A DNA stretch of 64,000 bases, from assembly GCA_022565665.1 (NCBI GenBank), contig JAIUMI010000001.1, positions 434,001-498,000 of the forward strand, in the 5' to 3' direction. This stretch comes from Glycocaulis sp. (GTDB lineage: Bacteria > Pseudomonadota > Alphaproteobacteria > Caulobacterales > Maricaulaceae). Below the pieces are notes generated by a model that was not told the DNA's origin, did no database searches, and was given only the letters and a program-made list of their open reading frames with translations. The translations under genes and the position numbers were made by a program. This document shows, piece by piece, positions 1-64,000 of this stretch. Position 1 is the stretch's first letter. Each line of letters starts with the position of its first letter.

Positions 1-3000
1 GCTGCCAGGAAGCGGTCATCGCGGGCCTCGGAGATGCGGGTGGTATTCAGCTCCCCCAGCCACGGATAAGGCCCGTTCTCGCCTGCATCATCGGGGCGCA
101 GCACGCCCTCGATCTCCAGCCCTGCGGGCAGCAAATCAGCAATGATGAGCGGCAGGCGGCGGGTCTGCTGAGGGGTCACGGTCAGCGACACGATGATCTG
201 GTCACCGCGCCGTATGGCGGACGGATCAATCGTGTTGCCGCGCCGGTCATAAAGCCCCTTCTCGATGGCAAAGCCCTGCGCCACGGCGGGCGGCGCGCTG
301 GACGGCACGCCGCGCGCAAAGGCGGTCAGCCAGACCGGGCGCTCGCCGCGATTGACCAGCGAGCCCGCCCCGGAGAGCCCCTCGGCATCAAGGCGCACGG
401 TGCGCCCCTCCATCGCCTCGTCGGAAAATTCCAGCGACAGGGCATCAGCGGCCCCGGCCATGGAGCGGGCAGCCAGCAGGAGGAAGGCCTGCTCCTGCGT
501 GGTCAGGCGGGCCGGTTCGGGCAGGTCTGCCGCCATGCGCGGGGTCAGCGCCTCGACCAGATCGTCAAACCCGGCCTCGGCGGCCAGCGCCACCACACCG
601 GCCAGATCGCGGCGCGGCGACTGGTACCAGTCGCCCTGGTTGCGGTAGCCGAGCGCGGCGATGGCGGCATCGAACGCGCTCGCCGCACGCGCCCTGTCAC
701 CCATGGCGGCAAGACCGCCGGCAATGTGGGCGCGGGCCAGCGGGCTCTCGATATTGGCCAGCATCTCGTCATGCATATAGCGCAGGCGCGAACGGTCACC
801 CCGGCCCGCACGGGCCAGCAGATAAGCCGCATAGGCCGAGCTGCGATGGGTGATGCGCTCCTGCGTGTCCCGGCTCCAGCGCGGGTCCGGCGCACTGCCA
901 TCATAGCCCCAGGCCGCCCAGAGATCGCCTCTGGCCACCGGCGCCAGCGCATCGAGCGCCCGGGTCAGTGCCGCGCGTGGCACGGCATAGCCCGCCTCCG
1001 AGGCCCGCATCAGGAAGTCGGCCGAATAGGCACCGAGCCAGGGTCGCGCCGCGCCGTCACCAATGCGCCAGAGGCCGATCGCGCCGTCCGCGCTCTGGCG
1101 GGCGAGCACGCTTTCCACGGCGCGGCGCACCGTGTCTTCGGCATCAGCGGGCATGTCCACGCCCGACAGCCCGGCCATCTGACCGGCGTAAAGCAGCGGG
1201 AAGGCCTGGCTGACCACCTGCTCGGTACAGCCATAGGGGTAGGCCGCCAGCGCCTCATAGATCGCGGCGACATCAATGGGTGTCGCCGAGACCGAGAGGC
1301 GCAGACTGCCCGTGCCTGAAATGAAATCGGCCAGCGCATCGGAGGGCGGCTGCCAGCCCTGTCCGGGTCGCAGCGCGACGCGCGTGATGTTGGTGGAGGG
1401 GAGGAAGGCGGGCCGCACCTCAATCGGATAGCTGCGCGAGACGGCGAAACCGCCGGGCCCGGCCACATCCAGAGACAGTTCCGCAATCCCGGCTTCAGCC
1501 GCTTCGATGGCAACGCCCGTATCGGACCGCTCGCCCGCGCCCAGATTGCGCGCGATGCTGTCACGGGCAAAGCTGACCGGGCCTTCGCTTGCAAAGCTGA
1601 CCGTGTATTCGCCAGCCCCGCCGCTGACATTATCGAGCGTCAGCGTGGCTTCGGCCGTGTCACCTGGTGACAGGAAGCGCGGCAGGATCAGTTCGGCGGG
1701 CACGTCATCGCGCACGGTGAGCGGACGGCTTGCCGCCCCCAGCCCGGTCGTCGACCAGGCCACCGCCATCAGGCGCAATTCGCCATTGAAGTCAGGGATA
1801 TCGAGTTCGACGCGCGCCCGGCCCTGCCGGTCGAACTGGACCGGGCCGGAGAAGAGCGCGACCGTGCGGGTGGGCACCACCGAAAGGCCCGCAGCGCCAA
1901 TCTCGTCACCACCAGAGCGCACCGGCGCAGCCGGTCCCTGATTGGGATCGAGCAGGCGGCCATAATCATCCAGCAGATCGACACCCAGCCGGTTCTTGCC
2001 GAAGAACCAGCGCGTGGGATCGGGCGAGGCAAAGCCGGTGAGCAGCAGAATGCCTTCATCCACCGCCGCCACCGTCACCCATGCGCCTTCGCGCACCGGC
2101 CCGCCCGCGGCCGTCACATCCAGCGACAGGCGCTCACGCGGCATGACGCGTTCGGGCGCATCGAGCGCAATCTCGAACGTGCGCGCCTCTACATTGACCG
2201 GCACGTGGATCACGCCGACGGCGCGGCGCGGGGTGGGCCGTGTGGCGGCATCGCGCGCGGTATAGACCGACACCATCACATAGGCGCCCGCGCCCCAGTC
2301 AGCGGTTACGGGCAGTTCCAGCGAATTGCCGCCTTCGCTAACCGCGACATGGCGGGTTTCCAGCACGCGGTCGGTGGCGACCACCACTTCGGCAAGCCCG
2401 TCATAGGGCGCGATAATGTCCACCGTTGCCCGGGAACCCGGCGTGGGTGCGGTCGAGGGACCGGCAAGGCGCACCCGGTCGGGGGCTTCCACCCCATCAA
2501 AAGGGCGTGCGCCATAACCGGCCCAGAAGCCGTGGCTCGCCACATCGCGCCCGTCTATCGAGACGAAAAGCGTGTAATCGCCCCAGTCGAGAGAGGGTGT
2601 TTCAAGACTGCCACCCTCACCGCCATCAAGGCGCACGCGGCCTTCCTCGATGGGTACCACACGGCGCGAGCGTCGCCAGCGCCAGTCGCCATTATCGGTG
2701 CGGTACCAGTCATACTGCCAGTCGGTGCGGATCAGCCGCCAGTCCGCCTCCAGGCTCTGTGCCTCACCCAGAGCATCAAGCGCGACCGCTTCAAAACGGA
2801 CAGACTGCCCGCGCCGGGCCGTGTCGTCATCGCCAGCCATGCGCAGGCCTACATAGGTGTCGCGCGGGCGGTAGGGGATACGCACATCATCACTGACAGG
2901 ACGCCCGCCGGGTTCCTCCACCGTGATGATGGCGCGCGCGCGTAACGGCAGGGAGGAATCCCGGCCCGCCCGGCCCGGCGTCACCGGAATGGAGGCCCGG

Positions 3001-4712
3001 CCCTGACCGTCAGCCGTGGCATGGGGCAGATCGATCACCGTTTCGGAGAAGCGCTCATCATGCAGGCCGAAGCGGAAACCCGTCTGGCCGGGGAAGGGGT
3101 TGGGATCAGGCTGGATACGCGCCGAGCCGCGCACCATGAGGCCCGCGCCCGGCGCGCCGTAAAGGAAGCGCGCAGTGGCATCCACGATGCGCGTCTGACC
3201 GGCGCGAAGAGGCGTGTCGGTATCTGCGTCGAGCGTCAGCCCCACGCGCTGGGGCACGAAATCCTCAACGGAGAGGGGCTGGTTTGCGACCTCACCCACA
3301 CCATCGACGCTGACGGACAGACGCCAGCGCCCGCGCGCGGCCTGACGCGGCAGCACGAAATCATGGAACACCGCGCCTGCGCGCGCCGCATCGTCAAAGC
3401 GGTACTGTTCGTGCTCCAGCCCGTTGGGGGCAAAGAGGGTGAAGCTGCCCGCTCGTCCGGTAAGCGCCCGGCCTTCCGCATCGCGCAGCATGGCAGAGGC
3501 ACGGATGGTCTCGCCGGGCCGGTAAATGCCGCGGTCCAGCCAGATATAGCCGTCCGCGCCTTCAGCGCGCTCACGCCCGCCTACAGGATGGGCGGAGAGG
3601 TCCACCGGCGCGCGGTCTAGATCCAGCACCGCGAAATCGCCCTGCGGCCCATAGGCCATCAGGAGGCGCGGGGCATCGCCCTCGCGGCCCGACACGATCG
3701 CTTCGTCAAAGCGTACCCGGCCCTGTGCGTCACTGCGCGTCGTGGCCAGAACCTCGTTGGAACGGGCGATGAGCTGCACCTCGACAGCCGATTGCGGCTC
3801 GCCGCTCTGCAGGGAGCGCACGACAACATCGAACCCCGACGTGCCGCGATAGGCGGTGAAGGCCAGATCGGTAACGATCAGCCAGCGTTCGGCGCGCGCA
3901 TACTCGCCATATCGGTCGGTCTCGATCTCGGCGAGATTGTCAACGCGCAGGAAATACGCGCCGGGGCGCAGCGTGCCGATCGTGTCAGCCAGCGGGAAAA
4001 CGGTAGTCGTCATGGCATTGGCCGGGCCGGGCGTATCCATCTCGCCCTGCCAGACAGGCGAGCCGGCATCACCGGGGCGTTCGTCCGAGCTCGACCAGTA
4101 CCAGTCACCTGACGCCGCATTGAAGCCGGACGTGATCTGCCGGAAGGCGAGGGCCCGGTCGGTCACGCGGGTCACGGTCACGCGCACCGTTTCCACATTC
4201 ACCGTCTCGATGGGAATCCCGTCCGCATCAACGCGCGGCAGGATCACCCCGCCGCCGGGGAAGCCCACATAGGACGGCCGCGAGGCAAAGGTCAGCGTCT
4301 CGCGCTCTTCGGTGGCCAGCCTGCGGCCATCGGCAGAGGGCAGGCCTTCGCGCAAGGTGAGCGTGCGTGTCTGGCCGAAGGAGAGCCCGCCAATACACAG
4401 GCGCGAACCGTCGACGCTCAGCGCAACCGGCTCGTTGATCTCGACATAGGCGGAGTAATCCACCTCCGGGTCCAGCGCGCCGGAGAAGGTCAGGCACAGG
4501 CGCGGGGCGTCACCCTGCACATCGGCCGCATAGCGCAGATATTCAAACCGGCCGGAAATCTCCGGTTCCGCGCGGGGCGCGTCGGGCGCACGGGCCTCGA
4601 GCCGCGCTCCCTCGGAAGGGGTCTCATCCGCCGGGCGGTCACACCCCGACAAAAGCGCAACACCTGCCAGCACGCCCGCCAGCGCCAGTACGAGCCGATT
4701 ACGTGAAACCAT
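1..4712 (-). CDS. Alpha-2-macroglobulin family lipoprotein (3' end beyond window)
   Basis: This is an open frame of about 1570 codons that runs off the left edge, so the C-terminus is missing. It begins with a lipoprotein signal (hydrophobic run, then LLSGC, Cys24) and has GGGAGGAC just upstream of the ATG. The thioester motif YPYGCTEQ is visible, with its cysteine codon at 1227-1229 (residue 1162). Position and motif match bacterial alpha-2-macroglobulins of about 1650 residues, so roughly 80 residues are probably off the window. Family members sit in the periplasm and trap attacking proteases by covalent thioester capture after bait cleavage. In many bacteria the neighbour is pbpC, a peptidoglycan glycosyltransferase, which would lie to the left and cannot be seen. 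The intact Cys-x-Glu-Gln argues for the covalent-trap class rather than the thioester-less class. Confidence 0.93.
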   Translation of the reverse strand, partial: MVSRNRLVLALAGVLAGVALLSGCDRPADETPSEGARLEARAPDAPRAEPEISGRFEYLRYAADVQGDAPRLCLTFSGALDPEVDYSAYVEINEPVALSVDGSRLCIGGLSFGQTRTLTLREGLPSADGRRLATEERETLTFASRPSYVGFPGGGVILPRVDADGIPIETVNVETVRVTVTRVTDRALAFRQITSGFNAASGDWYWSSSDERPGDAGSPVWQGEMDTPGPANAMTTTVFPLADTIGTLRPGAYFLRVDNLAEIETDRYGEYARAERWLIVTDLAFTAYRGTSGFDVVVRSLQSGEPQSAVEVQLIARSNEVLATTRSDAQGRVRFDEAIVSGREGDAPRLLMAYGPQGDFAVLDLDRAPVDLSAHPVGGRERAEGADGYIWLDRGIYRPGETIRASAMLRDAEGRALTGRAGSFTLFAPNGLEHEQYRFDDAARAGAVFHDFVLPRQAARGRWRLSVSVDGVGEVANQPLSVEDFVPQRVGLTLDADTDTPLRAGQTRIVDATARFLYGAPGAGLMVRGSARIQPDPNPFPGQTGFRFGLHDERFSETVIDLPHATADGQGRASIPVTPGRAGRDSSLPLRARAIITVEEPGGRPVSDDVRIPYRPRDTYVGLRMAGDDDTARRGQSVRFEAVALDALGEAQSLEADWRLIRTDWQYDWYRTDNGDWRWRRSRRVVPIEEGRVRLDGGEGGSLETPSLDWGDYTLFVSIDGRDVASHGFWAGYGARPFDGVEAPDRVRLAGPSTAPTPGSRATVDIIAPYDGLAEVVVATDRVLETRHVAVSEGGNSLELPVTADWGAGAYVMVSVYTARDAATRPTPRRAVGVIHVPVNVEARTFEIALDAPERVMPRERLSLDVTAAGGPVREGAWVTVAAVDEGILLLTGFASPDPTRWFFGKNRLGVDLLDDYGRLLDPNQGPAAPVRSGGDEIGAAGLSVVPTRTVALFSGPVQFDRQGRARVELDIPDFNGELRLMAVAWSTTGLGAASRPLTVRDDVPAELILPRFLSPGDTAEATLTLDNVSGGAGEYTVSFASEGPVSFARDSIARNLGAGERSDTGVAIEAAEAGIAELSLDVAGPGGFAVSRSYPIEVRPAFLPSTNITRVALRPGQGWQPPSDALADFISGTGSLRLSVSATPIDVAAIYEALAAYPYGCTEQVVSQAFPLLYAGQMAGLSGVDMPADAEDTVRRAVESVLARQSADGAIGLWRIGDGAARPWLGAYSADFLMRASEAGYAVPRAALTRALDALAPVARGDLWAAWGYDGSAPDPRWSRDTQERITHRSSAYAAYLLARAGRGDRSRLRYMHDEMLANIESPLARAHIAGGLAAMGDRARAASAFDAAIAALGYRNQGDWYQSPRRDLAGVVALAAEAGFDDLVEALTPRMAADLPEPARLTTQEQAFLLLAARSMAGAADALSLEFSDEAMEGRTVRLDAEGLSGAGSLVNRGERPVWLTAFARGVPSSAPPAVAQGFAIEKGLYDRRGNTIDPSAIRRGDQIIVSLTVTPQQTRRLPLIIADLLPAGLEIEGVLRPDDAGENGPYPWLGELNTTRISEARDDRFLA

Positions 4713-4838
4713 GTCCTGTCCTCCCCGACGCGGCGAGTGACGACCGCAAGCACCCCACCCGAAAGGGCAGTCTTGCACGGCGCGAAACGGATTTCATCCC
4801 GGCGGAATAATTTTCCCGCCGGCTCAGCCCATCTGACA

Positions 4839-4874
4839 GAAAAAGAAAGGGCCGGAGCAGTACTGCTCCGGCCC
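4839..4874 (-). terminator. Rho-independent terminator of the TonB receptor gene
   Basis: A perfect 12-bp inverted repeat (4849-4860 pairs with 4863-4874, two-base loop) lies 32 bp past the receptor stop codon. Read on the minus strand it is followed by a T-rich run (TTTCTTTTT). A second, weaker hairpin with 7-bp arms (4799-4805 and 4816-4822) lies further on, before the alpha-2-macroglobulin gene, and could be an operator or part of its leader. Confidence 0.85.
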
Positions 4875-4905
4875 ATTGTCAGTTCTCGTGACTGTTTCGG
4901 AGAGC

Positions 4906-7900
4906 CTAGAAGCTCGCCTCCACACCCAGGAAGAAATACCGGCCACGCGGGCCCACCGGCCAGGAAGCCGTAGTGCGGAACGGGTTGCGGTCGGTGACGT
5001 TATTCACGCCGCCATAGAGCCGCACATTGTCACGCACCTGCCACGCCGCATTGAAGTTATGCGTGTAGCTCTCGCCAGCCATACCGTCAGGACCGAACAG
5101 GTTGTCGATCGTCTCGATCTCGACACCCGCTTCAGCCTGATCGCTCTGATAGAGCGTGGTCCAGCCCGCCGAGAGCGGACCACGGCGCCAGTTCAGGTTC
5201 AGCTGGGCCGACCATTCCGGATTGCGGAACTCGCGCAGCGCCGGATCAACTGCCGTGGGATCGGTACGGCTCGTAAAGAAGTCTAGAGCCTCCTGCTTGG
5301 AGCCGATCAGACGGATCCCGAAATCATTCTCCCACATGGAGAAATTGTAGCTGGCCGCAAAGTCATAGCCACGCGATTCGATACGGGCGAAGTTGACAAA
5401 GGTCTGGTTCAGGAAGCGGAAGCCACCGAACTGTGCCGAGCCTGCATCCGTTTCCCGCTCGAACAGCGTGCAGAACACATTGTTCGGGAAATCCGTCGCA
5501 TCATAGCAGGTATCGACAATTTCCTGGGCGCTGACTGCCGCAATACCGTCCCTGATCTCGATATCCCAGTAATCAACCGTCAGAGAGAAGCCCGGCAGGA
5601 AGCGCGGGGTGAAGACGAAGCCCAGAGTGAAGGTGTCTGCAGTTTCCTCGGTCAGGGACTCATTACCACCAAGAACCCCGCCAAAACGCGCGCTGAGCGG
5701 ATCGGTAAAGCCCGGCGGGAGAGCCGGAAGACCGCCACCGCCCGCCTGACAGTTGGCTTCTCGCAGGGCCGGATCAGCCGCATTGCCCAGTTCCGCAGCG
5801 TCGCACGGATCGATCGGGCGGAATACTGCCGGGTTGGTGATGAAGGTTTCACGCAGATTGGGCGCGCGAATGGCCTGCGAACGCGACGTACGGAAGGAAA
5901 TGTCATCCACCGGCGTCCAGAGCAGACCCAGCTTCCATGTTCCAACCGTTCCGACGGCTGTTGAATAGTCCGCCACGCGGTAAGCCGCGTCGAAGGTCAG
6001 CTCTTCGAAGAACGGCTGATCGGCCACCAGCGGCACCGAAACCTCAACGAAGGCGTCAGCGGCCGTGTAGGAACCGCTCGAGTTTTGGTAGAGGAACAAC
6101 GCATTGAAGCCCAGCGAGTTGTTGTCGCTGACATCCGAGATGTTCGTGCCCGCCGGGAAGGGCGATTCGGCCGGAAGCTCACCGCGCAGCCACGGATCAC
6201 GCGTTGTGCTGGCGTTCTCCTTGCGATACTCGCCGCCCAGCGCGAAGCTGACCGGACCGGCCGGCAGGGTGAAGAAATCACCCAGATCACCGACGAGCAG
6301 GCCGCTGAAGACCGACTGACGCAGCTCGACCACATCAAGCGTCTGGGCGGTGAAGAAGTCACGCGCTTCCTGGCTGATCGAGTCCGCTCCCCCCCAGATA
6401 TTGGCCGGGCGGCACTGCCCCGAACCCGGCGTGAAGCTGAACACGCCCGGATTGAATTCAGGGATGCTGAACAGCGTTGTGAACGGGATGTGCGTCGGAT
6501 CTACGTCAACGCGGCAAACCGGAGAACCGCCCGGGCCATCAACCGCATCGATGGCCGCAAAGAAGCGGTCAAGGATGACTTCGGTTCCTCGCGTTTCGCT
6601 GGTGAACTGCCCGTAATTGGCTGCAATTTCCCAGCTCCATCCGTTCTGGAACTCGCCTTCGAAACCGCCCACGATGCGGATGGTTTCGCGGTCCACATTG
6701 GTCTGGGCACCGCCCGTATCGGTCGGGTCGCGGGTGATCCAGAGACCGCCCGGCAGCCCGGTAATGGCACCGGCAAAGCCACCAGGCGCGGTGGCGCTGG
6801 TACCCACAAGTTCAGCCGGCAGGAAGGGGTTGTCCGGCGCGCCATACATCAGGTCGAAGAAGCCGTTCTGGATTACGCTGCGCCGGCTGCGGCCCTTGGA
6901 ATAGGCCAGCTCCAGGAAGCCCCGTACATTCGGCGTGATATCATAGCGTGTATTGATATTGAACGTGATGTTCTCGCTGCTAGGGTAGAGCGAGTCCTGG
7001 TCATAACGGTCCGGCACGCCATCGCCGCCGAACTGGTTGAAGCTGCCCGCGACAAGACCATCCTGGTAGGGGCGCAGAACACCATTGTCATCACGTGTCC
7101 AGCACCCGCCGGCATAGTCGAAATTGAACGCGCCATCGGCGCCCGGATTGGGATCGCCAAAGAAGCCGGGCAGATAGAACTGGTTGTTGAAGCCGACAAA
7201 CGACTGGTCGCAATCCGGGACCCCGTCACCATCCAGATCAATGCCGTGGAAAATGTCCAGATTGAACGGCGAGATGATGCCGGACCGGTTGGAAATGGAG
7301 AAGGTCGGCTGCGGCAGGATGGCCCGCGTCGGCGAGTTATTGCGCCGGTCGATCAGGGCCAGCTCGGCCGCGCTCAGGTCCGATACCGTCAACGCGGTGC
7401 CGAACTGCGCGTTATAGCGGTCAATAAATCCCTGCGCGGTGGTCGGGATAAGCAGGCCGTACGGATAGCGGAAAGCCGACAGGCTGTAGAACTGCTCGAA
7501 CAGCGGAGTAGATGAGCCGATATCGCCCTGCTGGAAACGCAGAGCCGGGTTGGCTTGCGCCCGGTGGATCCCGTTATCGCGCGACCAGGGCCGATCACCG
7601 GCGCGAAGACCGTCATCCTGACGCCAGTCCACACTCAGGGTAATATTGCCGCGATTGTTATGGAAGTTGTGGCCAGCGAGCAGTTCCACATTGTAGGTCT
7701 GCGCGTCGCCACGGCTGGAGATGCCCGTCCGCGCGTTGACATTTATACCTTCAAAGTCGTCACGCAGGATGAAGTTGATCACACCGGTTACGGCGTCGGA
7801 ACCATAAAGGGCCGATGCGCCACCGGTCATCACTTCCACCCGGTCGATCAGCGCGTTGGGAATGGACGCAACATCGACAGCGCTGGACCCTTCAAAACCG

Positions 7901-8295
7901 CCGACATAGCGGCGGCCATTGACGAGGGTCAGCGTACGATTACTGCCCAGGCCGCGAAGATTGAGCACGTTGTTGCCAGAAATGCTGGCTTCAGAGCTGG
8001 TCGAGGAGAGAAGCGCCGGCAGACGGTTTAGCACTTCGGTGATGTTGGGCTGGCCTGCTTCGCGCAGTTCGGTGCCGGTCACAGACTGCACCGGAATGGG
8101 TGACGCGAGATTCGGATCACGTGCGATGCGCGAGCCGGTGACGACAATCGTTTCGCCCGGTGTCTGCTCGGCTGCCGTCTCGGTAGTTTCCTCAAACTGC
8201 GCCTGAGCAAGACCCGCCGACAGCACAGTTGCTGTGGCAAGAGCCGATCCGCCGCACAACATGCGGCGGAGATTCGAAATGCGACCTGACATCAT
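4906..8295 (-). CDS. TonB-dependent outer-membrane receptor
   Basis: The 1129-residue product has a Sec signal peptide (cleavage likely after AQA, about residue 32), a TonB-box-like segment ETIVVTG, a plug domain with the usual LNLRGLG and YGSDAVTGVINF-type motifs at about residues 60-190, and a long beta-barrel ending in a terminal phenylalanine (GVEASF). It imports a ligand across the outer membrane using TonB/ExbBD energy. The barrel is long for the family, with extended loops, as in the large receptors of Caulobacterales and Maricaulales that take up oligosaccharides or peptides. No substrate can be assigned. No dedicated transporter or hydrolase lies beside it, and the terminator shows it is transcribed alone. 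Confidence 0.95.
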   Translation of the reverse strand: MMSGRISNLRRMLCGGSALATATVLSAGLAQAQFEETTETAAEQTPGETIVVTGSRIARDPNLASPIPVQSVTGTELREAGQPNITEVLNRLPALLSSTSSEASISGNNVLNLRGLGSNRTLTLVNGRRYVGGFEGSSAVDVASIPNALIDRVEVMTGGASALYGSDAVTGVINFILRDDFEGINVNARTGISSRGDAQTYNVELLAGHNFHNNRGNITLSVDWRQDDGLRAGDRPWSRDNGIHRAQANPALRFQQGDIGSSTPLFEQFYSLSAFRYPYGLLIPTTAQGFIDRYNAQFGTALTVSDLSAAELALIDRRNNSPTRAILPQPTFSISNRSGIISPFNLDIFHGIDLDGDGVPDCDQSFVGFNNQFYLPGFFGDPNPGADGAFNFDYAGGCWTRDDNGVLRPYQDGLVAGSFNQFGGDGVPDRYDQDSLYPSSENITFNINTRYDITPNVRGFLELAYSKGRSRRSVIQNGFFDLMYGAPDNPFLPAELVGTSATAPGGFAGAITGLPGGLWITRDPTDTGGAQTNVDRETIRIVGGFEGEFQNGWSWEIAANYGQFTSETRGTEVILDRFFAAIDAVDGPGGSPVCRVDVDPTHIPFTTLFSIPEFNPGVFSFTPGSGQCRPANIWGGADSISQEARDFFTAQTLDVVELRQSVFSGLLVGDLGDFFTLPAGPVSFALGGEYRKENASTTRDPWLRGELPAESPFPAGTNISDVSDNNSLGFNALFLYQNSSGSYTAADAFVEVSVPLVADQPFFEELTFDAAYRVADYSTAVGTVGTWKLGLLWTPVDDISFRTSRSQAIRAPNLRETFITNPAVFRPIDPCDAAELGNAADPALREANCQAGGGGLPALPPGFTDPLSARFGGVLGGNESLTEETADTFTLGFVFTPRFLPGFSLTVDYWDIEIRDGIAAVSAQEIVDTCYDATDFPNNVFCTLFERETDAGSAQFGGFRFLNQTFVNFARIESRGYDFAASYNFSMWENDFGIRLIGSKQEALDFFTSRTDPTAVDPALREFRNPEWSAQLNLNWRRGPLSAGWTTLYQSDQAEAGVEIETIDNLFGPDGMAGESYTHNFNAAWQVRDNVRLYGGVNNVTDRNPFRTTASWPVGPRGRYFFLGVEASF

Positions 8296-8501
8296 ATTCC
8301 CCCTAGGATCAAAGACCGGCTCAACCGGATCGGGTCAACAACCCGACAAACGCCCGAAAGCCGATTGTTCACGCTTTCGTTACATCGCCATTAGGCCGCA
8401 ACGCCGCCGGCCCTGTCCAGCCATAGGTTACGAAAGCTTCATGTTCGTGACATAATTGCAACATGGCGGGCAGACGCGCCCCATAAGCGGGCACTTGCAC
8501 C

Positions 8502-9200
8502 TCACTGCGCGTAAACCGGACTGATCACATAACCCTTCAGCCGGCGCGTCTCGATGAGGTCATCACCGACCACCGCGCGGATGGAGCGGCGCAGGCGCGC
8601 CACGGCCACATCGATCACATTGATCTGCGGCGGCAGGTTGGGAAAATCGGTCCACACCTCGGCCCATAGCGTGTCACGGCTTACGGGCGTGCCCGCACGC
8701 TCTGCCAGAAGTTTGAGTATGTTGAACTCCTGGGGGGAGAGTGCGATGTGCTGCCCGTTCCAATGGGCAGTGCGCGCCTTCACCCGCACCTCAAGGCGGC
8801 CCAGCACGATCACTTCAGGGTTGGCGACATATCCGGCACGCCGGGCCAGCGATTTCAGACGGGCGCGCAGTTCGGCCGCGTCAAACGGCTTGGCAAGATA
8901 ATCATCAGCGCCCGCTTCCAGCCCCTCCACGCGCTGATGGGCCTGGCCAAGGCTGGACAGGACCAGGGCCGGTGCCGTCACGCCCATTGAGCGAAGGCGC
9001 GCCAGAACCTGCAAGCCGTCCGAGCCATCGGTCTCGATCACCCGGTCTATCACCAGCACGTCGAAGGCCGAGGCCCCGGCAAGAGCGGTTCCCTCGGCTC
9101 CTGAACCGGCCCGCACCAGCGTCCATCCCGTTTCGGTGGAAATCGCCTCGTGCGCACAGGCCGCCCACTGGTCTTCATCCTCGATCATCAGGATCCGCAT
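8502..9200 (-). CDS. OmpR/PhoB-type response regulator (orphan)
   Basis: A receiver domain (residues 1-115) is followed by a winged-helix DNA-binding domain (about 130-230). The phosphoacceptor is Asp52 in the strand VLVID, the acidic pocket is EDED near the N-terminus, and the conserved lysine is in YLAKPFD. I chose the ATG at 9200 because GGGGGAG lies just upstream and the protein then begins MRILMIEDED; an in-frame ATG at 9224 would add eight residues. That upstream ATG overlaps the stop of the protease gene (TGATG), so the two genes are one transcription unit. No histidine kinase is adjacent. The nearest candidate is the orphan kinase at 24.6 kb, on the far side of the caspase/CHAT cluster. 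Direct-repeat boxes at 10721-10782 are candidate binding sites. Confidence 0.93.
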   Translation of the reverse strand: MRILMIEDEDQWAACAHEAISTETGWTLVRAGSGAEGTALAGASAFDVLVIDRVIETDGSDGLQVLARLRSMGVTAPALVLSSLGQAHQRVEGLEAGADDYLAKPFDAAELRARLKSLARRAGYVANPEVIVLGRLEVRVKARTAHWNGQHIALSPQEFNILKLLAERAGTPVSRDTLWAEVWTDFPNLPPQINVIDVAVARLRRSIRAVVGDDLIETRRLKGYVISPVYAQ

Positions 9201-9223
9201 CCCGTTCTCCCCCGCCAGTTCCA

Positions 9224-10663
9224 TCAGAACGGCCCGCCGGCTGCATCGGCAAACGCCGTGTGATCAGGCGCATGGCCTGCCCCGCCCGGAGCGTAAGACA
9301 GGGCGATAAAGCGCGGCTCTCCCTCTCCCGCCCGCATCACACGAAGGGCCACATCGCCCCGCGCCAGCAGAAGGCGGGTCATGGCCTCTCCGGCATCGCC
9401 AAGCACTGATGTGCCAACAGACAGCACACGGTCCCCCGGACGCAAGCCCGCCCGTGCGGCAGGGCTGCCGGGTACGATGTCCGTGATGGGCAGTCCCGCT
9501 GCCCCGTCTACGTCCGAAAGGGTGATGCCAAACCCGGCAGGGCGGTCCGCGCGATGTCCGAGGTCGCGCTGACGGTATGTTGTTGGCAGCTCGCGGCGCG
9601 CCTGCAGCACGGCGGAGAGTTGAATGCGGGCCTGACCGTCATGCACGCTGAGCGCAACCTCTTCGCCGGGCCGCGTCCCGAGCAGTGCGCGGGCGAGATC
9701 GCGCGGCACCGACAGGCGCGTCCTATCGACGCTCAGCAGTGCATCGCCAGGACGAAGGCCCGCCTGATCGGCCGGAGACCCCGGATCAACCGCCTCCACC
9801 AGAACGCCCTGCCCGTTCTCCCGGCCCAGCGCGCTGGCGAGCGGGCCATGCAGGGTGCGCACGCTCACACCGAGATAGCCGCGCTCCACCCTGCCATGAT
9901 GCAGCAAGGCCTCTGTTACCGCGCGCGCCGTCTGCGCGGGCACGGCAAGCGAAATCCCCACATTGAAGAAGGCTTCCTGCGGAATGGCGGTGTTGACCCC
10001 GATCACCCGGCCGGCTTCATCGATCAGCGGCCCGCCGGAATTGCCGGGGTTGAGCGCCGCATCATGCTGGAGATAGCTGACAGGATCGGACCCGTCATAC
10101 GCGCGGGCAAAGCCGCCCACCACTCCGGCGCTAACGGAGTGATGGAAGTCCAGCGGGGAACCGATCGCGAAGACGCGTTGACCGATATGCAAATGGCTCT
10201 CGTCACCCCACTCCATCACCGGCAGATCAACACCAACCCGCACCAAGGCGAGATCGGTCAGCGGATCACTGCCCACCAGCTCGCCGGATACACGCCGCCC
10301 GTCGGCCAGTCGCGCCTCGATACGCCGGGCATCGGCGATCACATGGTGATTGGTCAGCACATAACCGCCCGGCGCGACGGCGAAACCCGAACCGGAGCGC
10401 CATGACCAGCCTTCAGGCGCCGCCTGCCGGTTCGCATCCTCGTCAAATGCCTCCGGCCCTGCAGCGATCATCACCGGCGCGCTGGCCGCACGTTCTGCAT
10501 AGACCGTGACGACGGACGCCAGGGCGCGCTCTGCGGCGATGTGGGACGGCATCGCGGGCGCCTGGCGCGCGGCATGGCCTGGCGGCCAGCCCAGATGGCT
10601 CAGCGCCAGCAAAGTCAGGCTGATACCGGCCACAAGGCTGGGGCGCAAAGGAGTGATGCCCAT
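9224..10663 (-). CDS. HtrA/DegP-like serine protease with two PDZ domains
   Basis: This exported S1C protease of about 479 residues carries an N-terminal hydrophobic signal, a trypsin-like domain and two PDZ domains (about 270-350 and 375-455). The catalytic triad is visible: His107 (TNHHVI), Asp137 (TDLALV) and Ser209 in GNSGGP. HtrA proteins degrade or refold damaged envelope proteins. The ATG at 10663 follows GGGAG and gives a normal signal peptide; a frame-open ATG at 10717 lacks a ribosome site. Its stop overlaps the response-regulator frame, so the protease and regulator are co-translated. DegP genes are often linked to two-component systems in alphaproteobacteria; here the kinase is missing from the pair. 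Confidence 0.93.
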   Translation of the reverse strand: MGITPLRPSLVAGISLTLLALSHLGWPPGHAARQAPAMPSHIAAERALASVVTVYAERAASAPVMIAAGPEAFDEDANRQAAPEGWSWRSGSGFAVAPGGYVLTNHHVIADARRIEARLADGRRVSGELVGSDPLTDLALVRVGVDLPVMEWGDESHLHIGQRVFAIGSPLDFHHSVSAGVVGGFARAYDGSDPVSYLQHDAALNPGNSGGPLIDEAGRVIGVNTAIPQEAFFNVGISLAVPAQTARAVTEALLHHGRVERGYLGVSVRTLHGPLASALGRENGQGVLVEAVDPGSPADQAGLRPGDALLSVDRTRLSVPRDLARALLGTRPGEEVALSVHDGQARIQLSAVLQARRELPTTYRQRDLGHRADRPAGFGITLSDVDGAAGLPITDIVPGSPAARAGLRPGDRVLSVGTSVLGDAGEAMTRLLLARGDVALRVMRAGEGEPRFIALSYAPGGAGHAPDHTAFADAAGGPF

Positions 10664-10720
10664 GGATTCGGCTCCCGGTCTTCTGGCGCACACAATGCAA
10701 ATGCCTTGCGAACACATCTA

Positions 10721-10782
10721 CTGACAAGCCCTGTCAGGTTTGAGCACTTGCAGAGACCGCGCTTTCTGACAAATCCTGACAG
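10721..10782. promoter_or_regulatory. Two direct-repeat boxes in a divergent promoter (candidate response-regulator sites)
   Basis: Two 17-bp elements, CTGACAAGCCCTGTCAG (10721-10737) and CTGACAAATCCTGACAG (10766-10782), match at 14 of 17 positions. Each holds two CTGWCA half-sites spaced 10 bp apart, the geometry expected for a dimer of an OmpR-type regulator. They lie 58 and 103 bp before the HtrA start and 139-200 bp before the secreted protein at 10921. The link to the regulator encoded next door is inference. Confidence 0.6.
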
Positions 10783-10920
10783 AACTTGATTTCAACTTTT
10801 CTTGAGCTCTGGAGGCACGTAACGCTTGAGGCGCAACAGGGCGGGGACCGGCATCAGGATGGACCTGACCGCCGCTGGCCGCCCACAGACAAAACACTTG
10901 TTCACCAAGGAGTTGGAACA

Positions 10921-11598
10921 ATGAAAGCCTCTTCTTTGCTTGCAGCCACCGCGGCCATCGCCTTGTGCGGCGCCGCTATCGCCCTCGATGAGGAGGGCAC
11001 CAATATCGCCGAGGGTGAGCGCAGTGGTGAAACCACTGGCGTTGAACTGCTGGCGCTGTCCCACGAGCTTTACAGCTATGGCGTGGACGCACGCGATCCG
11101 CTGGCCGTGATCGTGGCCGCGCGTATCCGTCAGGGCATTGACGTGGAAGAGCGCGAATACGAACTCGCCGAGCAGGATGGCGAGGCTGAAGAGGCCGATA
11201 TCGAGTTCGCCTCAGCCGAAGACATGCTCGATGAAGCCCGCGTGCTGGCACGCGGCGACGAGACCCTGTCCTCGCTGATTGCGGAAACCGAAGCCCAGGC
11301 CGCCCGCGGCCGCGTGGGCGGTCCGGGCCGGGCCAGCGGCTGGGTCAGTGCCCGTGGCACCACCAGCTACAACATCTCCTTTCGTGGCGGTGAACGCGCA
11401 GCGGTGTGGGCCAACGGGCCGGGCCGTACCGATCTGGACATGTATGTCTATGACCAGAATGGCAATCTGATCTGCCGGCATATCGACTACACCGACCGGA
11501 TGTCCTGCTTCTGGACGCCGCGCTGGACCGGCAATTTCCGCGTGGAGATCCGCAATCTCGGCAATGTGGGCGTCAGCTTCAACATGGTCACCAACTGA
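10921..11598 (+). CDS. Small secreted protein with C-terminal pre-peptidase-like beta domain
   Basis: The 225-residue product starts at an ATG preceded by AAGGAG and has a Sec signal peptide (cleavage near residue 21). A helical, very acidic middle (about 22-130) precedes a beta-rich C-terminal domain (about 140-225) with two cysteines (LIC and MSCFW) and the ending VTN. The last ~70 residues resemble bacterial pre-peptidase C-terminal domains found on secreted proteases. The same fold and residues (Cys...Cys-x-W-x-P-x-W-T, ending TN) recur in the lipoprotein at 24013-24600, so the two are paralogues at the two ends of the cluster. Function is unknown. It could be a substrate, inhibitor or targeting partner of the proteases. 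Confidence 0.85.
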   Translation: MKASSLLAATAAIALCGAAIALDEEGTNIAEGERSGETTGVELLALSHELYSYGVDARDPLAVIVAARIRQGIDVEEREYELAEQDGEAEEADIEFASAEDMLDEARVLARGDETLSSLIAETEAQAARGRVGGPGRASGWVSARGTTSYNISFRGGERAAVWANGPGRTDLDMYVYDQNGNLICRHIDYTDRMSCFWTPRWTGNFRVEIRNLGNVGVSFNMVTN

Positions 11599-11635
11599 CC
11601 GGATACCGCTTCCGGAGGCTCCCGCCGGAAACCGG

Positions 11636-11683
11636 CTGGCGGGCGGTGTGAGGGTGTCGGGCCCTGTTCGCACTGCCCGCCAG
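11636..11683 (+). other. Hairpin between secreted protein and caspase genes
   Basis: A 13-bp stem with one mismatch (11636-11648 with 11671-11683) and a 22-base loop lies in the 121-bp gap. No T run follows, so it is not a classical terminator. It may partly separate expression of the small secreted protein from the protease operon, or stabilise the mRNA end. Confidence 0.45.
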
Positions 11684-11719
11684 AAGGGAGCACCGGAACT
11701 GAAACGGGGAGGATGAGGA

Positions 11720-14056
11720 ATGATCAGGACGCACACCCTGCTGGCGGCAATGACCGGCCTTTTCCTTCTGATCACCGCCCCGCTTTACGCCAGCACGCCC
11801 CAGCGCCACGCCCTGCTGATCGGGGCGTCGGGCTATGACGAGGAACGCATCGGGCCCGGCGTGGAACTGTTCGGACCGCGCAATGATGTCGCGCTGATGA
11901 TCCGCGCGCTGCGCGCCTATGACGTGCCGGACGCCAACATGCACGTGCTCGCCGACGGGCTGGACCAGACCGGCATTGACTTTGCCGCCCATGGCGAGCC
12001 AGTGCGCGAGGAGATCATGGCTGCTTTTACGCTAATGCTGGAGCGGGTGCAGCCTGGCGACGAGATTCTTGTCTATTTCTCCGGCCACGGTTCTCGCCAG
12101 CCCCAGCCCGAAGACGCGCCCATCCCCGAAGCCAACGGGTTTGACGAAATTTTCCTCCCCCTGGATATCGGCGCCTGGGAAGGGGCGCATGGCGACCGGC
12201 AGGCAGGCGTAAGGAATGCCGTTATCGACGACGAGATCGGCGAGTTCCTCGACGCGCTGAGAGAGCGCAACGTGTTCGTCCGGCTGGTGGTGGATACCTG
12301 CCACTCCGGCGGTGCCAACCGGGGGGCGGGGCCGGGCGGCGAGTTCCGCACCCGCGCTGTCACCGAAGACATGCTGGGCATACCGCCCGAGGAGTTGCTG
12401 GCCGCTGAACGGCGGGCGCGTACGACACGCTCTGGCAATGCCGTCACCCGGCCGGAAGCTTCCATTCCCGTCGGCGGCGAAGGCGGCTTTGTCGCCTTTT
12501 ACGCCGCCCATTCCGGCCAGCTCGCGCTGGAAGGGCTGATGCCGATGATCGGCTCGCCGGACGCACGTAAAAATCTCGGCGTGATGACCTTTCACATCGC
12601 CAACGGCCTGATGCAGGGCGGTGTCGCGACCTATCGCGAACTCGCCTACCGGGTGCTATCGGGCTATAATGACTGGGGCAGCCGCGCTCCCGCCCCCCTG
12701 TTCGAAGGCGATCTTGATCGCACCCTTCTGGGGCAGGAAGGCTCTATCCGCACCCCCTACTGGCAGGCCCGCCACCTGGCCCGCGATACCGCAGAGATCG
12801 AGGCAGGCGCGCTTGACGGTATCGGCGAGGGCGCGGTGTTCGAAATCGTCGTGCGTGATCCGGACACACAAGGCCCCCACCCCTCCTTCCCCGGCCCCTA
12901 TTATGTGGAGGCCATCGAGGTCGGCCAGACCGGCACACGCGCGGTGCTGACCGGCTTTGAAGGGCACGAGGCGGCCCGCGCCCTGCCCGGCCGCACCGCC
13001 TTCATGACAGCGCGGTTGGTTGATCCTGGCGTGCGCTTCACCCTGAGTGTTGCGGTGGAAAGTGCACCGGATGCACCGAGTGCGCAGGAGCAGGCCGCCA
13101 TGACGGCGCTGACCCGGCTGGCGGGTGCCAATCCCGACACGCTGATGGCTCCGCTGGAATTCCGCCCCGCGAGCCAGCCCGCCGATGTGCGCATCCGCGT
13201 GCAGGACGAGGCGATATGGCTGTTACGGGGCGAGCCGGACATCGTCGCCACGGGGCGCGACCGTTCCGCCCGCATCCCGCTGGAACCCGGCACCGGGCCG
13301 GATGCGCTGATGAGCATGATCGAGGCCGAGCTGCAAAAGCTCGCGCGGGTACGCAACCTTCTCAATGCCGCGAGCGCGCTGCAGGGCTCCGCCGGGCTGT
13401 CCAGCCTGCACTATGAGGCCTTTGTCTGGCGGGCCACGCCGCCGCGCCTGTCTGACAATGCGCGCGCGCCCGATGACTGGGCCTGCTCGCTGCCGAGCCC
13501 GGACGCCATCCCTGACGGCGCGGTGGCGTTCAGCGAACTCGGGGCCAGCGATCTGGACGCGCTCGACCTTTATCACTGCGACATCGTCTATGTGCGCCTG
13601 ACCAATACCGGGGACCGGCCCATTGACGTGACCCCGCTCTATATCGACAGCCAGGCGGGCGTCTATCGCCTGCCCTTCCTCGGCCCTGCCACCACGACAC
13701 GGATCGAGCCGGGCGAAACGCCGCGCATCGTCTGGGCGGGTCTGCGCACGTTTGACTGGACAACGGGCCAGCCTGCGAGTTCGGGGCTTGAGCGTCTGGT
13801 CCTCTTGGCCGTGGAGCGTGAACGCGGCGCAGCGGTGCCGCTCGACTTCTCCTTCCTCACCCAGACCAGCCTGACGCGCTCTGGCGATACCCGCGTCGAT
13901 GCCGCCCAGCAATCCGCCCTCGGCCAGCTCATGGGCATGGCCGCCTTTGGCGGGTCGGCAACCCGCAGCGCCCGCTCCCGCCCCGCACTCGACGCACAGG
14001 CGGGTACGATCCTCTTCCAGTGGCGGCTTGTCCCGCCGGGCGAGCCGGGGAGCTGA
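11720..14056 (+). CDS. Exported caspase-like (peptidase C14) protease
   Basis: The 778-residue protein has a Sec signal peptide (cleavage near YAS, residue 25), a caspase-type domain (about 28-320) with the catalytic dyad His123 (YFSGHGS) and Cys194 (DTCHSGG), and two beta-rich C-terminal regions of no assigned family (about 370-520 and 590-770). GGGGAGG lies before the ATG. Metacaspase-type enzymes cleave after basic residues; most bacterial ones are cytoplasmic or fused to sensors, so an exported form is noteworthy. It is the first gene of a tight run (4-bp gap, 4-bp overlap, 4-bp gap) with two TPR proteins and a CHAT protease, which implies a joint function in the periplasm. Substrates are unknown. 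Confidence 0.92.
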   Translation: MIRTHTLLAAMTGLFLLITAPLYASTPQRHALLIGASGYDEERIGPGVELFGPRNDVALMIRALRAYDVPDANMHVLADGLDQTGIDFAAHGEPVREEIMAAFTLMLERVQPGDEILVYFSGHGSRQPQPEDAPIPEANGFDEIFLPLDIGAWEGAHGDRQAGVRNAVIDDEIGEFLDALRERNVFVRLVVDTCHSGGANRGAGPGGEFRTRAVTEDMLGIPPEELLAAERRARTTRSGNAVTRPEASIPVGGEGGFVAFYAAHSGQLALEGLMPMIGSPDARKNLGVMTFHIANGLMQGGVATYRELAYRVLSGYNDWGSRAPAPLFEGDLDRTLLGQEGSIRTPYWQARHLARDTAEIEAGALDGIGEGAVFEIVVRDPDTQGPHPSFPGPYYVEAIEVGQTGTRAVLTGFEGHEAARALPGRTAFMTARLVDPGVRFTLSVAVESAPDAPSAQEQAAMTALTRLAGANPDTLMAPLEFRPASQPADVRIRVQDEAIWLLRGEPDIVATGRDRSARIPLEPGTGPDALMSMIEAELQKLARVRNLLNAASALQGSAGLSSLHYEAFVWRATPPRLSDNARAPDDWACSLPSPDAIPDGAVAFSELGASDLDALDLYHCDIVYVRLTNTGDRPIDVTPLYIDSQAGVYRLPFLGPATTTRIEPGETPRIVWAGLRTFDWTTGQPASSGLERLVLLAVERERGAAVPLDFSFLTQTSLTRSGDTRVDAAQQSALGQLMGMAAFGGSATRSARSRPALDAQAGTILFQWRLVPPGEPGS

Positions 14057-14060
14057 GACC

Positions 14061-15227
14061 ATGTGGACCGCCCTGCTTTTTGCCAGCGCACTGGCCGCCC
14101 AGTCGCCCGGACCCTATTCCAGTCTGCACGGCGACGCCGCCACGGCCTGCACACAGGCAGAAGGCGAGATGGCAGCTGGCCGCTTCAAGCAAGCCGCCGC
14201 CCTGTTCCAGACCTGCGAACGGGGTGCTCGCACCGGATTGAACCTGGAGCGGGGAGAGCAATGGGCCCTGCAGGCCCATATCAACCGCCGGATGGCAGCC
14301 GCGCGCGAGGCCGATGGTGACACCGATGGCGCGCGCAATGCCGTCTACATCGCCGAACGCTACGAGCAGCTGGCCCGGCAGATCCCGGATCATGCGCGCG
14401 ATACGCAGATCCGCGCCATGTTTGATGAAGGCCGCTACGCTGAAGCCGAAGCCATCGCGCTCACCCTCCTCGCCGAGGCTGAAGCCGGAGAGAGCACGTT
14501 CAGCACGCACAGCCGCCTGCACGGGCTGGCGCGCACGCTATTGCCGCAAGGGCGCGCCCAAGAAGCCATTCCACTTCTGGAACGTGCCGTCGATGCGGCC
14601 AGAACCAGCGGCGAACGCGGTGAACCCTTTGTCTACCTGAATGACCTAGCCGAAGCGTATTTCGACACGGGCCGCTTCACCCACAGCGCGGCCATACTTC
14701 GCGGTCTCTATGAGGGCTCCGACGGCTCGGCGCGGGAGACCTATGGCAATAATCTCGCCCGAGCGCTCGACGGGGCAGGCCTGCACGATGAGGCGGAAAT
14801 CCTGCTGCGCAGTGCGGTGACCGATGCCAGGGCCAGCGATGGCCGCATGGGCTCCAACCCCCACAGGCTGGCACGTGTCCTGTTCAACCTCGCGCGCAAT
14901 CTGCAGGCGCAGGGACGCCATGACGAAGCCGCCAGCCTGTTTGCCGAGTCCGCCGCCCTCACCGTGCAAAGGCGTCCGGCGGGCCATACCGACATCATTG
15001 CGGCCCACACCTGGCTGACAGGCCACACGCTTACCCGCACCGGCGATGCGCAGGCTGCGCTGAACGGTGCGCGCATATTGAGCGCCAATCTCGACCGCTA
15101 TCTCGCCTCGGGCGGAGAGGGAGAGGAGCGCCAGCGGGCGATCCAGAATGCCGGAGAGCCGCAAGCCCTCTTCACCCTGCACGTGGAAGCCGCCTGGGCC
15201 GCTGCCAATCCTGGAGACAGACCATGA
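14061..15227 (+). CDS. Exported TPR protein (first of two)
   Basis: The 388-residue product begins four bases after the caspase stop. It has a short signal-like N-terminus (WTALLFASALAAQ) and is otherwise almost entirely helical, with degenerate tetratricopeptide repeats across about 35-360 (for example AEAYFDTGRF and NLARNLQAQGRHDEAASLF). TPR arrays bind other proteins. It carries no enzyme motif and is likely an adaptor or substrate-recognition subunit for the caspase or CHAT protease. Its stop overlaps the next start (ATGA), a sign of coupled translation. The C-terminal segment LHVEAAWAAANP recurs almost unchanged in the next protein, so the two TPR proteins are related. Confidence 0.85.
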   Translation: MWTALLFASALAAQSPGPYSSLHGDAATACTQAEGEMAAGRFKQAAALFQTCERGARTGLNLERGEQWALQAHINRRMAAAREADGDTDGARNAVYIAERYEQLARQIPDHARDTQIRAMFDEGRYAEAEAIALTLLAEAEAGESTFSTHSRLHGLARTLLPQGRAQEAIPLLERAVDAARTSGERGEPFVYLNDLAEAYFDTGRFTHSAAILRGLYEGSDGSARETYGNNLARALDGAGLHDEAEILLRSAVTDARASDGRMGSNPHRLARVLFNLARNLQAQGRHDEAASLFAESAALTVQRRPAGHTDIIAAHTWLTGHTLTRTGDAQAALNGARILSANLDRYLASGGEGEERQRAIQNAGEPQALFTLHVEAAWAAANPGDRP

Positions 15228-17233
15228 CCGAACGTATTGCGCCACGCGCCATCCGGCTTCTCGCCTCGGCCTGCCTCACCCTCTGCGTCCTCCCGGCGAT
15301 TAACGCCAATGCGGCGGGACTGCACGCATCAGGCGTCCAGCAGGCCGGTATCCCGCCACAGGACCTCGCCGCCATCGAACGCCACAATGCGGCTGCCGAG
15401 ACCGCCTTCCGCCAGAGCGATTTCCGCACCGCCACGCGCGAATTCGAGGCCGCCTTCCTGATCTATCACCGCCATCTTGGCCTGCAGCATCCGCTATCGG
15501 CCGTAGCCGGTGCAAACATGGGCATGGCCATGCTGGGGCAGGGCCGGTTTGCCGAAGCGCTTCAAGTGCTGGAAATCGCGGATGAAATCCTCGCCGACGT
15601 GGATCCGCAGAATGCCCGGCGCCCCGGTATACAGCGCGCCATGGAGATGGCCCGCTCCCGGCAAGATCCTGGTGCGCCCGCAGGCGCGCAGCCAGCGCCG
15701 CAACCGCAACAACGGCCTGCACCCGGCCCGGCTCCGCAGCCGATCGCCTATGACAGTCCCGACGCGCTCAATAATGAGGCCGCGCGCGCCTATCAGGCCG
15801 GGGATTATGCCCGCGCCGAGACGGGCTTCCTGCAAGTGCTCGCGGCCCATGAGAGAGCGGGCTCGGGCAATAGCGAGGCGGCAGGCGTCGCCTGGGTCAA
15901 TCTTGGCGAGGTCTACAGCCAGACGCAGAGGCTCGGCGAAGCGGAGAACGCGCTCGCACGCGCCCGCGCCATCTTCACCGCCCTTGCTCCCGACCACCGC
16001 TATCTGGCGGTGGTGAGCAATAATCTCGCTTCCGTACAGAACCGTCAGGGCGGGCCTGCCGCCGCACTGGCGGGCTATGAAGCCGCTCTTGCCAGCATGC
16101 GCGCGACCTTCGGGGCAGACCATCCCAACACAGCCGCCGCCATGGGCAATGTGGCCGGGGCCTATCTGGCGCTGGGGCGGGTCCACGAGGCCCGGCCGTT
16201 TCTGGAGCAGGCTCGCGCCATCGAGACCGCCCACCACGGCGCAGGCTCGGCGGAGGGCTTTGATACGCTAAGCGGGCTGGGACAGGCCTATCTTGATCTC
16301 GGGCTTTATGGCGAGGCGATCCGGCTTCAGGAGGAGGCGATTGCCGCCTTTACCCGCGCCGAAGACGCCAATCCCCGGCATCTGGCTGTGCTGCGCACCC
16401 GTCTTGGCCGCGCCCAGCAGCAGGCCGGACTATCGGCGCTGGCGGAACGCACCCTCACCAGAGCGCTTGCCGAAGCTGAAACCGCATTCGGCCCCGGCAG
16501 GCTGGAGACCGTCGCCGCGCTAAGCGCTCTGGCATCCGCGATTTTCGATCAGGGCCGGTTCGGCGATGCGGCCCACCTGCAACGCCGCGCGCTGACCGAA
16601 GCCGAGAGCCTGACCGGCCCCAACGCCGCCAGCACGCTCGGTGCGATGCAGAGCAATCTGGCTGGCACCTTGCGCATGCTGGGCGAGCTGGACGAATCTG
16701 AGCGCCTTTATCGCGCGGCCCTCGCGGATGCGCGCACCCGGCCCGGCACGGTGGAGCTTGCCACCAGCCTTGAAAACCTTGCCGGACTGCGCCGCCTGCG
16801 CGGTGATCTGGATGAAGCCGCGCGCCTGCAGGTCGAGGCGCTGACGCTCTATCGCGACACGCTGGGCGAGACCCATCCCCAGACCCAGCGCGCCCGCGCC
16901 AATGCCGGCACCACGCTGGGCCTTGCCGGTGATCATGCCGGCGCGGAAGGGCTGATGCGCGGCGGGCTGGAAGGGATGGAGGGCCGTGTGCCCGAGACCC
17001 ATCGCGCCCTGCTGATCGCGCACTCCAATCTCGGCTGGCTCTATCTGCGCCACATGAACCGCAGCGCGGACGCGTTGAGGCTTTACCGCACCGTATCCGC
17101 CTCCCTCATCGCCACCGCCCGCGTTGAAGGCGAAGCCAGCGAAACGGCGGAAGCCGGTCTTCTGCGCCGCCGTAACGATCTCTTCCAGCTCCATGTCGAT
17201 GCGGCGTGGAGCGTGGCCAACCCGAACGGATAG
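15224..17233 (+). CDS. Exported TPR protein (second of two)
   Basis: The 669-residue protein has a Sec signal peptide (cleavage about residue 30, NANA|A), a proline/glutamine-rich linker at about 145-175, and a long array of kinesin-light-chain-type TPRs from about 180 to 630 (units such as NLGEVYSQTQRLGEAENAL and NLAGTLRMLGELDESERLY). It ends with the LHVDAAWSVANP tail shared with the preceding TPR protein. No catalytic motif is present. Genome order (caspase, TPR, TPR, CHAT) suggests that the helical scaffolds which are fused to the CHAT domain in the gene at 21078 are here supplied as separate chains. Confidence 0.88.
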   Translation: MTERIAPRAIRLLASACLTLCVLPAINANAAGLHASGVQQAGIPPQDLAAIERHNAAAETAFRQSDFRTATREFEAAFLIYHRHLGLQHPLSAVAGANMGMAMLGQGRFAEALQVLEIADEILADVDPQNARRPGIQRAMEMARSRQDPGAPAGAQPAPQPQQRPAPGPAPQPIAYDSPDALNNEAARAYQAGDYARAETGFLQVLAAHERAGSGNSEAAGVAWVNLGEVYSQTQRLGEAENALARARAIFTALAPDHRYLAVVSNNLASVQNRQGGPAAALAGYEAALASMRATFGADHPNTAAAMGNVAGAYLALGRVHEARPFLEQARAIETAHHGAGSAEGFDTLSGLGQAYLDLGLYGEAIRLQEEAIAAFTRAEDANPRHLAVLRTRLGRAQQQAGLSALAERTLTRALAEAETAFGPGRLETVAALSALASAIFDQGRFGDAAHLQRRALTEAESLTGPNAASTLGAMQSNLAGTLRMLGELDESERLYRAALADARTRPGTVELATSLENLAGLRRLRGDLDEAARLQVEALTLYRDTLGETHPQTQRARANAGTTLGLAGDHAGAEGLMRGGLEGMEGRVPETHRALLIAHSNLGWLYLRHMNRSADALRLYRTVSASLIATARVEGEASETAEAGLLRRRNDLFQLHVDAAWSVANPNG

Positions 17234-17237
17234 ACCC

Positions 17238-19001
17238 ATGCTGAGGAATTCACCCGTCCGCCTTGCCCGCGCCCTTCTGGCCTCCGCCGCCCTTGCCGGC
17301 TGCGCACTGTCAGGCGCTGCCGCCGCACAAGGTTCCACCGCCTGTGCCGATGGCGCGATGAGCTATGAGTGCCTGCGCGCGGAAGGGTACTGGGCTGCCC
17401 AATGGGCCATCCAGACCTCCGCCACCGAGGCCCTGTCACAGGTGGGGGCACGCTTTGCCTCCGGCGATGATGCGCTGGGCCTCATGGTTGCCGAACGCCG
17501 CCGGGCCAGCGATCAGCGCGCCGCAGCCGAGCGCAGCCTTTATGAGGCTCTCGCCCTGCCGGATGCGGCGTCACGGGAAGCGGCCACCGCCACCGCTCGT
17601 ACTGCGCTGGACGCGGCAACCACCCGGCTCAGCGAGATCGATGCCTCGCTGGCGCGCGACTTTCCCGAATATGTGGAACTGACGAGCCCCTCCCCCCTCA
17701 CCGTGGAAGGCACGCAAGCGCTGCTGGGCGCGGACGAGGCGCTGCTGCTGATCCTCGCCGGTGAGCGCGCGAGCTTCGTCTTCGTCATCGACCAGGACGG
17801 CATTGACTGGGCGCGTATCGAGGTGACCTCGGCCGAGCTCGCTGAAGCGGTGAACGTGCTGCGCGCCGGGCTCGATCTCGATCATGGGCGGGGACCGTGG
17901 AATGCGGTGTCGGTGCAGACCGCTTCTGCGGCGGCCAGCCTGCCGGTCTTTGACCGGGCCGGCGCCTACCGGCTCTATCAGCAATTGCTGGCCCCTGTGG
18001 AGGCCCGGCTGGAGGGCAAGACCCATGTCTATGCCGTGCCGTCCGGCGCGCTTTCCAGCCTGCCTCTGGGCCTGCTGGTGACAGAGCCGCCGCAGGGGGT
18101 GGATAATGATATTGAGGCCCTGCGCTCCACATCCTGGCTGGCACGCCGCTTTGCGATGACGGTGCTGCCCTCGCCTGCTTCGCTGCGCTCTGTCACGCGT
18201 TTCGGCGCGAGCCGCGCCAGCGAGCCTTTCCTGGGCGTGGGTGATCCGTGTATCGGGGTGCGCGCAGGCGCGGGCTGTGAGCGCGCGGCGAGGCCCGGCG
18301 GATCGGCGCACAGGGGCGGCGCCACGCGCGGCGTGTTCGGGGCCGATGTAACGCGCGAGGGCGTGTTCCTGGCCGATGTGGAGGCGGTACGCGCGCTTTC
18401 TGCCCTGCCCAATACGCGCCCCGAACTCGTGGCACTCGCCGAAGCCTTCGGTGCACGCGCCGACCGGGATCTCTTGCTGGGCGATGCGGCGACCGAGATG
18501 CAATTGCGCACGATGAGCGATCTTGCCAACCGCCGGGTGATCACATTTGCCACCCATGGCCTGATTGCGGACGAGCTGCCCGGCCTTACCGAGCCCGCGC
18601 TCGTTCTCACCCCGCCCGCCGAGGCCAGCGATATAGATGACGGGCTTCTCACGGCGTCTGAAATCGCGCGCGACCTGACGCTTGACGCTGACTGGGTGAT
18701 ATTGTCGGCCTGCAACACGGCCGCGCCGGGCGGGGCGGGCGCGGAAAGCCTGTCGGGCCTCGCCAGCGCCTTCTTCTACGCCGGGGCGCGGGCGCTCCTG
18801 GTATCGCACTGGGTGGTCGATGATGCGGCGGCGCGGCGCCTCACGACCGGCACGCTCAGCGCGATGAATGCCAACCCGTCCGCAGGCCGGGCCGAAGCCC
18901 TGCGCCATTCCATGCTCTCGATGATGGATGATCCGGAGTTTGCCCACCCGGCCATGTGGGCCCCCTTCGTGCTGGTCGGCCAGAACCGCTTGGCGGAGTA
19001 G
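17238..19001 (+). CDS. CHAT-domain protease, probable lipoprotein
   Basis: The 587-residue product has an N-terminal export signal with a lipobox (LAGC, Cys22), a helical region (about 50-150), and a C-terminal CHAT domain (about 260-585). The catalytic pair His440 (FATHG) and Cys492 (LSACNT) is intact, with the usual LLVSHW strand after it. CHAT proteases are caspase-superfamily (clan CD) cysteine peptidases normally fused to TPRs. Here the TPRs are in the two genes upstream, 4 bp and less away. A cut by signal peptidase I after AAAQ is the alternative to lipidation. It is the last gene of the operon and is followed by an inverted-repeat element. Confidence 0.92.
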   Translation: MLRNSPVRLARALLASAALAGCALSGAAAAQGSTACADGAMSYECLRAEGYWAAQWAIQTSATEALSQVGARFASGDDALGLMVAERRRASDQRAAAERSLYEALALPDAASREAATATARTALDAATTRLSEIDASLARDFPEYVELTSPSPLTVEGTQALLGADEALLLILAGERASFVFVIDQDGIDWARIEVTSAELAEAVNVLRAGLDLDHGRGPWNAVSVQTASAAASLPVFDRAGAYRLYQQLLAPVEARLEGKTHVYAVPSGALSSLPLGLLVTEPPQGVDNDIEALRSTSWLARRFAMTVLPSPASLRSVTRFGASRASEPFLGVGDPCIGVRAGAGCERAARPGGSAHRGGATRGVFGADVTREGVFLADVEAVRALSALPNTRPELVALAEAFGARADRDLLLGDAATEMQLRTMSDLANRRVITFATHGLIADELPGLTEPALVLTPPAEASDIDDGLLTASEIARDLTLDADWVILSACNTAAPGGAGAESLSGLASAFFYAGARALLVSHWVVDDAAARRLTTGTLSAMNANPSAGRAEALRHSMLSMMDDPEFAHPAMWAPFVLVGQNRLAE

Positions 19002-19014
19002 AGGGGTGATTTCT

Positions 19015-19138
19015 CCGGTGTCATCCTCGGGCCGAGCGCAGCGAGGCCCGGGGATCCATGCCTGAACGGTCCCGTCTGAATCTCTCCTTGCCGGAATGGG
19101 TTCCCCGGGCGGCTGACGCCGCCGGAGAATGATACCGG
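19015..19138. repeat. Extragenic inverted-repeat element (REP/MITE-like)
   Basis: The gap between two convergent genes is filled by a 124-bp element whose two ends are imperfect inverted copies over about 45 bp: CCGGTGTCATCCTCGGGCCG at the left and, read from the other strand, CCGGTATCATTCTCCGGCGG at the right. Each half also folds on itself (CCTCGGGCC...GGCCCGGGG). This matches the extragenic palindromes scattered through many alphaproteobacterial genomes. It could act as a bidirectional terminator or mRNA-stabilising structure. No second copy was noticed in this window. Confidence 0.65.
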
Positions 19139-19141
19139 GGA

Positions 19142-20887
19142 CTACCTGCCGCCCGTGAGCAGGGTCACCAGCGAGCGCACATCGTCCAGCCGCCCGGCCA
19201 GAACCGGGCTGGCGCGCACCTCGTCGGCTTCCAGCACCTCGAACGCATCCGTGTCACCGGCCCGGCGCAGGGCGGTGATGGAGTATTTGAAAATGTCCGG
19301 TTCGCAATTGGCCCCTGTGGCAGGATCGACCGCATAGAACTGGCCGAACTGGCCGGTATTGGTGTGCAATATGCAACGCTCGTCCGGGCTCAGGGACAGC
19401 CAGATCAGGGCGCGGAAGTCATCAAGCGCGGGCCCGGCATAATCGGAATGGCCGAGCCCGCCGCCCGCTGCAAGGCTGGTATCGACCGTGCTGAGGCCTT
19501 CCACCACGACCGGATAGGGCGGGCTGGCATCGCCCGCGCGCGCGCCGCCGCCATTGATCCGGCGTGACAGGCGCAAGGCCCGGTCCCGGCTGGATGCATA
19601 GAGCGTCATGCCGGAGGCAAGATGGCGCAGGGCCGGCACCTGGCCCATGAAGACCTCGGCATCGACATCAGGCGAGGCCCACACGACCTGATCGAACAGG
19701 GGTTCGGGCGGGTCCGGATAGGTCTGCGCAAACTGTTCCAGCGCGGCCACGAGGAAGCGGTTGCCCATGGAATGGGCGACGATATGGATGCGGTCCGCCC
19801 CGGCCCCGTTCATCAGGAGGAAGATGAAATCCACCAGATCGCGGACATTCTCCTGCGTCACCTCCCGCCCATCCGCGAAATAGCCCAGCAGCGTGCCGCG
19901 CGACGGCCAGGAATAGAGCGCCGGCACGCCATCAATCTCCAGATCCACCGCCAACTGGGCGGCGCGCTCCGACGCGCCGCGGAAATCTGAATTATAGCCG
20001 TGGATGAAGAGCAGGAGCTCGCGCCGCTCGGAGGCATCCATCGCCTCGCCCAGCGCGCCGGTGAAGGCGTAATCATCGGCGAAGGGCTCCACCCGGTCGA
20101 TGATGAAATAATCAGACCGGTAGCCATCAAGATCACCCGGATAGCGCTCCCGGCGCGGAATGGAGCCGACCTCGCGGTTACGCGGCACCGACACCGTCAC
20201 CACGCCCAGATCCAGCGGGGCACGATCCGGTCCGTAGAAATTATTGGGATCGGCAGAGCCGGTGCGCGCCCGGTTGGTGCCGTAAAAGACCGGCACGATG
20301 ATATGATCAGCGTCGGCGAGCGCCTGCGGATCACGCACCAGAAACTCTGCATCCTCACGCTCCGCGCGCTGGATCAGCACGCCAAGCTGGGCCTGCATCT
20401 CGGGCAGGGCATGGAAGGCGCCCGCATCGGCAGCCATCTGCTCCACCGCCACGGCCGTTTCGCCAAGACCCAGATAATCGCGCGCCCGCACCGCGCCTGA
20501 AGCCACCAGCACCGCCTCGGCCTCTTCAAGCAGCTCACGCGCGCGGTCGAACCGGCCCTCGCCCGCTTCAAAGCGGGCTTCCGCGATCAGGCCAAACGCC
20601 CACTCGCCGCGCACTTCGTCCTGTGTAAGGGCGATCAGCTCATGGGCTTGCCGATAAGCGGAGCGCGCTGACGCCACATCGCCGCATCCGGCGCGCAGAT
20701 CGGCCAGATCGAACCAGAAGGCGATCTGTTCGCCCCGGTCCAGCTCCAGCTCGGCAAAGTCCAGCGCCGCAATCTCGCTCGCCGCCAGATCACAGCTTTG
20801 CGCGCGCGCCTGCCCCGCAGACAGGGCGGTCAGCCCTGCAACAAGCAGACAGATTGAGAAGTACTGGAACAGGCGCATCATGCTCAT
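19142..20887 (-). CDS. Exported TPR-like/alpha-beta hydrolase (DUF900 family)
   Basis: The 581-residue product has a Sec signal (cleavage after ARA, residue 29), a helical N-terminal region (about 30-185) resembling TPRs, and a DUF900 alpha/beta-hydrolase domain (about 200-470). The nucleophile is Ser373 in AHSMGN; the oxyanion strand LFIHGYN precedes it, and VPVFYGTNR marks the domain start. The family is lipase-like, with substrates mostly unknown. The ATG at 20887 follows GAGGG. It is transcribed towards the CHAT operon and divergently from the TPR-CHAT gene, inside the same block, so it is probably a partner or effector of the protease system. A paralogue is at 47619-48824. Confidence 0.9.
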   Translation of the reverse strand: MSMMRLFQYFSICLLVAGLTALSAGQARAQSCDLAASEIAALDFAELELDRGEQIAFWFDLADLRAGCGDVASARSAYRQAHELIALTQDEVRGEWAFGLIAEARFEAGEGRFDRARELLEEAEAVLVASGAVRARDYLGLGETAVAVEQMAADAGAFHALPEMQAQLGVLIQRAEREDAEFLVRDPQALADADHIIVPVFYGTNRARTGSADPNNFYGPDRAPLDLGVVTVSVPRNREVGSIPRRERYPGDLDGYRSDYFIIDRVEPFADDYAFTGALGEAMDASERRELLLFIHGYNSDFRGASERAAQLAVDLEIDGVPALYSWPSRGTLLGYFADGREVTQENVRDLVDFIFLLMNGAGADRIHIVAHSMGNRFLVAALEQFAQTYPDPPEPLFDQVVWASPDVDAEVFMGQVPALRHLASGMTLYASSRDRALRLSRRINGGGARAGDASPPYPVVVEGLSTVDTSLAAGGGLGHSDYAGPALDDFRALIWLSLSPDERCILHTNTGQFGQFYAVDPATGANCEPDIFKYSITALRRAGDTDAFEVLEADEVRASPVLAGRLDDVRSLVTLLTGGR

Positions 20888-21077
20888 CGGACATCCCTCG
20901 CCAATCTACGGCATTACGCAAAGCATACCATCGCTGGCGGGGGGCGGGGACAAGTCACGGGCCCATTTCTGTCCACCTGTCGGCAAATGTAAGCCTTTTG
21001 AACAGATTAAGAATATTTGCCAGCCCGGCCATGACCGGTAATCATGGGGATAAAGCTGGCCCGACGGGGAGGGAGCG

Positions 21078-23999
21078 ATGCACCGGGGATTATTGGCCGC
21101 CGTACTGGCCGGAGCCATGCTCCTTGCCACACCTGCTGCCGGCGCCGAAGAGGCCACGCCGCCCGTCGCCGCCAGCATTGTTGACCCCGATGTGCGCGCC
21201 CTGATCGCAGCGGCAGAAGCCATTGAAATGGAAGCTGATCCGCCCGCCGCCCGCGCCGCCTGGCAGGCCGTGTGGGATGCGGTGAGCGCGCTGGAAGGCG
21301 TACCCGAAACCGACATGGCCGAGCTTGCCAACCAGCTCGGCTCGGCTGATTTCTATGCGGGCGGACGCGAAAGCGCGCTGGTCTGGTTCGAGCAGGCCGC
21401 AGACGTGTTCTCGCAGGCCGGGCCGGATTATCTCGTTCCTCTGGAACAATCGCTCGGCAATGCGGCCTCCATCCTTGGCACGCTGGGCCGTCTGGACGAG
21501 GCCGAAGCCACCCAGCGCGAAGTGCTGGAGGTGCGCCGCCAGCTCTATCCGGAAGAGCATGTCCAGATCGCCCGCTCCTATTTCGAGCTGGGCTCGGTGC
21601 TCAATGCGCGCGGCCAGCTGGACGAGGCGATCGAGCTTGTCGAGCGTTCGCTGGTCATACGCGAGGCCGTGCTGGAGGAGGGCCACCCCTTCATCGCGAT
21701 GACGCGCGTTTCGCTTGCCGCCATTCTCACCCGCGCCTATCGCTATGAGGAGGCGGCGGATCTCTCCCGCGAGGGGGCAGAGGCGCTGGAAGCCGCACTG
21801 CCCGCAGGCCATCCCTTCATCGCCTTTGCCCAGTCCAACTATGCCGGCGCGCTCAATGCCTGGGGGCGGTATGAGGCGGCGGAACCGCTGCTGCGGCGCC
21901 TGCTGGAGGTTCGCCGGGAAACGCTGGGCGAGGCCAATCCGCAGGTCGCCGACACGCTCAACAATCTTGCCGTCTCGCTCTTTGCACAGGGCCGGGCCGC
22001 CGAAGCCCGCCCGCTCTTCCTCGCCGCCCGCGATATCTACCGGGCGGCCTCCGGCGCGGGTTCGGTAGAGGCCGCTCGCATGCAGATGAATGCGGCAGAC
22101 GCCGCCTTTGCTCTGGGTGATTACGACGCCGCGCGCGCCGAATGGGAAGACACGCTCGCCGTGTTCGACGAGGCCGGTGCGGTGGGGCTCGACCGGGTGC
22201 GCGCGCTCTCGGAACTGGCAGCCCTGCAGGCGGTGACCGGCGAGCATGACAGCGCACGGCAAAACATGGCCGAGGCGGGCTTTCTGGCAGCAAGCTATCT
22301 GCCCGGTGACCATGAACGCCAGCTCATGCTGGCCATTGACGAGGCATGGATAGATAGCCTCGCCGGTGAACATCGCAGCGAAGTGCCGGGCCATGTCATC
22401 ACCGCCGCCCGGCGGCTGGCGGGTGAGCTGGATCTGGTCAATGTGGATGGTGCACGCGATGCCGCCCGCACCCGCCAGCGCGCCTTCCGCCGCGCGCTCG
22501 ACATCGCCTATGAAGCGGGCGATAGCGATGCCGCCTTTCATACCCTGCAATATGTTCACGCGACCGGTCTGGCGCTGGCATCCGAAGCAACCGCGCTGAG
22601 GGCGCGCGCTGAAGGCGTGGACGCCGCTGCGCTGATCCGCGCGCGCCAGGAGGGCTGGCGCAATCTGCGCCGGGCCGAGGACGGCTATATCCGCCTGCGC
22701 TCGGCAGAGGGCACGCCGGACAGGGACGCCCTCGACGCAGCGCGCGAGGCGTACGAGACCGCACGCAGACAGCTCGCCGATCTGGCGGCGCCCGGCGGGA
22801 CGCACCGCGCCAGCTTTGCCAGTCTGCGCGATGTACGCGCCGCCCTTGGCCAGGACGAGGCAGTCATCGCCTTTGCCTTCACGGAAAATGGCGGCGTGGT
22901 GATGCGGGTGGATCATGGCGGTCTGGTGATGGACCGGCTGGCCATCAGCGAAGCTGAGGCCCTTTCCGCCATCACGCGGCTGCGCGCTTCGCTGGAAGCC
23001 GGTGCCGCAGGCGCGGTGGATGCGCCCTTCCCGGCAGAGGACTCGCACGCGCTCTATGCCGGCCTCTTCACACCCGCCATTCTGGACGGGCTGGAGCCCG
23101 GCACCGCGCTCTTTGTGCTGGCCGACGGGCCCTATCGCTCCCTGCCCTTCCCGGTCCTGCTGACCGCGCCGCAGGGCGCTCCCCTGCAGGGCAGTGCGGC
23201 CCTGCGCGCCGCGCCCTGGCTGATCGCGGACCATGCCGTGACCACATTGCCGGCCCTGTCCAGCCTCACCGAGCGGGAGGGGGGAGAAGAGGCGCGCGAG
23301 CCCTATCTGATCGGGTTTGGCGCACCAGCCTTTTCCGGCGCGCCGGAAAGCGAAACGATCACGCTGGCGTCCCTCACCCGCAGCGGCGGAGGGGATGCAT
23401 CCCGCGCGCTCGCCGCGCTGGCCCCTCTGCCCGGCGCGGAAGCAGAACTGATCGAGCTGGCGGCGGTGTTCGGCCCTGCCCGCTCCGATATCCGCCTCGG
23501 AGCCGACGCCACCGAAACAGCGGTGAAGACGGCCGACCTTGCCCGCGCCAGCGTGCTGGTCTTCGCCACGCACGGGCTTCTGACCGGCGAGCTGGAAGCA
23601 GTGTTCGAGCCCGCGCTCGCCTTCACCCCGCCCGAAACACCGACCGCGCTGGATGACGGTCTGCTCACCGCCTCCGAGATCGCCGGTCTGACGCTCCACG
23701 CCGACTGGGTGATCCTGTCAGCCTGCAACACGTTCGCCGCCGACGGCACGGCCCGCGCGCCGGACCGGCTGGCCCAGGCCTTCCTCTATGCCGGTGCGCG
23801 CAGCCTTCTGGTCTCCCACTGGACGGTGCGTGATGACGCGGCGGCGCGCCTCAGCGCCGGTACGGCCCGCAAGGCCGCGGGCGGACGGGCAAGGCCGCAC
23901 GCTTTTCGCGAAACCGTGCTGGAGTTCATGGCCGACGAGAGCGTGCCCGGCGGCGCGCATCCGGGGGTATGGGCTCCGTTCGCCCTGATTGGTGGCTAG
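21078..23999 (+). CDS. Exported TPR-CHAT fusion protease
   Basis: The 973-residue protein has a signal peptide (cleavage after AAGA, residue 23), TPRs over about 80-440, a helical spacer (about 440-600) and a C-terminal CHAT protease (about 640-973). Catalytic His832 (FATHG) and Cys883 (LSACNT) are present, and GGGGAGGGAG precedes the ATG. The CHAT part is clearly related to that of the gene at 17238, and the two end in matching motifs (LLVSHW, HPxMWAPF/HPGVWAPF). TPR-CHAT proteases are best known as Craspase, where a CRISPR effector activates them in the cytoplasm. This one is exported, and no CRISPR array is present, so activation must differ. Confidence 0.93.
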   Translation: MHRGLLAAVLAGAMLLATPAAGAEEATPPVAASIVDPDVRALIAAAEAIEMEADPPAARAAWQAVWDAVSALEGVPETDMAELANQLGSADFYAGGRESALVWFEQAADVFSQAGPDYLVPLEQSLGNAASILGTLGRLDEAEATQREVLEVRRQLYPEEHVQIARSYFELGSVLNARGQLDEAIELVERSLVIREAVLEEGHPFIAMTRVSLAAILTRAYRYEEAADLSREGAEALEAALPAGHPFIAFAQSNYAGALNAWGRYEAAEPLLRRLLEVRRETLGEANPQVADTLNNLAVSLFAQGRAAEARPLFLAARDIYRAASGAGSVEAARMQMNAADAAFALGDYDAARAEWEDTLAVFDEAGAVGLDRVRALSELAALQAVTGEHDSARQNMAEAGFLAASYLPGDHERQLMLAIDEAWIDSLAGEHRSEVPGHVITAARRLAGELDLVNVDGARDAARTRQRAFRRALDIAYEAGDSDAAFHTLQYVHATGLALASEATALRARAEGVDAAALIRARQEGWRNLRRAEDGYIRLRSAEGTPDRDALDAAREAYETARRQLADLAAPGGTHRASFASLRDVRAALGQDEAVIAFAFTENGGVVMRVDHGGLVMDRLAISEAEALSAITRLRASLEAGAAGAVDAPFPAEDSHALYAGLFTPAILDGLEPGTALFVLADGPYRSLPFPVLLTAPQGAPLQGSAALRAAPWLIADHAVTTLPALSSLTEREGGEEAREPYLIGFGAPAFSGAPESETITLASLTRSGGGDASRALAALAPLPGAEAELIELAAVFGPARSDIRLGADATETAVKTADLARASVLVFATHGLLTGELEAVFEPALAFTPPETPTALDDGLLTASEIAGLTLHADWVILSACNTFAADGTARAPDRLAQAFLYAGARSLLVSHWTVRDDAAARLSAGTARKAAGGRARPHAFRETVLEFMADESVPGGAHPGVWAPFALIGG

Positions 24000-24012
24000 G
24001 CGCGCGCCCGTG

Positions 24013-24600
24013 TCAGTTGGTGATCAGATAATAGGCCACCGTTCCGGCGGTCAGGTTGGTGACCTCGATATGGAAGGGCTCGGTCCAGACCGGCACCCAT
24101 TGGCAGGTCACCGGCGCAGCGGTCACCAGCGTTTCGCACAAGGTCTCGCCATCATCGGCGCGGCGTATGGCAAGGCGCAGCGTGCCGCTGCCACGGGTCT
24201 GCACCGAGACGCGCGCCGCCCGGCCGGAATGGAAGCTGTCGCGCAGCAGCGCCGCCTCGCCCGGCCCGATCACGCCGTTGCGGTAAGCCGGCCCCGCCGT
24301 GCGCCCGCGCAAGGGTGGCAGGGTCTCGCCCAGCGCCTCGGCCCGGTCACGCCAGCGCAGCGCCAGATTGTCTTCGCCTTCAGCGGGATTTGCGCCCGCC
24401 CCATCGAGCAGCGAGGCCGCAGCCAGCATGCCCGCCCCGTCATCAATCTCCTCAGCCCTGAGGCCGATATCGAGCGCGGCGAGGATCTGGCCATCGGGTT
24501 CGGCCACACTGCCGACGCTCGCACGCTCTTGCGTAGCGCAACCCGTTACGGCGAGCAGTACAAAGGCGCAGACCAGTCCGGCAGGCAGGGCAATCCGCAT
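24013..24600 (-). CDS. Lipoprotein with pre-peptidase-like beta domain
   Basis: The 195-residue product has a lipobox VTGC (Cys21), a helical middle and a C-terminal beta domain (about 125-195) with two cysteines and the pattern Cys-x-W-x-P-x-W-T, ending ITN. The same pattern in the secreted protein at 10921-11598 makes them paralogues, one soluble and one lipid-anchored, at opposite ends of the protease block. It converges on the TPR-CHAT gene with a 13-bp gap and is divergent from the histidine kinase by only 14 bp. Function is unknown; an anchored ligand, inhibitor or sensor for the proteases or kinase is possible. Confidence 0.85.
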   Translation of the reverse strand: MRIALPAGLVCAFVLLAVTGCATQERASVGSVAEPDGQILAALDIGLRAEEIDDGAGMLAAASLLDGAGANPAEGEDNLALRWRDRAEALGETLPPLRGRTAGPAYRNGVIGPGEAALLRDSFHSGRAARVSVQTRGSGTLRLAIRRADDGETLCETLVTAAPVTCQWVPVWTEPFHIEVTNLTAGTVAYYLITN

Positions 24601-24614
24601 ACGGGCACGCTCCC

Positions 24615-26024
24615 ATGGTGAACAGCCCCGCCAGTCTAACCCCGGTTCCCGCAGCGATGAAGGGTTTAAGAACCCGGCTCCTGCAATCCACCTTCGCGCG
24701 GCTTACCGCTCTGGTGGCCTTTCTGGTCAGCCTGGCATCGACCGTGATCTTCCTGATCGCCTATCTCGCCTTCGCTTTTGTCTCCGACCAGACCCTGCGC
24801 CAGCTGATCGACACCGATGCGGCAGGGCTGGTGGATATCTACGCCATTGAAGGCGATGAGGGCTTGCGCCGGACGCTCGATGACCGTCTGGCCATGCGCC
24901 CGCTGGAGGGCGAGGAACCGGTCTATCTGCTGGCCAGCCCGGACGGCGAGCGCGTGACCGGCAATCTCGGCAAATGGCCGGACGAGTTTTCTCTCGATGC
25001 CAGCTGGATACGCGGCAGGTTCCGCGTGGACGAGGCGCCCCTGCCGCTGCTCGGCCGGGCCTTCCTCATGCCACAGGATTACCGCCTGTTCGTGGGCCGC
25101 TCGACCACGCGTCAGGAAGAGGCGCTGGCCCGGCTGCGCACCATCTTCATCGCGGGTTTCTTCATCACGCTGACACTGGGCGTGGCGGGCGGGCTGATCG
25201 CGGCGGGCTGGATCATGGGCCGGGTGGAAAGGTTGAACCGGACCTGCCAGGCGGTGCGCGATGGCGCCATCGACCAGCGCGCGCCGGGCGGTGAGGGTGA
25301 GGACGAGTTCGGGCTTCTCTCGCGCAATATCAACGCCATGCTGGACCGGATCGAGCGCCTGATCAGCGCCCAGCGCGACGTGTCCGACCTCACCGCGCAT
25401 GAGCTGCGCACCCCCCTTATCCGCATTGACCGCACGCTGGTGGAGGCCGGCGATGATCCGGCCAGAATCGAGGCCGCGCGAGAGCAGCTGTCCGAAATGG
25501 GCGAGCTGATCAACTCGCTCATGGATATTTCCGCGATCAGCGCGGAGATCGGGGATAATCGCGGTCTGGAAGCGCTGGATCTGGCCGCGCTCGCCCACTC
25601 ACTCGTCCCGCTCTACGCCGATGTGGCCGCCGAGAAGAAGGCGAGCGTGAAGCTGGAAGCCAGCGGCCCGGTAATGATGCGGGGCAGCTCAGCCCAGATG
25701 GGCCGGCTGATCGCCAACCTGCTCGACAATGCGGTGAAGTTCCTGCCAGAAGGCGGGGAGGTGAAGTTGATCGTGCGCGAGGGGCCGGTGCTGATCGTGG
25801 AAGATAATGGACCGGGCGTGCCTGCCGACTGGCGCGAGCGCGTCTTCATGCGCTTTGCCCGCATCCAGCGCGGCGGTGGTCCGCGCGGGCACGGGCTCGG
25901 TCTCTCCTTCGTCCATGCCGTCGCCCGCCGCCATGGCCTGACCATAGAGGTGGAAGACGCAAGGCCCGGCAATGCGCGTCCCGGTGCCCGCTTCATTGTC
26001 CGTCCCGCCGGCGCGCCGTCATGA
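24615..26024 (+). CDS. Membrane sensor histidine kinase (orphan)
   Basis: The 469-residue protein has two membrane segments (about 28-58 and 174-199) enclosing a periplasmic domain of about 115 residues with no recognised fold, then a HAMP domain (about 200-252), a HisKA domain with His262 (DLTAHELRTP), and an ATPase domain with N box NLLDNAVKF, G1 VEDNGPG and G2 GHGLGLSF. An alternative ATG at 24657 would shorten the N-terminus by 14 residues and leave more room for promoters. No regulator gene is adjacent; the orphan OmpR-type regulator at 8502-9200 is the best partner in the window. The stop overlaps the chromate-transporter start by four bases (ATGA). Confidence 0.92.
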   Translation: MVNSPASLTPVPAAMKGLRTRLLQSTFARLTALVAFLVSLASTVIFLIAYLAFAFVSDQTLRQLIDTDAAGLVDIYAIEGDEGLRRTLDDRLAMRPLEGEEPVYLLASPDGERVTGNLGKWPDEFSLDASWIRGRFRVDEAPLPLLGRAFLMPQDYRLFVGRSTTRQEEALARLRTIFIAGFFITLTLGVAGGLIAAGWIMGRVERLNRTCQAVRDGAIDQRAPGGEGEDEFGLLSRNINAMLDRIERLISAQRDVSDLTAHELRTPLIRIDRTLVEAGDDPARIEAAREQLSEMGELINSLMDISAISAEIGDNRGLEALDLAALAHSLVPLYADVAAEKKASVKLEASGPVMMRGSSAQMGRLIANLLDNAVKFLPEGGEVKLIVREGPVLIVEDNGPGVPADWRERVFMRFARIQRGGGPRGHGLGLSFVHAVARRHGLTIEVEDARPGNARPGARFIVRPAGAPS

Positions 26025-27328
26025 ACGCCAGCCCCTCCCTTGCCAGTCTAGCCAGAGATTTCGCCCGTATCGGATTTCTAAGCTTTGGCGGCCCGGCCCC
26101 GCAGATCACCATGCTGCACGATCTCGCCGTGGAGAAGCGCGGCTGGATCAGCGATACCGCCTTCCTGCGTGCGCTCAATGTCTGCCACCTATTGCCGGGC
26201 CCTGAGGCCATGCAGCTGGCCACCTGGATCGGCTGGCAGCTGGGCGGGATACGCGGCGGTCTGATCACGGGCGGGCTCTTCGTGCTGCCCGGCGCACTGG
26301 TCATGCTGGCCCTGTCCATCCTCTACGTGCTCGCCGCTGACCTCACCCTTGTCGAGGGCGCGTTCTTCGGGGTGAAGGCCGCCGTGCTGGTGATCCTCCT
26401 CGGCGCGGTGATCCGGCTGGCTTCAAGGACGGTGAAGACACCCGCCGCCGTCGCCATTGCGGGTGCCGCCTTCATTGCGCTCAGCGTCGGCATCGCCTTT
26501 CCCATCGTGATCGCAGCAGCAGGCCTTGCCGGATGGCTGGCATCGCGCGCGATGGCGGCAGGCCATCACGAGGAGGCGTCGGACAGCAAACCGGCAGGTG
26601 AGGTGGCCTCGATTAAATCAACCGCCCTGTCGCTCGCCATCTGGGCCGCGATCTGGCTCGCCCCGCTGGCGCTCGCCGCGCTGATCCTCACCCCCTCCCA
26701 CCGGCTGGTGGAGTTGGCGGGCTTCTTCTCCTGGCTAGCTCTGGTCAGTTTTGGCGGTGCCTATGCCGTGCTCGCCTGGATGGCGCAGGCGGGGGTGGAG
26801 CAATATGGCTGGCTGAGCGCTGGCGAGATGGCCGACGGGCTGGGCCTTGCTGAATCCACGCCCGGCCCGCTCATCCTCGTAACGCAGTTTACCGGCTTCC
26901 TGGCAGGCTACCGCGTGCCTGAACCCTTCGGTGCGATGGCAGGCGGGATCATCGGCGCCGCGCTGACGCTCTGGGCGGTGTTCCTGCCTTCCTTCATGGC
27001 GATCTTCACCCTCGCCCCGTGGATGGAAAGATTGAACCGCATCAAAGCCCTGCAAAGCGCGCTGGCGGGCATTTCGGCTGCCGTGGTGGGCGTTATCGCC
27101 AGCCTCGGCGTCTGGTTTGCGGTGCAGATCCTGTTTGCCGATACCGGCGCGGTGCGTTTTGGCCCATTGCGCGTGGTGACGGCAGATATCGCGACGGTTG
27201 AGCCGTGGGTCATCGCCATCGCAGCGCTTTGCGCCGTGCTGGCCTTCGTTCTGAAACGGGGCGTGATGACGCTGGTCGCGGCAGGGCTGGCCGCCGGCCT
27301 CGCCCTGTCGCTAACCGGGCTGATCTAG
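26021..27328 (+). CDS. chrA: Chromate transporter family protein (ChrA, two-domain form)
   Basis: The 435-residue integral membrane protein consists of two homologous chromate-transporter halves of about six helices each. The hallmark FxxFGGP occurs near the N-terminus (FLSFGGPAPQ) and again in degenerate form in the second half (SFGGAY), with the conserved LPGPEA and ESTPGP loops. ChrA exports chromate in exchange or with proton energy; many homologues have other anionic substrates. Its start lies inside the kinase gene, so the two are translated together, which is unusual for ChrA (commonly beside ChrB or alone). Its stop shares a CTAG tetramer with the convergent MFS gene. Confidence 0.9.
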   Translation: MNASPSLASLARDFARIGFLSFGGPAPQITMLHDLAVEKRGWISDTAFLRALNVCHLLPGPEAMQLATWIGWQLGGIRGGLITGGLFVLPGALVMLALSILYVLAADLTLVEGAFFGVKAAVLVILLGAVIRLASRTVKTPAAVAIAGAAFIALSVGIAFPIVIAAAGLAGWLASRAMAAGHHEEASDSKPAGEVASIKSTALSLAIWAAIWLAPLALAALILTPSHRLVELAGFFSWLALVSFGGAYAVLAWMAQAGVEQYGWLSAGEMADGLGLAESTPGPLILVTQFTGFLAGYRVPEPFGAMAGGIIGAALTLWAVFLPSFMAIFTLAPWMERLNRIKALQSALAGISAAVVGVIASLGVWFAVQILFADTGAVRFGPLRVVTADIATVEPWVIAIAALCAVLAFVLKRGVMTLVAAGLAAGLALSLTGLI

Positions 27329-28671
27329 CCCACCACCTCGTCACGCAGCGTGCGGGCCGCCAGCAGGAAGGCGATCGCCGCCACACCGCCCACACCGCCA
27401 AACGTCACCATGGACCAGCGAATGCCTTCGGCTGCGCCCATTGTCTGGCCGTAAATATCGCTGAACGTGCCGACCAGAAGCGGGCCGAGACCCAGCCCTA
27501 CCAGATTGATCACGAAGAGCAGCACTGCCGCGGCCGTGGCACGCGTGCGCGGATGGACAAGGCTCTGCGCGCTGGCAAAGACCGGGCCGTACCAGATCGC
27601 CCCGACAAACACCGGAAGCGCCAGCAGCGCAAAGGACAGCACCACATCGCCCACCAGCATGGAGGCGATGAAGGGAATGACCGTGATCAGCGCTGCATAA
27701 GCCGGCACGGTGGCATAGCCCGCCACATTCACCCGCGCAGCCCGGTCAGCCAGTATGCCGCCAAGATAGGTCCCCGCTGCGCCGCAAATGCCGATAATGA
27801 GTCCCAGCGCGGTGCCGACAAAGCCGATAGGCCCGAAGCTCAGCCCCAGCGTCTGGTTCACGGTCTCGGCCAGCGCCGCCAGGCCCTCGCCATGATTGCG
27901 CAGATAGAAGGAACCGTAAAAGGCGATATGGCCATAACCCACCATGGCGCTGAGCGCTGCGCCGATGGAAATCCACCAGAAGGATTTTTTCGATCTCAGC
28001 TCGGTCAGCGCTTCCGAGAAGTTGGGCCCCTTTACCGGCTCGATCTTCCTGGTCATGCCCCGGCGCGGTTCCGGCAGGGTGAGAAAGGTGATGATGGCCA
28101 GCGCAATGCCCGGTGCGCCCGCCACAAAGAAGGCAACGCGCCAGCCATAGGCGTCCGCGATCAGTCCGCCGAGCACCATGCCGGCGAGCGAACCCAGCGG
28201 AATGCCCATGGAGTAGAAGGCCAGCGCGGAGGCGCGCTGTTCCTTCGGCGTGTAGTCGGTGATCAGCGAGTGGGCGGGTGGCGTGCAGCCTGCCTCGCCA
28301 ACCCCCACCCCGATCCGGGCCAGCAGAAGCTGGATGAAGTTCGTGGCGAGCCCGCACATCACGGTGAACGCGCTCCACACGGCTACCGCAACCGAGATGA
28401 TCTTCACCCGGTCGGCTTTCTCGGCGTAGCGCGCGATCGGAATGCCCAGCACGGTGTAAAACAGCGCGAAGGCGAGGCCCGTGAGCATGCCGAGCTGCCA
28501 GTCGGCCAGACCCAGCTCGATCTTGATCGGCTCGGCCAGGATATTGACGATCTGCCGGTCTAGGAAGTTGAAGATATAGATGACCAGCAGCATGCCGAGC
28601 GCATAGCGGCGCGCACCGGGCGAAAGCGGCACGGCGGGCGCCGCATCCGGTGACCGGGTCTCAGTGCTCAA
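27325..28671 (-). CDS. MFS transporter, spinster-like
   Basis: The 448-residue product has twelve predicted membrane helices and the MFS signature between helices 2 and 3 (RYAEKADRVK). The motif NFLDRQIVNILAEPIK at helix 1 and GVGEAGCTPPAHSLITDY at helix 4 are typical of the spinster-like MFS group that is expanded in Sphingomonadales and Maricaulales and often lies beside catabolic enzymes. The substrate is unknown. The gene converges on chrA; the four bases CTAG at 27325-27328 supply the stop codon for both genes. A 103-bp gap separates it from the paraoxonase-like gene upstream, so it may be cotranscribed with the lactonase/acylase pair. Confidence 0.9.
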   Translation of the reverse strand: MSTETRSPDAAPAVPLSPGARRYALGMLLVIYIFNFLDRQIVNILAEPIKIELGLADWQLGMLTGLAFALFYTVLGIPIARYAEKADRVKIISVAVAVWSAFTVMCGLATNFIQLLLARIGVGVGEAGCTPPAHSLITDYTPKEQRASALAFYSMGIPLGSLAGMVLGGLIADAYGWRVAFFVAGAPGIALAIITFLTLPEPRRGMTRKIEPVKGPNFSEALTELRSKKSFWWISIGAALSAMVGYGHIAFYGSFYLRNHGEGLAALAETVNQTLGLSFGPIGFVGTALGLIIGICGAAGTYLGGILADRAARVNVAGYATVPAYAALITVIPFIASMLVGDVVLSFALLALPVFVGAIWYGPVFASAQSLVHPRTRATAAAVLLFVINLVGLGLGPLLVGTFSDIYGQTMGAAEGIRWSMVTFGGVGGVAAIAFLLAARTLRDEVVG

Positions 28672-28774
28672 GACGATTCCTCCCCTGGGTATGGCGCGCT
28701 CGCGTTTTCTGACACGCCTTTACAAGGGAGGTTAGAGCGTCCGGCGTGGCTGTGAAGGGGGATAATGCGCTTTT

Positions 28775-29818
28775 CTATCCGCGCGGGCAGATCAGCACAT
28801 TGGAATCGAACACCGCCCCGACCACGAACTGATAGCGCCAGGGCGCGCCAACGCTCGATCCGCTCAGTTCCTCGCCATCAGTGTAGAGCACGGTGACGGT
28901 CTGCCCCGTCTCGGGATTGACCCGGATGACGTGGGAGGGCGCGATAACGCTTTCGTCTTCCATATGGGCGAGGAAATCGAACACACGCGGATGGGCGCCG
29001 ATCCACAGCTCGCCGCTCTCGTCGATCTCGATATTGTCCGCCCCGGTACGCACACCGATCCTGCGCCGGTGGGTCAGCGCCCCTGTCTCCGGGTTGCGGT
29101 CATACAGATTGACCGCGCGGCCCAGAAACTCGGCAACATAGAGCGTCCTGCCATCCGCAGAGACATTGATGCCATTGGCATAGATCAGCCCGCCTGCCGC
29201 GATGCGGCCCGTCTCGCCATCGAAATAGCTGACCGAGGAGGCGGGCAGGCCGAAATAGGCTTCCAGCGGCTCCATGACCCCGCCGACAAAGCCCCGGTCA
29301 TTGGTGGCATAGAACTGGCGCGGGCCCACCGCGACGAGATCGTTGGGCGAGGAGAGCTCAGGGTACGTGATGGTCTCGGCATGGAAGAGCCGCCACTGAT
29401 CATCAATGTCGAAGATTTCGACCGTATGTCCACCGGCGACCGGGTGGTTGATGACGAAGAGGCGCTGCGTACCGTCCTCGCCGATATAGAGGCTGATGCC
29501 GTGCGGCTGGAAATCCTCCGGCCCGTCGACGCTCGCATATCTCAGCGAGCCGTCAGGGTCGGCCATGTCGAACGTCCAGATGCCGCCTGCGGGCGGGTTG
29601 GGTGTGCGCCGGTCCGCAGCCGACACGAAGGCGATGCCCGCTTCCGGGTGGATGGTGACATCCTCGGTGCCCGGCGCGACCTCCAGGCTCTGGCAGCGAT
29701 CCGCCAGGCGTGGCTCGTGAGAACTCAGCCAGCCCGCCGCCGGAACGATCATATAGGCCACACGCGCCAGCGCGATCAGCACCACAAGCCCGATAGCAAT
29801 AAGGATTATCCGAACCAT
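28775..29818 (-). CDS. Paraoxonase (PON)-like lactonase/arylesterase
   Basis: The 347-residue six-bladed propeller is preceded by a single membrane anchor (residues 4-25). Key residues of the human PON1 family fall at nearly the same numbers: calcium ligands Glu52-Asp53, Asn159-Asp160, Asn215 and Asp261-Asn262; catalytic His106 (PHGIS) and His125 (INHP), 19 apart as in PON1; and a cysteine pair Cys42 and about Cys344 that would form the closing disulfide. PON enzymes hydrolyse lactones, including acyl-homoserine lactones. The ATG at 29818 follows GGGAGGG; a GTG one codon earlier is possible. It lies 60 bp after the Ntn acylase gene on the same strand. Confidence 0.88.
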   Translation of the reverse strand: MVRIILIAIGLVVLIALARVAYMIVPAAGWLSSHEPRLADRCQSLEVAPGTEDVTIHPEAGIAFVSAADRRTPNPPAGGIWTFDMADPDGSLRYASVDGPEDFQPHGISLYIGEDGTQRLFVINHPVAGGHTVEIFDIDDQWRLFHAETITYPELSSPNDLVAVGPRQFYATNDRGFVGGVMEPLEAYFGLPASSVSYFDGETGRIAAGGLIYANGINVSADGRTLYVAEFLGRAVNLYDRNPETGALTHRRRIGVRTGADNIEIDESGELWIGAHPRVFDFLAHMEDESVIAPSHVIRVNPETGQTVTVLYTDGEELSGSSVGAPWRYQFVVGAVFDSNVLICPRG

Positions 29819-29880
29819 CACACCCTCCCCGGTCTGGCCTTCAAGATTAGCCCAAGGCGGCGAGGCTGTCTTGCGGGGAG

Positions 29881-32055
29881 TTACCCACGCCTCCGCGCCC
29901 CCGGCCGATAGATTTCCACCGCGCTCTCACGCACCTCGGCCTCGCCCATCGGCACGCGGCGCAGCACCTCATCGGCAAAGTCCTGCATCTGGCTCGTATA
30001 GTGCGGATCGCCGGGCCGGTTGGACGACCCGAAATGATGCACGGCCCAGAGCGAGAACACCCCGAACGCATCCCATTCGGCGAGCAGGACCAGCCCGTCG
30101 CCCGCCACCATGCGCAGCGTGCCATCGCCGTCGCGTGCGCCATAGACCGCGCGCAGCGTGTCCGGCCCGCCCTGCAACGGCACGGCCATATCGCCGCGCT
30201 TGATGAAATTCACCTCCCGCCAAGGCGGATCATAGCGGCCATGATGGGCCATCAGATACGCTGCGGCGCTGCGGAACGCCTCGTCGAGCGGCGGACCTTC
30301 ACGGCCCGCAGAACGCGCCGTGCCGACCGGCTGATAGGTCAGGAGCGACAGCGCGGCATGGGGGTTATCGAAATCGGCTCTGCCATCCCACGCCTCGATC
30401 ACGGCGAGCGCCTCGGCAAGCTCCGGCTCGGCTGACCAGTCATGGCTGAGCAGTTCTTCGCGCAGCTGCAGGGCCTGGCTCTCCGGGTGATAGCTATGGT
30501 CCCACTTGATGGCGAGCAACGCCTCCCGGCTGATCGTCTCCAGCGCCGCCATGGCCGCTGTGCCGACCAGTGCCCGGTTGGTCATGTGCGTCTCAATGCC
30601 GAAGCTCGCGGGAAAATCTGCCGGGTCCGGGTCTTCATCGCTCAAGGTCACGCGAAAAGGCGTGTGATTGGCGTCGATTACATAGCCTGCCCTGGGGTCG
30701 ACCATATGGGGCAGGGCAGAAAACGGCGCGAACTCACGCCACACCAGATCGGAGCGGTCACCGGGCAGAATGCCGCGCCAGTCCAGCCCCTCCTCGTCCA
30801 CGCGCAGCGGCATGCGGGCATTGTAATAGCGCGCAATGCGCCCGGTGGAATCGCCCGCCACCCGGTTGGTATTGCCCATGGCCAGCATTTCCATCGCGGT
30901 CTCGAACTCGTCGATGGAGCGTGCCTGCATCATCCGGTAGGTCTGCTCCACCCCGCGCATATCGCCCTGCGTGGCGTGGCGCAGCGCGTAGACGCCGCGT
31001 TCGGTGCGCAGCACCGTTCCGTGGATGGAGCGCTCTATTGGACGCGTCACCTGAAAGGCGAACGGCCCCCACACATGGACCAGCATGCGCGCGGTGGAGC
31101 GCTCGAACGGCACATACTCGCCATCGAGCAGGTATGAACGGTCATCGCGGCCGACGGTCAGCGCATAGACATCAATCACGTCCGGCCGGTTGATTGTGGC
31201 AGCGTGGGCAAGATCGGGATTGGCACCCAGATGCAGGACGGGCACGCCGGGGAAGGTGCCGCCGGCGAAATCCAGCCCCTCACCTGAGATCATGTGCGTC
31301 TCATACCAGGCGACCGGGCCTTCGACCGGCTGGTGGGAATTGATCACCACGCGCGTCGCGCCATCGTCCGACCGGTCAGGCGCGACCGCGATGGCGTTCG
31401 AGCCGAGTGCATGCTGGTCACCCGGCGCGATGAAATGGACCTGAAGCTCCTGACCGCGCGCGCCATCTCGCTCCACATCGGGGGCGAAAAGCTCGGTCAG
31501 CACGTCGCTCATCCCGTAGAAGAGCGGGTAGTAGAACGCCGCCAACGCCGCCACATCCCGGCCTGTCACCGGGAACAGGTCGCGCCCGCGCTCTCGCGGG
31601 TTGAGGGCCGCATAGTAATTCAGCCCCGCCGCATAGGCCTCCAGAAGCGCGCGGGTATCGGCAGACAACTGGGTCTCGTATTCAGCCGCCACCAGCGCGG
31701 TAACGCCAAGCGCCTGAACGAGATAGGCACCGCGCGCCTCGCTTTCGTCGGCCGCCAGCATGTCCGGGCCGAGCGCAGCGCGCAGCGCGTACTGGATGGT
31801 CGGAAAATCGTCCTCGGAATGGGCCCATGCCAACGCGAAGGCGGCATCGGCATCCGTCGTCCCGATGACGCGCGGCACGCCCCATTCATCGCGGGCGATC
31901 TCTCCATCAAAACGTTCAGCAGCCGCAATCGCGGCGCGCACGTCGAAAGCACGCACCTCCAGCGGAACGAGACGCAATCCGGCAGCAAACGCGCCGGCCA
32001 CTGCCAGCGCCAGCACTACCGGCAATGCTATCAGGATGATTCGACCGGGCCGCAT
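29881..32055 (-). CDS. Penicillin/acyl-homoserine-lactone acylase family Ntn hydrolase
   Basis: The 724-residue protein has an N-terminal membrane/export segment, an alpha chain (about 40-215), and a beta chain that would begin at Ser219 in ALGSNA, the self-processing and nucleophilic serine of this Ntn-hydrolase family. Further family marks are NSHQP, HLGANPDLAHAATIN, the NTNRVAGDSTGRI segment and VIDANHTP. Members deacylate penicillins, aculeacin or acyl-homoserine lactones in the periplasm. Sequence alone does not show which. The PON-like lactonase downstream in the same operon acts on the other bond of an acyl-homoserine lactone, which favours a lactone signal or related lipid as substrate. 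Confidence 0.9.
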   Translation of the reverse strand: MRPGRIILIALPVVLALAVAGAFAAGLRLVPLEVRAFDVRAAIAAAERFDGEIARDEWGVPRVIGTTDADAAFALAWAHSEDDFPTIQYALRAALGPDMLAADESEARGAYLVQALGVTALVAAEYETQLSADTRALLEAYAAGLNYYAALNPRERGRDLFPVTGRDVAALAAFYYPLFYGMSDVLTELFAPDVERDGARGQELQVHFIAPGDQHALGSNAIAVAPDRSDDGATRVVINSHQPVEGPVAWYETHMISGEGLDFAGGTFPGVPVLHLGANPDLAHAATINRPDVIDVYALTVGRDDRSYLLDGEYVPFERSTARMLVHVWGPFAFQVTRPIERSIHGTVLRTERGVYALRHATQGDMRGVEQTYRMMQARSIDEFETAMEMLAMGNTNRVAGDSTGRIARYYNARMPLRVDEEGLDWRGILPGDRSDLVWREFAPFSALPHMVDPRAGYVIDANHTPFRVTLSDEDPDPADFPASFGIETHMTNRALVGTAAMAALETISREALLAIKWDHSYHPESQALQLREELLSHDWSAEPELAEALAVIEAWDGRADFDNPHAALSLLTYQPVGTARSAGREGPPLDEAFRSAAAYLMAHHGRYDPPWREVNFIKRGDMAVPLQGGPDTLRAVYGARDGDGTLRMVAGDGLVLLAEWDAFGVFSLWAVHHFGSSNRPGDPHYTSQMQDFADEVLRRVPMGEAEVRESAVEIYRPGARRRG

Positions 32056-32160
32056 CTTCGCCCCTCCCCGTTTCGTTTATCGTGCGGTCAGTGTGCACGG
32101 GACGGGATGTGGTGCAATCGCGCGCTTGCGGGTTCGCGCCCGCCGTCCCACAGTCCGGCC

Positions 32161-32577
32161 ATGACCCATATCGACCCGACCCGCGACGCGTTTGAGCTCT
32201 TCAAGGGGCTGGACCGTGATCAGCCCATCGAAATGCTCAACCTGATCCGCCTGCGCGATGACGCCGCCTATCCCGATGGGAGGCAGGCGACAGGGCTCGA
32301 CGCCTACAAGGCCTATGGGCGCGAAAGCGGGCCTGTGTTTGCGCGCGTGGGCGGAAAGATCATCTGGCGCGGCAAGCCGCAACTGACCCTGATCGGCCCG
32401 TCAGACGACGCCTGGCATCTGGCCTTCATCGCGGCCTATCCCGGCGCAGGCGCCTTTCTGGAAATGGTCACCGACCCGCACTACCAGACCAAAGCCGTGC
32501 CGCACCGGCAGGCAGGCGTTGCCGACAGCCGCCTCATCCGCCATGCGCCGCTGCCGGCAGGGGATATGTTCGGCTAG
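32161..32577 (+). CDS. DUF1330 family protein
   Basis: The 138-residue product is a ferredoxin-like alpha/beta barrel of the DUF1330 family, with recognisable IEMLNLIRLRDDA, YGRESGPVFARVGG and the histidine-containing DPHYQTKAVPHR segment. No cofactor site is evident and the biochemical role of the family is unsettled. The ATG at 32161 gives the family N-terminus although a longer frame is open upstream. It is divergent from the acylase gene (105-bp gap). Its stop shares a CTAG tetramer with the convergent phosphatase gene. Confidence 0.85.
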   Translation: MTHIDPTRDAFELFKGLDRDQPIEMLNLIRLRDDAAYPDGRQATGLDAYKAYGRESGPVFARVGGKIIWRGKPQLTLIGPSDDAWHLAFIAAYPGAGAFLEMVTDPHYQTKAVPHRQAGVADSRLIRHAPLPAGDMFG

Positions 32578-33245
32578 ACGCCCAACAATCCCGCAAGCTC
32601 ATCCACGCTGTCGGCATAGGCAGGGGCCCTGGCGGCCACTGGCTCGCGCCGCACAATCCCGCCAAAGCCGATAAAGGCATCGGCCGCCCCATCGGCGAAG
32701 GCCTCGAAATCGGTCATGCCATCGCCCACCATCACTGCGGTGGATGCTTCGGTGAGGCCTTTCAGCGCGCGCACGGCCACCGCCTTGCCGCCAGAGCGCG
32801 ATAGCGGGTTCTCCCGGTCAAAGCCGGTCACCACGCCCGCCTCATCGAACTCGAACCGGTTGGCACGCACATCGCCCGGCATGAAGCCCAGCGTGGCAAG
32901 TGCCGGCCCGAGCAGTTCCAGAAATCCGCCCGACACCGCGAACACACCATGGCCCCTGTCGCGCAATGCGCCTGTCAGTTCAAACATGCCGGGCGTGATC
33001 AGTTCAGACAGCGCGATCGAGGCGGGCATGATGTCATCGCTGGTGAGGCCGGCTATCGCGATGCGCTGTTCCAGCGATTGCCGGAAATCGAGCGCACCGG
33101 TCATGCCCCGGTCGGTGATCGCGGCCAGTTCGTCTGCGCGCGCCTTGCCGCCCGGCTGGCTGGCCAGCGCACGGGCCACGGCGAAATCGAGGCTCTCGAC
33201 CGACAACAGCGTGGAATCCACGTCAAAGATGATGATGCGTGTCAT
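32574..33245 (-). CDS. HAD-family phosphatase, phosphoserine phosphatase-like
   Basis: The 223-residue protein has the HAD motifs in order: DVDSTL (nucleophile Asp near residue 7), AVSGGF (motif II Ser), Lys in SGGKAVAV (motif III) and GDGMTD (motif IV). The helical cap and the length fit SerB-like enzymes, which make serine from phosphoserine. Other small phosphomonoesters are possible, and the conserved glutamate/arginine of true SerB cap domains was not checked. The start at 33245 gives MTRIIIFDVDST; the open frame further upstream overlaps the msrA 3' region and was not used. Confidence 0.85.
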   Translation of the reverse strand: MTRIIIFDVDSTLLSVESLDFAVARALASQPGGKARADELAAITDRGMTGALDFRQSLEQRIAIAGLTSDDIMPASIALSELITPGMFELTGALRDRGHGVFAVSGGFLELLGPALATLGFMPGDVRANRFEFDEAGVVTGFDRENPLSRSGGKAVAVRALKGLTEASTAVMVGDGMTDFEAFADGAADAFIGFGGIVRREPVAARAPAYADSVDELAGLLGV

Positions 33246-33274
33246 GCGCCCCCGCCTGCCCGCCTGAAGGTTTT

Positions 33275-33943
33275 TCAGCCCGCCGCGCTGATGCCAGTGC
33301 CGATCGGGCAGGTCACGCCCGTGCCGCCAATCCCGCAATAGCCTTGCGGATTCTTGGCGAGATATTGCTGGTGATAGTCCTCGGCATAATAGAAGGGGCC
33401 TGCCTCGCGGATCTCCGTCGTCACCGCGCCGCGACCCGCCTCTTTCAGCGCCCTTTCATAGGCCCTGGCGCTCGCTTCGGCGGCCTTCTTCTGCTCCTTG
33501 CTGGTCCAGTAGATGGCCGAGCGGTATTGCGTGCCGACATCATTGCCCTGACGCATGCCCTGCGTCGGATCATGGCTCTCCCAGAACACTTTCAGGAGCG
33601 TCTCGAAGCTGATCCTTTTGGGATCAAACACGATGCGCACCACTTCGGTGTGGCCGGTCCGGCCTGAGCAGACTTCCTCATAGGTGGGGTTGGGCGTTAT
33701 GCCGCCCGCATAGCCCGCAGCCGTGTTCACCACGCCCGGCAGCTCCCAGAACACCCGCTCCACCCCCCAGAAGCAGCCCATGGCGAAAATCGCCACCTCA
33801 TGGCCGTCCGGCACGGGGGCTTTGAGCGTGCCGCCCTTCACGAAATGGGTGGCCGCCGTTGGCAAGGCCTGGATACGTCCGGGCAAGGCTTCGCCTGCCG
33901 GGACCAGCTCGGTTTTCCAGCGCGGATCAGCATTCAGGGCCAT
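33275..33943 (-). CDS. msrA: Peptide-methionine (S)-S-oxide reductase
   Basis: The 222-residue enzyme reduces S-sulfoxides of methionine in damaged proteins with thioredoxin. The catalytic cysteine is in GCFWG, and further family motifs are [20 protein letters not shown] and the C-terminal EDYHQQYL. The recycling cysteines are near the C-terminus (QGYCGIGG and VTCP). An N-terminal extension of about 50 residues before GCFWG is usual for the longer alphaproteobacterial form. I chose the ATG at 33943 (GGAG 12 bases upstream); the upstream open frame runs antisense through the tRNA gene. It ends 30 bp before the phosphatase gene. Confidence 0.95.
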
Positions 33944-34089
33944 GGCGATCAATCTCCGGAGCATTGTCCTCCAGCATATAGGCGCTGTGCAGAAAAACGC
34001 CATCGCCGGTACGTTGATATGAGGCCACGGATGCATACGCTCTGCGCGCTTGACTGGCGGGCCGCTTGAAGTAGGTTGCGCGGCCTTGC

Positions 34090-34179
34090 GGTGAGGTGGC
34101 CGAGTGGTCGAAGGCGCACGCCTGGAACGCGTGTAGGCGGGAAACCGTCTCGTGGGTTCGAATCCCACCCTCACCGCCA
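34090..34179 (+). tRNA. tRNA-Ser (anticodon GGA)
   Basis: A complete 90-base cloverleaf is visible: acceptor GGTGAGG pairs with CCTCACC, the anticodon stem CACGC/GCGTG encloses CTGGAAC with anticodon GGA at 34124-34126, the class II variable arm is long, the T loop is GGTTCGAATCC, and the CCA end is encoded. It reads UCC and UCU serine codons. Confidence 0.97.
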
Positions 34180-34223
34180 TTGTCAGACAGTGCACAAAGC
34201 CGGAGCATCCCACGCCGGCAGCG

Positions 34224-34502
34224 CTATGGACGGTCCTGCCCGGCTTGCCTGTCCGGACTGGTCTTGCGCAGCGGCTCCGCGATCCGTGCGGGCGCCTTGG
34301 CCTCCATCCGTCCCAGCCAGCGGTTCAGTCCCGGATTATTCCGGCGGCGGCGGCGCAGCCATTCGCGGGCGGTCCGGGAGGTAGCCACTATCAGCGCCAG
34401 ACCGGCCGGGATCAGAACAATGCCCAGCGGTATGGGTAGCCACATGATCGCCAGACCGGCCAGCACCAGAAGCACACCCAATATTTTCACAAATGCGGTC
34501 AT
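34224..34502 (-). CDS. Small membrane protein
   Basis: The 92-residue product has two closely spaced hydrophobic segments (about 6-21 and 23-40) separated by a short proline/glycine turn, then a basic cytoplasmic tail with four consecutive arginines. The layout resembles the small PGPGW-type transmembrane proteins, but I cannot see the exact signature. GAGGG lies before the ATG. Function is unknown. It lies 44 bp beyond the tRNA gene, convergent with it. Confidence 0.7.
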
Positions 34503-34572
34503 GCGCCCTCATCTGCCGGTGAGCAGGAAAACTCATGCAGGCCGGAGGGGCAACCGTGCCGCTCAATCCGGT

Positions 34573-34761
34573 TCAATGCCGGCCCACCTTCTCCGGCTTG
34601 CCCTTCCGGGGCGTGGAGGCGAGCTCTTCCAGCTCGGCCTCGCTCATCGTCTCCACCATCTCCCGGGAGGCGCCCTTCAGCGCACTCTTCTTACGCTCCC
34701 CGCGCTTGGCGGCGAGGGCCGCCCCGGCAGCCTTCTGCTGGCTCCTGGACTTTGCAGGCAT
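34573..34761 (-). CDS. DUF3008 family small basic protein
   Basis: The 62-residue protein starts with the family hallmark MPAKSxxQQKAAGAALAAKRG and continues with a Lys-rich helix, the MSEAELEELAST segment and the RKGKPE end. It has an exceptionally good ribosome site (AAGGAGG, 6 bases before the ATG). DUF3008 proteins are short, charged and of unknown function; some are reported as abundant in stress conditions, which I treat only as background. It is 71 bp upstream of the membrane protein gene on the same strand. Confidence 0.82.
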   Translation of the reverse strand: MPAKSRSQQKAAGAALAAKRGERKKSALKGASREMVETMSEAELEELASTPRKGKPEKVGRH

Positions 34762-34932
34762 GACAGACCTCCTTGCCCGTAAGGGTTCGAGCGCGCTCTT
34801 GCCGAGTCAACTGGCATGGCGGGATATCGTTCCGTCGCGGCGCGCTGTTCAGCGTGCATTCATGCCCGCGCCGTCAGTTTTTACGCCGGACTGACCCTGC
34901 CGGGCGGCAGGATATCGAACGGGGAGGCAGAC

Positions 34933-35355
34933 ATGGCACATCGCCTGGTGATCACACTGTTTGCAGGGATTGCATCGGCCGCAGCCTGGGGCGCAGCGGA
35001 GGCACAAAGCCTCGGATCGGGAGATTACGAGCTGTGTTCGGTTTACCGGCCTGATGGCAGCTTTGCCGGATACAGCCATGCCTGCCTTGAACGCCAGCGG
35101 GCCGCCATCCGGCGCAACAGCCAGCGTCACTCCGGTCATTACACCCCGCCCGCACCTGCGGCGGGATCATCCTTTGCCGGCTACGGGGCCGTGGCCAGCC
35201 TGTGCCCGTCCTGGGCCAATAATGGCTATGGCTTCTCGTCCACCATGCGCTCAACCGGCTTTGGCAGCACCATCCAGTACGGCACATTCAACTCCACCGT
35301 TAACGGACAGCCCTGCACGCCCAATCCGGTGATCTTCCGGCGCGGCGTCAACTAG
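34933..35355 (+). CDS. Secreted protein of unknown function
   Basis: The 140-residue product has a Sec signal peptide (cleavage after AEA, about residue 24) and a mature part rich in Gly, Ser, Tyr and Asn with four cysteines (ELC, HAC, LCPSW, QPC) that could form two disulfides. GGGGAGG precedes the ATG. I do not recognise a family. It is a lone plus-strand gene with no obvious partner, convergent with a 53-residue gene whose terminator lies just past its own stop. Confidence 0.7.
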   Translation: MAHRLVITLFAGIASAAAWGAAEAQSLGSGDYELCSVYRPDGSFAGYSHACLERQRAAIRRNSQRHSGHYTPPAPAAGSSFAGYGAVASLCPSWANNGYGFSSTMRSTGFGSTIQYGTFNSTVNGQPCTPNPVIFRRGVN

Positions 35356-35362
35356 CAACGCC

Positions 35363-35408
35363 CCAAAAGCAAAGCGCCCGGCCAAACCATCTGGTTCGAA
35401 CCGGGCGC
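35363..35408 (-). terminator. Rho-independent terminator of the 53-residue gene
   Basis: An 8-bp GC stem (35374-35381 with 35401-35408) begins 8 bp beyond the stop codon of the minus-strand small gene. Read on that strand it is followed by TTTGCTTTTGGGG. Confidence 0.7.
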
Positions 35409-35416
35409 ATCAGACC

Positions 35417-35578
35417 TCATCCATACCGCTTGGCTCTCCGGCGGCGCCACAACATGCGGCAGACATCGCTCATCGGGGTCACCGAAGCCGGGGGCTGGTT
35501 CTGTTCGATGAACAGCCGGGCCTCGCTGTCGGTAAGCCGTGCGACGGGCGCGCGGGGGTTGATGGGAAGCTGGAACAT
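35417..35578 (-). CDS. Small arginine-rich protein (53 residues)
   Basis: The frame begins with ATG behind a near-perfect ribosome site (AAAGGAGGTCCACC) and ends just before a terminator, so it is a real short gene. The protein has a neutral first half (MFQLPINPRAPVARLTDSE), a middle rich in Gln and Pro, and a basic C-terminus with four arginines in a row and RAKRYG. I know no family for it. It is divergent from the OxyR-like regulator (97-bp gap), the usual position of a regulator's target or modulator. Confidence 0.65.
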   Translation of the reverse strand: MFQLPINPRAPVARLTDSEARLFIEQNQPPASVTPMSDVCRMLWRRRRAKRYG

Positions 35579-35675
35579 GGTGGACCTCCTTTCGTTTGGT
35601 GGCCCTGTGATGACATATCCATTTTAATAGGTATAATCGATTTACAAAGTATTTTAGTTCGGAAAAACCGATCAA

Positions 35676-36599
35676 ATGCGTCCCTCACTGAGACAGCTCC
35701 AGTACCTCGTCGCGATCGCCGATACCGGCCGTTACGCCCAGGCTGCCAGTGAGGTCGGTGTCAGCCAGCCGACGCTCAGCGAGCAGATAAACCTGCTGGA
35801 GGATGCGCTGGGCACCCGGCTTCTCGAACGCGGCCGCCACGGCGCCCTGCTGACACCGCTCGGACGCGTGATCACCGATCGCGCCCGGTTGATCCTGCGC
35901 GAGATGGAAGACCTCAAGGCCATGGCCCGCATGGGCGAGGACGCGCTGTCGGGCCGCGTGCGGCTGGGCGTGCTGCCCTCGGTCGGGCCCTATTTGCTGC
36001 CCGAAGCCATCAAGCAGCTTCACGCGGAGTATCAGGACTTCCGCCTGCTGGTGCGCGAGGAACGGTCCGGCGATCTGGGCGAGGCGCTGCAGTCTGGAGC
36101 GCTTGACCTGGTAATTGCGACGAGCGGTGATCTGCCCGACATGGACAGCGTGCCGCTATTTTCAGAGTCCATCTGGGTCTCCAGCGCGCCGGACGATCCT
36201 CTGGCAGGCACCCGCGCGCCGGTCACGCTGGCCGATCTGAAGGACCGGGAACTGCTGAGCCTCGGACGGGGTCACAGGCTGACCTATATCGCGGAGAGCA
36301 TCGCCGAGGCGGCCGGTTGCCGGATCAGTGCGGAGTATGAAGGCACCAGCCTTGATGCACTGCGGATCATGGCGACGACCGGTGCGGGCCTTGCCGTACT
36401 GCCGGGCGTCTATGCCACGCGTGAGGCGCGGCGCGACCCCGACCTCATGGTCCGCCGCGTGGACTGGGCCGAAGCGCGCCGCGATCTGTCACTGATCTGG
36501 CGGCGGTCCTCACCGCTGTCAGCCTCATTCTCCCGCATTGCAGACGTGCTGCGCGCGACGGCGCGCCGCTTTCCTGCCGAAGCCTTTGTGGCGCCGTAA
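35676..36599 (+). CDS. LysR-type regulator, OxyR-like without the redox cysteines
   Basis: The 307-residue protein has an N-terminal winged helix-turn-helix (about 4-62) and a substrate-binding-like domain (about 90-300). The sequence follows OxyR closely (SLRQLQYLVAIADTGRYAQAA; LLSLGRGHRL; GTSLDALRIMATTGAGLAVLP). The peroxidatic cysteine of OxyR (E. coli Cys199, GHC) is Arg201 here and the second (Cys208) is Ile210; the only nearby cysteine is Cys215. The disulfide switch cannot form as in OxyR, so the signal is probably different. It may still act on the neighbourhood: a 53-residue gene is divergent, and katG is 4 kb downstream on the same strand with other genes between. Confidence 0.88.
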   Translation: MRPSLRQLQYLVAIADTGRYAQAASEVGVSQPTLSEQINLLEDALGTRLLERGRHGALLTPLGRVITDRARLILREMEDLKAMARMGEDALSGRVRLGVLPSVGPYLLPEAIKQLHAEYQDFRLLVREERSGDLGEALQSGALDLVIATSGDLPDMDSVPLFSESIWVSSAPDDPLAGTRAPVTLADLKDRELLSLGRGHRLTYIAESIAEAAGCRISAEYEGTSLDALRIMATTGAGLAVLPGVYATREARRDPDLMVRRVDWAEARRDLSLIWRRSSPLSASFSRIADVLRATARRFPAEAFVAP

Positions 36600-36736
36600 A
36601 CCAGTCTGGAACCCCGTCGCGTTACAGCAGTTTAATGTCCTGATCAGGACATTATTACCCAATCAGGATTGCTTTTTCATGCTCCGGGTGGTTCCCTCCG
36701 GCCAGACCCGGAACGGGCCTGACGGGGAGACGCCTT

Positions 36737-37891
36737 ATGAAACGACTTCTAGCACTCATCGTGCTGCCGCTTGCCGTGTGGGCCTTTGGCCTGCCTGCCG
36801 CCGGCGCCACACCCTTCAATGCCGCACAAGCTCAAAGCGCCGCTGACGCGTTCGCAGCGGCCCTGCTGGAGGAGGGCGAGGCACCGGGCCTTGCCATAGC
36901 GATTGCGCGCGCAGGCGCGCCGGTACTGGTGCGCGGATACGGCTATGCCAATCTCGAACACGGCGTGCCGGTTGGCGAAGACACGGTTTTCCGTATCGGC
37001 TCTGTCACCAAGCAGTTCACCGCAGCGGCCATTTTGCTGCTGGCCGAGGAGGGGCGGCTGTCGCTGGACGACACGGTCGAGACATATTTCCCTGACTTCC
37101 CCCGCGCAGAGGACATCACGATACGCCAGCTCCTCCAGCACACGGCAGGCGTTTCCAACTACACCTCGCGCGATGGCTTCATGGCCGATACCGCACCGCT
37201 GCATCATGACCGGGAACGCATGCTGGCCTATATCGCAGCGGCTGATCCGCTTTACGATTTCGAACCCGGCACGGGATGGAGCTACTCCAATTCCGGCTAC
37301 ATCCTGCTCGACTACATTGCCGAAGATGCTGCCGGCCAGCCGCTGGCCGACTTCCTGCGCGAGCGGATTTTCAACCCGCTGGGGCTGAATGATACCCGCA
37401 TGGACGATGCCGCCGAAATTCTCGCGCGCCGTGCACAGGGCTATGACTCGGCAGAAGACACGCCTTCGGGCTTCACCAATACCGCTCACCTCTCCCTGTC
37501 GGTTGCGGCCGGGGCGGGCGCGATGCGCTCCACGGCGCGCGATCTGGCGCTCTGGATGCAGGCCCTGCTGGATGGCGAGGTGGTCAGCCCGGCAAGCCTG
37601 GCGCTCATGCTGGAACCGGCCCGGCTCAAAGATGGCAGCCTTGCCAGCTCCGCCCTCGAGAATCCGCCTGCTGCTCTGGCCGGAATGAATTACGGGCTGG
37701 GCATCATGACCGGAGAGCGCGATGGACGCCGCTTTATCGGCCATGGCGGATCGATCAACGGCTTCAACGCCTCCCTGATCCATTATCCGGACGAGGCCAC
37801 CACCATCGTCCTGCTGGTCAACACGATTGGCCCGGCGGCGCGCGGGGCACCGGTTCTGGCCGGCGCGGTACTCGGTGGAGCCGCAGAATAA
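36737..37891 (+). CDS. Exported serine hydrolase, class C beta-lactamase/DD-peptidase fold
   Basis: The 384-residue product has a Sec signal peptide (cleavage about AGA, residue 24) and the penicillin-recognising motifs: Ser89-Val-Thr-Lys, the Tyr-Ser-Asn motif in WSYSNSGYILLDYI, and His-Gly-Gly (GHGGSINGF) in the position of KTG. Such periplasmic enzymes can be esterases, D-aminopeptidases or beta-lactamases; the sequence does not decide. The next gene, 47 bp downstream, has the same fold and is probably cotranscribed. Confidence 0.88.
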   Translation: MKRLLALIVLPLAVWAFGLPAAGATPFNAAQAQSAADAFAAALLEEGEAPGLAIAIARAGAPVLVRGYGYANLEHGVPVGEDTVFRIGSVTKQFTAAAILLLAEEGRLSLDDTVETYFPDFPRAEDITIRQLLQHTAGVSNYTSRDGFMADTAPLHHDRERMLAYIAAADPLYDFEPGTGWSYSNSGYILLDYIAEDAAGQPLADFLRERIFNPLGLNDTRMDDAAEILARRAQGYDSAEDTPSGFTNTAHLSLSVAAGAGAMRSTARDLALWMQALLDGEVVSPASLALMLEPARLKDGSLASSALENPPAALAGMNYGLGIMTGERDGRRFIGHGGSINGFNASLIHYPDEATTIVLLVNTIGPAARGAPVLAGAVLGGAAE

Positions 37892-37938
37892 CCACGACAT
37901 TACAATACACCTGAAAAACACGACGAGGGGACACACCC

Positions 37939-39444
37939 ATGCACGCTGTGCGCAAACTGCTTCTGGCCGGTTCGGCCGCCCTGCTGATGCTGACGCCAGC
38001 GGCTGTGGCGCCGGTCATGGCCCAGCCCGCCGAGACAGCCGCCGTTTTCAATGAAGCCGCCCTCGACACACTGCCCGCCTTCGTGGACGGGGTGATCGCC
38101 CAGCAGATCGCCTCCAGAGAGGTGGTCAGCGCGGTGGTCACCGTGGTGCATCAGGGCGAGATCGTACTCAACCGGGCCTATGGTTTTGCCGATTTCGAGA
38201 ACCGTGTCCCCGCCGATGGCGAGACTACGCTCTACCGGCCCGGCTCGATCTCGAAAATGTTCACCTGGATCGCGCTGATGCAGCTCATCGAGCAGGGCCG
38301 CGTCTCGCTTGATGACGATGTGAACGATCATATCGATTTCGAGATCCCCGCCTTCCAGGGCCAGCCCATCACTGTGCTGGACCTGTTCCGGCATACGCCC
38401 GGCATGAGCGATGTGGGCGGTTTCACCACCACGGATGAAGCCGACCTGATCGATCACGCGCAGTGGACGCGCGAGAACCTGCCCGAGCGCGTGCAGGTGC
38501 CCGGTGCGGAGGCCGCCTATTCCAACTGGGGCACCTCGCTCGCAGGCTATATCGTGGAACAGGTCACCGGGGAGGACTTTGCCAGCTATACCGAACGGCA
38601 CATTTTCGAGCCGCTGGGCATGACCTCCTCCACCTTCCGCGAGCCGCTGCCCGAGGGGCTGATTGAGCGCATCGCTCTTGGCGCGGACTTTGCTGATGGC
38701 CGCTTCACATCACGCAGCTTCGACTATTATTCCATGGTCATGCTCGCAGGCTCGGCGACGGTCAGCGGGCCGGACATGGCACGCTTCATGATGGCGATGC
38801 TGGATGGCGGCGCGCTGGACGGCCAGCGCATCCTCTCCGAGCAGTCGGTCGCCCTGCTGGAAACCAATACCATCGCCAATGCGCCGCGCCTTCCGGGCCT
38901 GGCACACGGCTATCTGGTCTATCGCGAGGAAGGCCCGCGCCTGATCGGCCATGCCGGCGCGATGCGTGATTTTCGCTCCAACATGATCCTGTCGCCGGAG
39001 ACCGGTACAGGTATCTTCCTGTCCATCGTCGCCGCGCCCGCCGGGCGTCCGGCACAGGGCGAGCTGTCCGCCGCCATTACCGGGCGCCTTTTCCCGCAGG
39101 AACCGGCCCCGCGCTGGAACGGCGTGGGCGAAGCCGAACAGCTTGCCGGACGCTATCTCGTCAACCGGCGCGACCATTCCAGCGAGCCGCACCCGCTGCA
39201 GCACGCCGTGGTCAAGGCGGTGGGAGACAATGCGATCACCATCACCGCCATCGGCCAGACCCTCTATTTCGAGCAGATCGGCCCCGGCCTGTTCGAGCAG
39301 GTCACAGGACTGCGCGAGGGCGGCCCGTTCGACCGGGTGGAATTCTACGGGACAGGCGATGCCCGGCGGCTCTCCTTTGCCAGCCAGCCCTTCATGAACT
39401 GGCACTATGCCGGGCCTGCCGAAGAGGACGCTGCCGGCGAGTAG
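37939..39444 (+). CDS. Exported serine hydrolase, class C fold with C-terminal extension
   Basis: The 501-residue protein has a signal peptide (cleavage after VMA, residue 28), Ser103-Ile-Ser-Lys, Tyr-Ser-Asn (AAYSNWGTS) and His-Ala-Gly (GHAGAMRDF). An extra domain of about 110 residues (about 390-495) lies after the catalytic fold, beta-rich, of the lipocalin-like kind often found behind S12 hydrolases. It follows the related hydrolase at a 47-bp gap, and the two are about 25-30% alike in the catalytic part by eye. It ends 2 bp before the convergent methyltransferase. Substrate unknown. Confidence 0.88.
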   Translation: MHAVRKLLLAGSAALLMLTPAAVAPVMAQPAETAAVFNEAALDTLPAFVDGVIAQQIASREVVSAVVTVVHQGEIVLNRAYGFADFENRVPADGETTLYRPGSISKMFTWIALMQLIEQGRVSLDDDVNDHIDFEIPAFQGQPITVLDLFRHTPGMSDVGGFTTTDEADLIDHAQWTRENLPERVQVPGAEAAYSNWGTSLAGYIVEQVTGEDFASYTERHIFEPLGMTSSTFREPLPEGLIERIALGADFADGRFTSRSFDYYSMVMLAGSATVSGPDMARFMMAMLDGGALDGQRILSEQSVALLETNTIANAPRLPGLAHGYLVYREEGPRLIGHAGAMRDFRSNMILSPETGTGIFLSIVAAPAGRPAQGELSAAITGRLFPQEPAPRWNGVGEAEQLAGRYLVNRRDHSSEPHPLQHAVVKAVGDNAITITAIGQTLYFEQIGPGLFEQVTGLREGGPFDRVEFYGTGDARRLSFASQPFMNWHYAGPAEEDAAGE

Positions 39445-39446
39445 GA

Positions 39447-40430
39447 TCAGGCCATCGCTTCCAGCGCGTCTCCGCTCGATGTGAGCGGGCGCGCTGGTGG
39501 CGCGCTGGCCGTGACGCACCAGGAGGCCACGTCTTCGCCTCGATCCTTGCGCACCACACACGCCTCCACCGCCACACCGGCAAATCCCGCCTCGGCGAGC
39601 AGGCCTTCCAGATACGCGCGCGAATGGGCAAACCGCCGGCTTTCGCGCAGCGCCACCGGCGCCTCGCCCGCTTCCGTAGTGAAGGCCAGCCAGCCCCCCG
39701 GCGAGAGCGATACCGCACACCAGCCGATCACCTGCTCAAGCGCGCCGATATAGGCAAACACGTCCGCCGCAATGATCAGTTCGAAGCGCTCCGGACCCAA
39801 CTCCATCCGGGCAATGTCGCGCTTTTCCAGAACGTCATAGAGATCCTTGGCAGCCGCCGCGGCAAGCATGCCGGACGAAATGTCATAGCCGGCAAGCCAG
39901 CCACAGCGCGGACGCAGCACCTCGCCCATCAGCCCTGTGCCACAACCCAGATCCAGCGCCCGGCCCGCTGCGGCAAAGCCGTGGCGCTCCAGCGCCTCCA
40001 TGAGGATGGCCGGAGCGCGATATTCCAGCCGGTCGAGCAAGGAAGATTCGAACTGCGGCGCATACTGGTCAAAGAGCAGCTCGACAAAGGCGGGCGGCAT
40101 GGATTCCGCGCCCGGACCACCAGCCCCAAGCTCAAGCTTCAGGCCCGCACCAAACGGATCTGACGGGTCCAGCACCAGCGTACGGCCCCACGCCTCGCGC
40201 GCTTCGGCCATCCGCCCTGCCTGCTCATGATACTCGCCGAGCCGGTACCAGCCGGCTGCCCAGCCCGGCACCCGTTCAAGCGCACCTGACAGGACGTCGA
40301 TCGCGGCGGAGATATCTCCGCGCGCGGCAAGGCCTTCGGCAAAATCCGCACGCCGGTCAGCGACCGGATCAGCGGACGAAAGCGGCAACACAGCCATCAG
40401 GGCACCGGCACTGTCAGAAGGCCCGCTCAT
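39447..40430 (-). CDS. TPR-containing SAM-dependent methyltransferase
   Basis: The 327-residue protein joins an N-terminal helical/TPR-like part (about 25-95, AARGDISAAIDVL and YHEQAGRMAEAREAWG) to a class I methyltransferase domain (about 125-300) with motif I LDLGCGTG, motif II LAGYDIS and the acidic DIARMEL segment. It corresponds to the predicted methyltransferase-with-TPR group; substrate unknown. The start at 40430 has only weak Shine-Dalgarno pairing; ATG at residue 12 is an alternative. A 386-bp non-coding stretch lies upstream. Confidence 0.85.
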   Translation of the reverse strand: MSGPSDSAGALMAVLPLSSADPVADRRADFAEGLAARGDISAAIDVLSGALERVPGWAAGWYRLGEYHEQAGRMAEAREAWGRTLVLDPSDPFGAGLKLELGAGGPGAESMPPAFVELLFDQYAPQFESSLLDRLEYRAPAILMEALERHGFAAAGRALDLGCGTGLMGEVLRPRCGWLAGYDISSGMLAAAAAKDLYDVLEKRDIARMELGPERFELIIAADVFAYIGALEQVIGWCAVSLSPGGWLAFTTEAGEAPVALRESRRFAHSRAYLEGLLAEAGFAGVAVEACVVRKDRGEDVASWCVTASAPPARPLTSSGDALEAMA

Positions 40431-42988
<2,558 letters not shown>

Positions 42989-43032
42989 TTGCGCCGGGCC
43001 TGCATGCCGCAGGTCCGGCCTTTCATACCGGA

Positions 43033-43071
43033 TAAAAAAGCGGCGCTTGGGCCAGGCCCAGGCGCCGCTTT
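43033..43071 (-). terminator. Strong terminator between katG and the outer-membrane barrel gene
   Basis: A long GC stem (43038-43053 pairs with 43055-43071) lies between convergent genes. On the minus strand it is followed by six Ts (CCGCTTTTTTATCC), so it clearly ends the barrel gene; on the plus strand it has only three Ts but probably also ends katG. Confidence 0.85.
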
Positions 43072-43094
43072 CATGTCAGGTGGTTATATGCGTC

Positions 43095-43194
43095 CTAGAA
43101 GTAGAAGCGCACGCCCGCCTCGATGATATTGCTGCGGTTCTCCACATCCAGATTGGCCGGGAAGAGATTTACCCCGAAATCGGGATCATTCCGA
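43095..43194 (-). other. Displaced 3' end of the barrel gene
   Basis: In the shifted frame this stretch reads NDPDFGVNLFPANLD, then VENRSNIIEAGVRFYF and a stop at 43095. The last segment is a typical final barrel strand with terminal phenylalanine. Joined after GGYRYR it completes the protein at a normal length. Confidence 0.75.
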
Positions 43195-43890
43195 GCCGCG
43201 ATAGCGATAGCCGCCAAAGAGCTGGATATTGTCGGAGACGGCAAAATTCGCGCCCGCCATCAGCTGATAGGCAAACACCGTGTCATTACCGTTGATGATG
43301 TCCACGTCAGACGGGTTGTAGCGGACCTTCACCCGGGTCGCGCCGATACCGGCACCGACATAGGCGCCAATCGGGCCGCCAAGATCAAAGTCATAGAACC
43401 CGTTGATCATCAGGCTGGTATTGCGGATCACGCCGCGGCCATCGGCTACGAGATCGGCCACCGTGACGCCCAGCGCGGGAGACCCTGTGATAAGCACCGC
43501 GGCGTCGGCACCACCGATATCGTTGCCACCGGCAGTGACGTTGCGGTGGGTGTCAACGTCGCTGGAGGAGTAGCCAAGCTCGGCCTCGAAGCGCAGGCCG
43601 GTCTCCATGCGCCAGCCATAGGCCAGCGTGAAGAAGCCGCCCGTGTCGAACTCGGTGGTCCAGCCGACGGGCGTGCCGGACGGCAGCACCGTACCGGCCG
43701 GAACCGCCACACCTTCGCCGGTGGTGAAGTCGCTGGTGAAGACGCCCGAATTGGAGCTGTTGCGCTGCATGTTGAAGCCGGCCGAGCCCGACACGTATTG
43801 CTGGGCTGCTGCTCCCGCACTCATTACCAGAGCCAGGGCCGACGCCGCGATCCCGGTGCGCACCGGGGCTTTAAGGAAGGTCTTTGTCAT
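43186..43890 (-). CDS. Outer-membrane beta-barrel protein, frame broken near the C-terminus
   Basis: From the ATG at 43890 (GGGAGAAC upstream) the frame codes a signal peptide (cleavage after AAA, about residue 28) and an eight-strand-type barrel of the Opa/Omp25 family, with GPIGAYVGAGIGATRV, YQLMAGANFAVSDNIQLF and GGYRYR. It stops early at GSE (43186). The expected end continues in the next frame down to 43095 (see the next entry). The readable 234 residues would lack the final strand, so the protein as written probably could not be inserted by BamA. Either the strain carries a 1-base insertion or 2-base deletion near 43190-43200, or the sequence has an error there. An own terminator lies downstream. 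Confidence 0.75.
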   Translation of the reverse strand: MTKTFLKAPVRTGIAASALALVMSAGAAAQQYVSGSAGFNMQRNSSNSGVFTSDFTTGEGVAVPAGTVLPSGTPVGWTTEFDTGGFFTLAYGWRMETGLRFEAELGYSSSDVDTHRNVTAGGNDIGGADAAVLITGSPALGVTVADLVADGRGVIRNTSLMINGFYDFDLGGPIGAYVGAGIGATRVKVRYNPSDVDIINGNDTVFAYQLMAGANFAVSDNIQLFGGYRYRGSE

Positions 43891-44140
43891 CTCGTTCTCC
43901 CTCGATGAAAGGTTGAAGGCGTTATGCGTTATCGTATATGCAATAGAAAAGCTGGCGAGCAAGGGAGGTTGCGGCTTTTTACGGAGCGTCTTTGGGGAAA
44001 AACCGCCAGCCCCCTCAACGGCAAACGCAAGGTGCAACACGCGGAGAAGTGTCGTAATGGACACCTCATCATCAAGACGGCCCAGGCCGGCCCATAATGA
44101 CAATCGGGCACGGCACGCCCTCCAGGCCGACGGGGAGACC

Positions 44141-44758
44141 ATGATGACCGCTGCGCCTGCCCTGCATTCCGACCGGCAGAGAGAATTGCTCGACCTTCTG
44201 TCAGTGGCTGCCGTCGCGGACCGGTCCGGGCCGGTCTCCCTACGCCAGTTCGCGATCCGCGCCGGCGTTTCCGAACCGACCCTGCGCCATTTCTTCGGCG
44301 ACCGGCAGGGCGTGGTAATCGCGATATTGCACCATTTCGCGCGCCAGGCGGGCGCCTGGCTCGCCCGCTCGGCAGAGCCGGACGCGGATCTTGAGGCGTC
44401 GGTAAAGGGGTATCTGGACCTGTCGCTGGAAGGGTTTGACAACTCGCTCTTCGTACAGGCGCATGCCTTCGCACTGGTGGAATCCATCCACGATCCGGTT
44501 GTGGGCCGGGCCTATCTCGACATCGTGGTGGAACCTTCCTTGCGTGCCATCGAGGCGCGTCTCGCGCCCGGCATTGACCCAGATGGCCAAAATCCCGAGC
44601 GCATACGCCACGGCGCGCTGGCGCTTTACTCCACCATGCTGTTTGCCACCCTGCACCAGCGCCTGCTGCGGGGATCGGACGCCCGCCCGCTCCATATGGA
44701 TGCCTTCTTCGGCGATCTGGTGCAGCTATTTGGACGCGGTCTGGTCCCCAAGGCTTGA
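44141..44758 (+). CDS. TetR-family regulator
   Basis: The 205-residue protein has an N-terminal helix-turn-helix (about 15-60, VSLRQFAIRAGVSEPTLRHFFGDRQGVV) and an all-helical ligand domain. I use the ATG at 44141 because CGGGGAG lies just before it; an ATG at 44057 in the same frame would add 28 polar residues. It lies 62 bp before the Rieske oxygenase gene on the same strand and is divergent from the barrel gene, so it may control either. Ligand unknown. Confidence 0.85.
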   Translation: MMTAAPALHSDRQRELLDLLSVAAVADRSGPVSLRQFAIRAGVSEPTLRHFFGDRQGVVIAILHHFARQAGAWLARSAEPDADLEASVKGYLDLSLEGFDNSLFVQAHAFALVESIHDPVVGRAYLDIVVEPSLRAIEARLAPGIDPDGQNPERIRHGALALYSTMLFATLHQRLLRGSDARPLHMDAFFGDLVQLFGRGLVPKA

Positions 44759-44820
44759 TAAGCGCCGGTCAGCGCCCGATAACCGGACACGAGTTGAACG
44801 GTTCGGAGCCCGCCGGTCCC

Positions 44821-45906
44821 ATGTTCCTGCGCAATATCTGGTATTACGCCCTGCCCGCCTCCGAGCTGAAACCAGGGCAGATGCTGCACAAGGTGCTGCT
44901 GGGCGAACCGGTGGTCTTTGCACGGTCAAAAGAGGGCGAGGTGTTTGCCCTGCGCGATCTGTGCCCGCACCGGGGCGTGCCGCTCTCCTCGGGCCGGCTG
45001 TGCGCCAAGGGCAGCACGGTGGACGGCAGCACGCTTGCCGAGCCGCAGATCGAGTGCCCCTATCATGGCTGGCGCTTTGGTCCGGACGGGGCGTGCAAGG
45101 CCATTCCGTCGCTGGTCGAAGGCCAGCAGATGGATGTCGGCAGGATACGCGTGCGCCGCTACCCGGTGCGCGAACAGCAGGGCAATATCTGGATCTGGAT
45201 GCCGCCCGTCTCTGACGGTCCTGTCCTTGATGACACGCCCGAGCCCGATCACGAACCGCCCGTCATGCCTGCGGTCGAGAACCGCCAGCCCGCCCTCATC
45301 GAGCGGATGATCTTCGACTGCCATGTCGATCATGCCGTGATCGGCCTGATGGATCCGGCGCATGGGCCATACGTGCACCGCTCGGTCTTCTGGCGCTCGG
45401 AAAAATCGATGCACGCAAAGGAAAAGGCGTTCGGACCGAGCGAGATGGGCTTCACCATGCTCCCGCATGTCCCCTCGAAGAACTCGCGGTTCTACAAGAT
45501 ACTCGGCGGCGGCCTGACGACGGAAATCAGCTTCCGCCTGCCCGGCGTGCGCGTGGAGCACATCACCGCCGGATCGCGCGGGTCAGTCGTGGGACTGACC
45601 AGCGTCACCCCGCTCACCGAAACCTCCACCGAGGTGACGCAGAGCTTTTACTGGACGCTGCCCGTGCTCGGCGCGCTCAAGCCCTTCCTGCGGCCCTTCG
45701 TGCGCTCCTTCCTGAAACAGGATGGCGACATGGTGAACATCCAGAAGGAGGGGCTGAAATTTGATCCCCGCCTGATGCTCATCAATGACAGCGATGTGCA
45801 GGCAAAATGGTATTTCCGCCTGAAGGATGCGTGGAAGGAGGCAGGCGAAACGCACACCGCCTTCACCAACCCGGTCAAGCCCGCCACCCTGCGCTGGCGT
45901 AGCTAA
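44821..45906 (+). CDS. Rieske-type aromatic/alkyl ring-hydroxylating oxygenase, terminal component
   Basis: The 361-residue protein has an N-terminal Rieske [2Fe-2S] domain with ligands Cys48, His50, Cys79 and His82 (CPHRG and CPYHGW), and a catalytic domain with the mononuclear-iron motif Asp-x2-His-x4-His (DPAHGPYVH). It resembles vanillate O-demethylase-type oxygenases and transfers one or two oxygens to an unknown substrate. The spacing between the two iron-sulfur motifs is 28 residues, about ten more than usual. No reductase or ferredoxin gene is adjacent, so electrons must come from elsewhere. The ATG at 44821 gives the standard N-terminus MFLRNIWYYAL. Confidence 0.92.
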   Translation: MFLRNIWYYALPASELKPGQMLHKVLLGEPVVFARSKEGEVFALRDLCPHRGVPLSSGRLCAKGSTVDGSTLAEPQIECPYHGWRFGPDGACKAIPSLVEGQQMDVGRIRVRRYPVREQQGNIWIWMPPVSDGPVLDDTPEPDHEPPVMPAVENRQPALIERMIFDCHVDHAVIGLMDPAHGPYVHRSVFWRSEKSMHAKEKAFGPSEMGFTMLPHVPSKNSRFYKILGGGLTTEISFRLPGVRVEHITAGSRGSVVGLTSVTPLTETSTEVTQSFYWTLPVLGALKPFLRPFVRSFLKQDGDMVNIQKEGLKFDPRLMLINDSDVQAKWYFRLKDAWKEAGETHTAFTNPVKPATLRWRS

Positions 45907-45944
45907 CCGAAGCTGAGGGCTGGACCCGGCCAGCCCTGCCGGGC

Positions 45945-47615
45945 ATGGTAAGGCCATCTCCCACAACGAATGAGCCCTCAGCCGTGACCAACACGACTTC
46001 GCCGGACATGCCGCACAAGCGCGGCCCCATGACCCGCTTCCTTGATGGTGTGGAATGGCTTGGCAATCTCCTGCCCCATCCCGTCACCCTGTTTGCGATA
46101 CTGGCCGGCCTGATGATCCTCGCCTCCGGCCTGTTTGGCGGGCTTATGCAGGTGGCGGTGGAAGACCCGCGCCCGGAAGGCGCGGCAGGGCGCGCGGCGG
46201 ACGGCATGATCCGCGCGGTCAGCCTGATGAATGAGGACGGGTTCCGGCGCATCTTCACCAGCCTCACCACCAATTTCACCAGCTTTGCGCCGCTCGGCGT
46301 GGTGCTCGTCGCGATGCTGGGTGTCGGCGTAGCGGAGAAGTCAGGCCTGCTCTCCGCTGCCGTGCGCTCCATCGTGCTGGGTGCCAACAAGCATACCGTG
46401 ACGGTCGCCGTGGTCTTCGCCGGCGTGCTGTCCAACACCGCATCGGAAATGGGCTATGTGGTGCTGGTGCCGCTCGCTGGCGCGGTCTTCTACGCGCTCG
46501 GCCGGCATCCCCTGGCGGGCATGGCCGCGGCCTTCGCTGGCACGTCTGGCGGGTATAGTGCGAACCTGCTGATCGGCACGATCGACCCGCTACTGGCGGG
46601 CATCACCACAGAAGCCGCCCAGCTGATCGATCCGGGCTATGTCGTCTCCGCCCCGGCCAACTGGTATTTCATGGTGATCTCCACCTTCATGATCACCGCG
46701 ATCGGCTCGCTCGTCACCATCTTCATCGTGGAGCCCAAGCTGGGGAAATACGATGCCAGCCGGGCCGATCCGTCCGTTTTTGACGCCAATATGATGCAGC
46801 CGGTCTCCGCGCCGGAGAAGAAGGGTCTTCTGTGGGCGGGTCTGGCCTCGCTGGCTGTCTTTGCCGCCATGGCGTGGACGCTGGCGCCACAGATCGATTT
46901 TGCCGACTGGCTGCCCGGCTGGGGTGCCCTGCGTAATCCCGATACCGGCTCCATCTTCCAGCAGGCCCCCTTCTTCACCGGCTTTGTGACCTGGATATTC
47001 CTCTTCTTCCTGATTGTCGGCTTTGCCTATGGCCGCGCCGCCGGGACGATGAAGAATGACCGGGATGTGATCGACGGCATGGCCTCGGCCATTTCCACGC
47101 TCGGCCTCTATATCGTGCTGGTCTTCTTTGCCGCGCAGTTCGTTGCCTTCTTCGGCTGGTCCAATCTCGGCGCGATCACGGCGGTGACCGGCGCACAGTT
47201 CCTGCAGGATACCGGCCTGACCGGGCCGGCCATCTTCATCGGCTTCATCCTGATGTGCTGCTTTGTGAACCTGATGCTGGGCTCGGCCAGCGCGCAATGG
47301 GCCGTCACCGCGCCCATCTTCGTGCCCATGCTGATGCTGGTAGGTTATTCGCCGGAAGTGATCCAGGCCGCCTACCGGATCGGGGATTCATCGACCAATA
47401 TCATCACGCCGATGATGAGCTATTTCGGCCTGATCCTCGCCTGGATGACCCGCTATGACAAAAAGCTGGGGATCGGCACCGTCATCGCAATGATGCTGCC
47501 CTATGCGATCTTCTTCCTGTTGAGCTGGATAGCGCTCTTCTTCCTGTGGACCTTCGCGCTGGGCATGCCGGTCGGGCCGGGATCGCCGACCTTCTATGAG
47601 ATGCCCGGCGGCTGA
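45945..47615 (+). CDS. AbgT-family transporter
   Basis: The 556-residue membrane protein has about eleven to thirteen helices. AbgT marks are PHPVTLFAILA near the first helix, NFTSFAPLGVVLVAMLGVGVAE, the discontinuous-helix region GYSANLLIGTIDPLLAGI and the second one GDSSTNIITPMMSYFGL. AbgT proteins import p-aminobenzoyl-glutamate or export folate-pathway drugs. It starts 38 bp after the Rieske gene. The first 20-28 residues are polar and poorly conserved, with no clear ribosome site; GTG at 45984 or ATGs at 46008 and 46029 are alternatives. Confidence 0.92.
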   Translation: MVRPSPTTNEPSAVTNTTSPDMPHKRGPMTRFLDGVEWLGNLLPHPVTLFAILAGLMILASGLFGGLMQVAVEDPRPEGAAGRAADGMIRAVSLMNEDGFRRIFTSLTTNFTSFAPLGVVLVAMLGVGVAEKSGLLSAAVRSIVLGANKHTVTVAVVFAGVLSNTASEMGYVVLVPLAGAVFYALGRHPLAGMAAAFAGTSGGYSANLLIGTIDPLLAGITTEAAQLIDPGYVVSAPANWYFMVISTFMITAIGSLVTIFIVEPKLGKYDASRADPSVFDANMMQPVSAPEKKGLLWAGLASLAVFAAMAWTLAPQIDFADWLPGWGALRNPDTGSIFQQAPFFTGFVTWIFLFFLIVGFAYGRAAGTMKNDRDVIDGMASAISTLGLYIVLVFFAAQFVAFFGWSNLGAITAVTGAQFLQDTGLTGPAIFIGFILMCCFVNLMLGSASAQWAVTAPIFVPMLMLVGYSPEVIQAAYRIGDSSTNIITPMMSYFGLILAWMTRYDKKLGIGTVIAMMLPYAIFFLLSWIALFFLWTFALGMPVGPGSPTFYEMPGG

Positions 47616-47618
47616 GTC

Positions 47619-48824
47619 CTATTGCCGCGCGCGCCGTCCCGGTCCGCCTTCAATCGCATCGGCGGCGGCAGCTGCGGGGGTCAGCACGATCTCGGTCGCC
47701 TGCCGCACGAAATTGATCGTGAAACTCAGCGGACCGCGAATCCCGTCCGTGCCCGGTGTCTCAACCAGGCCGAAATCACGCGTGCCGCCAAACAGGGCGA
47801 TCAGGGCCGGCGACATGGCGAGCGTCGAATGGCGCAGCGGATCGGACGTAGCAAAACCGGAAACGTCAATGACGGTCAGGCGCAGATCGGACACCTCCTC
47901 GATCGACCGCAGGGACCCCAGCCTGTCGGTCTGGCCGCGCAGGAGGGCCGAGGCCCGCAACGCCCGGTCGCGCGCCGAGGTGAAGACCACGAAATCGATA
48001 CCGGAATCGCGCAAAGAGCCGAGCTGGCTGCGGAACACGTCAATGCTCACATCAGGCGACATGAGCGCGACCGGCCCGATCATGGACAGCACGTGATCTT
48101 CTTCCGACACCGCCAGTTCGCGCAGCGTCTCCATGGTGAGCATGGATCCCATGGAATGGGCGATGATCATGATACGGTCGGCCTGCGCGCCGGCGGCCAG
48201 TTCCAGCAGGTCCGAAAAGCCGTCGCGCGCGATGAATACGCTGTCCAGATCATAGGCGTAGTAGCGCGGGTCACCGGCGCTGGCCCAGGAAAAGTGGACC
48301 GGCACGCCGGGTATGCGGAAATCGTGCATCATCTGCGCGAAACGGAACAGGGCGCTGCCGAACGTCTCATTATAGCCGTGCACGAAGATCACGATGATCC
48401 GCTCATCTTCATCGAGCTGGGACAGGCGGCGGTTAAGCCGATTCACGAACTCGGCTTCATCCGCACACGTATCAGCGGAAGCGAAGGTGAAGTGGCGCAT
48501 GGGATCGGGTGTGCCGCGCGGCCAGCTGATCCGGCCCGGCTCGCGGTCGGGTGGCACGGACACGCCGAAACTGCCGTAAACGAGCCCACTGCCGCGCTCA
48601 CGCCCGAACAGGGCACCGTTATCGACGGGCTTGCGGCTGGTTACGACCAGTATGTCTTCCAGCTCGACGCCCGGCGGCAGGTCCGCAAAACCGGCAATTG
48701 TCACGGTAGGAGCACACGCCGACAGGGCCAGAAGCCCGCCAAGCGCGATCAGCAGGGCGCGCAGACCGGTCAGCGGCGCAGGGATTGCAGCTGGCGCAGG
48801 GCGAATATCTCGGCGGTCATCCAT
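47619..48824 (-). CDS. Lipoprotein alpha/beta hydrolase (DUF900 family)
   Basis: The 401-residue product has a hydrophobic signal with lipobox LSAC (Cys37) and a DUF900 domain (about 55-330) with FVHGYN, nucleophile Ser224 in AHSMGS, and the SPDV/SIDVF acid-loop region. It is a paralogue of the hydrolase at 19142-20887 but lacks the helical N-terminal part. Its start lies 55 bases inside the end of the ParA-like gene, so the two are cotranslated. Substrate unknown; a lipid or peptidoglycan ester in the envelope would suit its location. Confidence 0.88.
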   Translation of the reverse strand: MDDRRDIRPAPAAIPAPLTGLRALLIALGGLLALSACAPTVTIAGFADLPPGVELEDILVVTSRKPVDNGALFGRERGSGLVYGSFGVSVPPDREPGRISWPRGTPDPMRHFTFASADTCADEAEFVNRLNRRLSQLDEDERIIVIFVHGYNETFGSALFRFAQMMHDFRIPGVPVHFSWASAGDPRYYAYDLDSVFIARDGFSDLLELAAGAQADRIMIIAHSMGSMLTMETLRELAVSEEDHVLSMIGPVALMSPDVSIDVFRSQLGSLRDSGIDFVVFTSARDRALRASALLRGQTDRLGSLRSIEEVSDLRLTVIDVSGFATSDPLRHSTLAMSPALIALFGGTRDFGLVETPGTDGIRGPLSFTINFVRQATEIVLTPAAAAADAIEGGPGRRARQ

Positions 48825-49468
48825 CGGAAAAATCCATCGTCCTCGAGGAAGACCTGAGCAATGTTCGTATCTCCCGGCTCAAAGTGAAATACCTCACGTA
48901 GCGTGCGGGAGAAAGTCAGCGGCGGCGCGATGCGCACCTGATGGCCCCGGAATACCGATCTGAGATGGGATACCTGATCAGAACCGAACACCTGATTGGG
49001 CACCAGAAAGATGCGCGGCCTCTGCCCGCCATTCTCCACGATACGCGCGGCAGCCGCTTCCAGTTCCGGAAGATAGATTTCCGTGGCCATGATATCGGCA
49101 TCGGATATCGAGACGGGCACGAAAATGGCCTGCGGCGCGATCGCCGGGACCATGTTGGCGGCCGGAAAGCCGGCCGGAGTGTCGACAAAGAGAATATCGC
49201 TCGACGCGCGGCGGGGCTCCAGGGCGCGTTCAACCGTCTCCGGCTCGATATCGCGTCCCTCCCCATGCTCGTCGGCGAGGAAAAAGGATTGCACGCCGGA
49301 CGCCTGGAAGCGGCGGATGGCGTTGTAGGTGGTGCGCAGGCGGTCGAAATCGATCACGCACACGCGCGAATCGTGCGTGGCGGCAAAATGGATCGAGGCG
49401 AGGAAGGCCAATGTGCTCTTCCCCGCCCCGCCCTTTGCATTGGCAAACATGACCGTTGTGCAGGCCAT
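48770..49468 (-). CDS. ParA/MinD-like ATPase
   Basis: The 232-residue protein has a deviant Walker A (KGGAGKST, residues 12-19), the CVIDFD strand of Walker A', and DTPAGF for Walker B. This is the cytomotive ATPase family that positions plasmids, chromosomes, division proteins or protein clusters. It lacks a ParB partner here and no parS-like site was seen. It is 48 bp after a bactofilin gene on the same strand and overlaps the lipoprotein hydrolase by 55 bases. It is shorter than MipZ (about 270-290), so it is probably not MipZ itself. Confidence 0.88.
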   Translation of the reverse strand: MACTTVMFANAKGGAGKSTLAFLASIHFAATHDSRVCVIDFDRLRTTYNAIRRFQASGVQSFFLADEHGEGRDIEPETVERALEPRRASSDILFVDTPAGFPAANMVPAIAPQAIFVPVSISDADIMATEIYLPELEAAAARIVENGGQRPRIFLVPNQVFGSDQVSHLRSVFRGHQVRIAPPLTFSRTLREVFHFEPGDTNIAQVFLEDDGFFRWMTAEIFALRQLQSLRR

Positions 49469-49516
49469 ACCGGTGTGAACCCCGCGCTAACGAACTGGCC
49501 GTCCGTAAGGAGTGCC

Positions 49517-50020
49517 TTACGATTCGCTGTCGCTGTCCTCATCAGCCGGCCCGATATCGGCGGGTTTGGGCGCCGCGCCCGTATCACGCGCTGACTGCGA
49601 GATGGCCGAACGCAGATTGGACAGCGAAGAGGTGCCTTCGGTGCGCGTGGAACGGACCTGGGTGTTGATCTGACCAACCAGCTGGGCACCTTCATGGGCT
49701 TCCAGCGAGCCATAGGTGATCGTGCCTTCAATACGGCCCGCTTCACGTATGGTCAGCTTGCCCGACAGCACCAGCGTGTCTTCAACAGTGCCCATGATAT
49801 CAGCGGTTTCGCTGGAAATGTCGCCGGCGACATGGCCTTTCTCACCTACGATCAGGTGGACGGCGCGCAGCTTGCCGGAGAACTGCCCGTCAATGCGCGC
49901 TGCGCCGTCGACTTCCAGAACTGCGCCTTCAACCGAGCACTTCTCGCCCATGAAGAAAGCGAGATCATCGGATTCACCCGGCTTGACGGGCTTTGCAGAA
50001 GAAGAGGAGGAATTGGTCAT
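49517..50020 (-). CDS. Bactofilin
   Basis: The 167-residue cytoskeletal protein has an N-terminal unordered Ser/Lys tail (MTNSSSSSAKPVKPGE) followed by the right-handed beta-helix of the bactofilin (DUF583) domain, about residues 30-130, with evenly spaced hydrophobic/glycine turns (SVEGAV, RIDGQF, HVAGDI, TLVLSGKL, RIEGTI). A C-terminal acidic tail (ADEDSDSES) ends it. Bactofilins polymerise without nucleotide and recruit cell-wall enzymes, for example at the stalk base in Caulobacter. The start at 50020 is the family N-terminus; the upstream open frame was not used. Confidence 0.92.
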   Translation of the reverse strand: MTNSSSSSAKPVKPGESDDLAFFMGEKCSVEGAVLEVDGAARIDGQFSGKLRAVHLIVGEKGHVAGDISSETADIMGTVEDTLVLSGKLTIREAGRIEGTITYGSLEAHEGAQLVGQINTQVRSTRTEGTSSLSNLRSAISQSARDTGAAPKPADIGPADEDSDSES

Positions 50021-50131
50021 ATGAGGGGTCCCCAATAATTTGGCTTTTCCAGTGCTAGCGTAAAGGAAGACGATTATCCAGCACGCGGCTGACTGTCCGC
50101 GCAAGACTGGCCGGGGAAAACTGCAATATCA

Positions 50132-51361
50132 TCATTCCTGCCTGAACAGACCCCGCGCCAGCGTGCCACCATAATGGGCTATGGCAGCGTCGCGTTCGAG
50201 GCCGGAGGCCCATTTGCGCAGATCGTAGGCGGAGTTGATGGCGCCCATCACGGCCTGGCTGGCAATCAGCGGATCGACCGCACGTACCGTACCTTCACTG
50301 ATTCCATCAATCATCATGCCGGCAAAGCGGCGCGCCATGCGGTTGGAACGCTCCAGCACATCATCGCGCAGCTCGTTCGGCAGTGCCTGCAGCGCGGTGG
50401 TCCGCAATAGCGGGAAATCGGAGAAGAACTGCACGTCAAGCAGGGTGGCGATGGAGGAGGCGAGCTGCTGCCAGTGATCGCCGCCGGCATTGGCCGCCGC
50501 GCGCTGCACCAGCGACACCCGGCCATAGGACCGCCGGAAGCATTCCAGCACCAGATCATCCTTGGCATCGAGATGATGATAGAAGCTGCCCTTGGTGACA
50601 TTTATCTCGGCGGCAATCTGCTCCACCGACGCCCCGCGATAACCGCGCTCATTGATCAGGAAGGTGGCCGCGCGCATGAAATTGTCCGGCATGCCTTCAA
50701 TACCGGTGCGTAACGTATCCTCGTCGATTTCCAGAAACTCCGGCGACCAGCGCGCGCCGACTGCCGCAATTCCGTGTTCGAACACCTCCATCAGGCGGGA
50801 CTCTACGCGCGGAAAATCGCCGACCGAGTACTGGCCCAGCCAGGCCGGCAGCCAGAATATGTTCTGCACCAGCACATGCGCGGCCGCCATGGCGTGTGCG
50901 CGGCCGGAAGCGTCGTCACCGGAATCGAAAAAGCCCCGCAGTGAACGGAACACCTCCACATAGCGATGACTGAGACTGTCACGCAGATCCGGGCTCAGCG
51001 CGCGTATGTCGGAGAGTATGGCAACCGCCGAACTGCCCCCCTCGCGCACCCGTGCCTGCAGGTCGAAATTGGCGCTGAGAAGCGCCCTGACGCGGGCGCG
51101 CGGCGTCGGCTGGGCGCTAGCCTCGCGGATCATCGCTTCGGTGCGCTCCAGCGAGCGCTCCAGCACAGCGGCCGCGAGATGCTCGCGCCGTTTGAAATAA
51201 TAGGTGATGGAGGTGGTGTTCAGACCGACGGTCTCCGCCACGTCCACGAACGTCATGCCGCGCACGCCATGGCGATTGATCAGCTCTGTGGCTGCATCAA
51301 GGATCAGCTCGCGCTTCTGGTGAAAGCGGCTGGTTCTGGCAGGCACTGCCCCGTCATCCAT
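50132..51361 (-). CDS. Tandem TetR regulator (two TetR units in one chain)
   Basis: The 409-residue protein contains two complete TetR-like units. The first helix-turn-helix is near residues 30-55 (FVDVAETVGLNTTSITYYFK), the second near residues 245-270 (SVEQIAAEINVTKGSFYHHL), each followed by a helical domain. Single-chain double TetRs are uncommon; one chain could act as the dimer. I use the ATG at 51361; a GTG at 51430 would add 23 residues rich in Pro and Gly with no ribosome site. It lies 111 bp upstream of the bactofilin gene, on the same strand. Confidence 0.88.
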   Translation of the reverse strand: MDDGAVPARTSRFHQKRELILDAATELINRHGVRGMTFVDVAETVGLNTTSITYYFKRREHLAAAVLERSLERTEAMIREASAQPTPRARVRALLSANFDLQARVREGGSSAVAILSDIRALSPDLRDSLSHRYVEVFRSLRGFFDSGDDASGRAHAMAAAHVLVQNIFWLPAWLGQYSVGDFPRVESRLMEVFEHGIAAVGARWSPEFLEIDEDTLRTGIEGMPDNFMRAATFLINERGYRGASVEQIAAEINVTKGSFYHHLDAKDDLVLECFRRSYGRVSLVQRAAANAGGDHWQQLASSIATLLDVQFFSDFPLLRTTALQALPNELRDDVLERSNRMARRFAGMMIDGISEGTVRAVDPLIASQAVMGAINSAYDLRKWASGLERDAAIAHYGGTLARGLFRQE

Positions 51362-51495
51362 AGGCCCGGCCCCGGCAATCGCGGCAGCAGGCGGCCTGTC
51401 CACCCCTGCCCTGGCTAGAGAGCCACACACTAGGCACAGGGACGCATACGGACAACCGCCCGCCGCGGCACCTCAACCCTTTGTGAGCGCAGATC

Positions 51496-51651
51496 CTAAC
51501 GCCCGTCGGTCTCGATGCGGAGTGTCTCGTCACCGATATTGATCTCAAGCGTGTTGGTCTGGCTGTCGCGCCAGACCGCATAGCCTACCGCGCCCATGAC
51601 AATGAGCAGCGCGCCAGCAACGACATAGATCAGCTTGCGGTCGGATTTCAT
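51496..51651 (-). CDS. Small single-pass membrane protein (51 residues)
   Basis: The ATG at 51651 follows AAGGAGGAGAC, an excellent ribosome site. The product has one membrane helix (about 7-27, LIYVVAGALLIVMGAVGYAV), a positively charged N-terminus and an acidic C-terminus (TLEINIGDETLRIETDGR). No family is recognised. It lies downstream of a hairpin-rich non-coding stretch and 134 bp before the tandem TetR gene. Topology is probably N-in, C-out. Confidence 0.7.
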   Translation of the reverse strand: MKSDRKLIYVVAGALLIVMGAVGYAVWRDSQTNTLEINIGDETLRIETDGR

Positions 51652-52034
51652 CACGTCTCCTCCTTCGATGCCGAACAGAAGGCAAACGCCCGGCGGGCCG
51701 GAGGGTTCCCGGCCCCGCATGGCGGGCAGAACGCATGAAGGGCCGGAGCATGACCCCGGCCCTTCGTTCTTCAACACAAGGTGGCGCCGATAATTGGCGG
51801 CCCACCGAGCGCCCGCCGGTCCGGACATGCGTCCGGAGCGGAGGCCGGTCCCGACACCGGCCTTGAAGACTGTTACGCATGCAGAGCGCATACCCAGCCT
51901 GACTGAATGAAAAATCTAGCGCCAGTCGGCGGCGGGCAGGTAGGACGAGCGTCTCACCCGAATGCGTCAGGCTTGACTATCCGTCTCAAACATCGGTGCA
52001 AGGTGCGCCGATACCGGCGTGTGTGACAAATCGG
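51652..52034 (-). other. Hairpin-rich leader between the sugar enzyme and the small membrane protein
   Basis: This 383-bp gap has no convincing gene but contains several hairpins: 51737-51764 (10-bp stem), 51820-51837 (7-bp stem, ATGC loop) and 51843-51862 (7-bp stem), plus an imperfect one around 51780-51804. None has a clear T run on the minus strand, so they look like RNA structure rather than a simple terminator. It could be the leader of the small membrane protein gene, a processed RNA, or transcript-end structure of the upstream gene. Confidence 0.4.
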
Positions 52035-54227
52035 CTATTGCCTGTCGGCGAGGAAGGGGCCGAACGCGGTCATCAGGTGATAGAGCATGGAGGCTGGCAC
52101 CTGCCGGACAGCGGGCTCTTGCGCAGCGTCCAGCGCGTCCACCCAGCCCCAGCGCGGGCCAGGCTCCAGATAGTGGCGCTCGATATCCGCAAGAATTGCA
52201 TCGGGATCGGAAGGAATCTCTGCACTGGCCAGAAGCGCGCGCAGGCGCTCCAGCTGTGGCCAGAGCCGGTAACCGGACACGGCAGGCCCGCCATCAAGGT
52301 CCACCAGGTCAAGCGCCAGCCCGTCCTTCACGCCCTGCGCCTCGGCAAAGCGCACGAGGCGGCGGCGCCAGCTCGCGGTGTCGCGGCCCGTCAGCAGCTC
52401 CACCCGGTAGAGCAGCCCGGCCCATTCATGGCAGTGGCCCGGCTCCACCCTGCGGTCTGCCGGATGCTTCCAGTCAGGCGTGAACCGCTCCAGCAGCGCG
52501 CCGGTGCGCGTGTCGAACATCCAGTGCTCGAACAGGGCCGCGATCTCCTCCATGCGCGCCCGCACCCCCGCCTCTCCTGACACCTCGTACCAGGCGATAC
52601 TGGCCTCAAGCAGGTGCATGTGCGGGTTGGCGCGCTTGATGTCCGGCGCCGTCTCGCGGTCTTCCCAGCCGCCATGCGTCTGGTCGGCAAACAGGTGGTC
52701 AATCGTCTCGAACGCCTCCTGAGCGAGCGCGCGGCCCTGCGGGAAACCCGCCCCGCAGGCCTCCGCGCCCGCCAGCGCGATGAAGGCGTGGTCATACAGA
52801 TCACGGCGTGTGTCGGCGATAGCGCCATTGGGGGCAAATCCGTGCGCCCAGCCGCCCTTGGGCGAGCGGGCAGGTCCGTCAAGAAAGGCCAGCGCGCGTT
52901 CAATGACCGCGCTGGCCGCGCCGTCAGGATCCCAGCCATGGCGTCTGGCATTGGCAAAGGCATAGAGCTGGCGCGGCGCGACACGGCCACGGCGCGCAAG
53001 GCCGGGCATCGGCTCACCGGCCATGTCCAGTGCCTCCACGAAACCGCCGCTGGACGTGTCGAACGCGCGGCTGGCCCAGCCCCGCAGCACGTGACCGGCC
53101 AGCCAGTCCCCGACCCGGGCGCGCGAGGCGGCCTGAAGCCGCAGCCGTCCTGCCTCCGGAGCGCCTTCGGCCAGCGCGCGGATATTGCCCGCCTCTGCGA
53201 GAGGCGTGACGAGCACGCTGGAGGCTGTCGCGACCACCGCCAGCCCCGATACGCCGCGCACGCCGATCACCGGGCCTTCACTGCGGACAAGGCTGTAGGA
53301 GACGTTCTCCGCGATCACCGGGCCATCGATGCGGTTGCCGTCTGCGCGCGCGCCCAGCTCATGCAGGGCGCGATAATCGCCCACATCGCTCCAGCCCATG
53401 GAGACCGGCACAAGCCTCACATTCCCGGCCTTCTCCATTACCGCATAATCGATGGACTGGGCGCGGCAGGCCGCAAACCCGTCCGGGTCGAGATGGCCAT
53501 CAGGGCGAAGGGCGGCACGCACGGCGCCCAGAATGTCCGGCGCATGCTCGTCCAATGCGGCCAGCATCGTGTCGGCGCGGAAAAGGAATATCCCGGCATT
53601 CCAGTAATATCCGCCCGCTGCGAGATAGCCTCTGGCGGTCTCCAGATCAGGCTTTTCGACAAACCCTTCCGCCTCCAGGACGGCGCCTTCGCCCGATCCG
53701 GCGCGGATATAGCCATAGCCGGTCGCTGGATGGTCAGGCGTGATCCCGAAGGTAACGATATCGCCCGCCAGCGCTGCCTCACGGCCTGCCAGAAGCGCGC
53801 GGTGAAACGCCGGTACATCGCCGATATGATGATCAGACGGCAGGACCAGCAGCAGCGCGTCTGGCGCGCTGGCCAGCGCGGCGGCAGCAATGGCGGGCGC
53901 CGAATTGCGTCCGACCGGCTCCAGCAGCAGTTCCACGCCGGGCAGGGCAGCGCGCAGATTGGCTTCCTGGCGCACCGCACCGACAGCCAGCGGCGGCGCG
54001 AACATCGCCGGATCACTCACCCGCGCCAGTGTCTCGGCCAGCATGGAACGTGGCCCCGTCAGGTGCAGGAACTGTTTGGGCGTCACCGCATTGGACAGCG
54101 GCCAGAGCCGCGTACCGCCTCCGCCGCACAAGATGACCGGCCTGATCTTTTCCAAGCTTCCCGCCACTGCGCTCTGCACCCGTCCTGCCCGGCCCGAAGC
54201 CGCCCCTGTCGCGCCCCATATGGGCAT
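52035..54227 (-). CDS. Mannose-1-phosphate guanylyltransferase fused to an AGE-type epimerase/isomerase
   Basis: The 730-residue protein has a nucleotidyltransferase domain (about 28-310) with GGGGTRLWPLS, FVEKPD and GWSDVGD motifs, as in ManC, then a linker (about 310-370) and an (alpha/alpha)6 barrel of the N-acylglucosamine 2-epimerase/mannose isomerase family (about 375-725), with the HGFAPNG and EPGHCHEWAGL active-site segments. Together these would convert fructose-6-phosphate or mannose phosphates to GDP-mannose. The usual bifunctional ManC has a cupin isomerase at this place. The first ~16 residues are poorly supported; an internal GTG is possible. It lies 34 bp after nth. Confidence 0.9.
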   Translation of the reverse strand: MPIWGATGAASGRAGRVQSAVAGSLEKIRPVILCGGGGTRLWPLSNAVTPKQFLHLTGPRSMLAETLARVSDPAMFAPPLAVGAVRQEANLRAALPGVELLLEPVGRNSAPAIAAAALASAPDALLLVLPSDHHIGDVPAFHRALLAGREAALAGDIVTFGITPDHPATGYGYIRAGSGEGAVLEAEGFVEKPDLETARGYLAAGGYYWNAGIFLFRADTMLAALDEHAPDILGAVRAALRPDGHLDPDGFAACRAQSIDYAVMEKAGNVRLVPVSMGWSDVGDYRALHELGARADGNRIDGPVIAENVSYSLVRSEGPVIGVRGVSGLAVVATASSVLVTPLAEAGNIRALAEGAPEAGRLRLQAASRARVGDWLAGHVLRGWASRAFDTSSGGFVEALDMAGEPMPGLARRGRVAPRQLYAFANARRHGWDPDGAASAVIERALAFLDGPARSPKGGWAHGFAPNGAIADTRRDLYDHAFIALAGAEACGAGFPQGRALAQEAFETIDHLFADQTHGGWEDRETAPDIKRANPHMHLLEASIAWYEVSGEAGVRARMEEIAALFEHWMFDTRTGALLERFTPDWKHPADRRVEPGHCHEWAGLLYRVELLTGRDTASWRRRLVRFAEAQGVKDGLALDLVDLDGGPAVSGYRLWPQLERLRALLASAEIPSDPDAILADIERHYLEPGPRWGWVDALDAAQEPAVRQVPASMLYHLMTAFGPFLADRQ

Positions 54228-54261
54228 GGCGATGCGAAATTACCGTTAACCCGGCAATGCG

Positions 54262-54969
54262 TTACTGAGCTTTCTGCGTGCCGGGAAGAGGGGTCTTGGG
54301 TTTGAAGCGGCACAGATCGGCAATCGCGCAGCGCCAGCATTCAGGCTTGCGCGCCTTGCACACATAGCGCCCGTGCAGGATGAGCCAGTGGTGTGCGCCC
54401 TTCAGGTATTCGGGAGGCGTGATACGCTCCAGCCCCGCCTCCACCTCGTCCGGCGTCTTGCCGGGGGCAAGTTTCGTACGGTTGGAGACGCGGAATATAT
54501 GCGTGTCGACCGCAATCGTGTGCTGGCCGAAGGCCTCGTTCAGCACGACATTGGCCGTCTTGCGGCCGACGCCCGGCAGGCGGATCAGCTCGTCGCGGGT
54601 CTGCGGCACCTCGCCGCCAAACTCCTCGATGATCATGCGCGAGAGCGCGATGACATTCTTCGCCTTGTTACGGAAAAGCCCGATCGTCTTGATGTGCTCG
54701 CGTACGGCATCCTCGCCCAGCGCCAGCATCTTCTCCGGCGTATCAGCCTCGGCAAACAGGCGCCGCGTCGCCTTGTTCACCCCCACATCGGTCGCCTGCG
54801 CGGACAGGGCCACCGCCACTACCAGCGTGAACGGGTTGGTATATTCCAGCTCCGTCTTCGGCTCGGGCATGATTGCGGAGAGCTTTTCGAAGATCGCCGC
54901 CGCCTCTGCACGCGGAATGGCACGGGGAAGCGGCTTCTTGCGGGGGCGGGGCTTTACCGGTGTTGTCAT
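54262..54969 (-). CDS. nth: Endonuclease III
   Basis: The 235-residue base-excision enzyme removes oxidised pyrimidines and nicks at abasic sites. The helix-hairpin-helix is LPGVGRKTANVVL with catalytic lysine in KTA, the catalytic aspartate is in VDTHIFRV, and the [4Fe-4S] cluster is Cys-x6-Cys-x2-Cys-x5-Cys near the C-terminus. The ATG at 54969 is used; an upstream ATG at 55005 would add 12 residues and overlap closely with ftsK. It lies 45 bp after ftsK and may be cotranscribed with it. Confidence 0.97.
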   Translation of the reverse strand: MTTPVKPRPRKKPLPRAIPRAEAAAIFEKLSAIMPEPKTELEYTNPFTLVVAVALSAQATDVGVNKATRRLFAEADTPEKMLALGEDAVREHIKTIGLFRNKAKNVIALSRMIIEEFGGEVPQTRDELIRLPGVGRKTANVVLNEAFGQHTIAVDTHIFRVSNRTKLAPGKTPDEVEAGLERITPPEYLKGAHHWLILHGRYVCKARKPECWRCAIADLCRFKPKTPLPGTQKAQ

Positions 54970-55014
54970 GGCAGGGGAGCTAGCGGCACGGGGCCGCGAG
55001 GGCAAGGGCGAGCG

Positions 55015-57420
55015 CTAAACCCGCTCTCTCTCTGGCAGGAAAATCTCGCGCTTTCCGGCATGGTCGGCCGGTCCGATCATGCCCTCATCTTCCATGCGCT
55101 CGATGAGCGAGGCAGCGCGGTTATACCCGATCTGCAGGCGGCGCTGGATATAGCTCGTCGACGCCTTGCGGTCGCGCGCGACCACGGCCACGGCCTGATC
55201 AAAAAGATCATCGCCCGAGCCCCCCTCCCCGCCATCAAGACCGGGAATGCCGTCCTCGTCATCAAGGTCTTCAGTGACCGCGTCGAGATATTCCGGCGCC
55301 CGCTGTTTTTTCAGGAAGCTTGCCACCGTCTCCACCTCGCGGTCGGAGACGAACGGCGCGTGCAGGCGGCGTATGCGCCCGCCTCCGGCCATCAGAAGGA
55401 GATCGCCCTGTCCGAGCAGCTGTTCGGCGCCCTGCTCACCCAGAATGGTGCGGCTGTCGATCTTGGAGGTGACCTGATAGCTGATACGGGTGGGGAAATT
55501 GGCCTTGATCGTGCCGGTAATGACATCCACCGACGGGCGCTGCGTGGCCATGATGACGTGGATGCCGGCCGCGCGCGCCATCTGCGCCAGACGCTGCACC
55601 GCGCCCTCAATCTCCTTGCCCGCCACCATCATCAGATCGGCCATCTCGTCGATCACCACGACGATATAGGGCATGTGATCAGGCTCGATCGTCTCGGTCT
55701 CGTAGACCGGCTCGCCGCTCTCCCGGTCAAAACCTGTCTGCACGGTGCGCGAGAGCATTTCGCCCGCTTCGCGCGCTTCAGCCGCCTTCTCGTTGAAGCC
55801 GGCCATATTGCGCACGCCCACCTTGGACATGCGCAGATACCGGCTTTCCATCTCGCGCACGGTCCATTTGAGCGCGGCGACGGCCTTCTTCGGGTCGGTC
55901 ACAACCGGCGAGAGCAGGTGAGGGATACCGTCATAGACCGACAGCTCCAGCATTTTCGGGTCGATCATGATCATGCGGCACTCTTCCGGCGGCAGCCGGT
56001 AGAGCAAGGACAGGATCATGGCATTGATGCCGACCGATTTGCCCGAGCCCGTCGTGCCCGCGATCAAGAGGTGCGGCATGCGTGCCAGATCGGCGGCGAA
56101 CGGCTCCCCGCCAATCGTCTCGCCAATGGCCAGAGGCAGCTCCGCGCGTGATTTCTCGAAACCGGACGAGGAGAGCAGCGTGCGCAGGAAAACCGTCTCA
56201 CGGGTAGTGTTGGGCAGCTCGATACCGATGGCATTGCGCCCCGGCACCACCGACACGCGGCAGGCCACCGCGGCCATGGAGCGCGCGATGTCATCGGCCA
56301 GATTGATCACCCGGCTGGTCTTGACGCCGGGTGCCGGTTCCAGCTCGTAGAGCGTCACAACCGGGCCGGGACGCACCTCCACGATCTCGCCCTTGACCCC
56401 GAAATCCCCCAGCACGGAGGCCAGAAGCTCAGCGTTCTGGCGTAGCCCTTCGGCGTCCACCGTGTCCTTGCGCGGCGTCGCCTTTGCCAGAAGATCAAGG
56501 CGCGGCATCTCGAAGCTGGAGCCCGAATTGAAGGGCAGAGCGGGCTGGGCCTCGCGCGCCTCGCGGTCAGACTGTCTGGGCTTGCCCTTGGGCGCGATTT
56601 TCACATCCGGCGCCGTACGGGCAGCCAGCGGTTCGCGTTTCGCCGTGCTGACACTGCCTGCGGGCGCGCGGCCCTTGAGGATGGAGGGCACGGGCCGGTC
56701 TTCACCATCCGGCGTGATGGCGATGGGGCGGGCATCCTCGTCACGCCAGGGCGTGGGTATCTGGCCCATCAGCCGGTCGGCCCAGACCCGCAGTGTCGCC
56801 CAGACCAGCAGGGCCGTGTCGCTGGCCGCGGCGAGATCGCGCGTATTCAGGCCAAAGCAGAAGAAGGTGCCGAGAATCGCCATGACAAGGCCGAGCGCGG
56901 CGACGATGGCCGAGGCCCCGGCAATCTCCGCGCTGGCGGCAAGACCGGAGAAATTGGCCAGCAGGGCATCGCCCAGCAATCCGCCCAGCCCGGCAGCAAA
57001 GGGCCAGCTGGCCGGAATGGGCAGGGCCGAGACTGCCATCGCAAAGCCGGTGATCGCAAACCCGCCGCAGATGACGCGGAACAGCACGATGGCACCGGGG
57101 CGCCTGCGCGGCCCCTGCACCAGCAGGATCACCCCCCAGCCAGCGAGAATCAGCGCCAGAACGGCGCCGGCCCAACCGAGCGTCTGCAAGAGCAGGTCTG
57201 CGGCAATCGCGCCATTATGTCCGGCGAGGTTGGATACCTCGCGCGATGACGCGGCATTGAGGCTTGGGTCGAGCGGGTGATGGGTGAAGATGGCCGTCAG
57301 CAGGAAAGCGCCCAGCGCCGTCATCGCAAACCCGGTTAAGCGCGCACGCACGCTCGCCGCCAGTCCGGGACGGGCGGGCACAGGGGCTTGAGCCGAAGGA
57401 GCGTTGCGCGATCGGGCCAT
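55015..57420 (-). CDS. ftsK: DNA translocase FtsK
   Basis: The 801-residue protein has four N-terminal membrane helices (about 30-200), a linker rich in Pro and charged residues (about 215-315), a motor domain (about 330-670) with Walker [13 protein letters not shown] and Walker [13 protein letters not shown], and a C-terminal winged gamma domain (about 735-800, [19 protein letters not shown]) that reads KOPS sites and activates XerCD. It pumps chromosome ends across the closing septum. The length is normal for alphaproteobacteria. It is the first gene of a long minus-strand series. Confidence 0.97.
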
Positions 57421-57489
57421 TACCGCGCCAGTGTGCAGCGCAGAGTCTTCCCGTCTGGTAAACGCGCGTTAACCCGGCTGCGGCGCAGC

Positions 57490-58422
57490 TCAAGGGACAG
57501 GCATGTAGAGCACAACCGGATTGCGGCGGGACGCAGAAGCGCCGTCAGCAAAGGCGGGCCATTGCGCGTTGGCCAGAATGAAAAAGCGGCCATCGGAGAT
57601 TCGAAGGCCCGCCGGATCGTCAAAATCCGGGTGCCCGGTGAGAAGCGGCGATACCCGCGCATCCTGGCCAAAGCCCTGCAGCGCAATGTGATAGAGGCCA
57701 TGGGTGCCCGCGTTGCTGCGCACCGCGTAGAGCTCGCCATAGCTGTCGGTGGCAAGGCTGGAAAAGCCGGTGAGATCGCCTTCCAGCGCCTCGACCAGTT
57801 CCGCCTCACGGCTCACTGCATCGATGCGCCATATTCCGTTCTCCGGATCGGCAGCGAAAAGCGCGCCGCGCGTCAGGGCCAGCCCTTGCAGGGCGCCAAA
57901 CCGCTCGTCTTCGGCATAGATTTCCAGCACGCCACGCGGACTGGAGAGCAGATAGACGCGGCCCGCTTCAGCGTCACTCGCATAGACCACGCCGTCCTGG
58001 GCCACCACATCGGAAAAGCGTCCGGCCCCTTCCATGGTGTGGAGATGAGATATCTCGCCGGTGAACAGATCATAGGCGGCAAGGGCAGGCTCGGCGCCAT
58101 CATCGGCACCGCCTGTGGCGGCATAGAGAATGCGCGCACGGCCGTCTATCGCGAGACCATAAACCGGCCCCAGCCCGTCCTCCGGCCCCGCAAGGCGCTC
58201 CGGCGCGCCCGGGTTTTCAAGACTCACCGCGTACAGGCTGTGGTCCGCCATACCGCCCAGATACAGCCGCTCCGCATCGATATCGACGGCGAGCCCGTTG
58301 ATCAGCGCGTCCGGCAGCGGCGTTGACATATAGCGCTCGGCATGACCGATCCGCGCCTCAGGCACGGGCGCTCTGTCATCAGCCGCGAGCATCACGCTTA
58401 GAAGAATAGTCAGCATCATCAT
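57490..58422 (-). CDS. Exported beta-propeller protein (SMP-30/NHL-like)
   Basis: The 310-residue product has a short signal-like N-terminus (MMMLTILLSVMLAAD) and six blade-like repeats with motifs such as INGLAVDID, YGLAIDG, VYASDAEAGRVYLL, GLALTRGALFAAD and GFSSLATDSYGELYAV. It resembles SMP-30/gluconolactonase or NHL propellers, but the calcium ligands of the PON-like protein in this window are not clearly present. It could be a sugar lactonase or a structural propeller. It lies 52 bp after argG on the same strand and 69 bp before ftsK. Confidence 0.8.
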   Translation of the reverse strand: MMMLTILLSVMLAADDRAPVPEARIGHAERYMSTPLPDALINGLAVDIDAERLYLGGMADHSLYAVSLENPGAPERLAGPEDGLGPVYGLAIDGRARILYAATGGADDGAEPALAAYDLFTGEISHLHTMEGAGRFSDVVAQDGVVYASDAEAGRVYLLSSPRGVLEIYAEDERFGALQGLALTRGALFAADPENGIWRIDAVSREAELVEALEGDLTGFSSLATDSYGELYAVRSNAGTHGLYHIALQGFGQDARVSPLLTGHPDFDDPAGLRISDGRFFILANAQWPAFADGASASRRNPVVLYMPVP

Positions 58423-58474
58423 GGGACGGGAGGTTTGCCGTCACCGTCCCGGATGGCAAGCCGCAATGGCTGCT

Positions 58475-59713
58475 CTAGTCATTTTCGCCCAGCACGCGCT
58501 TGCGCCGGGCCATCAACTTCAAGCGCAGGGCGTTGAGGCGGATAAAGCCTTCGGCGTCTTTCTGGTCGTAGACCATGTCTTCCTCGAAGGTGACGTGGGC
58601 CAGCGAGTAGAGCGTGGCGGGCGAGGACCGGCCCACCACGGTCACGCTGCCTTTATAGAGTTTGAGGCGCACCTCACCGGACACATGTCGCTGGGAATGG
58701 TCGATGGCCGCCTGCAGCATCTCGCGCTCAGGAGAGAACCAGAAGCCCTCATAAAGGAGCTTGGCATAGCGCGGCATCAGCTCGTCTTTGAGATGCATCG
58801 CGCCGCGGTCCAGCGTGATCTGCTCGATACCGCGGTGGGCCATCATCAATATGGTGCCGCCCGGCGTCTCGTAAATCCCGCGCGACTTCATGCCGACAAA
58901 GCGGTTTTCGACCAGATCCAGCCTGCCAATGCCGTGGGTCCGGCCATATTCGTTGAGCTTCGTCAGCACGGTGGCCGGTGAGAGGGGCTTACCGTTGATC
59001 GAGACCGCATCGCCGCGCTCAAACCCGATGGTGATGTATTCGGGCGTATCGGGCGCTTCTTCTGGGGCATTGGTGCGCTGATAGACGATGTCGGAGGCTT
59101 CCTCGGCCGGGTCTTCGAGGATCTTGCCCTCAGAGGAGGTGTGCCAGAGATTGGCATCGACCGAGAAGGGCGCCTCACCGCGCTTGTCCATCGCCACCTC
59201 AATGCCATTGGCCTCGGCATAGGCGATCAGCCTGGTGCGCGAGTTGAGGTCCCATTCGCGCCAGGGCGCGATGCAGGTGAGATCCGGATCGAGCGCGGCC
59301 ACGCCCAGCTCGAAGCGCACCTGATCATTGCCCTTGCCGGTTGCACCATGCGCCACGGCATCGGCGCCGGTCTCATGGGCGATCTCGACAAGGCGCTTGG
59401 CGATGAGGGGGCGCGCAATGGAGGTTCCGAGCAGGTACTGGCCCTCATAGACGGCATTGGCGCGCACCATGGGATAGCAGTAATCGCGCACGAACTCCTC
59501 GCGCAGATCGTCGATATAGATCTCCTTCACGCCCGCTTTCTCGGCTTTGCGGCGTGCCGGTTCCAGCTCCTCGCCCTGCCCCAGATCGGCGGTAAAGGTG
59601 ACCACTTCCGCGTCGTAATGATCCTGCAGCCATTTCAGGATCACCGAGGTGTCCAGCCCGCCCGAATAGGCCAGCACGATTTTCTTGACGGACTTCTTCG
59701 CGATAACGGCCAT
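58475..59713 (-). CDS. argG: Argininosuccinate synthase
   Basis: The 412-residue enzyme joins citrulline and aspartate with ATP to form argininosuccinate in arginine synthesis. The ATP-binding motif is [15 protein letters not shown] near the N-terminus; other family segments are [25 protein letters not shown] and [20 protein letters not shown]. The ATG at 59713 follows GGAAAGGA and gives the normal N-terminus; longer frames upstream are not used. No other arginine gene is adjacent. Confidence 0.97.
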
Positions 59714-59856
59714 GAGCGGTATCCTTTCCGAGGCAGGCTTTGCGGCGGCGCACCATAGTGGCAACTCACATGAGCGAAAAGTCACCTTGCAGTAAGGTTC
59801 GCGCACACCGGGCCGTGCTTGAACCGGCATGGGACAAACTTGCGGGAGACACAAGC

Positions 59857-61188
59857 ATGATACGGACAATTCTGGCCGCTCTGGCCGTCATCGCCGTCAC
59901 GGCCACAGCGCAGGCGCGCGATGAACGTTTTGCCGGCGCGTGGAACGGGGAGCTGGATGTGGGAGCAGCCCAGCTGCGCCTTGAGCTGCGCATTGAGGAA
60001 AGCGCCGATGGCTATACGGGCGTGATGGTGTCAGTTGATCAGGGCGGGGCGCAGATCCCGGCTTCCCAGCTCAATTTCGATGGCGACGGCATTGAAGTGA
60101 TCATGAGCGCCATGGGCGCGCGCTATGCGGCCGTACTTGAAGACGGCGCGCTGGTTGGCACCTTCCATCAGGGCGGCGCAGAATTTCCGCTGGTCATGGC
60201 ACGTGGCTCTGTTGAAGCGGCGGGCCCAGAGCTGGCGCCGGGGGAGCGCGAAGTGATCGTGGAGGCCGGGGTGCGCCTTGCCGGCACGCTGCGCCTGCCG
60301 GAGGGCGATGGCCCGCACCCAGCCGTGCTGATGCTGAACGGGTCCGGCAGTCAGGACCGGGACATGACGATTGGCCGTCACCGCGTGTTTGCCGTGCTGG
60401 CCGAGGCCTATGCGCAGGCCGGGATTGCCAGCCTGCGCCTTGATGACCGGGGCATGGGCGGCTCTGACGCGACCCCTGCCAGTGGCCCGCGGGAACTGGG
60501 CGCAGATGCGGGGGCAGCCCTTGCCTTCCTGCGCGCGCAGGACGGTATTGACGGGCAGTGCGTCGGCATTTCCGGCCATTCCGAGGGCGGGATCATCGCC
60601 TTTCTCACGCCTGCTGACAGCCAACCGGATTTCATCCTGATGCTGGCCGGCCAGGCCGGGACGCTGGAAGAAACGCTGCTGGAGCAGGGCGAGGTCATCA
60701 ACCGCGCCATGGGGGCGGGCGATGATGTGGTTGAGGCGACGCGTGCGCGCCAGCTGGCCATGCTCGAAGCGCTGCGCAGTGCTGCGCCCGGCGAAACCGT
60801 TCAGGCCGTGGAAGCGGCGTTTGTGGGTCAGGGCTTGCCAGCAAACGTCGCCGCGCAGCAGGCCCAGATCTGGGGCCAGCCCTATGTGCAGGCGGCTGCC
60901 TTTCTGGACCCGGCAGAACCGCTGGCAGGCTTTGCCGGTCCGGTGACGGCGATTTTCGCCGCCAACGACCTGCAGGTGCTGGCAGAGGCCAATGCAGGGC
61001 GCGTCGAAGCGGCGCGCGATGGCCTGCCTACACGTGTCGTCACGCTTGAGGGCACCAATCACCTCTTCCAGACGAGCGAGACAGGCCTTCCCAATGAGTA
61101 CGCGACCGCGCCGCACGCCATGGCGCCCGAGGCGCTGGAGCGCATCGCAGCCGAAGCGGCACACCTTGTTGCGGGGTGTTCTCGCTAG
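59857..61188 (+). CDS. Exported alpha/beta hydrolase with N-terminal beta domain
   Basis: The 443-residue protein has a Sec signal peptide (cleavage after AQA, about residue 20), a small beta-rich domain (about 22-118, lipocalin-like) and an alpha/beta hydrolase domain (about 130-440). Visible are the oxyanion region [10 protein letters not shown], nucleophile Ser242 in GHSEGG, and a late His in GTNHLF. The family includes acyl-peptide-type esterases of unknown substrate. It is divergent from argG (143-bp gap) and converges on rpoN, the two stops four bases apart. Confidence 0.88.
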
Positions 61189-61192
61189 CGCG

Positions 61193-62686
61193 TTAGCGCT
61201 TCATCATCCGGCGGCGCTGTACCGAGGAGGGGATATTCATTGCCTCGCGGTACTTCGCCACCGTGCGCCGGGCGATCTCGATGCCATCGGCAAGCAGGCG
61301 GTCCACAATGGCATCATCGCTCATGATCTCGTCCACCGTTTCGGACTGGATCATCGCCTTGATGCGGTATCTTACGGCCTCGGCCGAATAGGCTTCTCCG
61401 CCATCGGCAGACGCGATGGAGGAGGTGAAGAAGTATTTCAGCTCGAACAGGCCACGCGGGGTGGCCGCATACTTGTTCGAGGTGACCCGGCTGACGGTGG
61501 ATTCGTGCATCCCCACGGCGTCAGCCACCGTCTTCAGGTTCAGCGGGCGCAGCCAGGCCACGCCCTTGGCGAAGAAGGCATCCTGCTGGCGGACGATCTC
61601 GCTGGAGACTTTGAGAATGGTGCGCGCGCGCTGATCGAGGCTTTTGACCAGCCAGGAAGCGTTCTGCGCGCACTCGGTAATGAACACCTTTTCCTCTGCT
61701 GAGCGGGCACTGCCCGCGATCTGTGCGGCATAGCGGTTATTGACCAGCACGCGCGGCAGGGTGTCGGTATTGAGTTCCACCGCCCAGCTGCCATCTGGCC
61801 GCTCGCGCACGAACACATCCGGTTCAACGGCTCGCGTGGTATCAGACCCGAAGGCCAGGCCGGGCTTCGGGGTCAGGCGGCGCAGCTCGGCGATCATGTC
61901 TTCCAGATCGTCACCATCGACCTCGCAGGCCGCTTTCAGCCCGGCATAATCATGCTTGGCCAGCAGCGGCAGATTATCCACCAAAGCGGCCATGGCCGGA
62001 TCGAGCCGGTTACGCTCCTTCAGCTGCAACGCAAGACACTCTTGTAGATTGCGCGCCATCACGCCGGCGGGCTCAAAACCCTGTAACCGGTCCAGCAGGG
62101 CCTCAACTTCCGAGCGGGTGACGCCCAGACGCTCGGCCGTTTCATCGAGATCGGCGCGCATATAGCCATCATCATCGGCCAGATCGATGAGATGGGCGGC
62201 AATCAGGCGGTCAGATGCGGTAAGCGCGAGATCACCCAGCTGGTCGTGCAGATGCTCGCGCAGCGTCTTGTCGCGCGTCGCGTGTGCAGCGGCGTCGAAC
62301 TCCTCGCCATCGAACGAGCCGCCCTTGCCCGCACGCGACCAGTCCACCGCGCCGCCCGTATCATGGGCGCCTGCCATGTCCGGCGCGCTGTCGGCATAAA
62401 GCGCCTCGCGGTCCGTATCGAGCGCCTCCTCGGCCGCTGCCGAGGGCGCATCGAAGCTCAACTCGTCATCGCTGCGCGTGCTGGCAGCTTCCTGCGGACC
62501 GTCATCAGAGCCCGCCTCCGGGCGCTCATCACGCTCCAGCAGCGGATTGCGCTCCAGCTCTTCCTCGACGAACTCGGTGAGCTCCATATTGTTGAGCTGC
62601 AACAGCTTGATCGCCTGCTGGAGCTGGGGGGTCATTACGAGCCCCTGCCCCTGCCGCGCCTCCAGCCTCTGTCCGAGTTTCGCCAT
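61193..62686 (-). CDS. rpoN: RNA polymerase sigma-54 factor
   Basis: The 497-residue protein has the three sigma-54 regions: N-terminal activator-interacting glutamine-rich region I (MTPQLQQAIKLLQLNNMEL), acidic region II (about 50-130) and C-terminal region III with the helix-turn-helix (TVADAVGMHESTVSRV) and RpoN box (ARRTVAKYREAM). It directs polymerase to -24/-12 promoters. It is 11 bp after lptB, the standard alphaproteobacterial order. The genes usually found after rpoN (hpf, ptsN) are absent here; the next gene is convergent. Confidence 0.97.
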   Translation of the reverse strand: MAKLGQRLEARQGQGLVMTPQLQQAIKLLQLNNMELTEFVEEELERNPLLERDERPEAGSDDGPQEAASTRSDDELSFDAPSAAAEEALDTDREALYADSAPDMAGAHDTGGAVDWSRAGKGGSFDGEEFDAAAHATRDKTLREHLHDQLGDLALTASDRLIAAHLIDLADDDGYMRADLDETAERLGVTRSEVEALLDRLQGFEPAGVMARNLQECLALQLKERNRLDPAMAALVDNLPLLAKHDYAGLKAACEVDGDDLEDMIAELRRLTPKPGLAFGSDTTRAVEPDVFVRERPDGSWAVELNTDTLPRVLVNNRYAAQIAGSARSAEEKVFITECAQNASWLVKSLDQRARTILKVSSEIVRQQDAFFAKGVAWLRPLNLKTVADAVGMHESTVSRVTSNKYAATPRGLFELKYFFTSSIASADGGEAYSAEAVRYRIKAMIQSETVDEIMSDDAIVDRLLADGIEIARRTVAKYREAMNIPSSVQRRRMMKR

Positions 62687-62697
62687 ATCCGCCCGCC

Positions 62698-63447
62698 CTA
62701 CTGGAAACTGTCGCCGAGATAGACCCGCCGGACGGACGGGTCGCGCAGTACGGCGTCGGGCGCGCCTTCAAACAACACCTCGCCATCATGGATGATGGCG
62801 GCCCGGTCCGTAATCTGCAGCGTCTCGCGCACATTGTGATCGGTGATCAGAATGCCGATACCGCGCTGTTTCAGATACAGGATCAGGTCGCGGATATCGG
62901 CAATCGCCAGCGGGTCGATACCGGCAAACGGCTCATCGAGCAGGATGAAGCCGGGCCGGGTGGCCAGCGCGCGCGCGATCTCGACCCGGCGACGCTCACC
63001 ACCAGACAGTGCCATGGCCGGGCTGTCGCGCAGATGGTCCACGCCCAGTTCTTCGAGCAGTTCGTCGACGAGCTGCTTGCGCGCGCTCTTGTCCTTCTCG
63101 GCAATCTCGGCGGTGGCCGTCACGTTCTCCGCAACGGTCATGCCCCGGAAAATCGAGGCTTCCTGCGGCAGATAGCCAATGCCCAGCCGGGCACGCTGGA
63201 ACATGGGAAAATCGGTGATGTCCTCGCCGTCCAGCATGATGCGCCCGTGATCGGCCGGAATGAGGCCGGTTATCATGTAGAAGCAGGTGGTCTTGCCCGC
63301 CCCGTTCGGTCCGAGCAGACCCACCACCTCCCCGCGATGGAGCGTGAGCGAGACAGACTTCACGACGGTCCGGCGCCCGAACGACTTGCCGATTCCTTCG
63401 ACCTGCAAGCCTTTCACGGCGCTGTCTGGCGTCGTCACGTCTGTCAT
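62698..63447 (-). CDS. lptB: LPS export ABC transporter ATP-binding protein
   Basis: The 249-residue ATPase powers the LptB2FG machine that extracts lipopolysaccharide from the inner membrane. Walker A is GPNGAGKTT, the Q loop is LPQEASIF, the signature is LSGGERRR, Walker B is FILLDEP, and the switch His is in ITDHNVRE. The ATG at 63447 follows a purine-rich AGGGCAGGGG; ATGs at 63468 and 63534 would extend the N-terminus. The gene lies between lptA and rpoN. Confidence 0.96.
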   Translation of the reverse strand: MTDVTTPDSAVKGLQVEGIGKSFGRRTVVKSVSLTLHRGEVVGLLGPNGAGKTTCFYMITGLIPADHGRIMLDGEDITDFPMFQRARLGIGYLPQEASIFRGMTVAENVTATAEIAEKDKSARKQLVDELLEELGVDHLRDSPAMALSGGERRRVEIARALATRPGFILLDEPFAGIDPLAIADIRDLILYLKQRGIGILITDHNVRETLQITDRAAIIHDGEVLFEGAPDAVLRDPSVRRVYLGDSFQ

Positions 63448-63588
63448 CGCCCCTGCCCTTTCCATCATGGTTACCGGCACCGGACTAACATTTGGTGAAA
63501 TGATCTCATCGGCTATCCATGCCGGGTGCCGCACCCGGCTGGCAAGCCGTCAGGACAGGTCTGTGCCTGTGCAGCCTTGACGCAAAGC

Positions 63589-64000
63589 CTATTCGCCTGC
63601 GCCCTCACTGGCATCGTCTGCCTCGCCATCAGCGGCGGGGTCCGCCGCACGCGGCTGGCTGGACAGGAAATCGGCCTGATAGCGCGCAGGCAGGCGCCCC
63701 GGCACTGGCGGGGAAGGACATTCCTCGCGCTGCGCAGCGGCCTCCTCACTCGCCTCGGAGAAGAAGAGCGAGCGCACCCGCCCGCTGCCGCCGGTGAGAC
63801 GCGAGATTCCAGTGCGCAGATTGATCACCAGCTCCTGCCCGGTGGACACATTGCAGCCCTGGGTGAGCACGACCGACCCGGACAGGATGATGATTTCCTC
63901 ATTGAGGTCATAGATGCCGTGATCGCCCCGCGCGGTCTCCAGCGGCGTGACATAGAAGACCTCGCCGCGCGCCACGATCCGCTCGATCCGGCGCTGTCCG
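63589..64000 (-). CDS. lptA: LPS transport periplasmic protein LptA (5' end beyond window)
   Basis: The right edge cuts the gene; the visible 136 codons are the C-terminal half. The repeating beta-strand pattern of the OstA/LptA jelly roll is seen (RRIERIVARGEVFYVTP, ARGDHGIYDLNEEIIILSG, NVSTGQELVINLRTG), followed by an unusual acidic, alanine-rich tail (about 60 residues, ending DDASEGAGE). LptA bridges LPS between the membranes. The tail is an extension common in this order. It lies 141 bp upstream of lptB. Confidence 0.93.
   Translation of the reverse strand, partial: GQRRIERIVARGEVFYVTPLETARGDHGIYDLNEEIIILSGSVVLTQGCNVSTGQELVINLRTGISRLTGGSGRVRSLFFSEASEEAAAQREECPSPPVPGRLPARYQADFLSSQPRAADPAADGEADDASEGAGE

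What the first reader, a model, noticed from the sequence alone, without database searches (positions are those of the whole stretch)
10921..24600. An exported caspase/CHAT protease system
One block encodes a caspase-like protease (His123/Cys194), two TPR proteins, a CHAT protease (His440/Cys492), a TPR-CHAT fusion (His832/Cys883), a DUF900 hydrolase and two related small beta-domain proteins. All have Sec or lipoprotein signals, so the system would act in the periplasm or on the surface. Known bacterial caspase/CHAT systems (for example Craspase and gasdermin-linked proteases) are mostly cytoplasmic. Gene spacing (4-bp gaps and an ATGA overlap) shows four of them are one unit. I know of no described system with this set; that it is undescribed is inference.
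Basis: partly seen in the sequence, partly recalled or inferred. Interest (0 to 1): 0.88.

Follow-up and report, generated by a model that had tools for sequence, protein, structure and literature searches.

The report
Exported caspase/CHAT protease-substrate locus
A group of mostly aquatic-type bacteria carries a conserved set of exported caspase-like proteases next to small two-domain proteins whose hinge bears an arginine that, in the genus examined most closely, is kept where the protease gene sits beside them and missing where it does not, which suggests a protease with its own dedicated substrate working outside the cytoplasm.

Summary
The block is conserved and looks exported. It is larger than stated: HtrA and a response regulator on the left and a histidine kinase on the right travel with it.

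The most informative parts are the two small paralogues g1 and g8: helical N-part, short linker, PPC/jelly-roll-like beta domain. Relatives of them lie beside CHAT proteases and two-component genes in several families; caspase, TPR and DUF900 genes are optional. In one other genus, 34 of 34 beta proteins with an adjacent CHAT gene have Arg before an invariant linker Gly; 0 of 25 unlinked ones do. No other aligned column separates the two sets as well. The tree allows only about two independent losses, and 13 of the 25 have Lys.

Best reading: an exported CHAT (plus metacaspase) system that cleaves its own beta proteins after that Arg (R129 in g1, R98 in g8), controlled by the two-component pair; an envelope counterpart of Csx29/Csx30. 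Cleavage, control and purpose are inferred; nothing was tested at the bench. New variant of a known kind.

The parts
8502..9224 (-). OmpR-type response regulator (RR), shares base 9224 with HtrA
   Evidence: kept beside HtrA in 6 of 6 compared genomes; by reading, receiver plus winged-helix C-terminus
9224..10717 (-). Do/HtrA-type serine protease with two PDZ domains
   Evidence: Trypsin_2 2.8e-34, PDZ, degP_htrA_DO 1.9e-89 below that model's cut-off; synteny
10721..10737 (.). palindrome CTGACA-AGCCC-TGTCAG between HtrA and g1; candidate regulator site
   Evidence: only exact match of CTGACAAN{3,5}CTGTCAG in the own genome; at the same place in G001, G002, G003, G005 (one of them with 1 mismatch) and recognisable in G053 and G039
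10766..10782 (.). second, imperfect copy CTGACAAATCCTGACAG, 45 bp on
10921..11598 (+). g1: exported helical + beta-domain protein; candidate substrate
   Evidence: model mc4769d8ad3f8, fold hits
11305..11307 (+). codon of g1 Arg129, first residue of RGRV in the inter-domain linker; candidate P1 residue
   Evidence: position; linker; co-variation in relatives
11720..14056 (+). g2: exported metacaspase-like caspase (His123/Cys194) with a long C-terminal region
14061..15227 (+). g3: TPR protein, weak signal
15224..17233 (+). g4: exported TPR protein
17238..19001 (+). g5: exported CHAT protease without its own TPRs (His440/Cys492)
19142..20887 (-). g6: exported DUF900 alpha/beta hydrolase
21078..23999 (+). 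g7: exported TPR-CHAT protease (His832/Cys883)
24013..24600 (-). g8: lipoprotein paralogue of g1; candidate substrate
24307..24309 (-). codon of g8 Arg98 (RGRT), counterpart of g1 Arg129
   Evidence: alignment
24615..26024 (+). sensor histidine kinase (HK)
   Evidence: HATPase_c 8.8e-19, HAMP; kept in place in 5 of 6 compared genomes, and next to RR in G039 with 38% identity

Best explanation
This is an exported protease-substrate module. CHAT proteases (g5 with separate TPR proteins g3/g4; g7 with fused TPRs) and a metacaspase-like protease (g2) sit in the cell envelope with two related two-domain proteins (g1, g8). The CHAT protease cleaves g1/g8 after the Arg that precedes an invariant Gly in the linker (R129 in g1, R98 in g8), parting the helical portion from the PPC-like beta domain; for the lipoprotein g8 this would free the beta domain from its membrane anchor. 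The flanking RR/HK pair, with HtrA, controls the locus through the HtrA|g1 intergenic palindrome, and the released piece may in turn be sensed. Shown by sequence: genes, domains, intact dyads, signals, synteny, linkage of the beta family to CHAT, and the Arg/CHAT association. Inferred: cleavage, the site, the protease responsible, control by RR/HK, feedback, and any envelope-stress role.
For: Conserved block. The beta family is linked to CHAT genes beyond this genus: of 43 of 131 g21 genomes with a CHAT match, 34 have a beta gene on the same strand within 200 bp, one more has a beta gene with a broken frame there (G427), 3 have it in the same caspase cluster (G362, G479, G487), 3 have the CHAT near a contig end (G443, G461, G475) and 2 have no beta match (G422, G482). 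Full or near-full clusters recur in other families: HK-RR-beta-beta-caspase-CHAT in L214, HtrA-beta-CHAT-RR-HK-beta-caspase in L185, RR-HK|beta-caspase-CHAT in L106. Arg before the linker Gly: 34 of 34 CHAT-adjacent beta proteins against 0 of 25 unlinked ones in g21, the top column of the alignment (next best 31/34 against 1/27); the idea came from 19 of these rows, the other 24 paired and 16 unlinked rows were new. Outside g21, 25 of 25 hinge-bearing beta proteins from genomes with a CHAT have Arg-Gly. The linker Arg lies between helix 114-128 and strand 136-142 in the model. Two Cys are invariant in 18 of 18 rows, as fits an oxidising compartment. His/Cys residues are intact in the CHAT and caspase relatives looked at. 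Clan CD enzymes other than caspases, legumain and MARTX-CPD favour Arg or Arg/Lys at P1, separase among them (PMC4357240, passages); a CHAT protease cleaving a two-domain partner encoded beside it is known from Csx29/Csx30 (PMC10028731, passages).
Against: No cleavage was shown. The tree needs only about two losses of linkage (1 independent pair on well-supported branches, 2 on all; sign test without power), so the association may be partly descent. 13 of 25 unlinked proteins have Lys, also basic, and 4 caspase-cluster proteins (G362, G443, G479, G487) have Lys-Gly-Arg although a CHAT is present. The rest of the linker (GVxSSPFGxGP) stays conserved without CHAT. Beta is not always there: L031 has caspase, TPR, CHAT and DUF900 but no beta gene in 21 kb, and among 99 relatives 6 of 19 genomes with a CHAT match had no beta match. 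Three beta genes with Arg (G147, G395, G401) have their CHAT elsewhere in the genome. Csx29 cuts Csx30 near residues 427-429, not in its inter-domain linker. The palindrome was found in 0 of 11 intergenic regions of other beta/two-component loci. Generic RR/HK profiles cannot prove orthology.
Confidence: 0.55

Rival explanations
1. Envelope quality control: caspase, CHAT, HtrA and DUF900 are general periplasmic degraders under an envelope-stress two-component system, and g1/g8 are adaptors or chaperones, not substrates. The linker Arg serves binding to the CHAT protein.
For: HtrA and RR/HK keep their places; HtrA recurs in L185. The Arg/CHAT association would also follow from a binding site.
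Against: One linker residue between two domains, with Gly after it, looks more like a cut site than a docking surface; this is judgement, not a test.
Confidence: 0.2
2. Self-killing or antiphage system of the envelope: on infection or damage the proteases cut g1/g8 or other targets and the cell lyses.
For: Caspase and CHAT proteases serve in conflict systems (PMC8195603 and PMC10028731, passages). The locus is patchy: a caspase match in 10 of 99 relatives, strong in 7 including the window's own. A PADLOC model named caspase hits g2 at 2.4e-10.
Against: That PADLOC model is generic; g7 hits BovA only at 4.5e-4 and no other gene gave a defence call of weight. G+C of the block (0.65-0.68) is within the window's range of 0.62-0.69, and the one tRNA in the window is at 34090. 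I saw no integrase in the gene list of the block.
Confidence: 0.15
3. The beta/CHAT Arg association is only a mark of two old beta lineages that differ in many residues; the Arg has no tie to proteolysis.
For: About two independent changes; linked and unlinked sets differ in other columns too.
Against: No other column reaches 34/34 against 0/25. In the 12-row non-Lys unlinked clade the residue takes five forms (A, L, V, M, Y) beside a kept Gly, which looks like a released constraint. Arg is also kept in very distant CHAT-linked rows.
Confidence: 0.25

Closest known systems
Csx29 (TPR-CHAT) / Csx30 of type III-E CRISPR (Craspase, CASP)
   Same: CHAT protease with a two-domain partner encoded beside it and a transcription regulator in the locus; proteolysis read as signalling (PMC10028731, passages)
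   Different: Cytoplasmic and RNA-guided; cuts at residues 427-429 in the C-terminal domain. Here no CRISPR gene is in the block, the proteins have export signals, and a two-component pair takes the regulator's place
Bacterial metacaspases (orthocaspases, family C14B)
   Same: g2 matches Peptidase_C14 and metacaspase-4; D-x-C before the catalytic Cys
   Different: g2 has about 430 further C-terminal residues kept between orthologues and no Pfam match there; its model is poor (pLDDT 62.5)
Separase
   Same: CHAT is recalled to be the nearest relative of separase; Arg at P1 (PMC4357240 and PMC4626109, passages)
   Different: Nuclear, eukaryotic; no CHAT structure or separase was hit by my sequence searches
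DegS-RseA and other protease-cut envelope regulators
   Same: Envelope protease cutting a dedicated partner to change transcription (mentioned in PMC10028731, passages)
   Different: Serine protease and anti-sigma factor there; caspase-fold proteases and a two-component pair here
PPC / beta-jelly-roll domains of secreted proteases (Tk-SP, collagenases)
   Same: Fold of the g1 beta domain (3afg E 1.3e-6; ColH domain 3jqw; 5sv5 E 1e-3)
   Different: Here a separate small protein with a helical N-part, not an appendage of the protease; p24 GOLD domains match about as well

Membership tests
CHAT peptidases (PF12770) | CHAT domain above cut-off with His and Cys | tested here: met
   g5 169.7 bits and g7 148.6 bits against cut-off 24; His/Cys positions
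Caspase/metacaspase (PF00656) | p20 domain with His-Cys dyad | tested here: met
   39.1 bits against 21.4; His123/Cys194; invariant in 9 of 9 rows
Caspase/metacaspase (PF00656) | basic P1 specificity | not testable with these tools
   needs an enzyme assay
Type III-E CRISPR Craspase | Cas7-11 (gRAMP) and CRISPR array beside the TPR-CHAT gene | tested here: not met
   none of the ORFs between 8502 and 27328 that I assigned is a Cas protein; the rest of the genome was not searched for it
Craspase-like protease/substrate pair (works like) | adjacent dedicated substrate cut by the CHAT protease | tested here: inconclusive
   adjacency and Arg association; no cleavage assay
PPC domain (PF04151) | sequence match to the family | tested here: not met
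   no Pfam match for g1 or g8 at the set E-value of 0.1 other than DUF4398 at 0.051; only the fold resembles it
Gasdermin-linked protease systems | gasdermin gene beside the protease | tested here: not met
   no gasdermin family among Pfam matches of the eight proteins, HtrA and HK
EACC1/ternary NTP-dependent conflict systems | effector-associated domains and NTPase components | tested here: not met
   caspase_w_EACC1 22 bits against cut-off 140; no STAND or MoxR NTPase among the ten proteins scanned
Anti-phage defence | protection from phage | not testable with these tools
   PADLOC gave only generic or weak matches
Envelope two-component regulon | RR binds and regulates the locus | not testable with these tools
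   only synteny and a locus-tied palindrome

The most novel reading that the evidence does not exclude
The first dedicated caspase-fold protease/substrate signalling system of the bacterial envelope: exported CHAT and metacaspase proteases cut paralogous PPC-like proteins after a hinge Arg, freeing beta domains that inform the neighbouring two-component system, so that an apoptosis-type protease family is used for extracytoplasmic sensing.
Probability: 0.35. Interest if true: 0.88.

Novelty: new variant of a known kind. Interest (0 to 1): 0.7.

Why it matters
Caspase-fold proteases of bacteria are mostly discussed as cytoplasmic defence or death enzymes, and their natural substrates are seldom known. 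Here the genome offers a candidate substrate, a candidate cut residue and a candidate regulator for an exported pair, so that one in vitro cleavage assay decides the central claim. If true, it would show these proteases at work as envelope sensors and give a tractable model for CHAT proteins outside CRISPR.

Tried and rejected
Mobile-island reading: G+C is not out of line and no tRNA lies beside the block; not pursued further. Lipoprotein reading of g5: the Cys is not kept in orthologues. CHAT against solved structures: no match up to E 0.01; two chance matches up to E 10. A palindrome shared by other families' beta/two-component regions: 0 of 11 regions. The caspase model is too poor to name its C-terminal domains. 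A PPC sequence match failed; E 0.042 to 9ues and 0.052 to 3afg by profile. Remaining rows not used: of 56 order genomes with a beta match I fetched 43; the other 13 have best E from 5.3e-7 to 9.7e-4. Of the fetched rows outside g21, these were left out of the 25/25 count: L081, L114 (no hinge), L089, L116-L119 (weak, domain only), L113 (no Arg-Gly; no CHAT match in that genome), a third truncated beta ORF of L214, L216 (27 bits), and L215 (Arg-Gly, caspase nearby, CHAT not searched). In g21, left out of the 34/25 count: G427 (broken frame), two unlinked rows without the position (G437, G477), six caspase/two-component rows (4 Lys, 2 Arg), and the weak matches of G429 and G475. Literature: eight searches; in the capped lists I saw no paper on such a locus, which does not prove that none exists.

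Full report
1. Observation. The eight ORFs, their families, catalytic residues and spacing are as stated. The genome has only two CHAT matches, both in this block, and two matches to the beta family, both in this block. Signals: the N-terminal 35 residues of g1-g8 orthologues are more hydrophobic than at least 90% of inner stretches of the same protein, except one g8 row (71%); the response regulator scores 11-62%. This is a script of mine, not a signal-peptide program. g3 is weak by eye. g8 keeps a lipobox Cys in 6 of 6 rows by eye.

2. Extent. In G001, G002, G003 and G005 (same genus) and G053 (another genus of the family) the order RR-HtrA|g1-g2-(g3)(g4)-g5-g6-g7-g8|HK is kept; g4 is missing in G001, g3 and g4 in G002, and in G005 a TPR ORF without a match stands at the place of g3. 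G039 (a third genus) has HK-RR-HtrA|g1-g1-g2-g5 without g3, g4, g6, g7, g8. A caspase match was found in 10 of 99 relatives, seven of them strong, own genome included; one genus member, G004, has none. Two of these genomes carry public contigs of the same length and place as Glycocaulis albus (L033) and Oceanicaulis sp. HLUCCA04 (L029), so the window is probably from that group. L031, an unclassified alphaproteobacterial bin, has caspase, two TPR ORFs, CHAT and DUF900, but no beta gene and a different (LuxR-type) regulator beside a kinase: the beta gene is not indispensable.

3. The beta family. g1 and g8 share a helical N-part, a linker with R-G and a beta domain with two Cys invariant in 18 of 18 aligned rows (a few more distant rows such as L081 and L102 lack them). 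The model of g1 (18 sequences, mean pLDDT 80.1, pTM 0.71; residues 1-32 below 50) has helices 36-57, 60-71, 99-110, 114-128 and a beta sandwich from 136; RGR 129-131 lies between. Foldseek: 3afg 1.3e-6, p24 GOLD domains, collagenase domain 3jqw, PPC domain 5sv5.

4. Linkage. In the order, 56 of 398 genomes have a beta match; in the class, 8 of 385 including two of the order. Beside the window's kind, and one search show HK-RR|beta with a TPR-CHAT nearby in L079, L080 and L110, HK-RR|beta-CHAT in L111, CHAT-beta|RR-HK in L115, beta-caspase-CHAT with RR-HK in L106 and L199, a large cluster in L101/L102, HtrA-beta-CHAT-RR-HK-beta-caspase in L185, and HK-RR-beta-beta-caspase-CHAT in L214 of a further family. 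L107, L108, L112 and L114 have RR-HK and beta without a CHAT in the stretch; one search finds CHAT elsewhere in all four genomes. The RR and HK profiles are generic. Against a strict tie: among 99 relatives 6 of 19 CHAT-positive genomes have no beta match and 3 of 16 beta-positive ones no match to the CHAT profile.

5. Arg and CHAT. In genus g21 (unnamed, 131 genomes) 66 genomes have a beta match and 43 a CHAT match. I compared 67 beta rows of 63 genomes. With a CHAT on the same strand within 200 bp: 34 rows, all Arg before the Gly. Unlinked: 27 rows, 25 with the position, no Arg (13 Lys, 4 Ala, 3 Leu, 2 Tyr, 2 Val, 1 Met). Six rows lie in caspase or two-component clusters: four Lys, two Arg. 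The idea arose on 10 paired and 9 unlinked rows; 24 paired and 16 unlinked rows were new. Of all columns in the aligned last 215 residues this one separates best. The tree made without this column puts the unlinked rows in two clades; that gives one well-supported independent pair, two in all, and no power for a test. So the association is perfect but rests on few events. Outside g21 the 25 hinge-bearing rows from genomes with a CHAT all have Arg-Gly. CHAT ORFs: 38 of 39 show the Cys motif; the 39th is a tail in another frame. The caspase relatives printed keep GHG and D-x-C.

6. Regulation. The HtrA|g1 region has CTGACAAGCCCTGTCAG (10721-10737) and CTGACAAATCCTGACAG (10766-10782). The first is the only exact match to its pattern in the own genome. 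With one mismatch allowed, 6 of 21 genomes have matches: the five genus members that carry the locus (each at this place, plus one more each) and G063 (two); G004, which lacks the locus, has none; the reversed control pattern gave one match in 21 genomes. In G003 the extra match lies between g1 and g2. G053 and G039 show a similar element in the alignment. It was not found in 11 regions of other families. Binding by RR is inference.

7. Mechanism. CHAT and metacaspase belong to clan CD, in which separase, metacaspase, paracaspase, clostripain and gingipain cut after Arg or Lys (PMC4357240, passages; orthocaspases: PMC6426788, abstract in the listing). Csx29 shows that a TPR-CHAT protease can have a dedicated two-domain partner encoded beside it and regulate transcription through its cleavage (PMC10028731, passages). 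The linker Arg that goes with CHAT linkage therefore makes g1/g8 the likeliest substrates. What the freed domain does is open; a signal to HK, an effect on the envelope, or lysis are possible.

8. Verdict. Real, conserved, exported in all likelihood, and larger than reported. New variant of a known kind; interest 0.7. The weak points are the small number of independent losses, the Lys cases, and the lack of any biochemical evidence.

Noticed in passing
L024/L025 (G039), just after the CHAT gene (joined coordinates about 16.1-24.1 kb): The next ORFs read like a bacterial alpha-2-macroglobulin and a PbpC-type penicillin-binding protein (named from recall of their sequence, not from a family search); a protease trap beside exported proteases would be apt, or chance.
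   Followed up: no
L101/L102 (G383): A very large cluster with three CHAT proteins, a caspase, two beta proteins and RR-HK in one genome of genus g21.
   Followed up: partly
L100, L190, L192 and other unlinked beta genes of genus g21: Beta genes without a neighbouring CHAT keep the linker sequence GVxSSPFGxGP; their role is unexplained.
   Followed up: partly
L221 3420-3436 and L224 3230-3246: One-mismatch copies of the palindrome in the own genome and in G001 lie in like surroundings, between an isocitrate-dehydrogenase-like and a MeaB/ArgK-like gene (names recalled); perhaps a second target.
   Followed up: partly
window 26021-27328: A chromate-transporter-like gene overlaps the HK gene by 4 bp and is kept in 3 of 6 compared genomes (G001, G002, G003); named from recall, not from a family search.
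   Followed up: no
L079 8595-9278 and L080 15929-16627: A LuxR-type helix-turn-helix protein (GerE 1e-4, 2e-4, just under the cut-off) follows the beta gene in two genera; a further regulator may belong to these loci.
   Followed up: no
L034: A Hyphomicrobiaceae contig has a caspase alike over most of the length of g2 (27%) beside a metalloprotease-like ORF; no beta or CHAT gene in its 12 kb.
   Followed up: no
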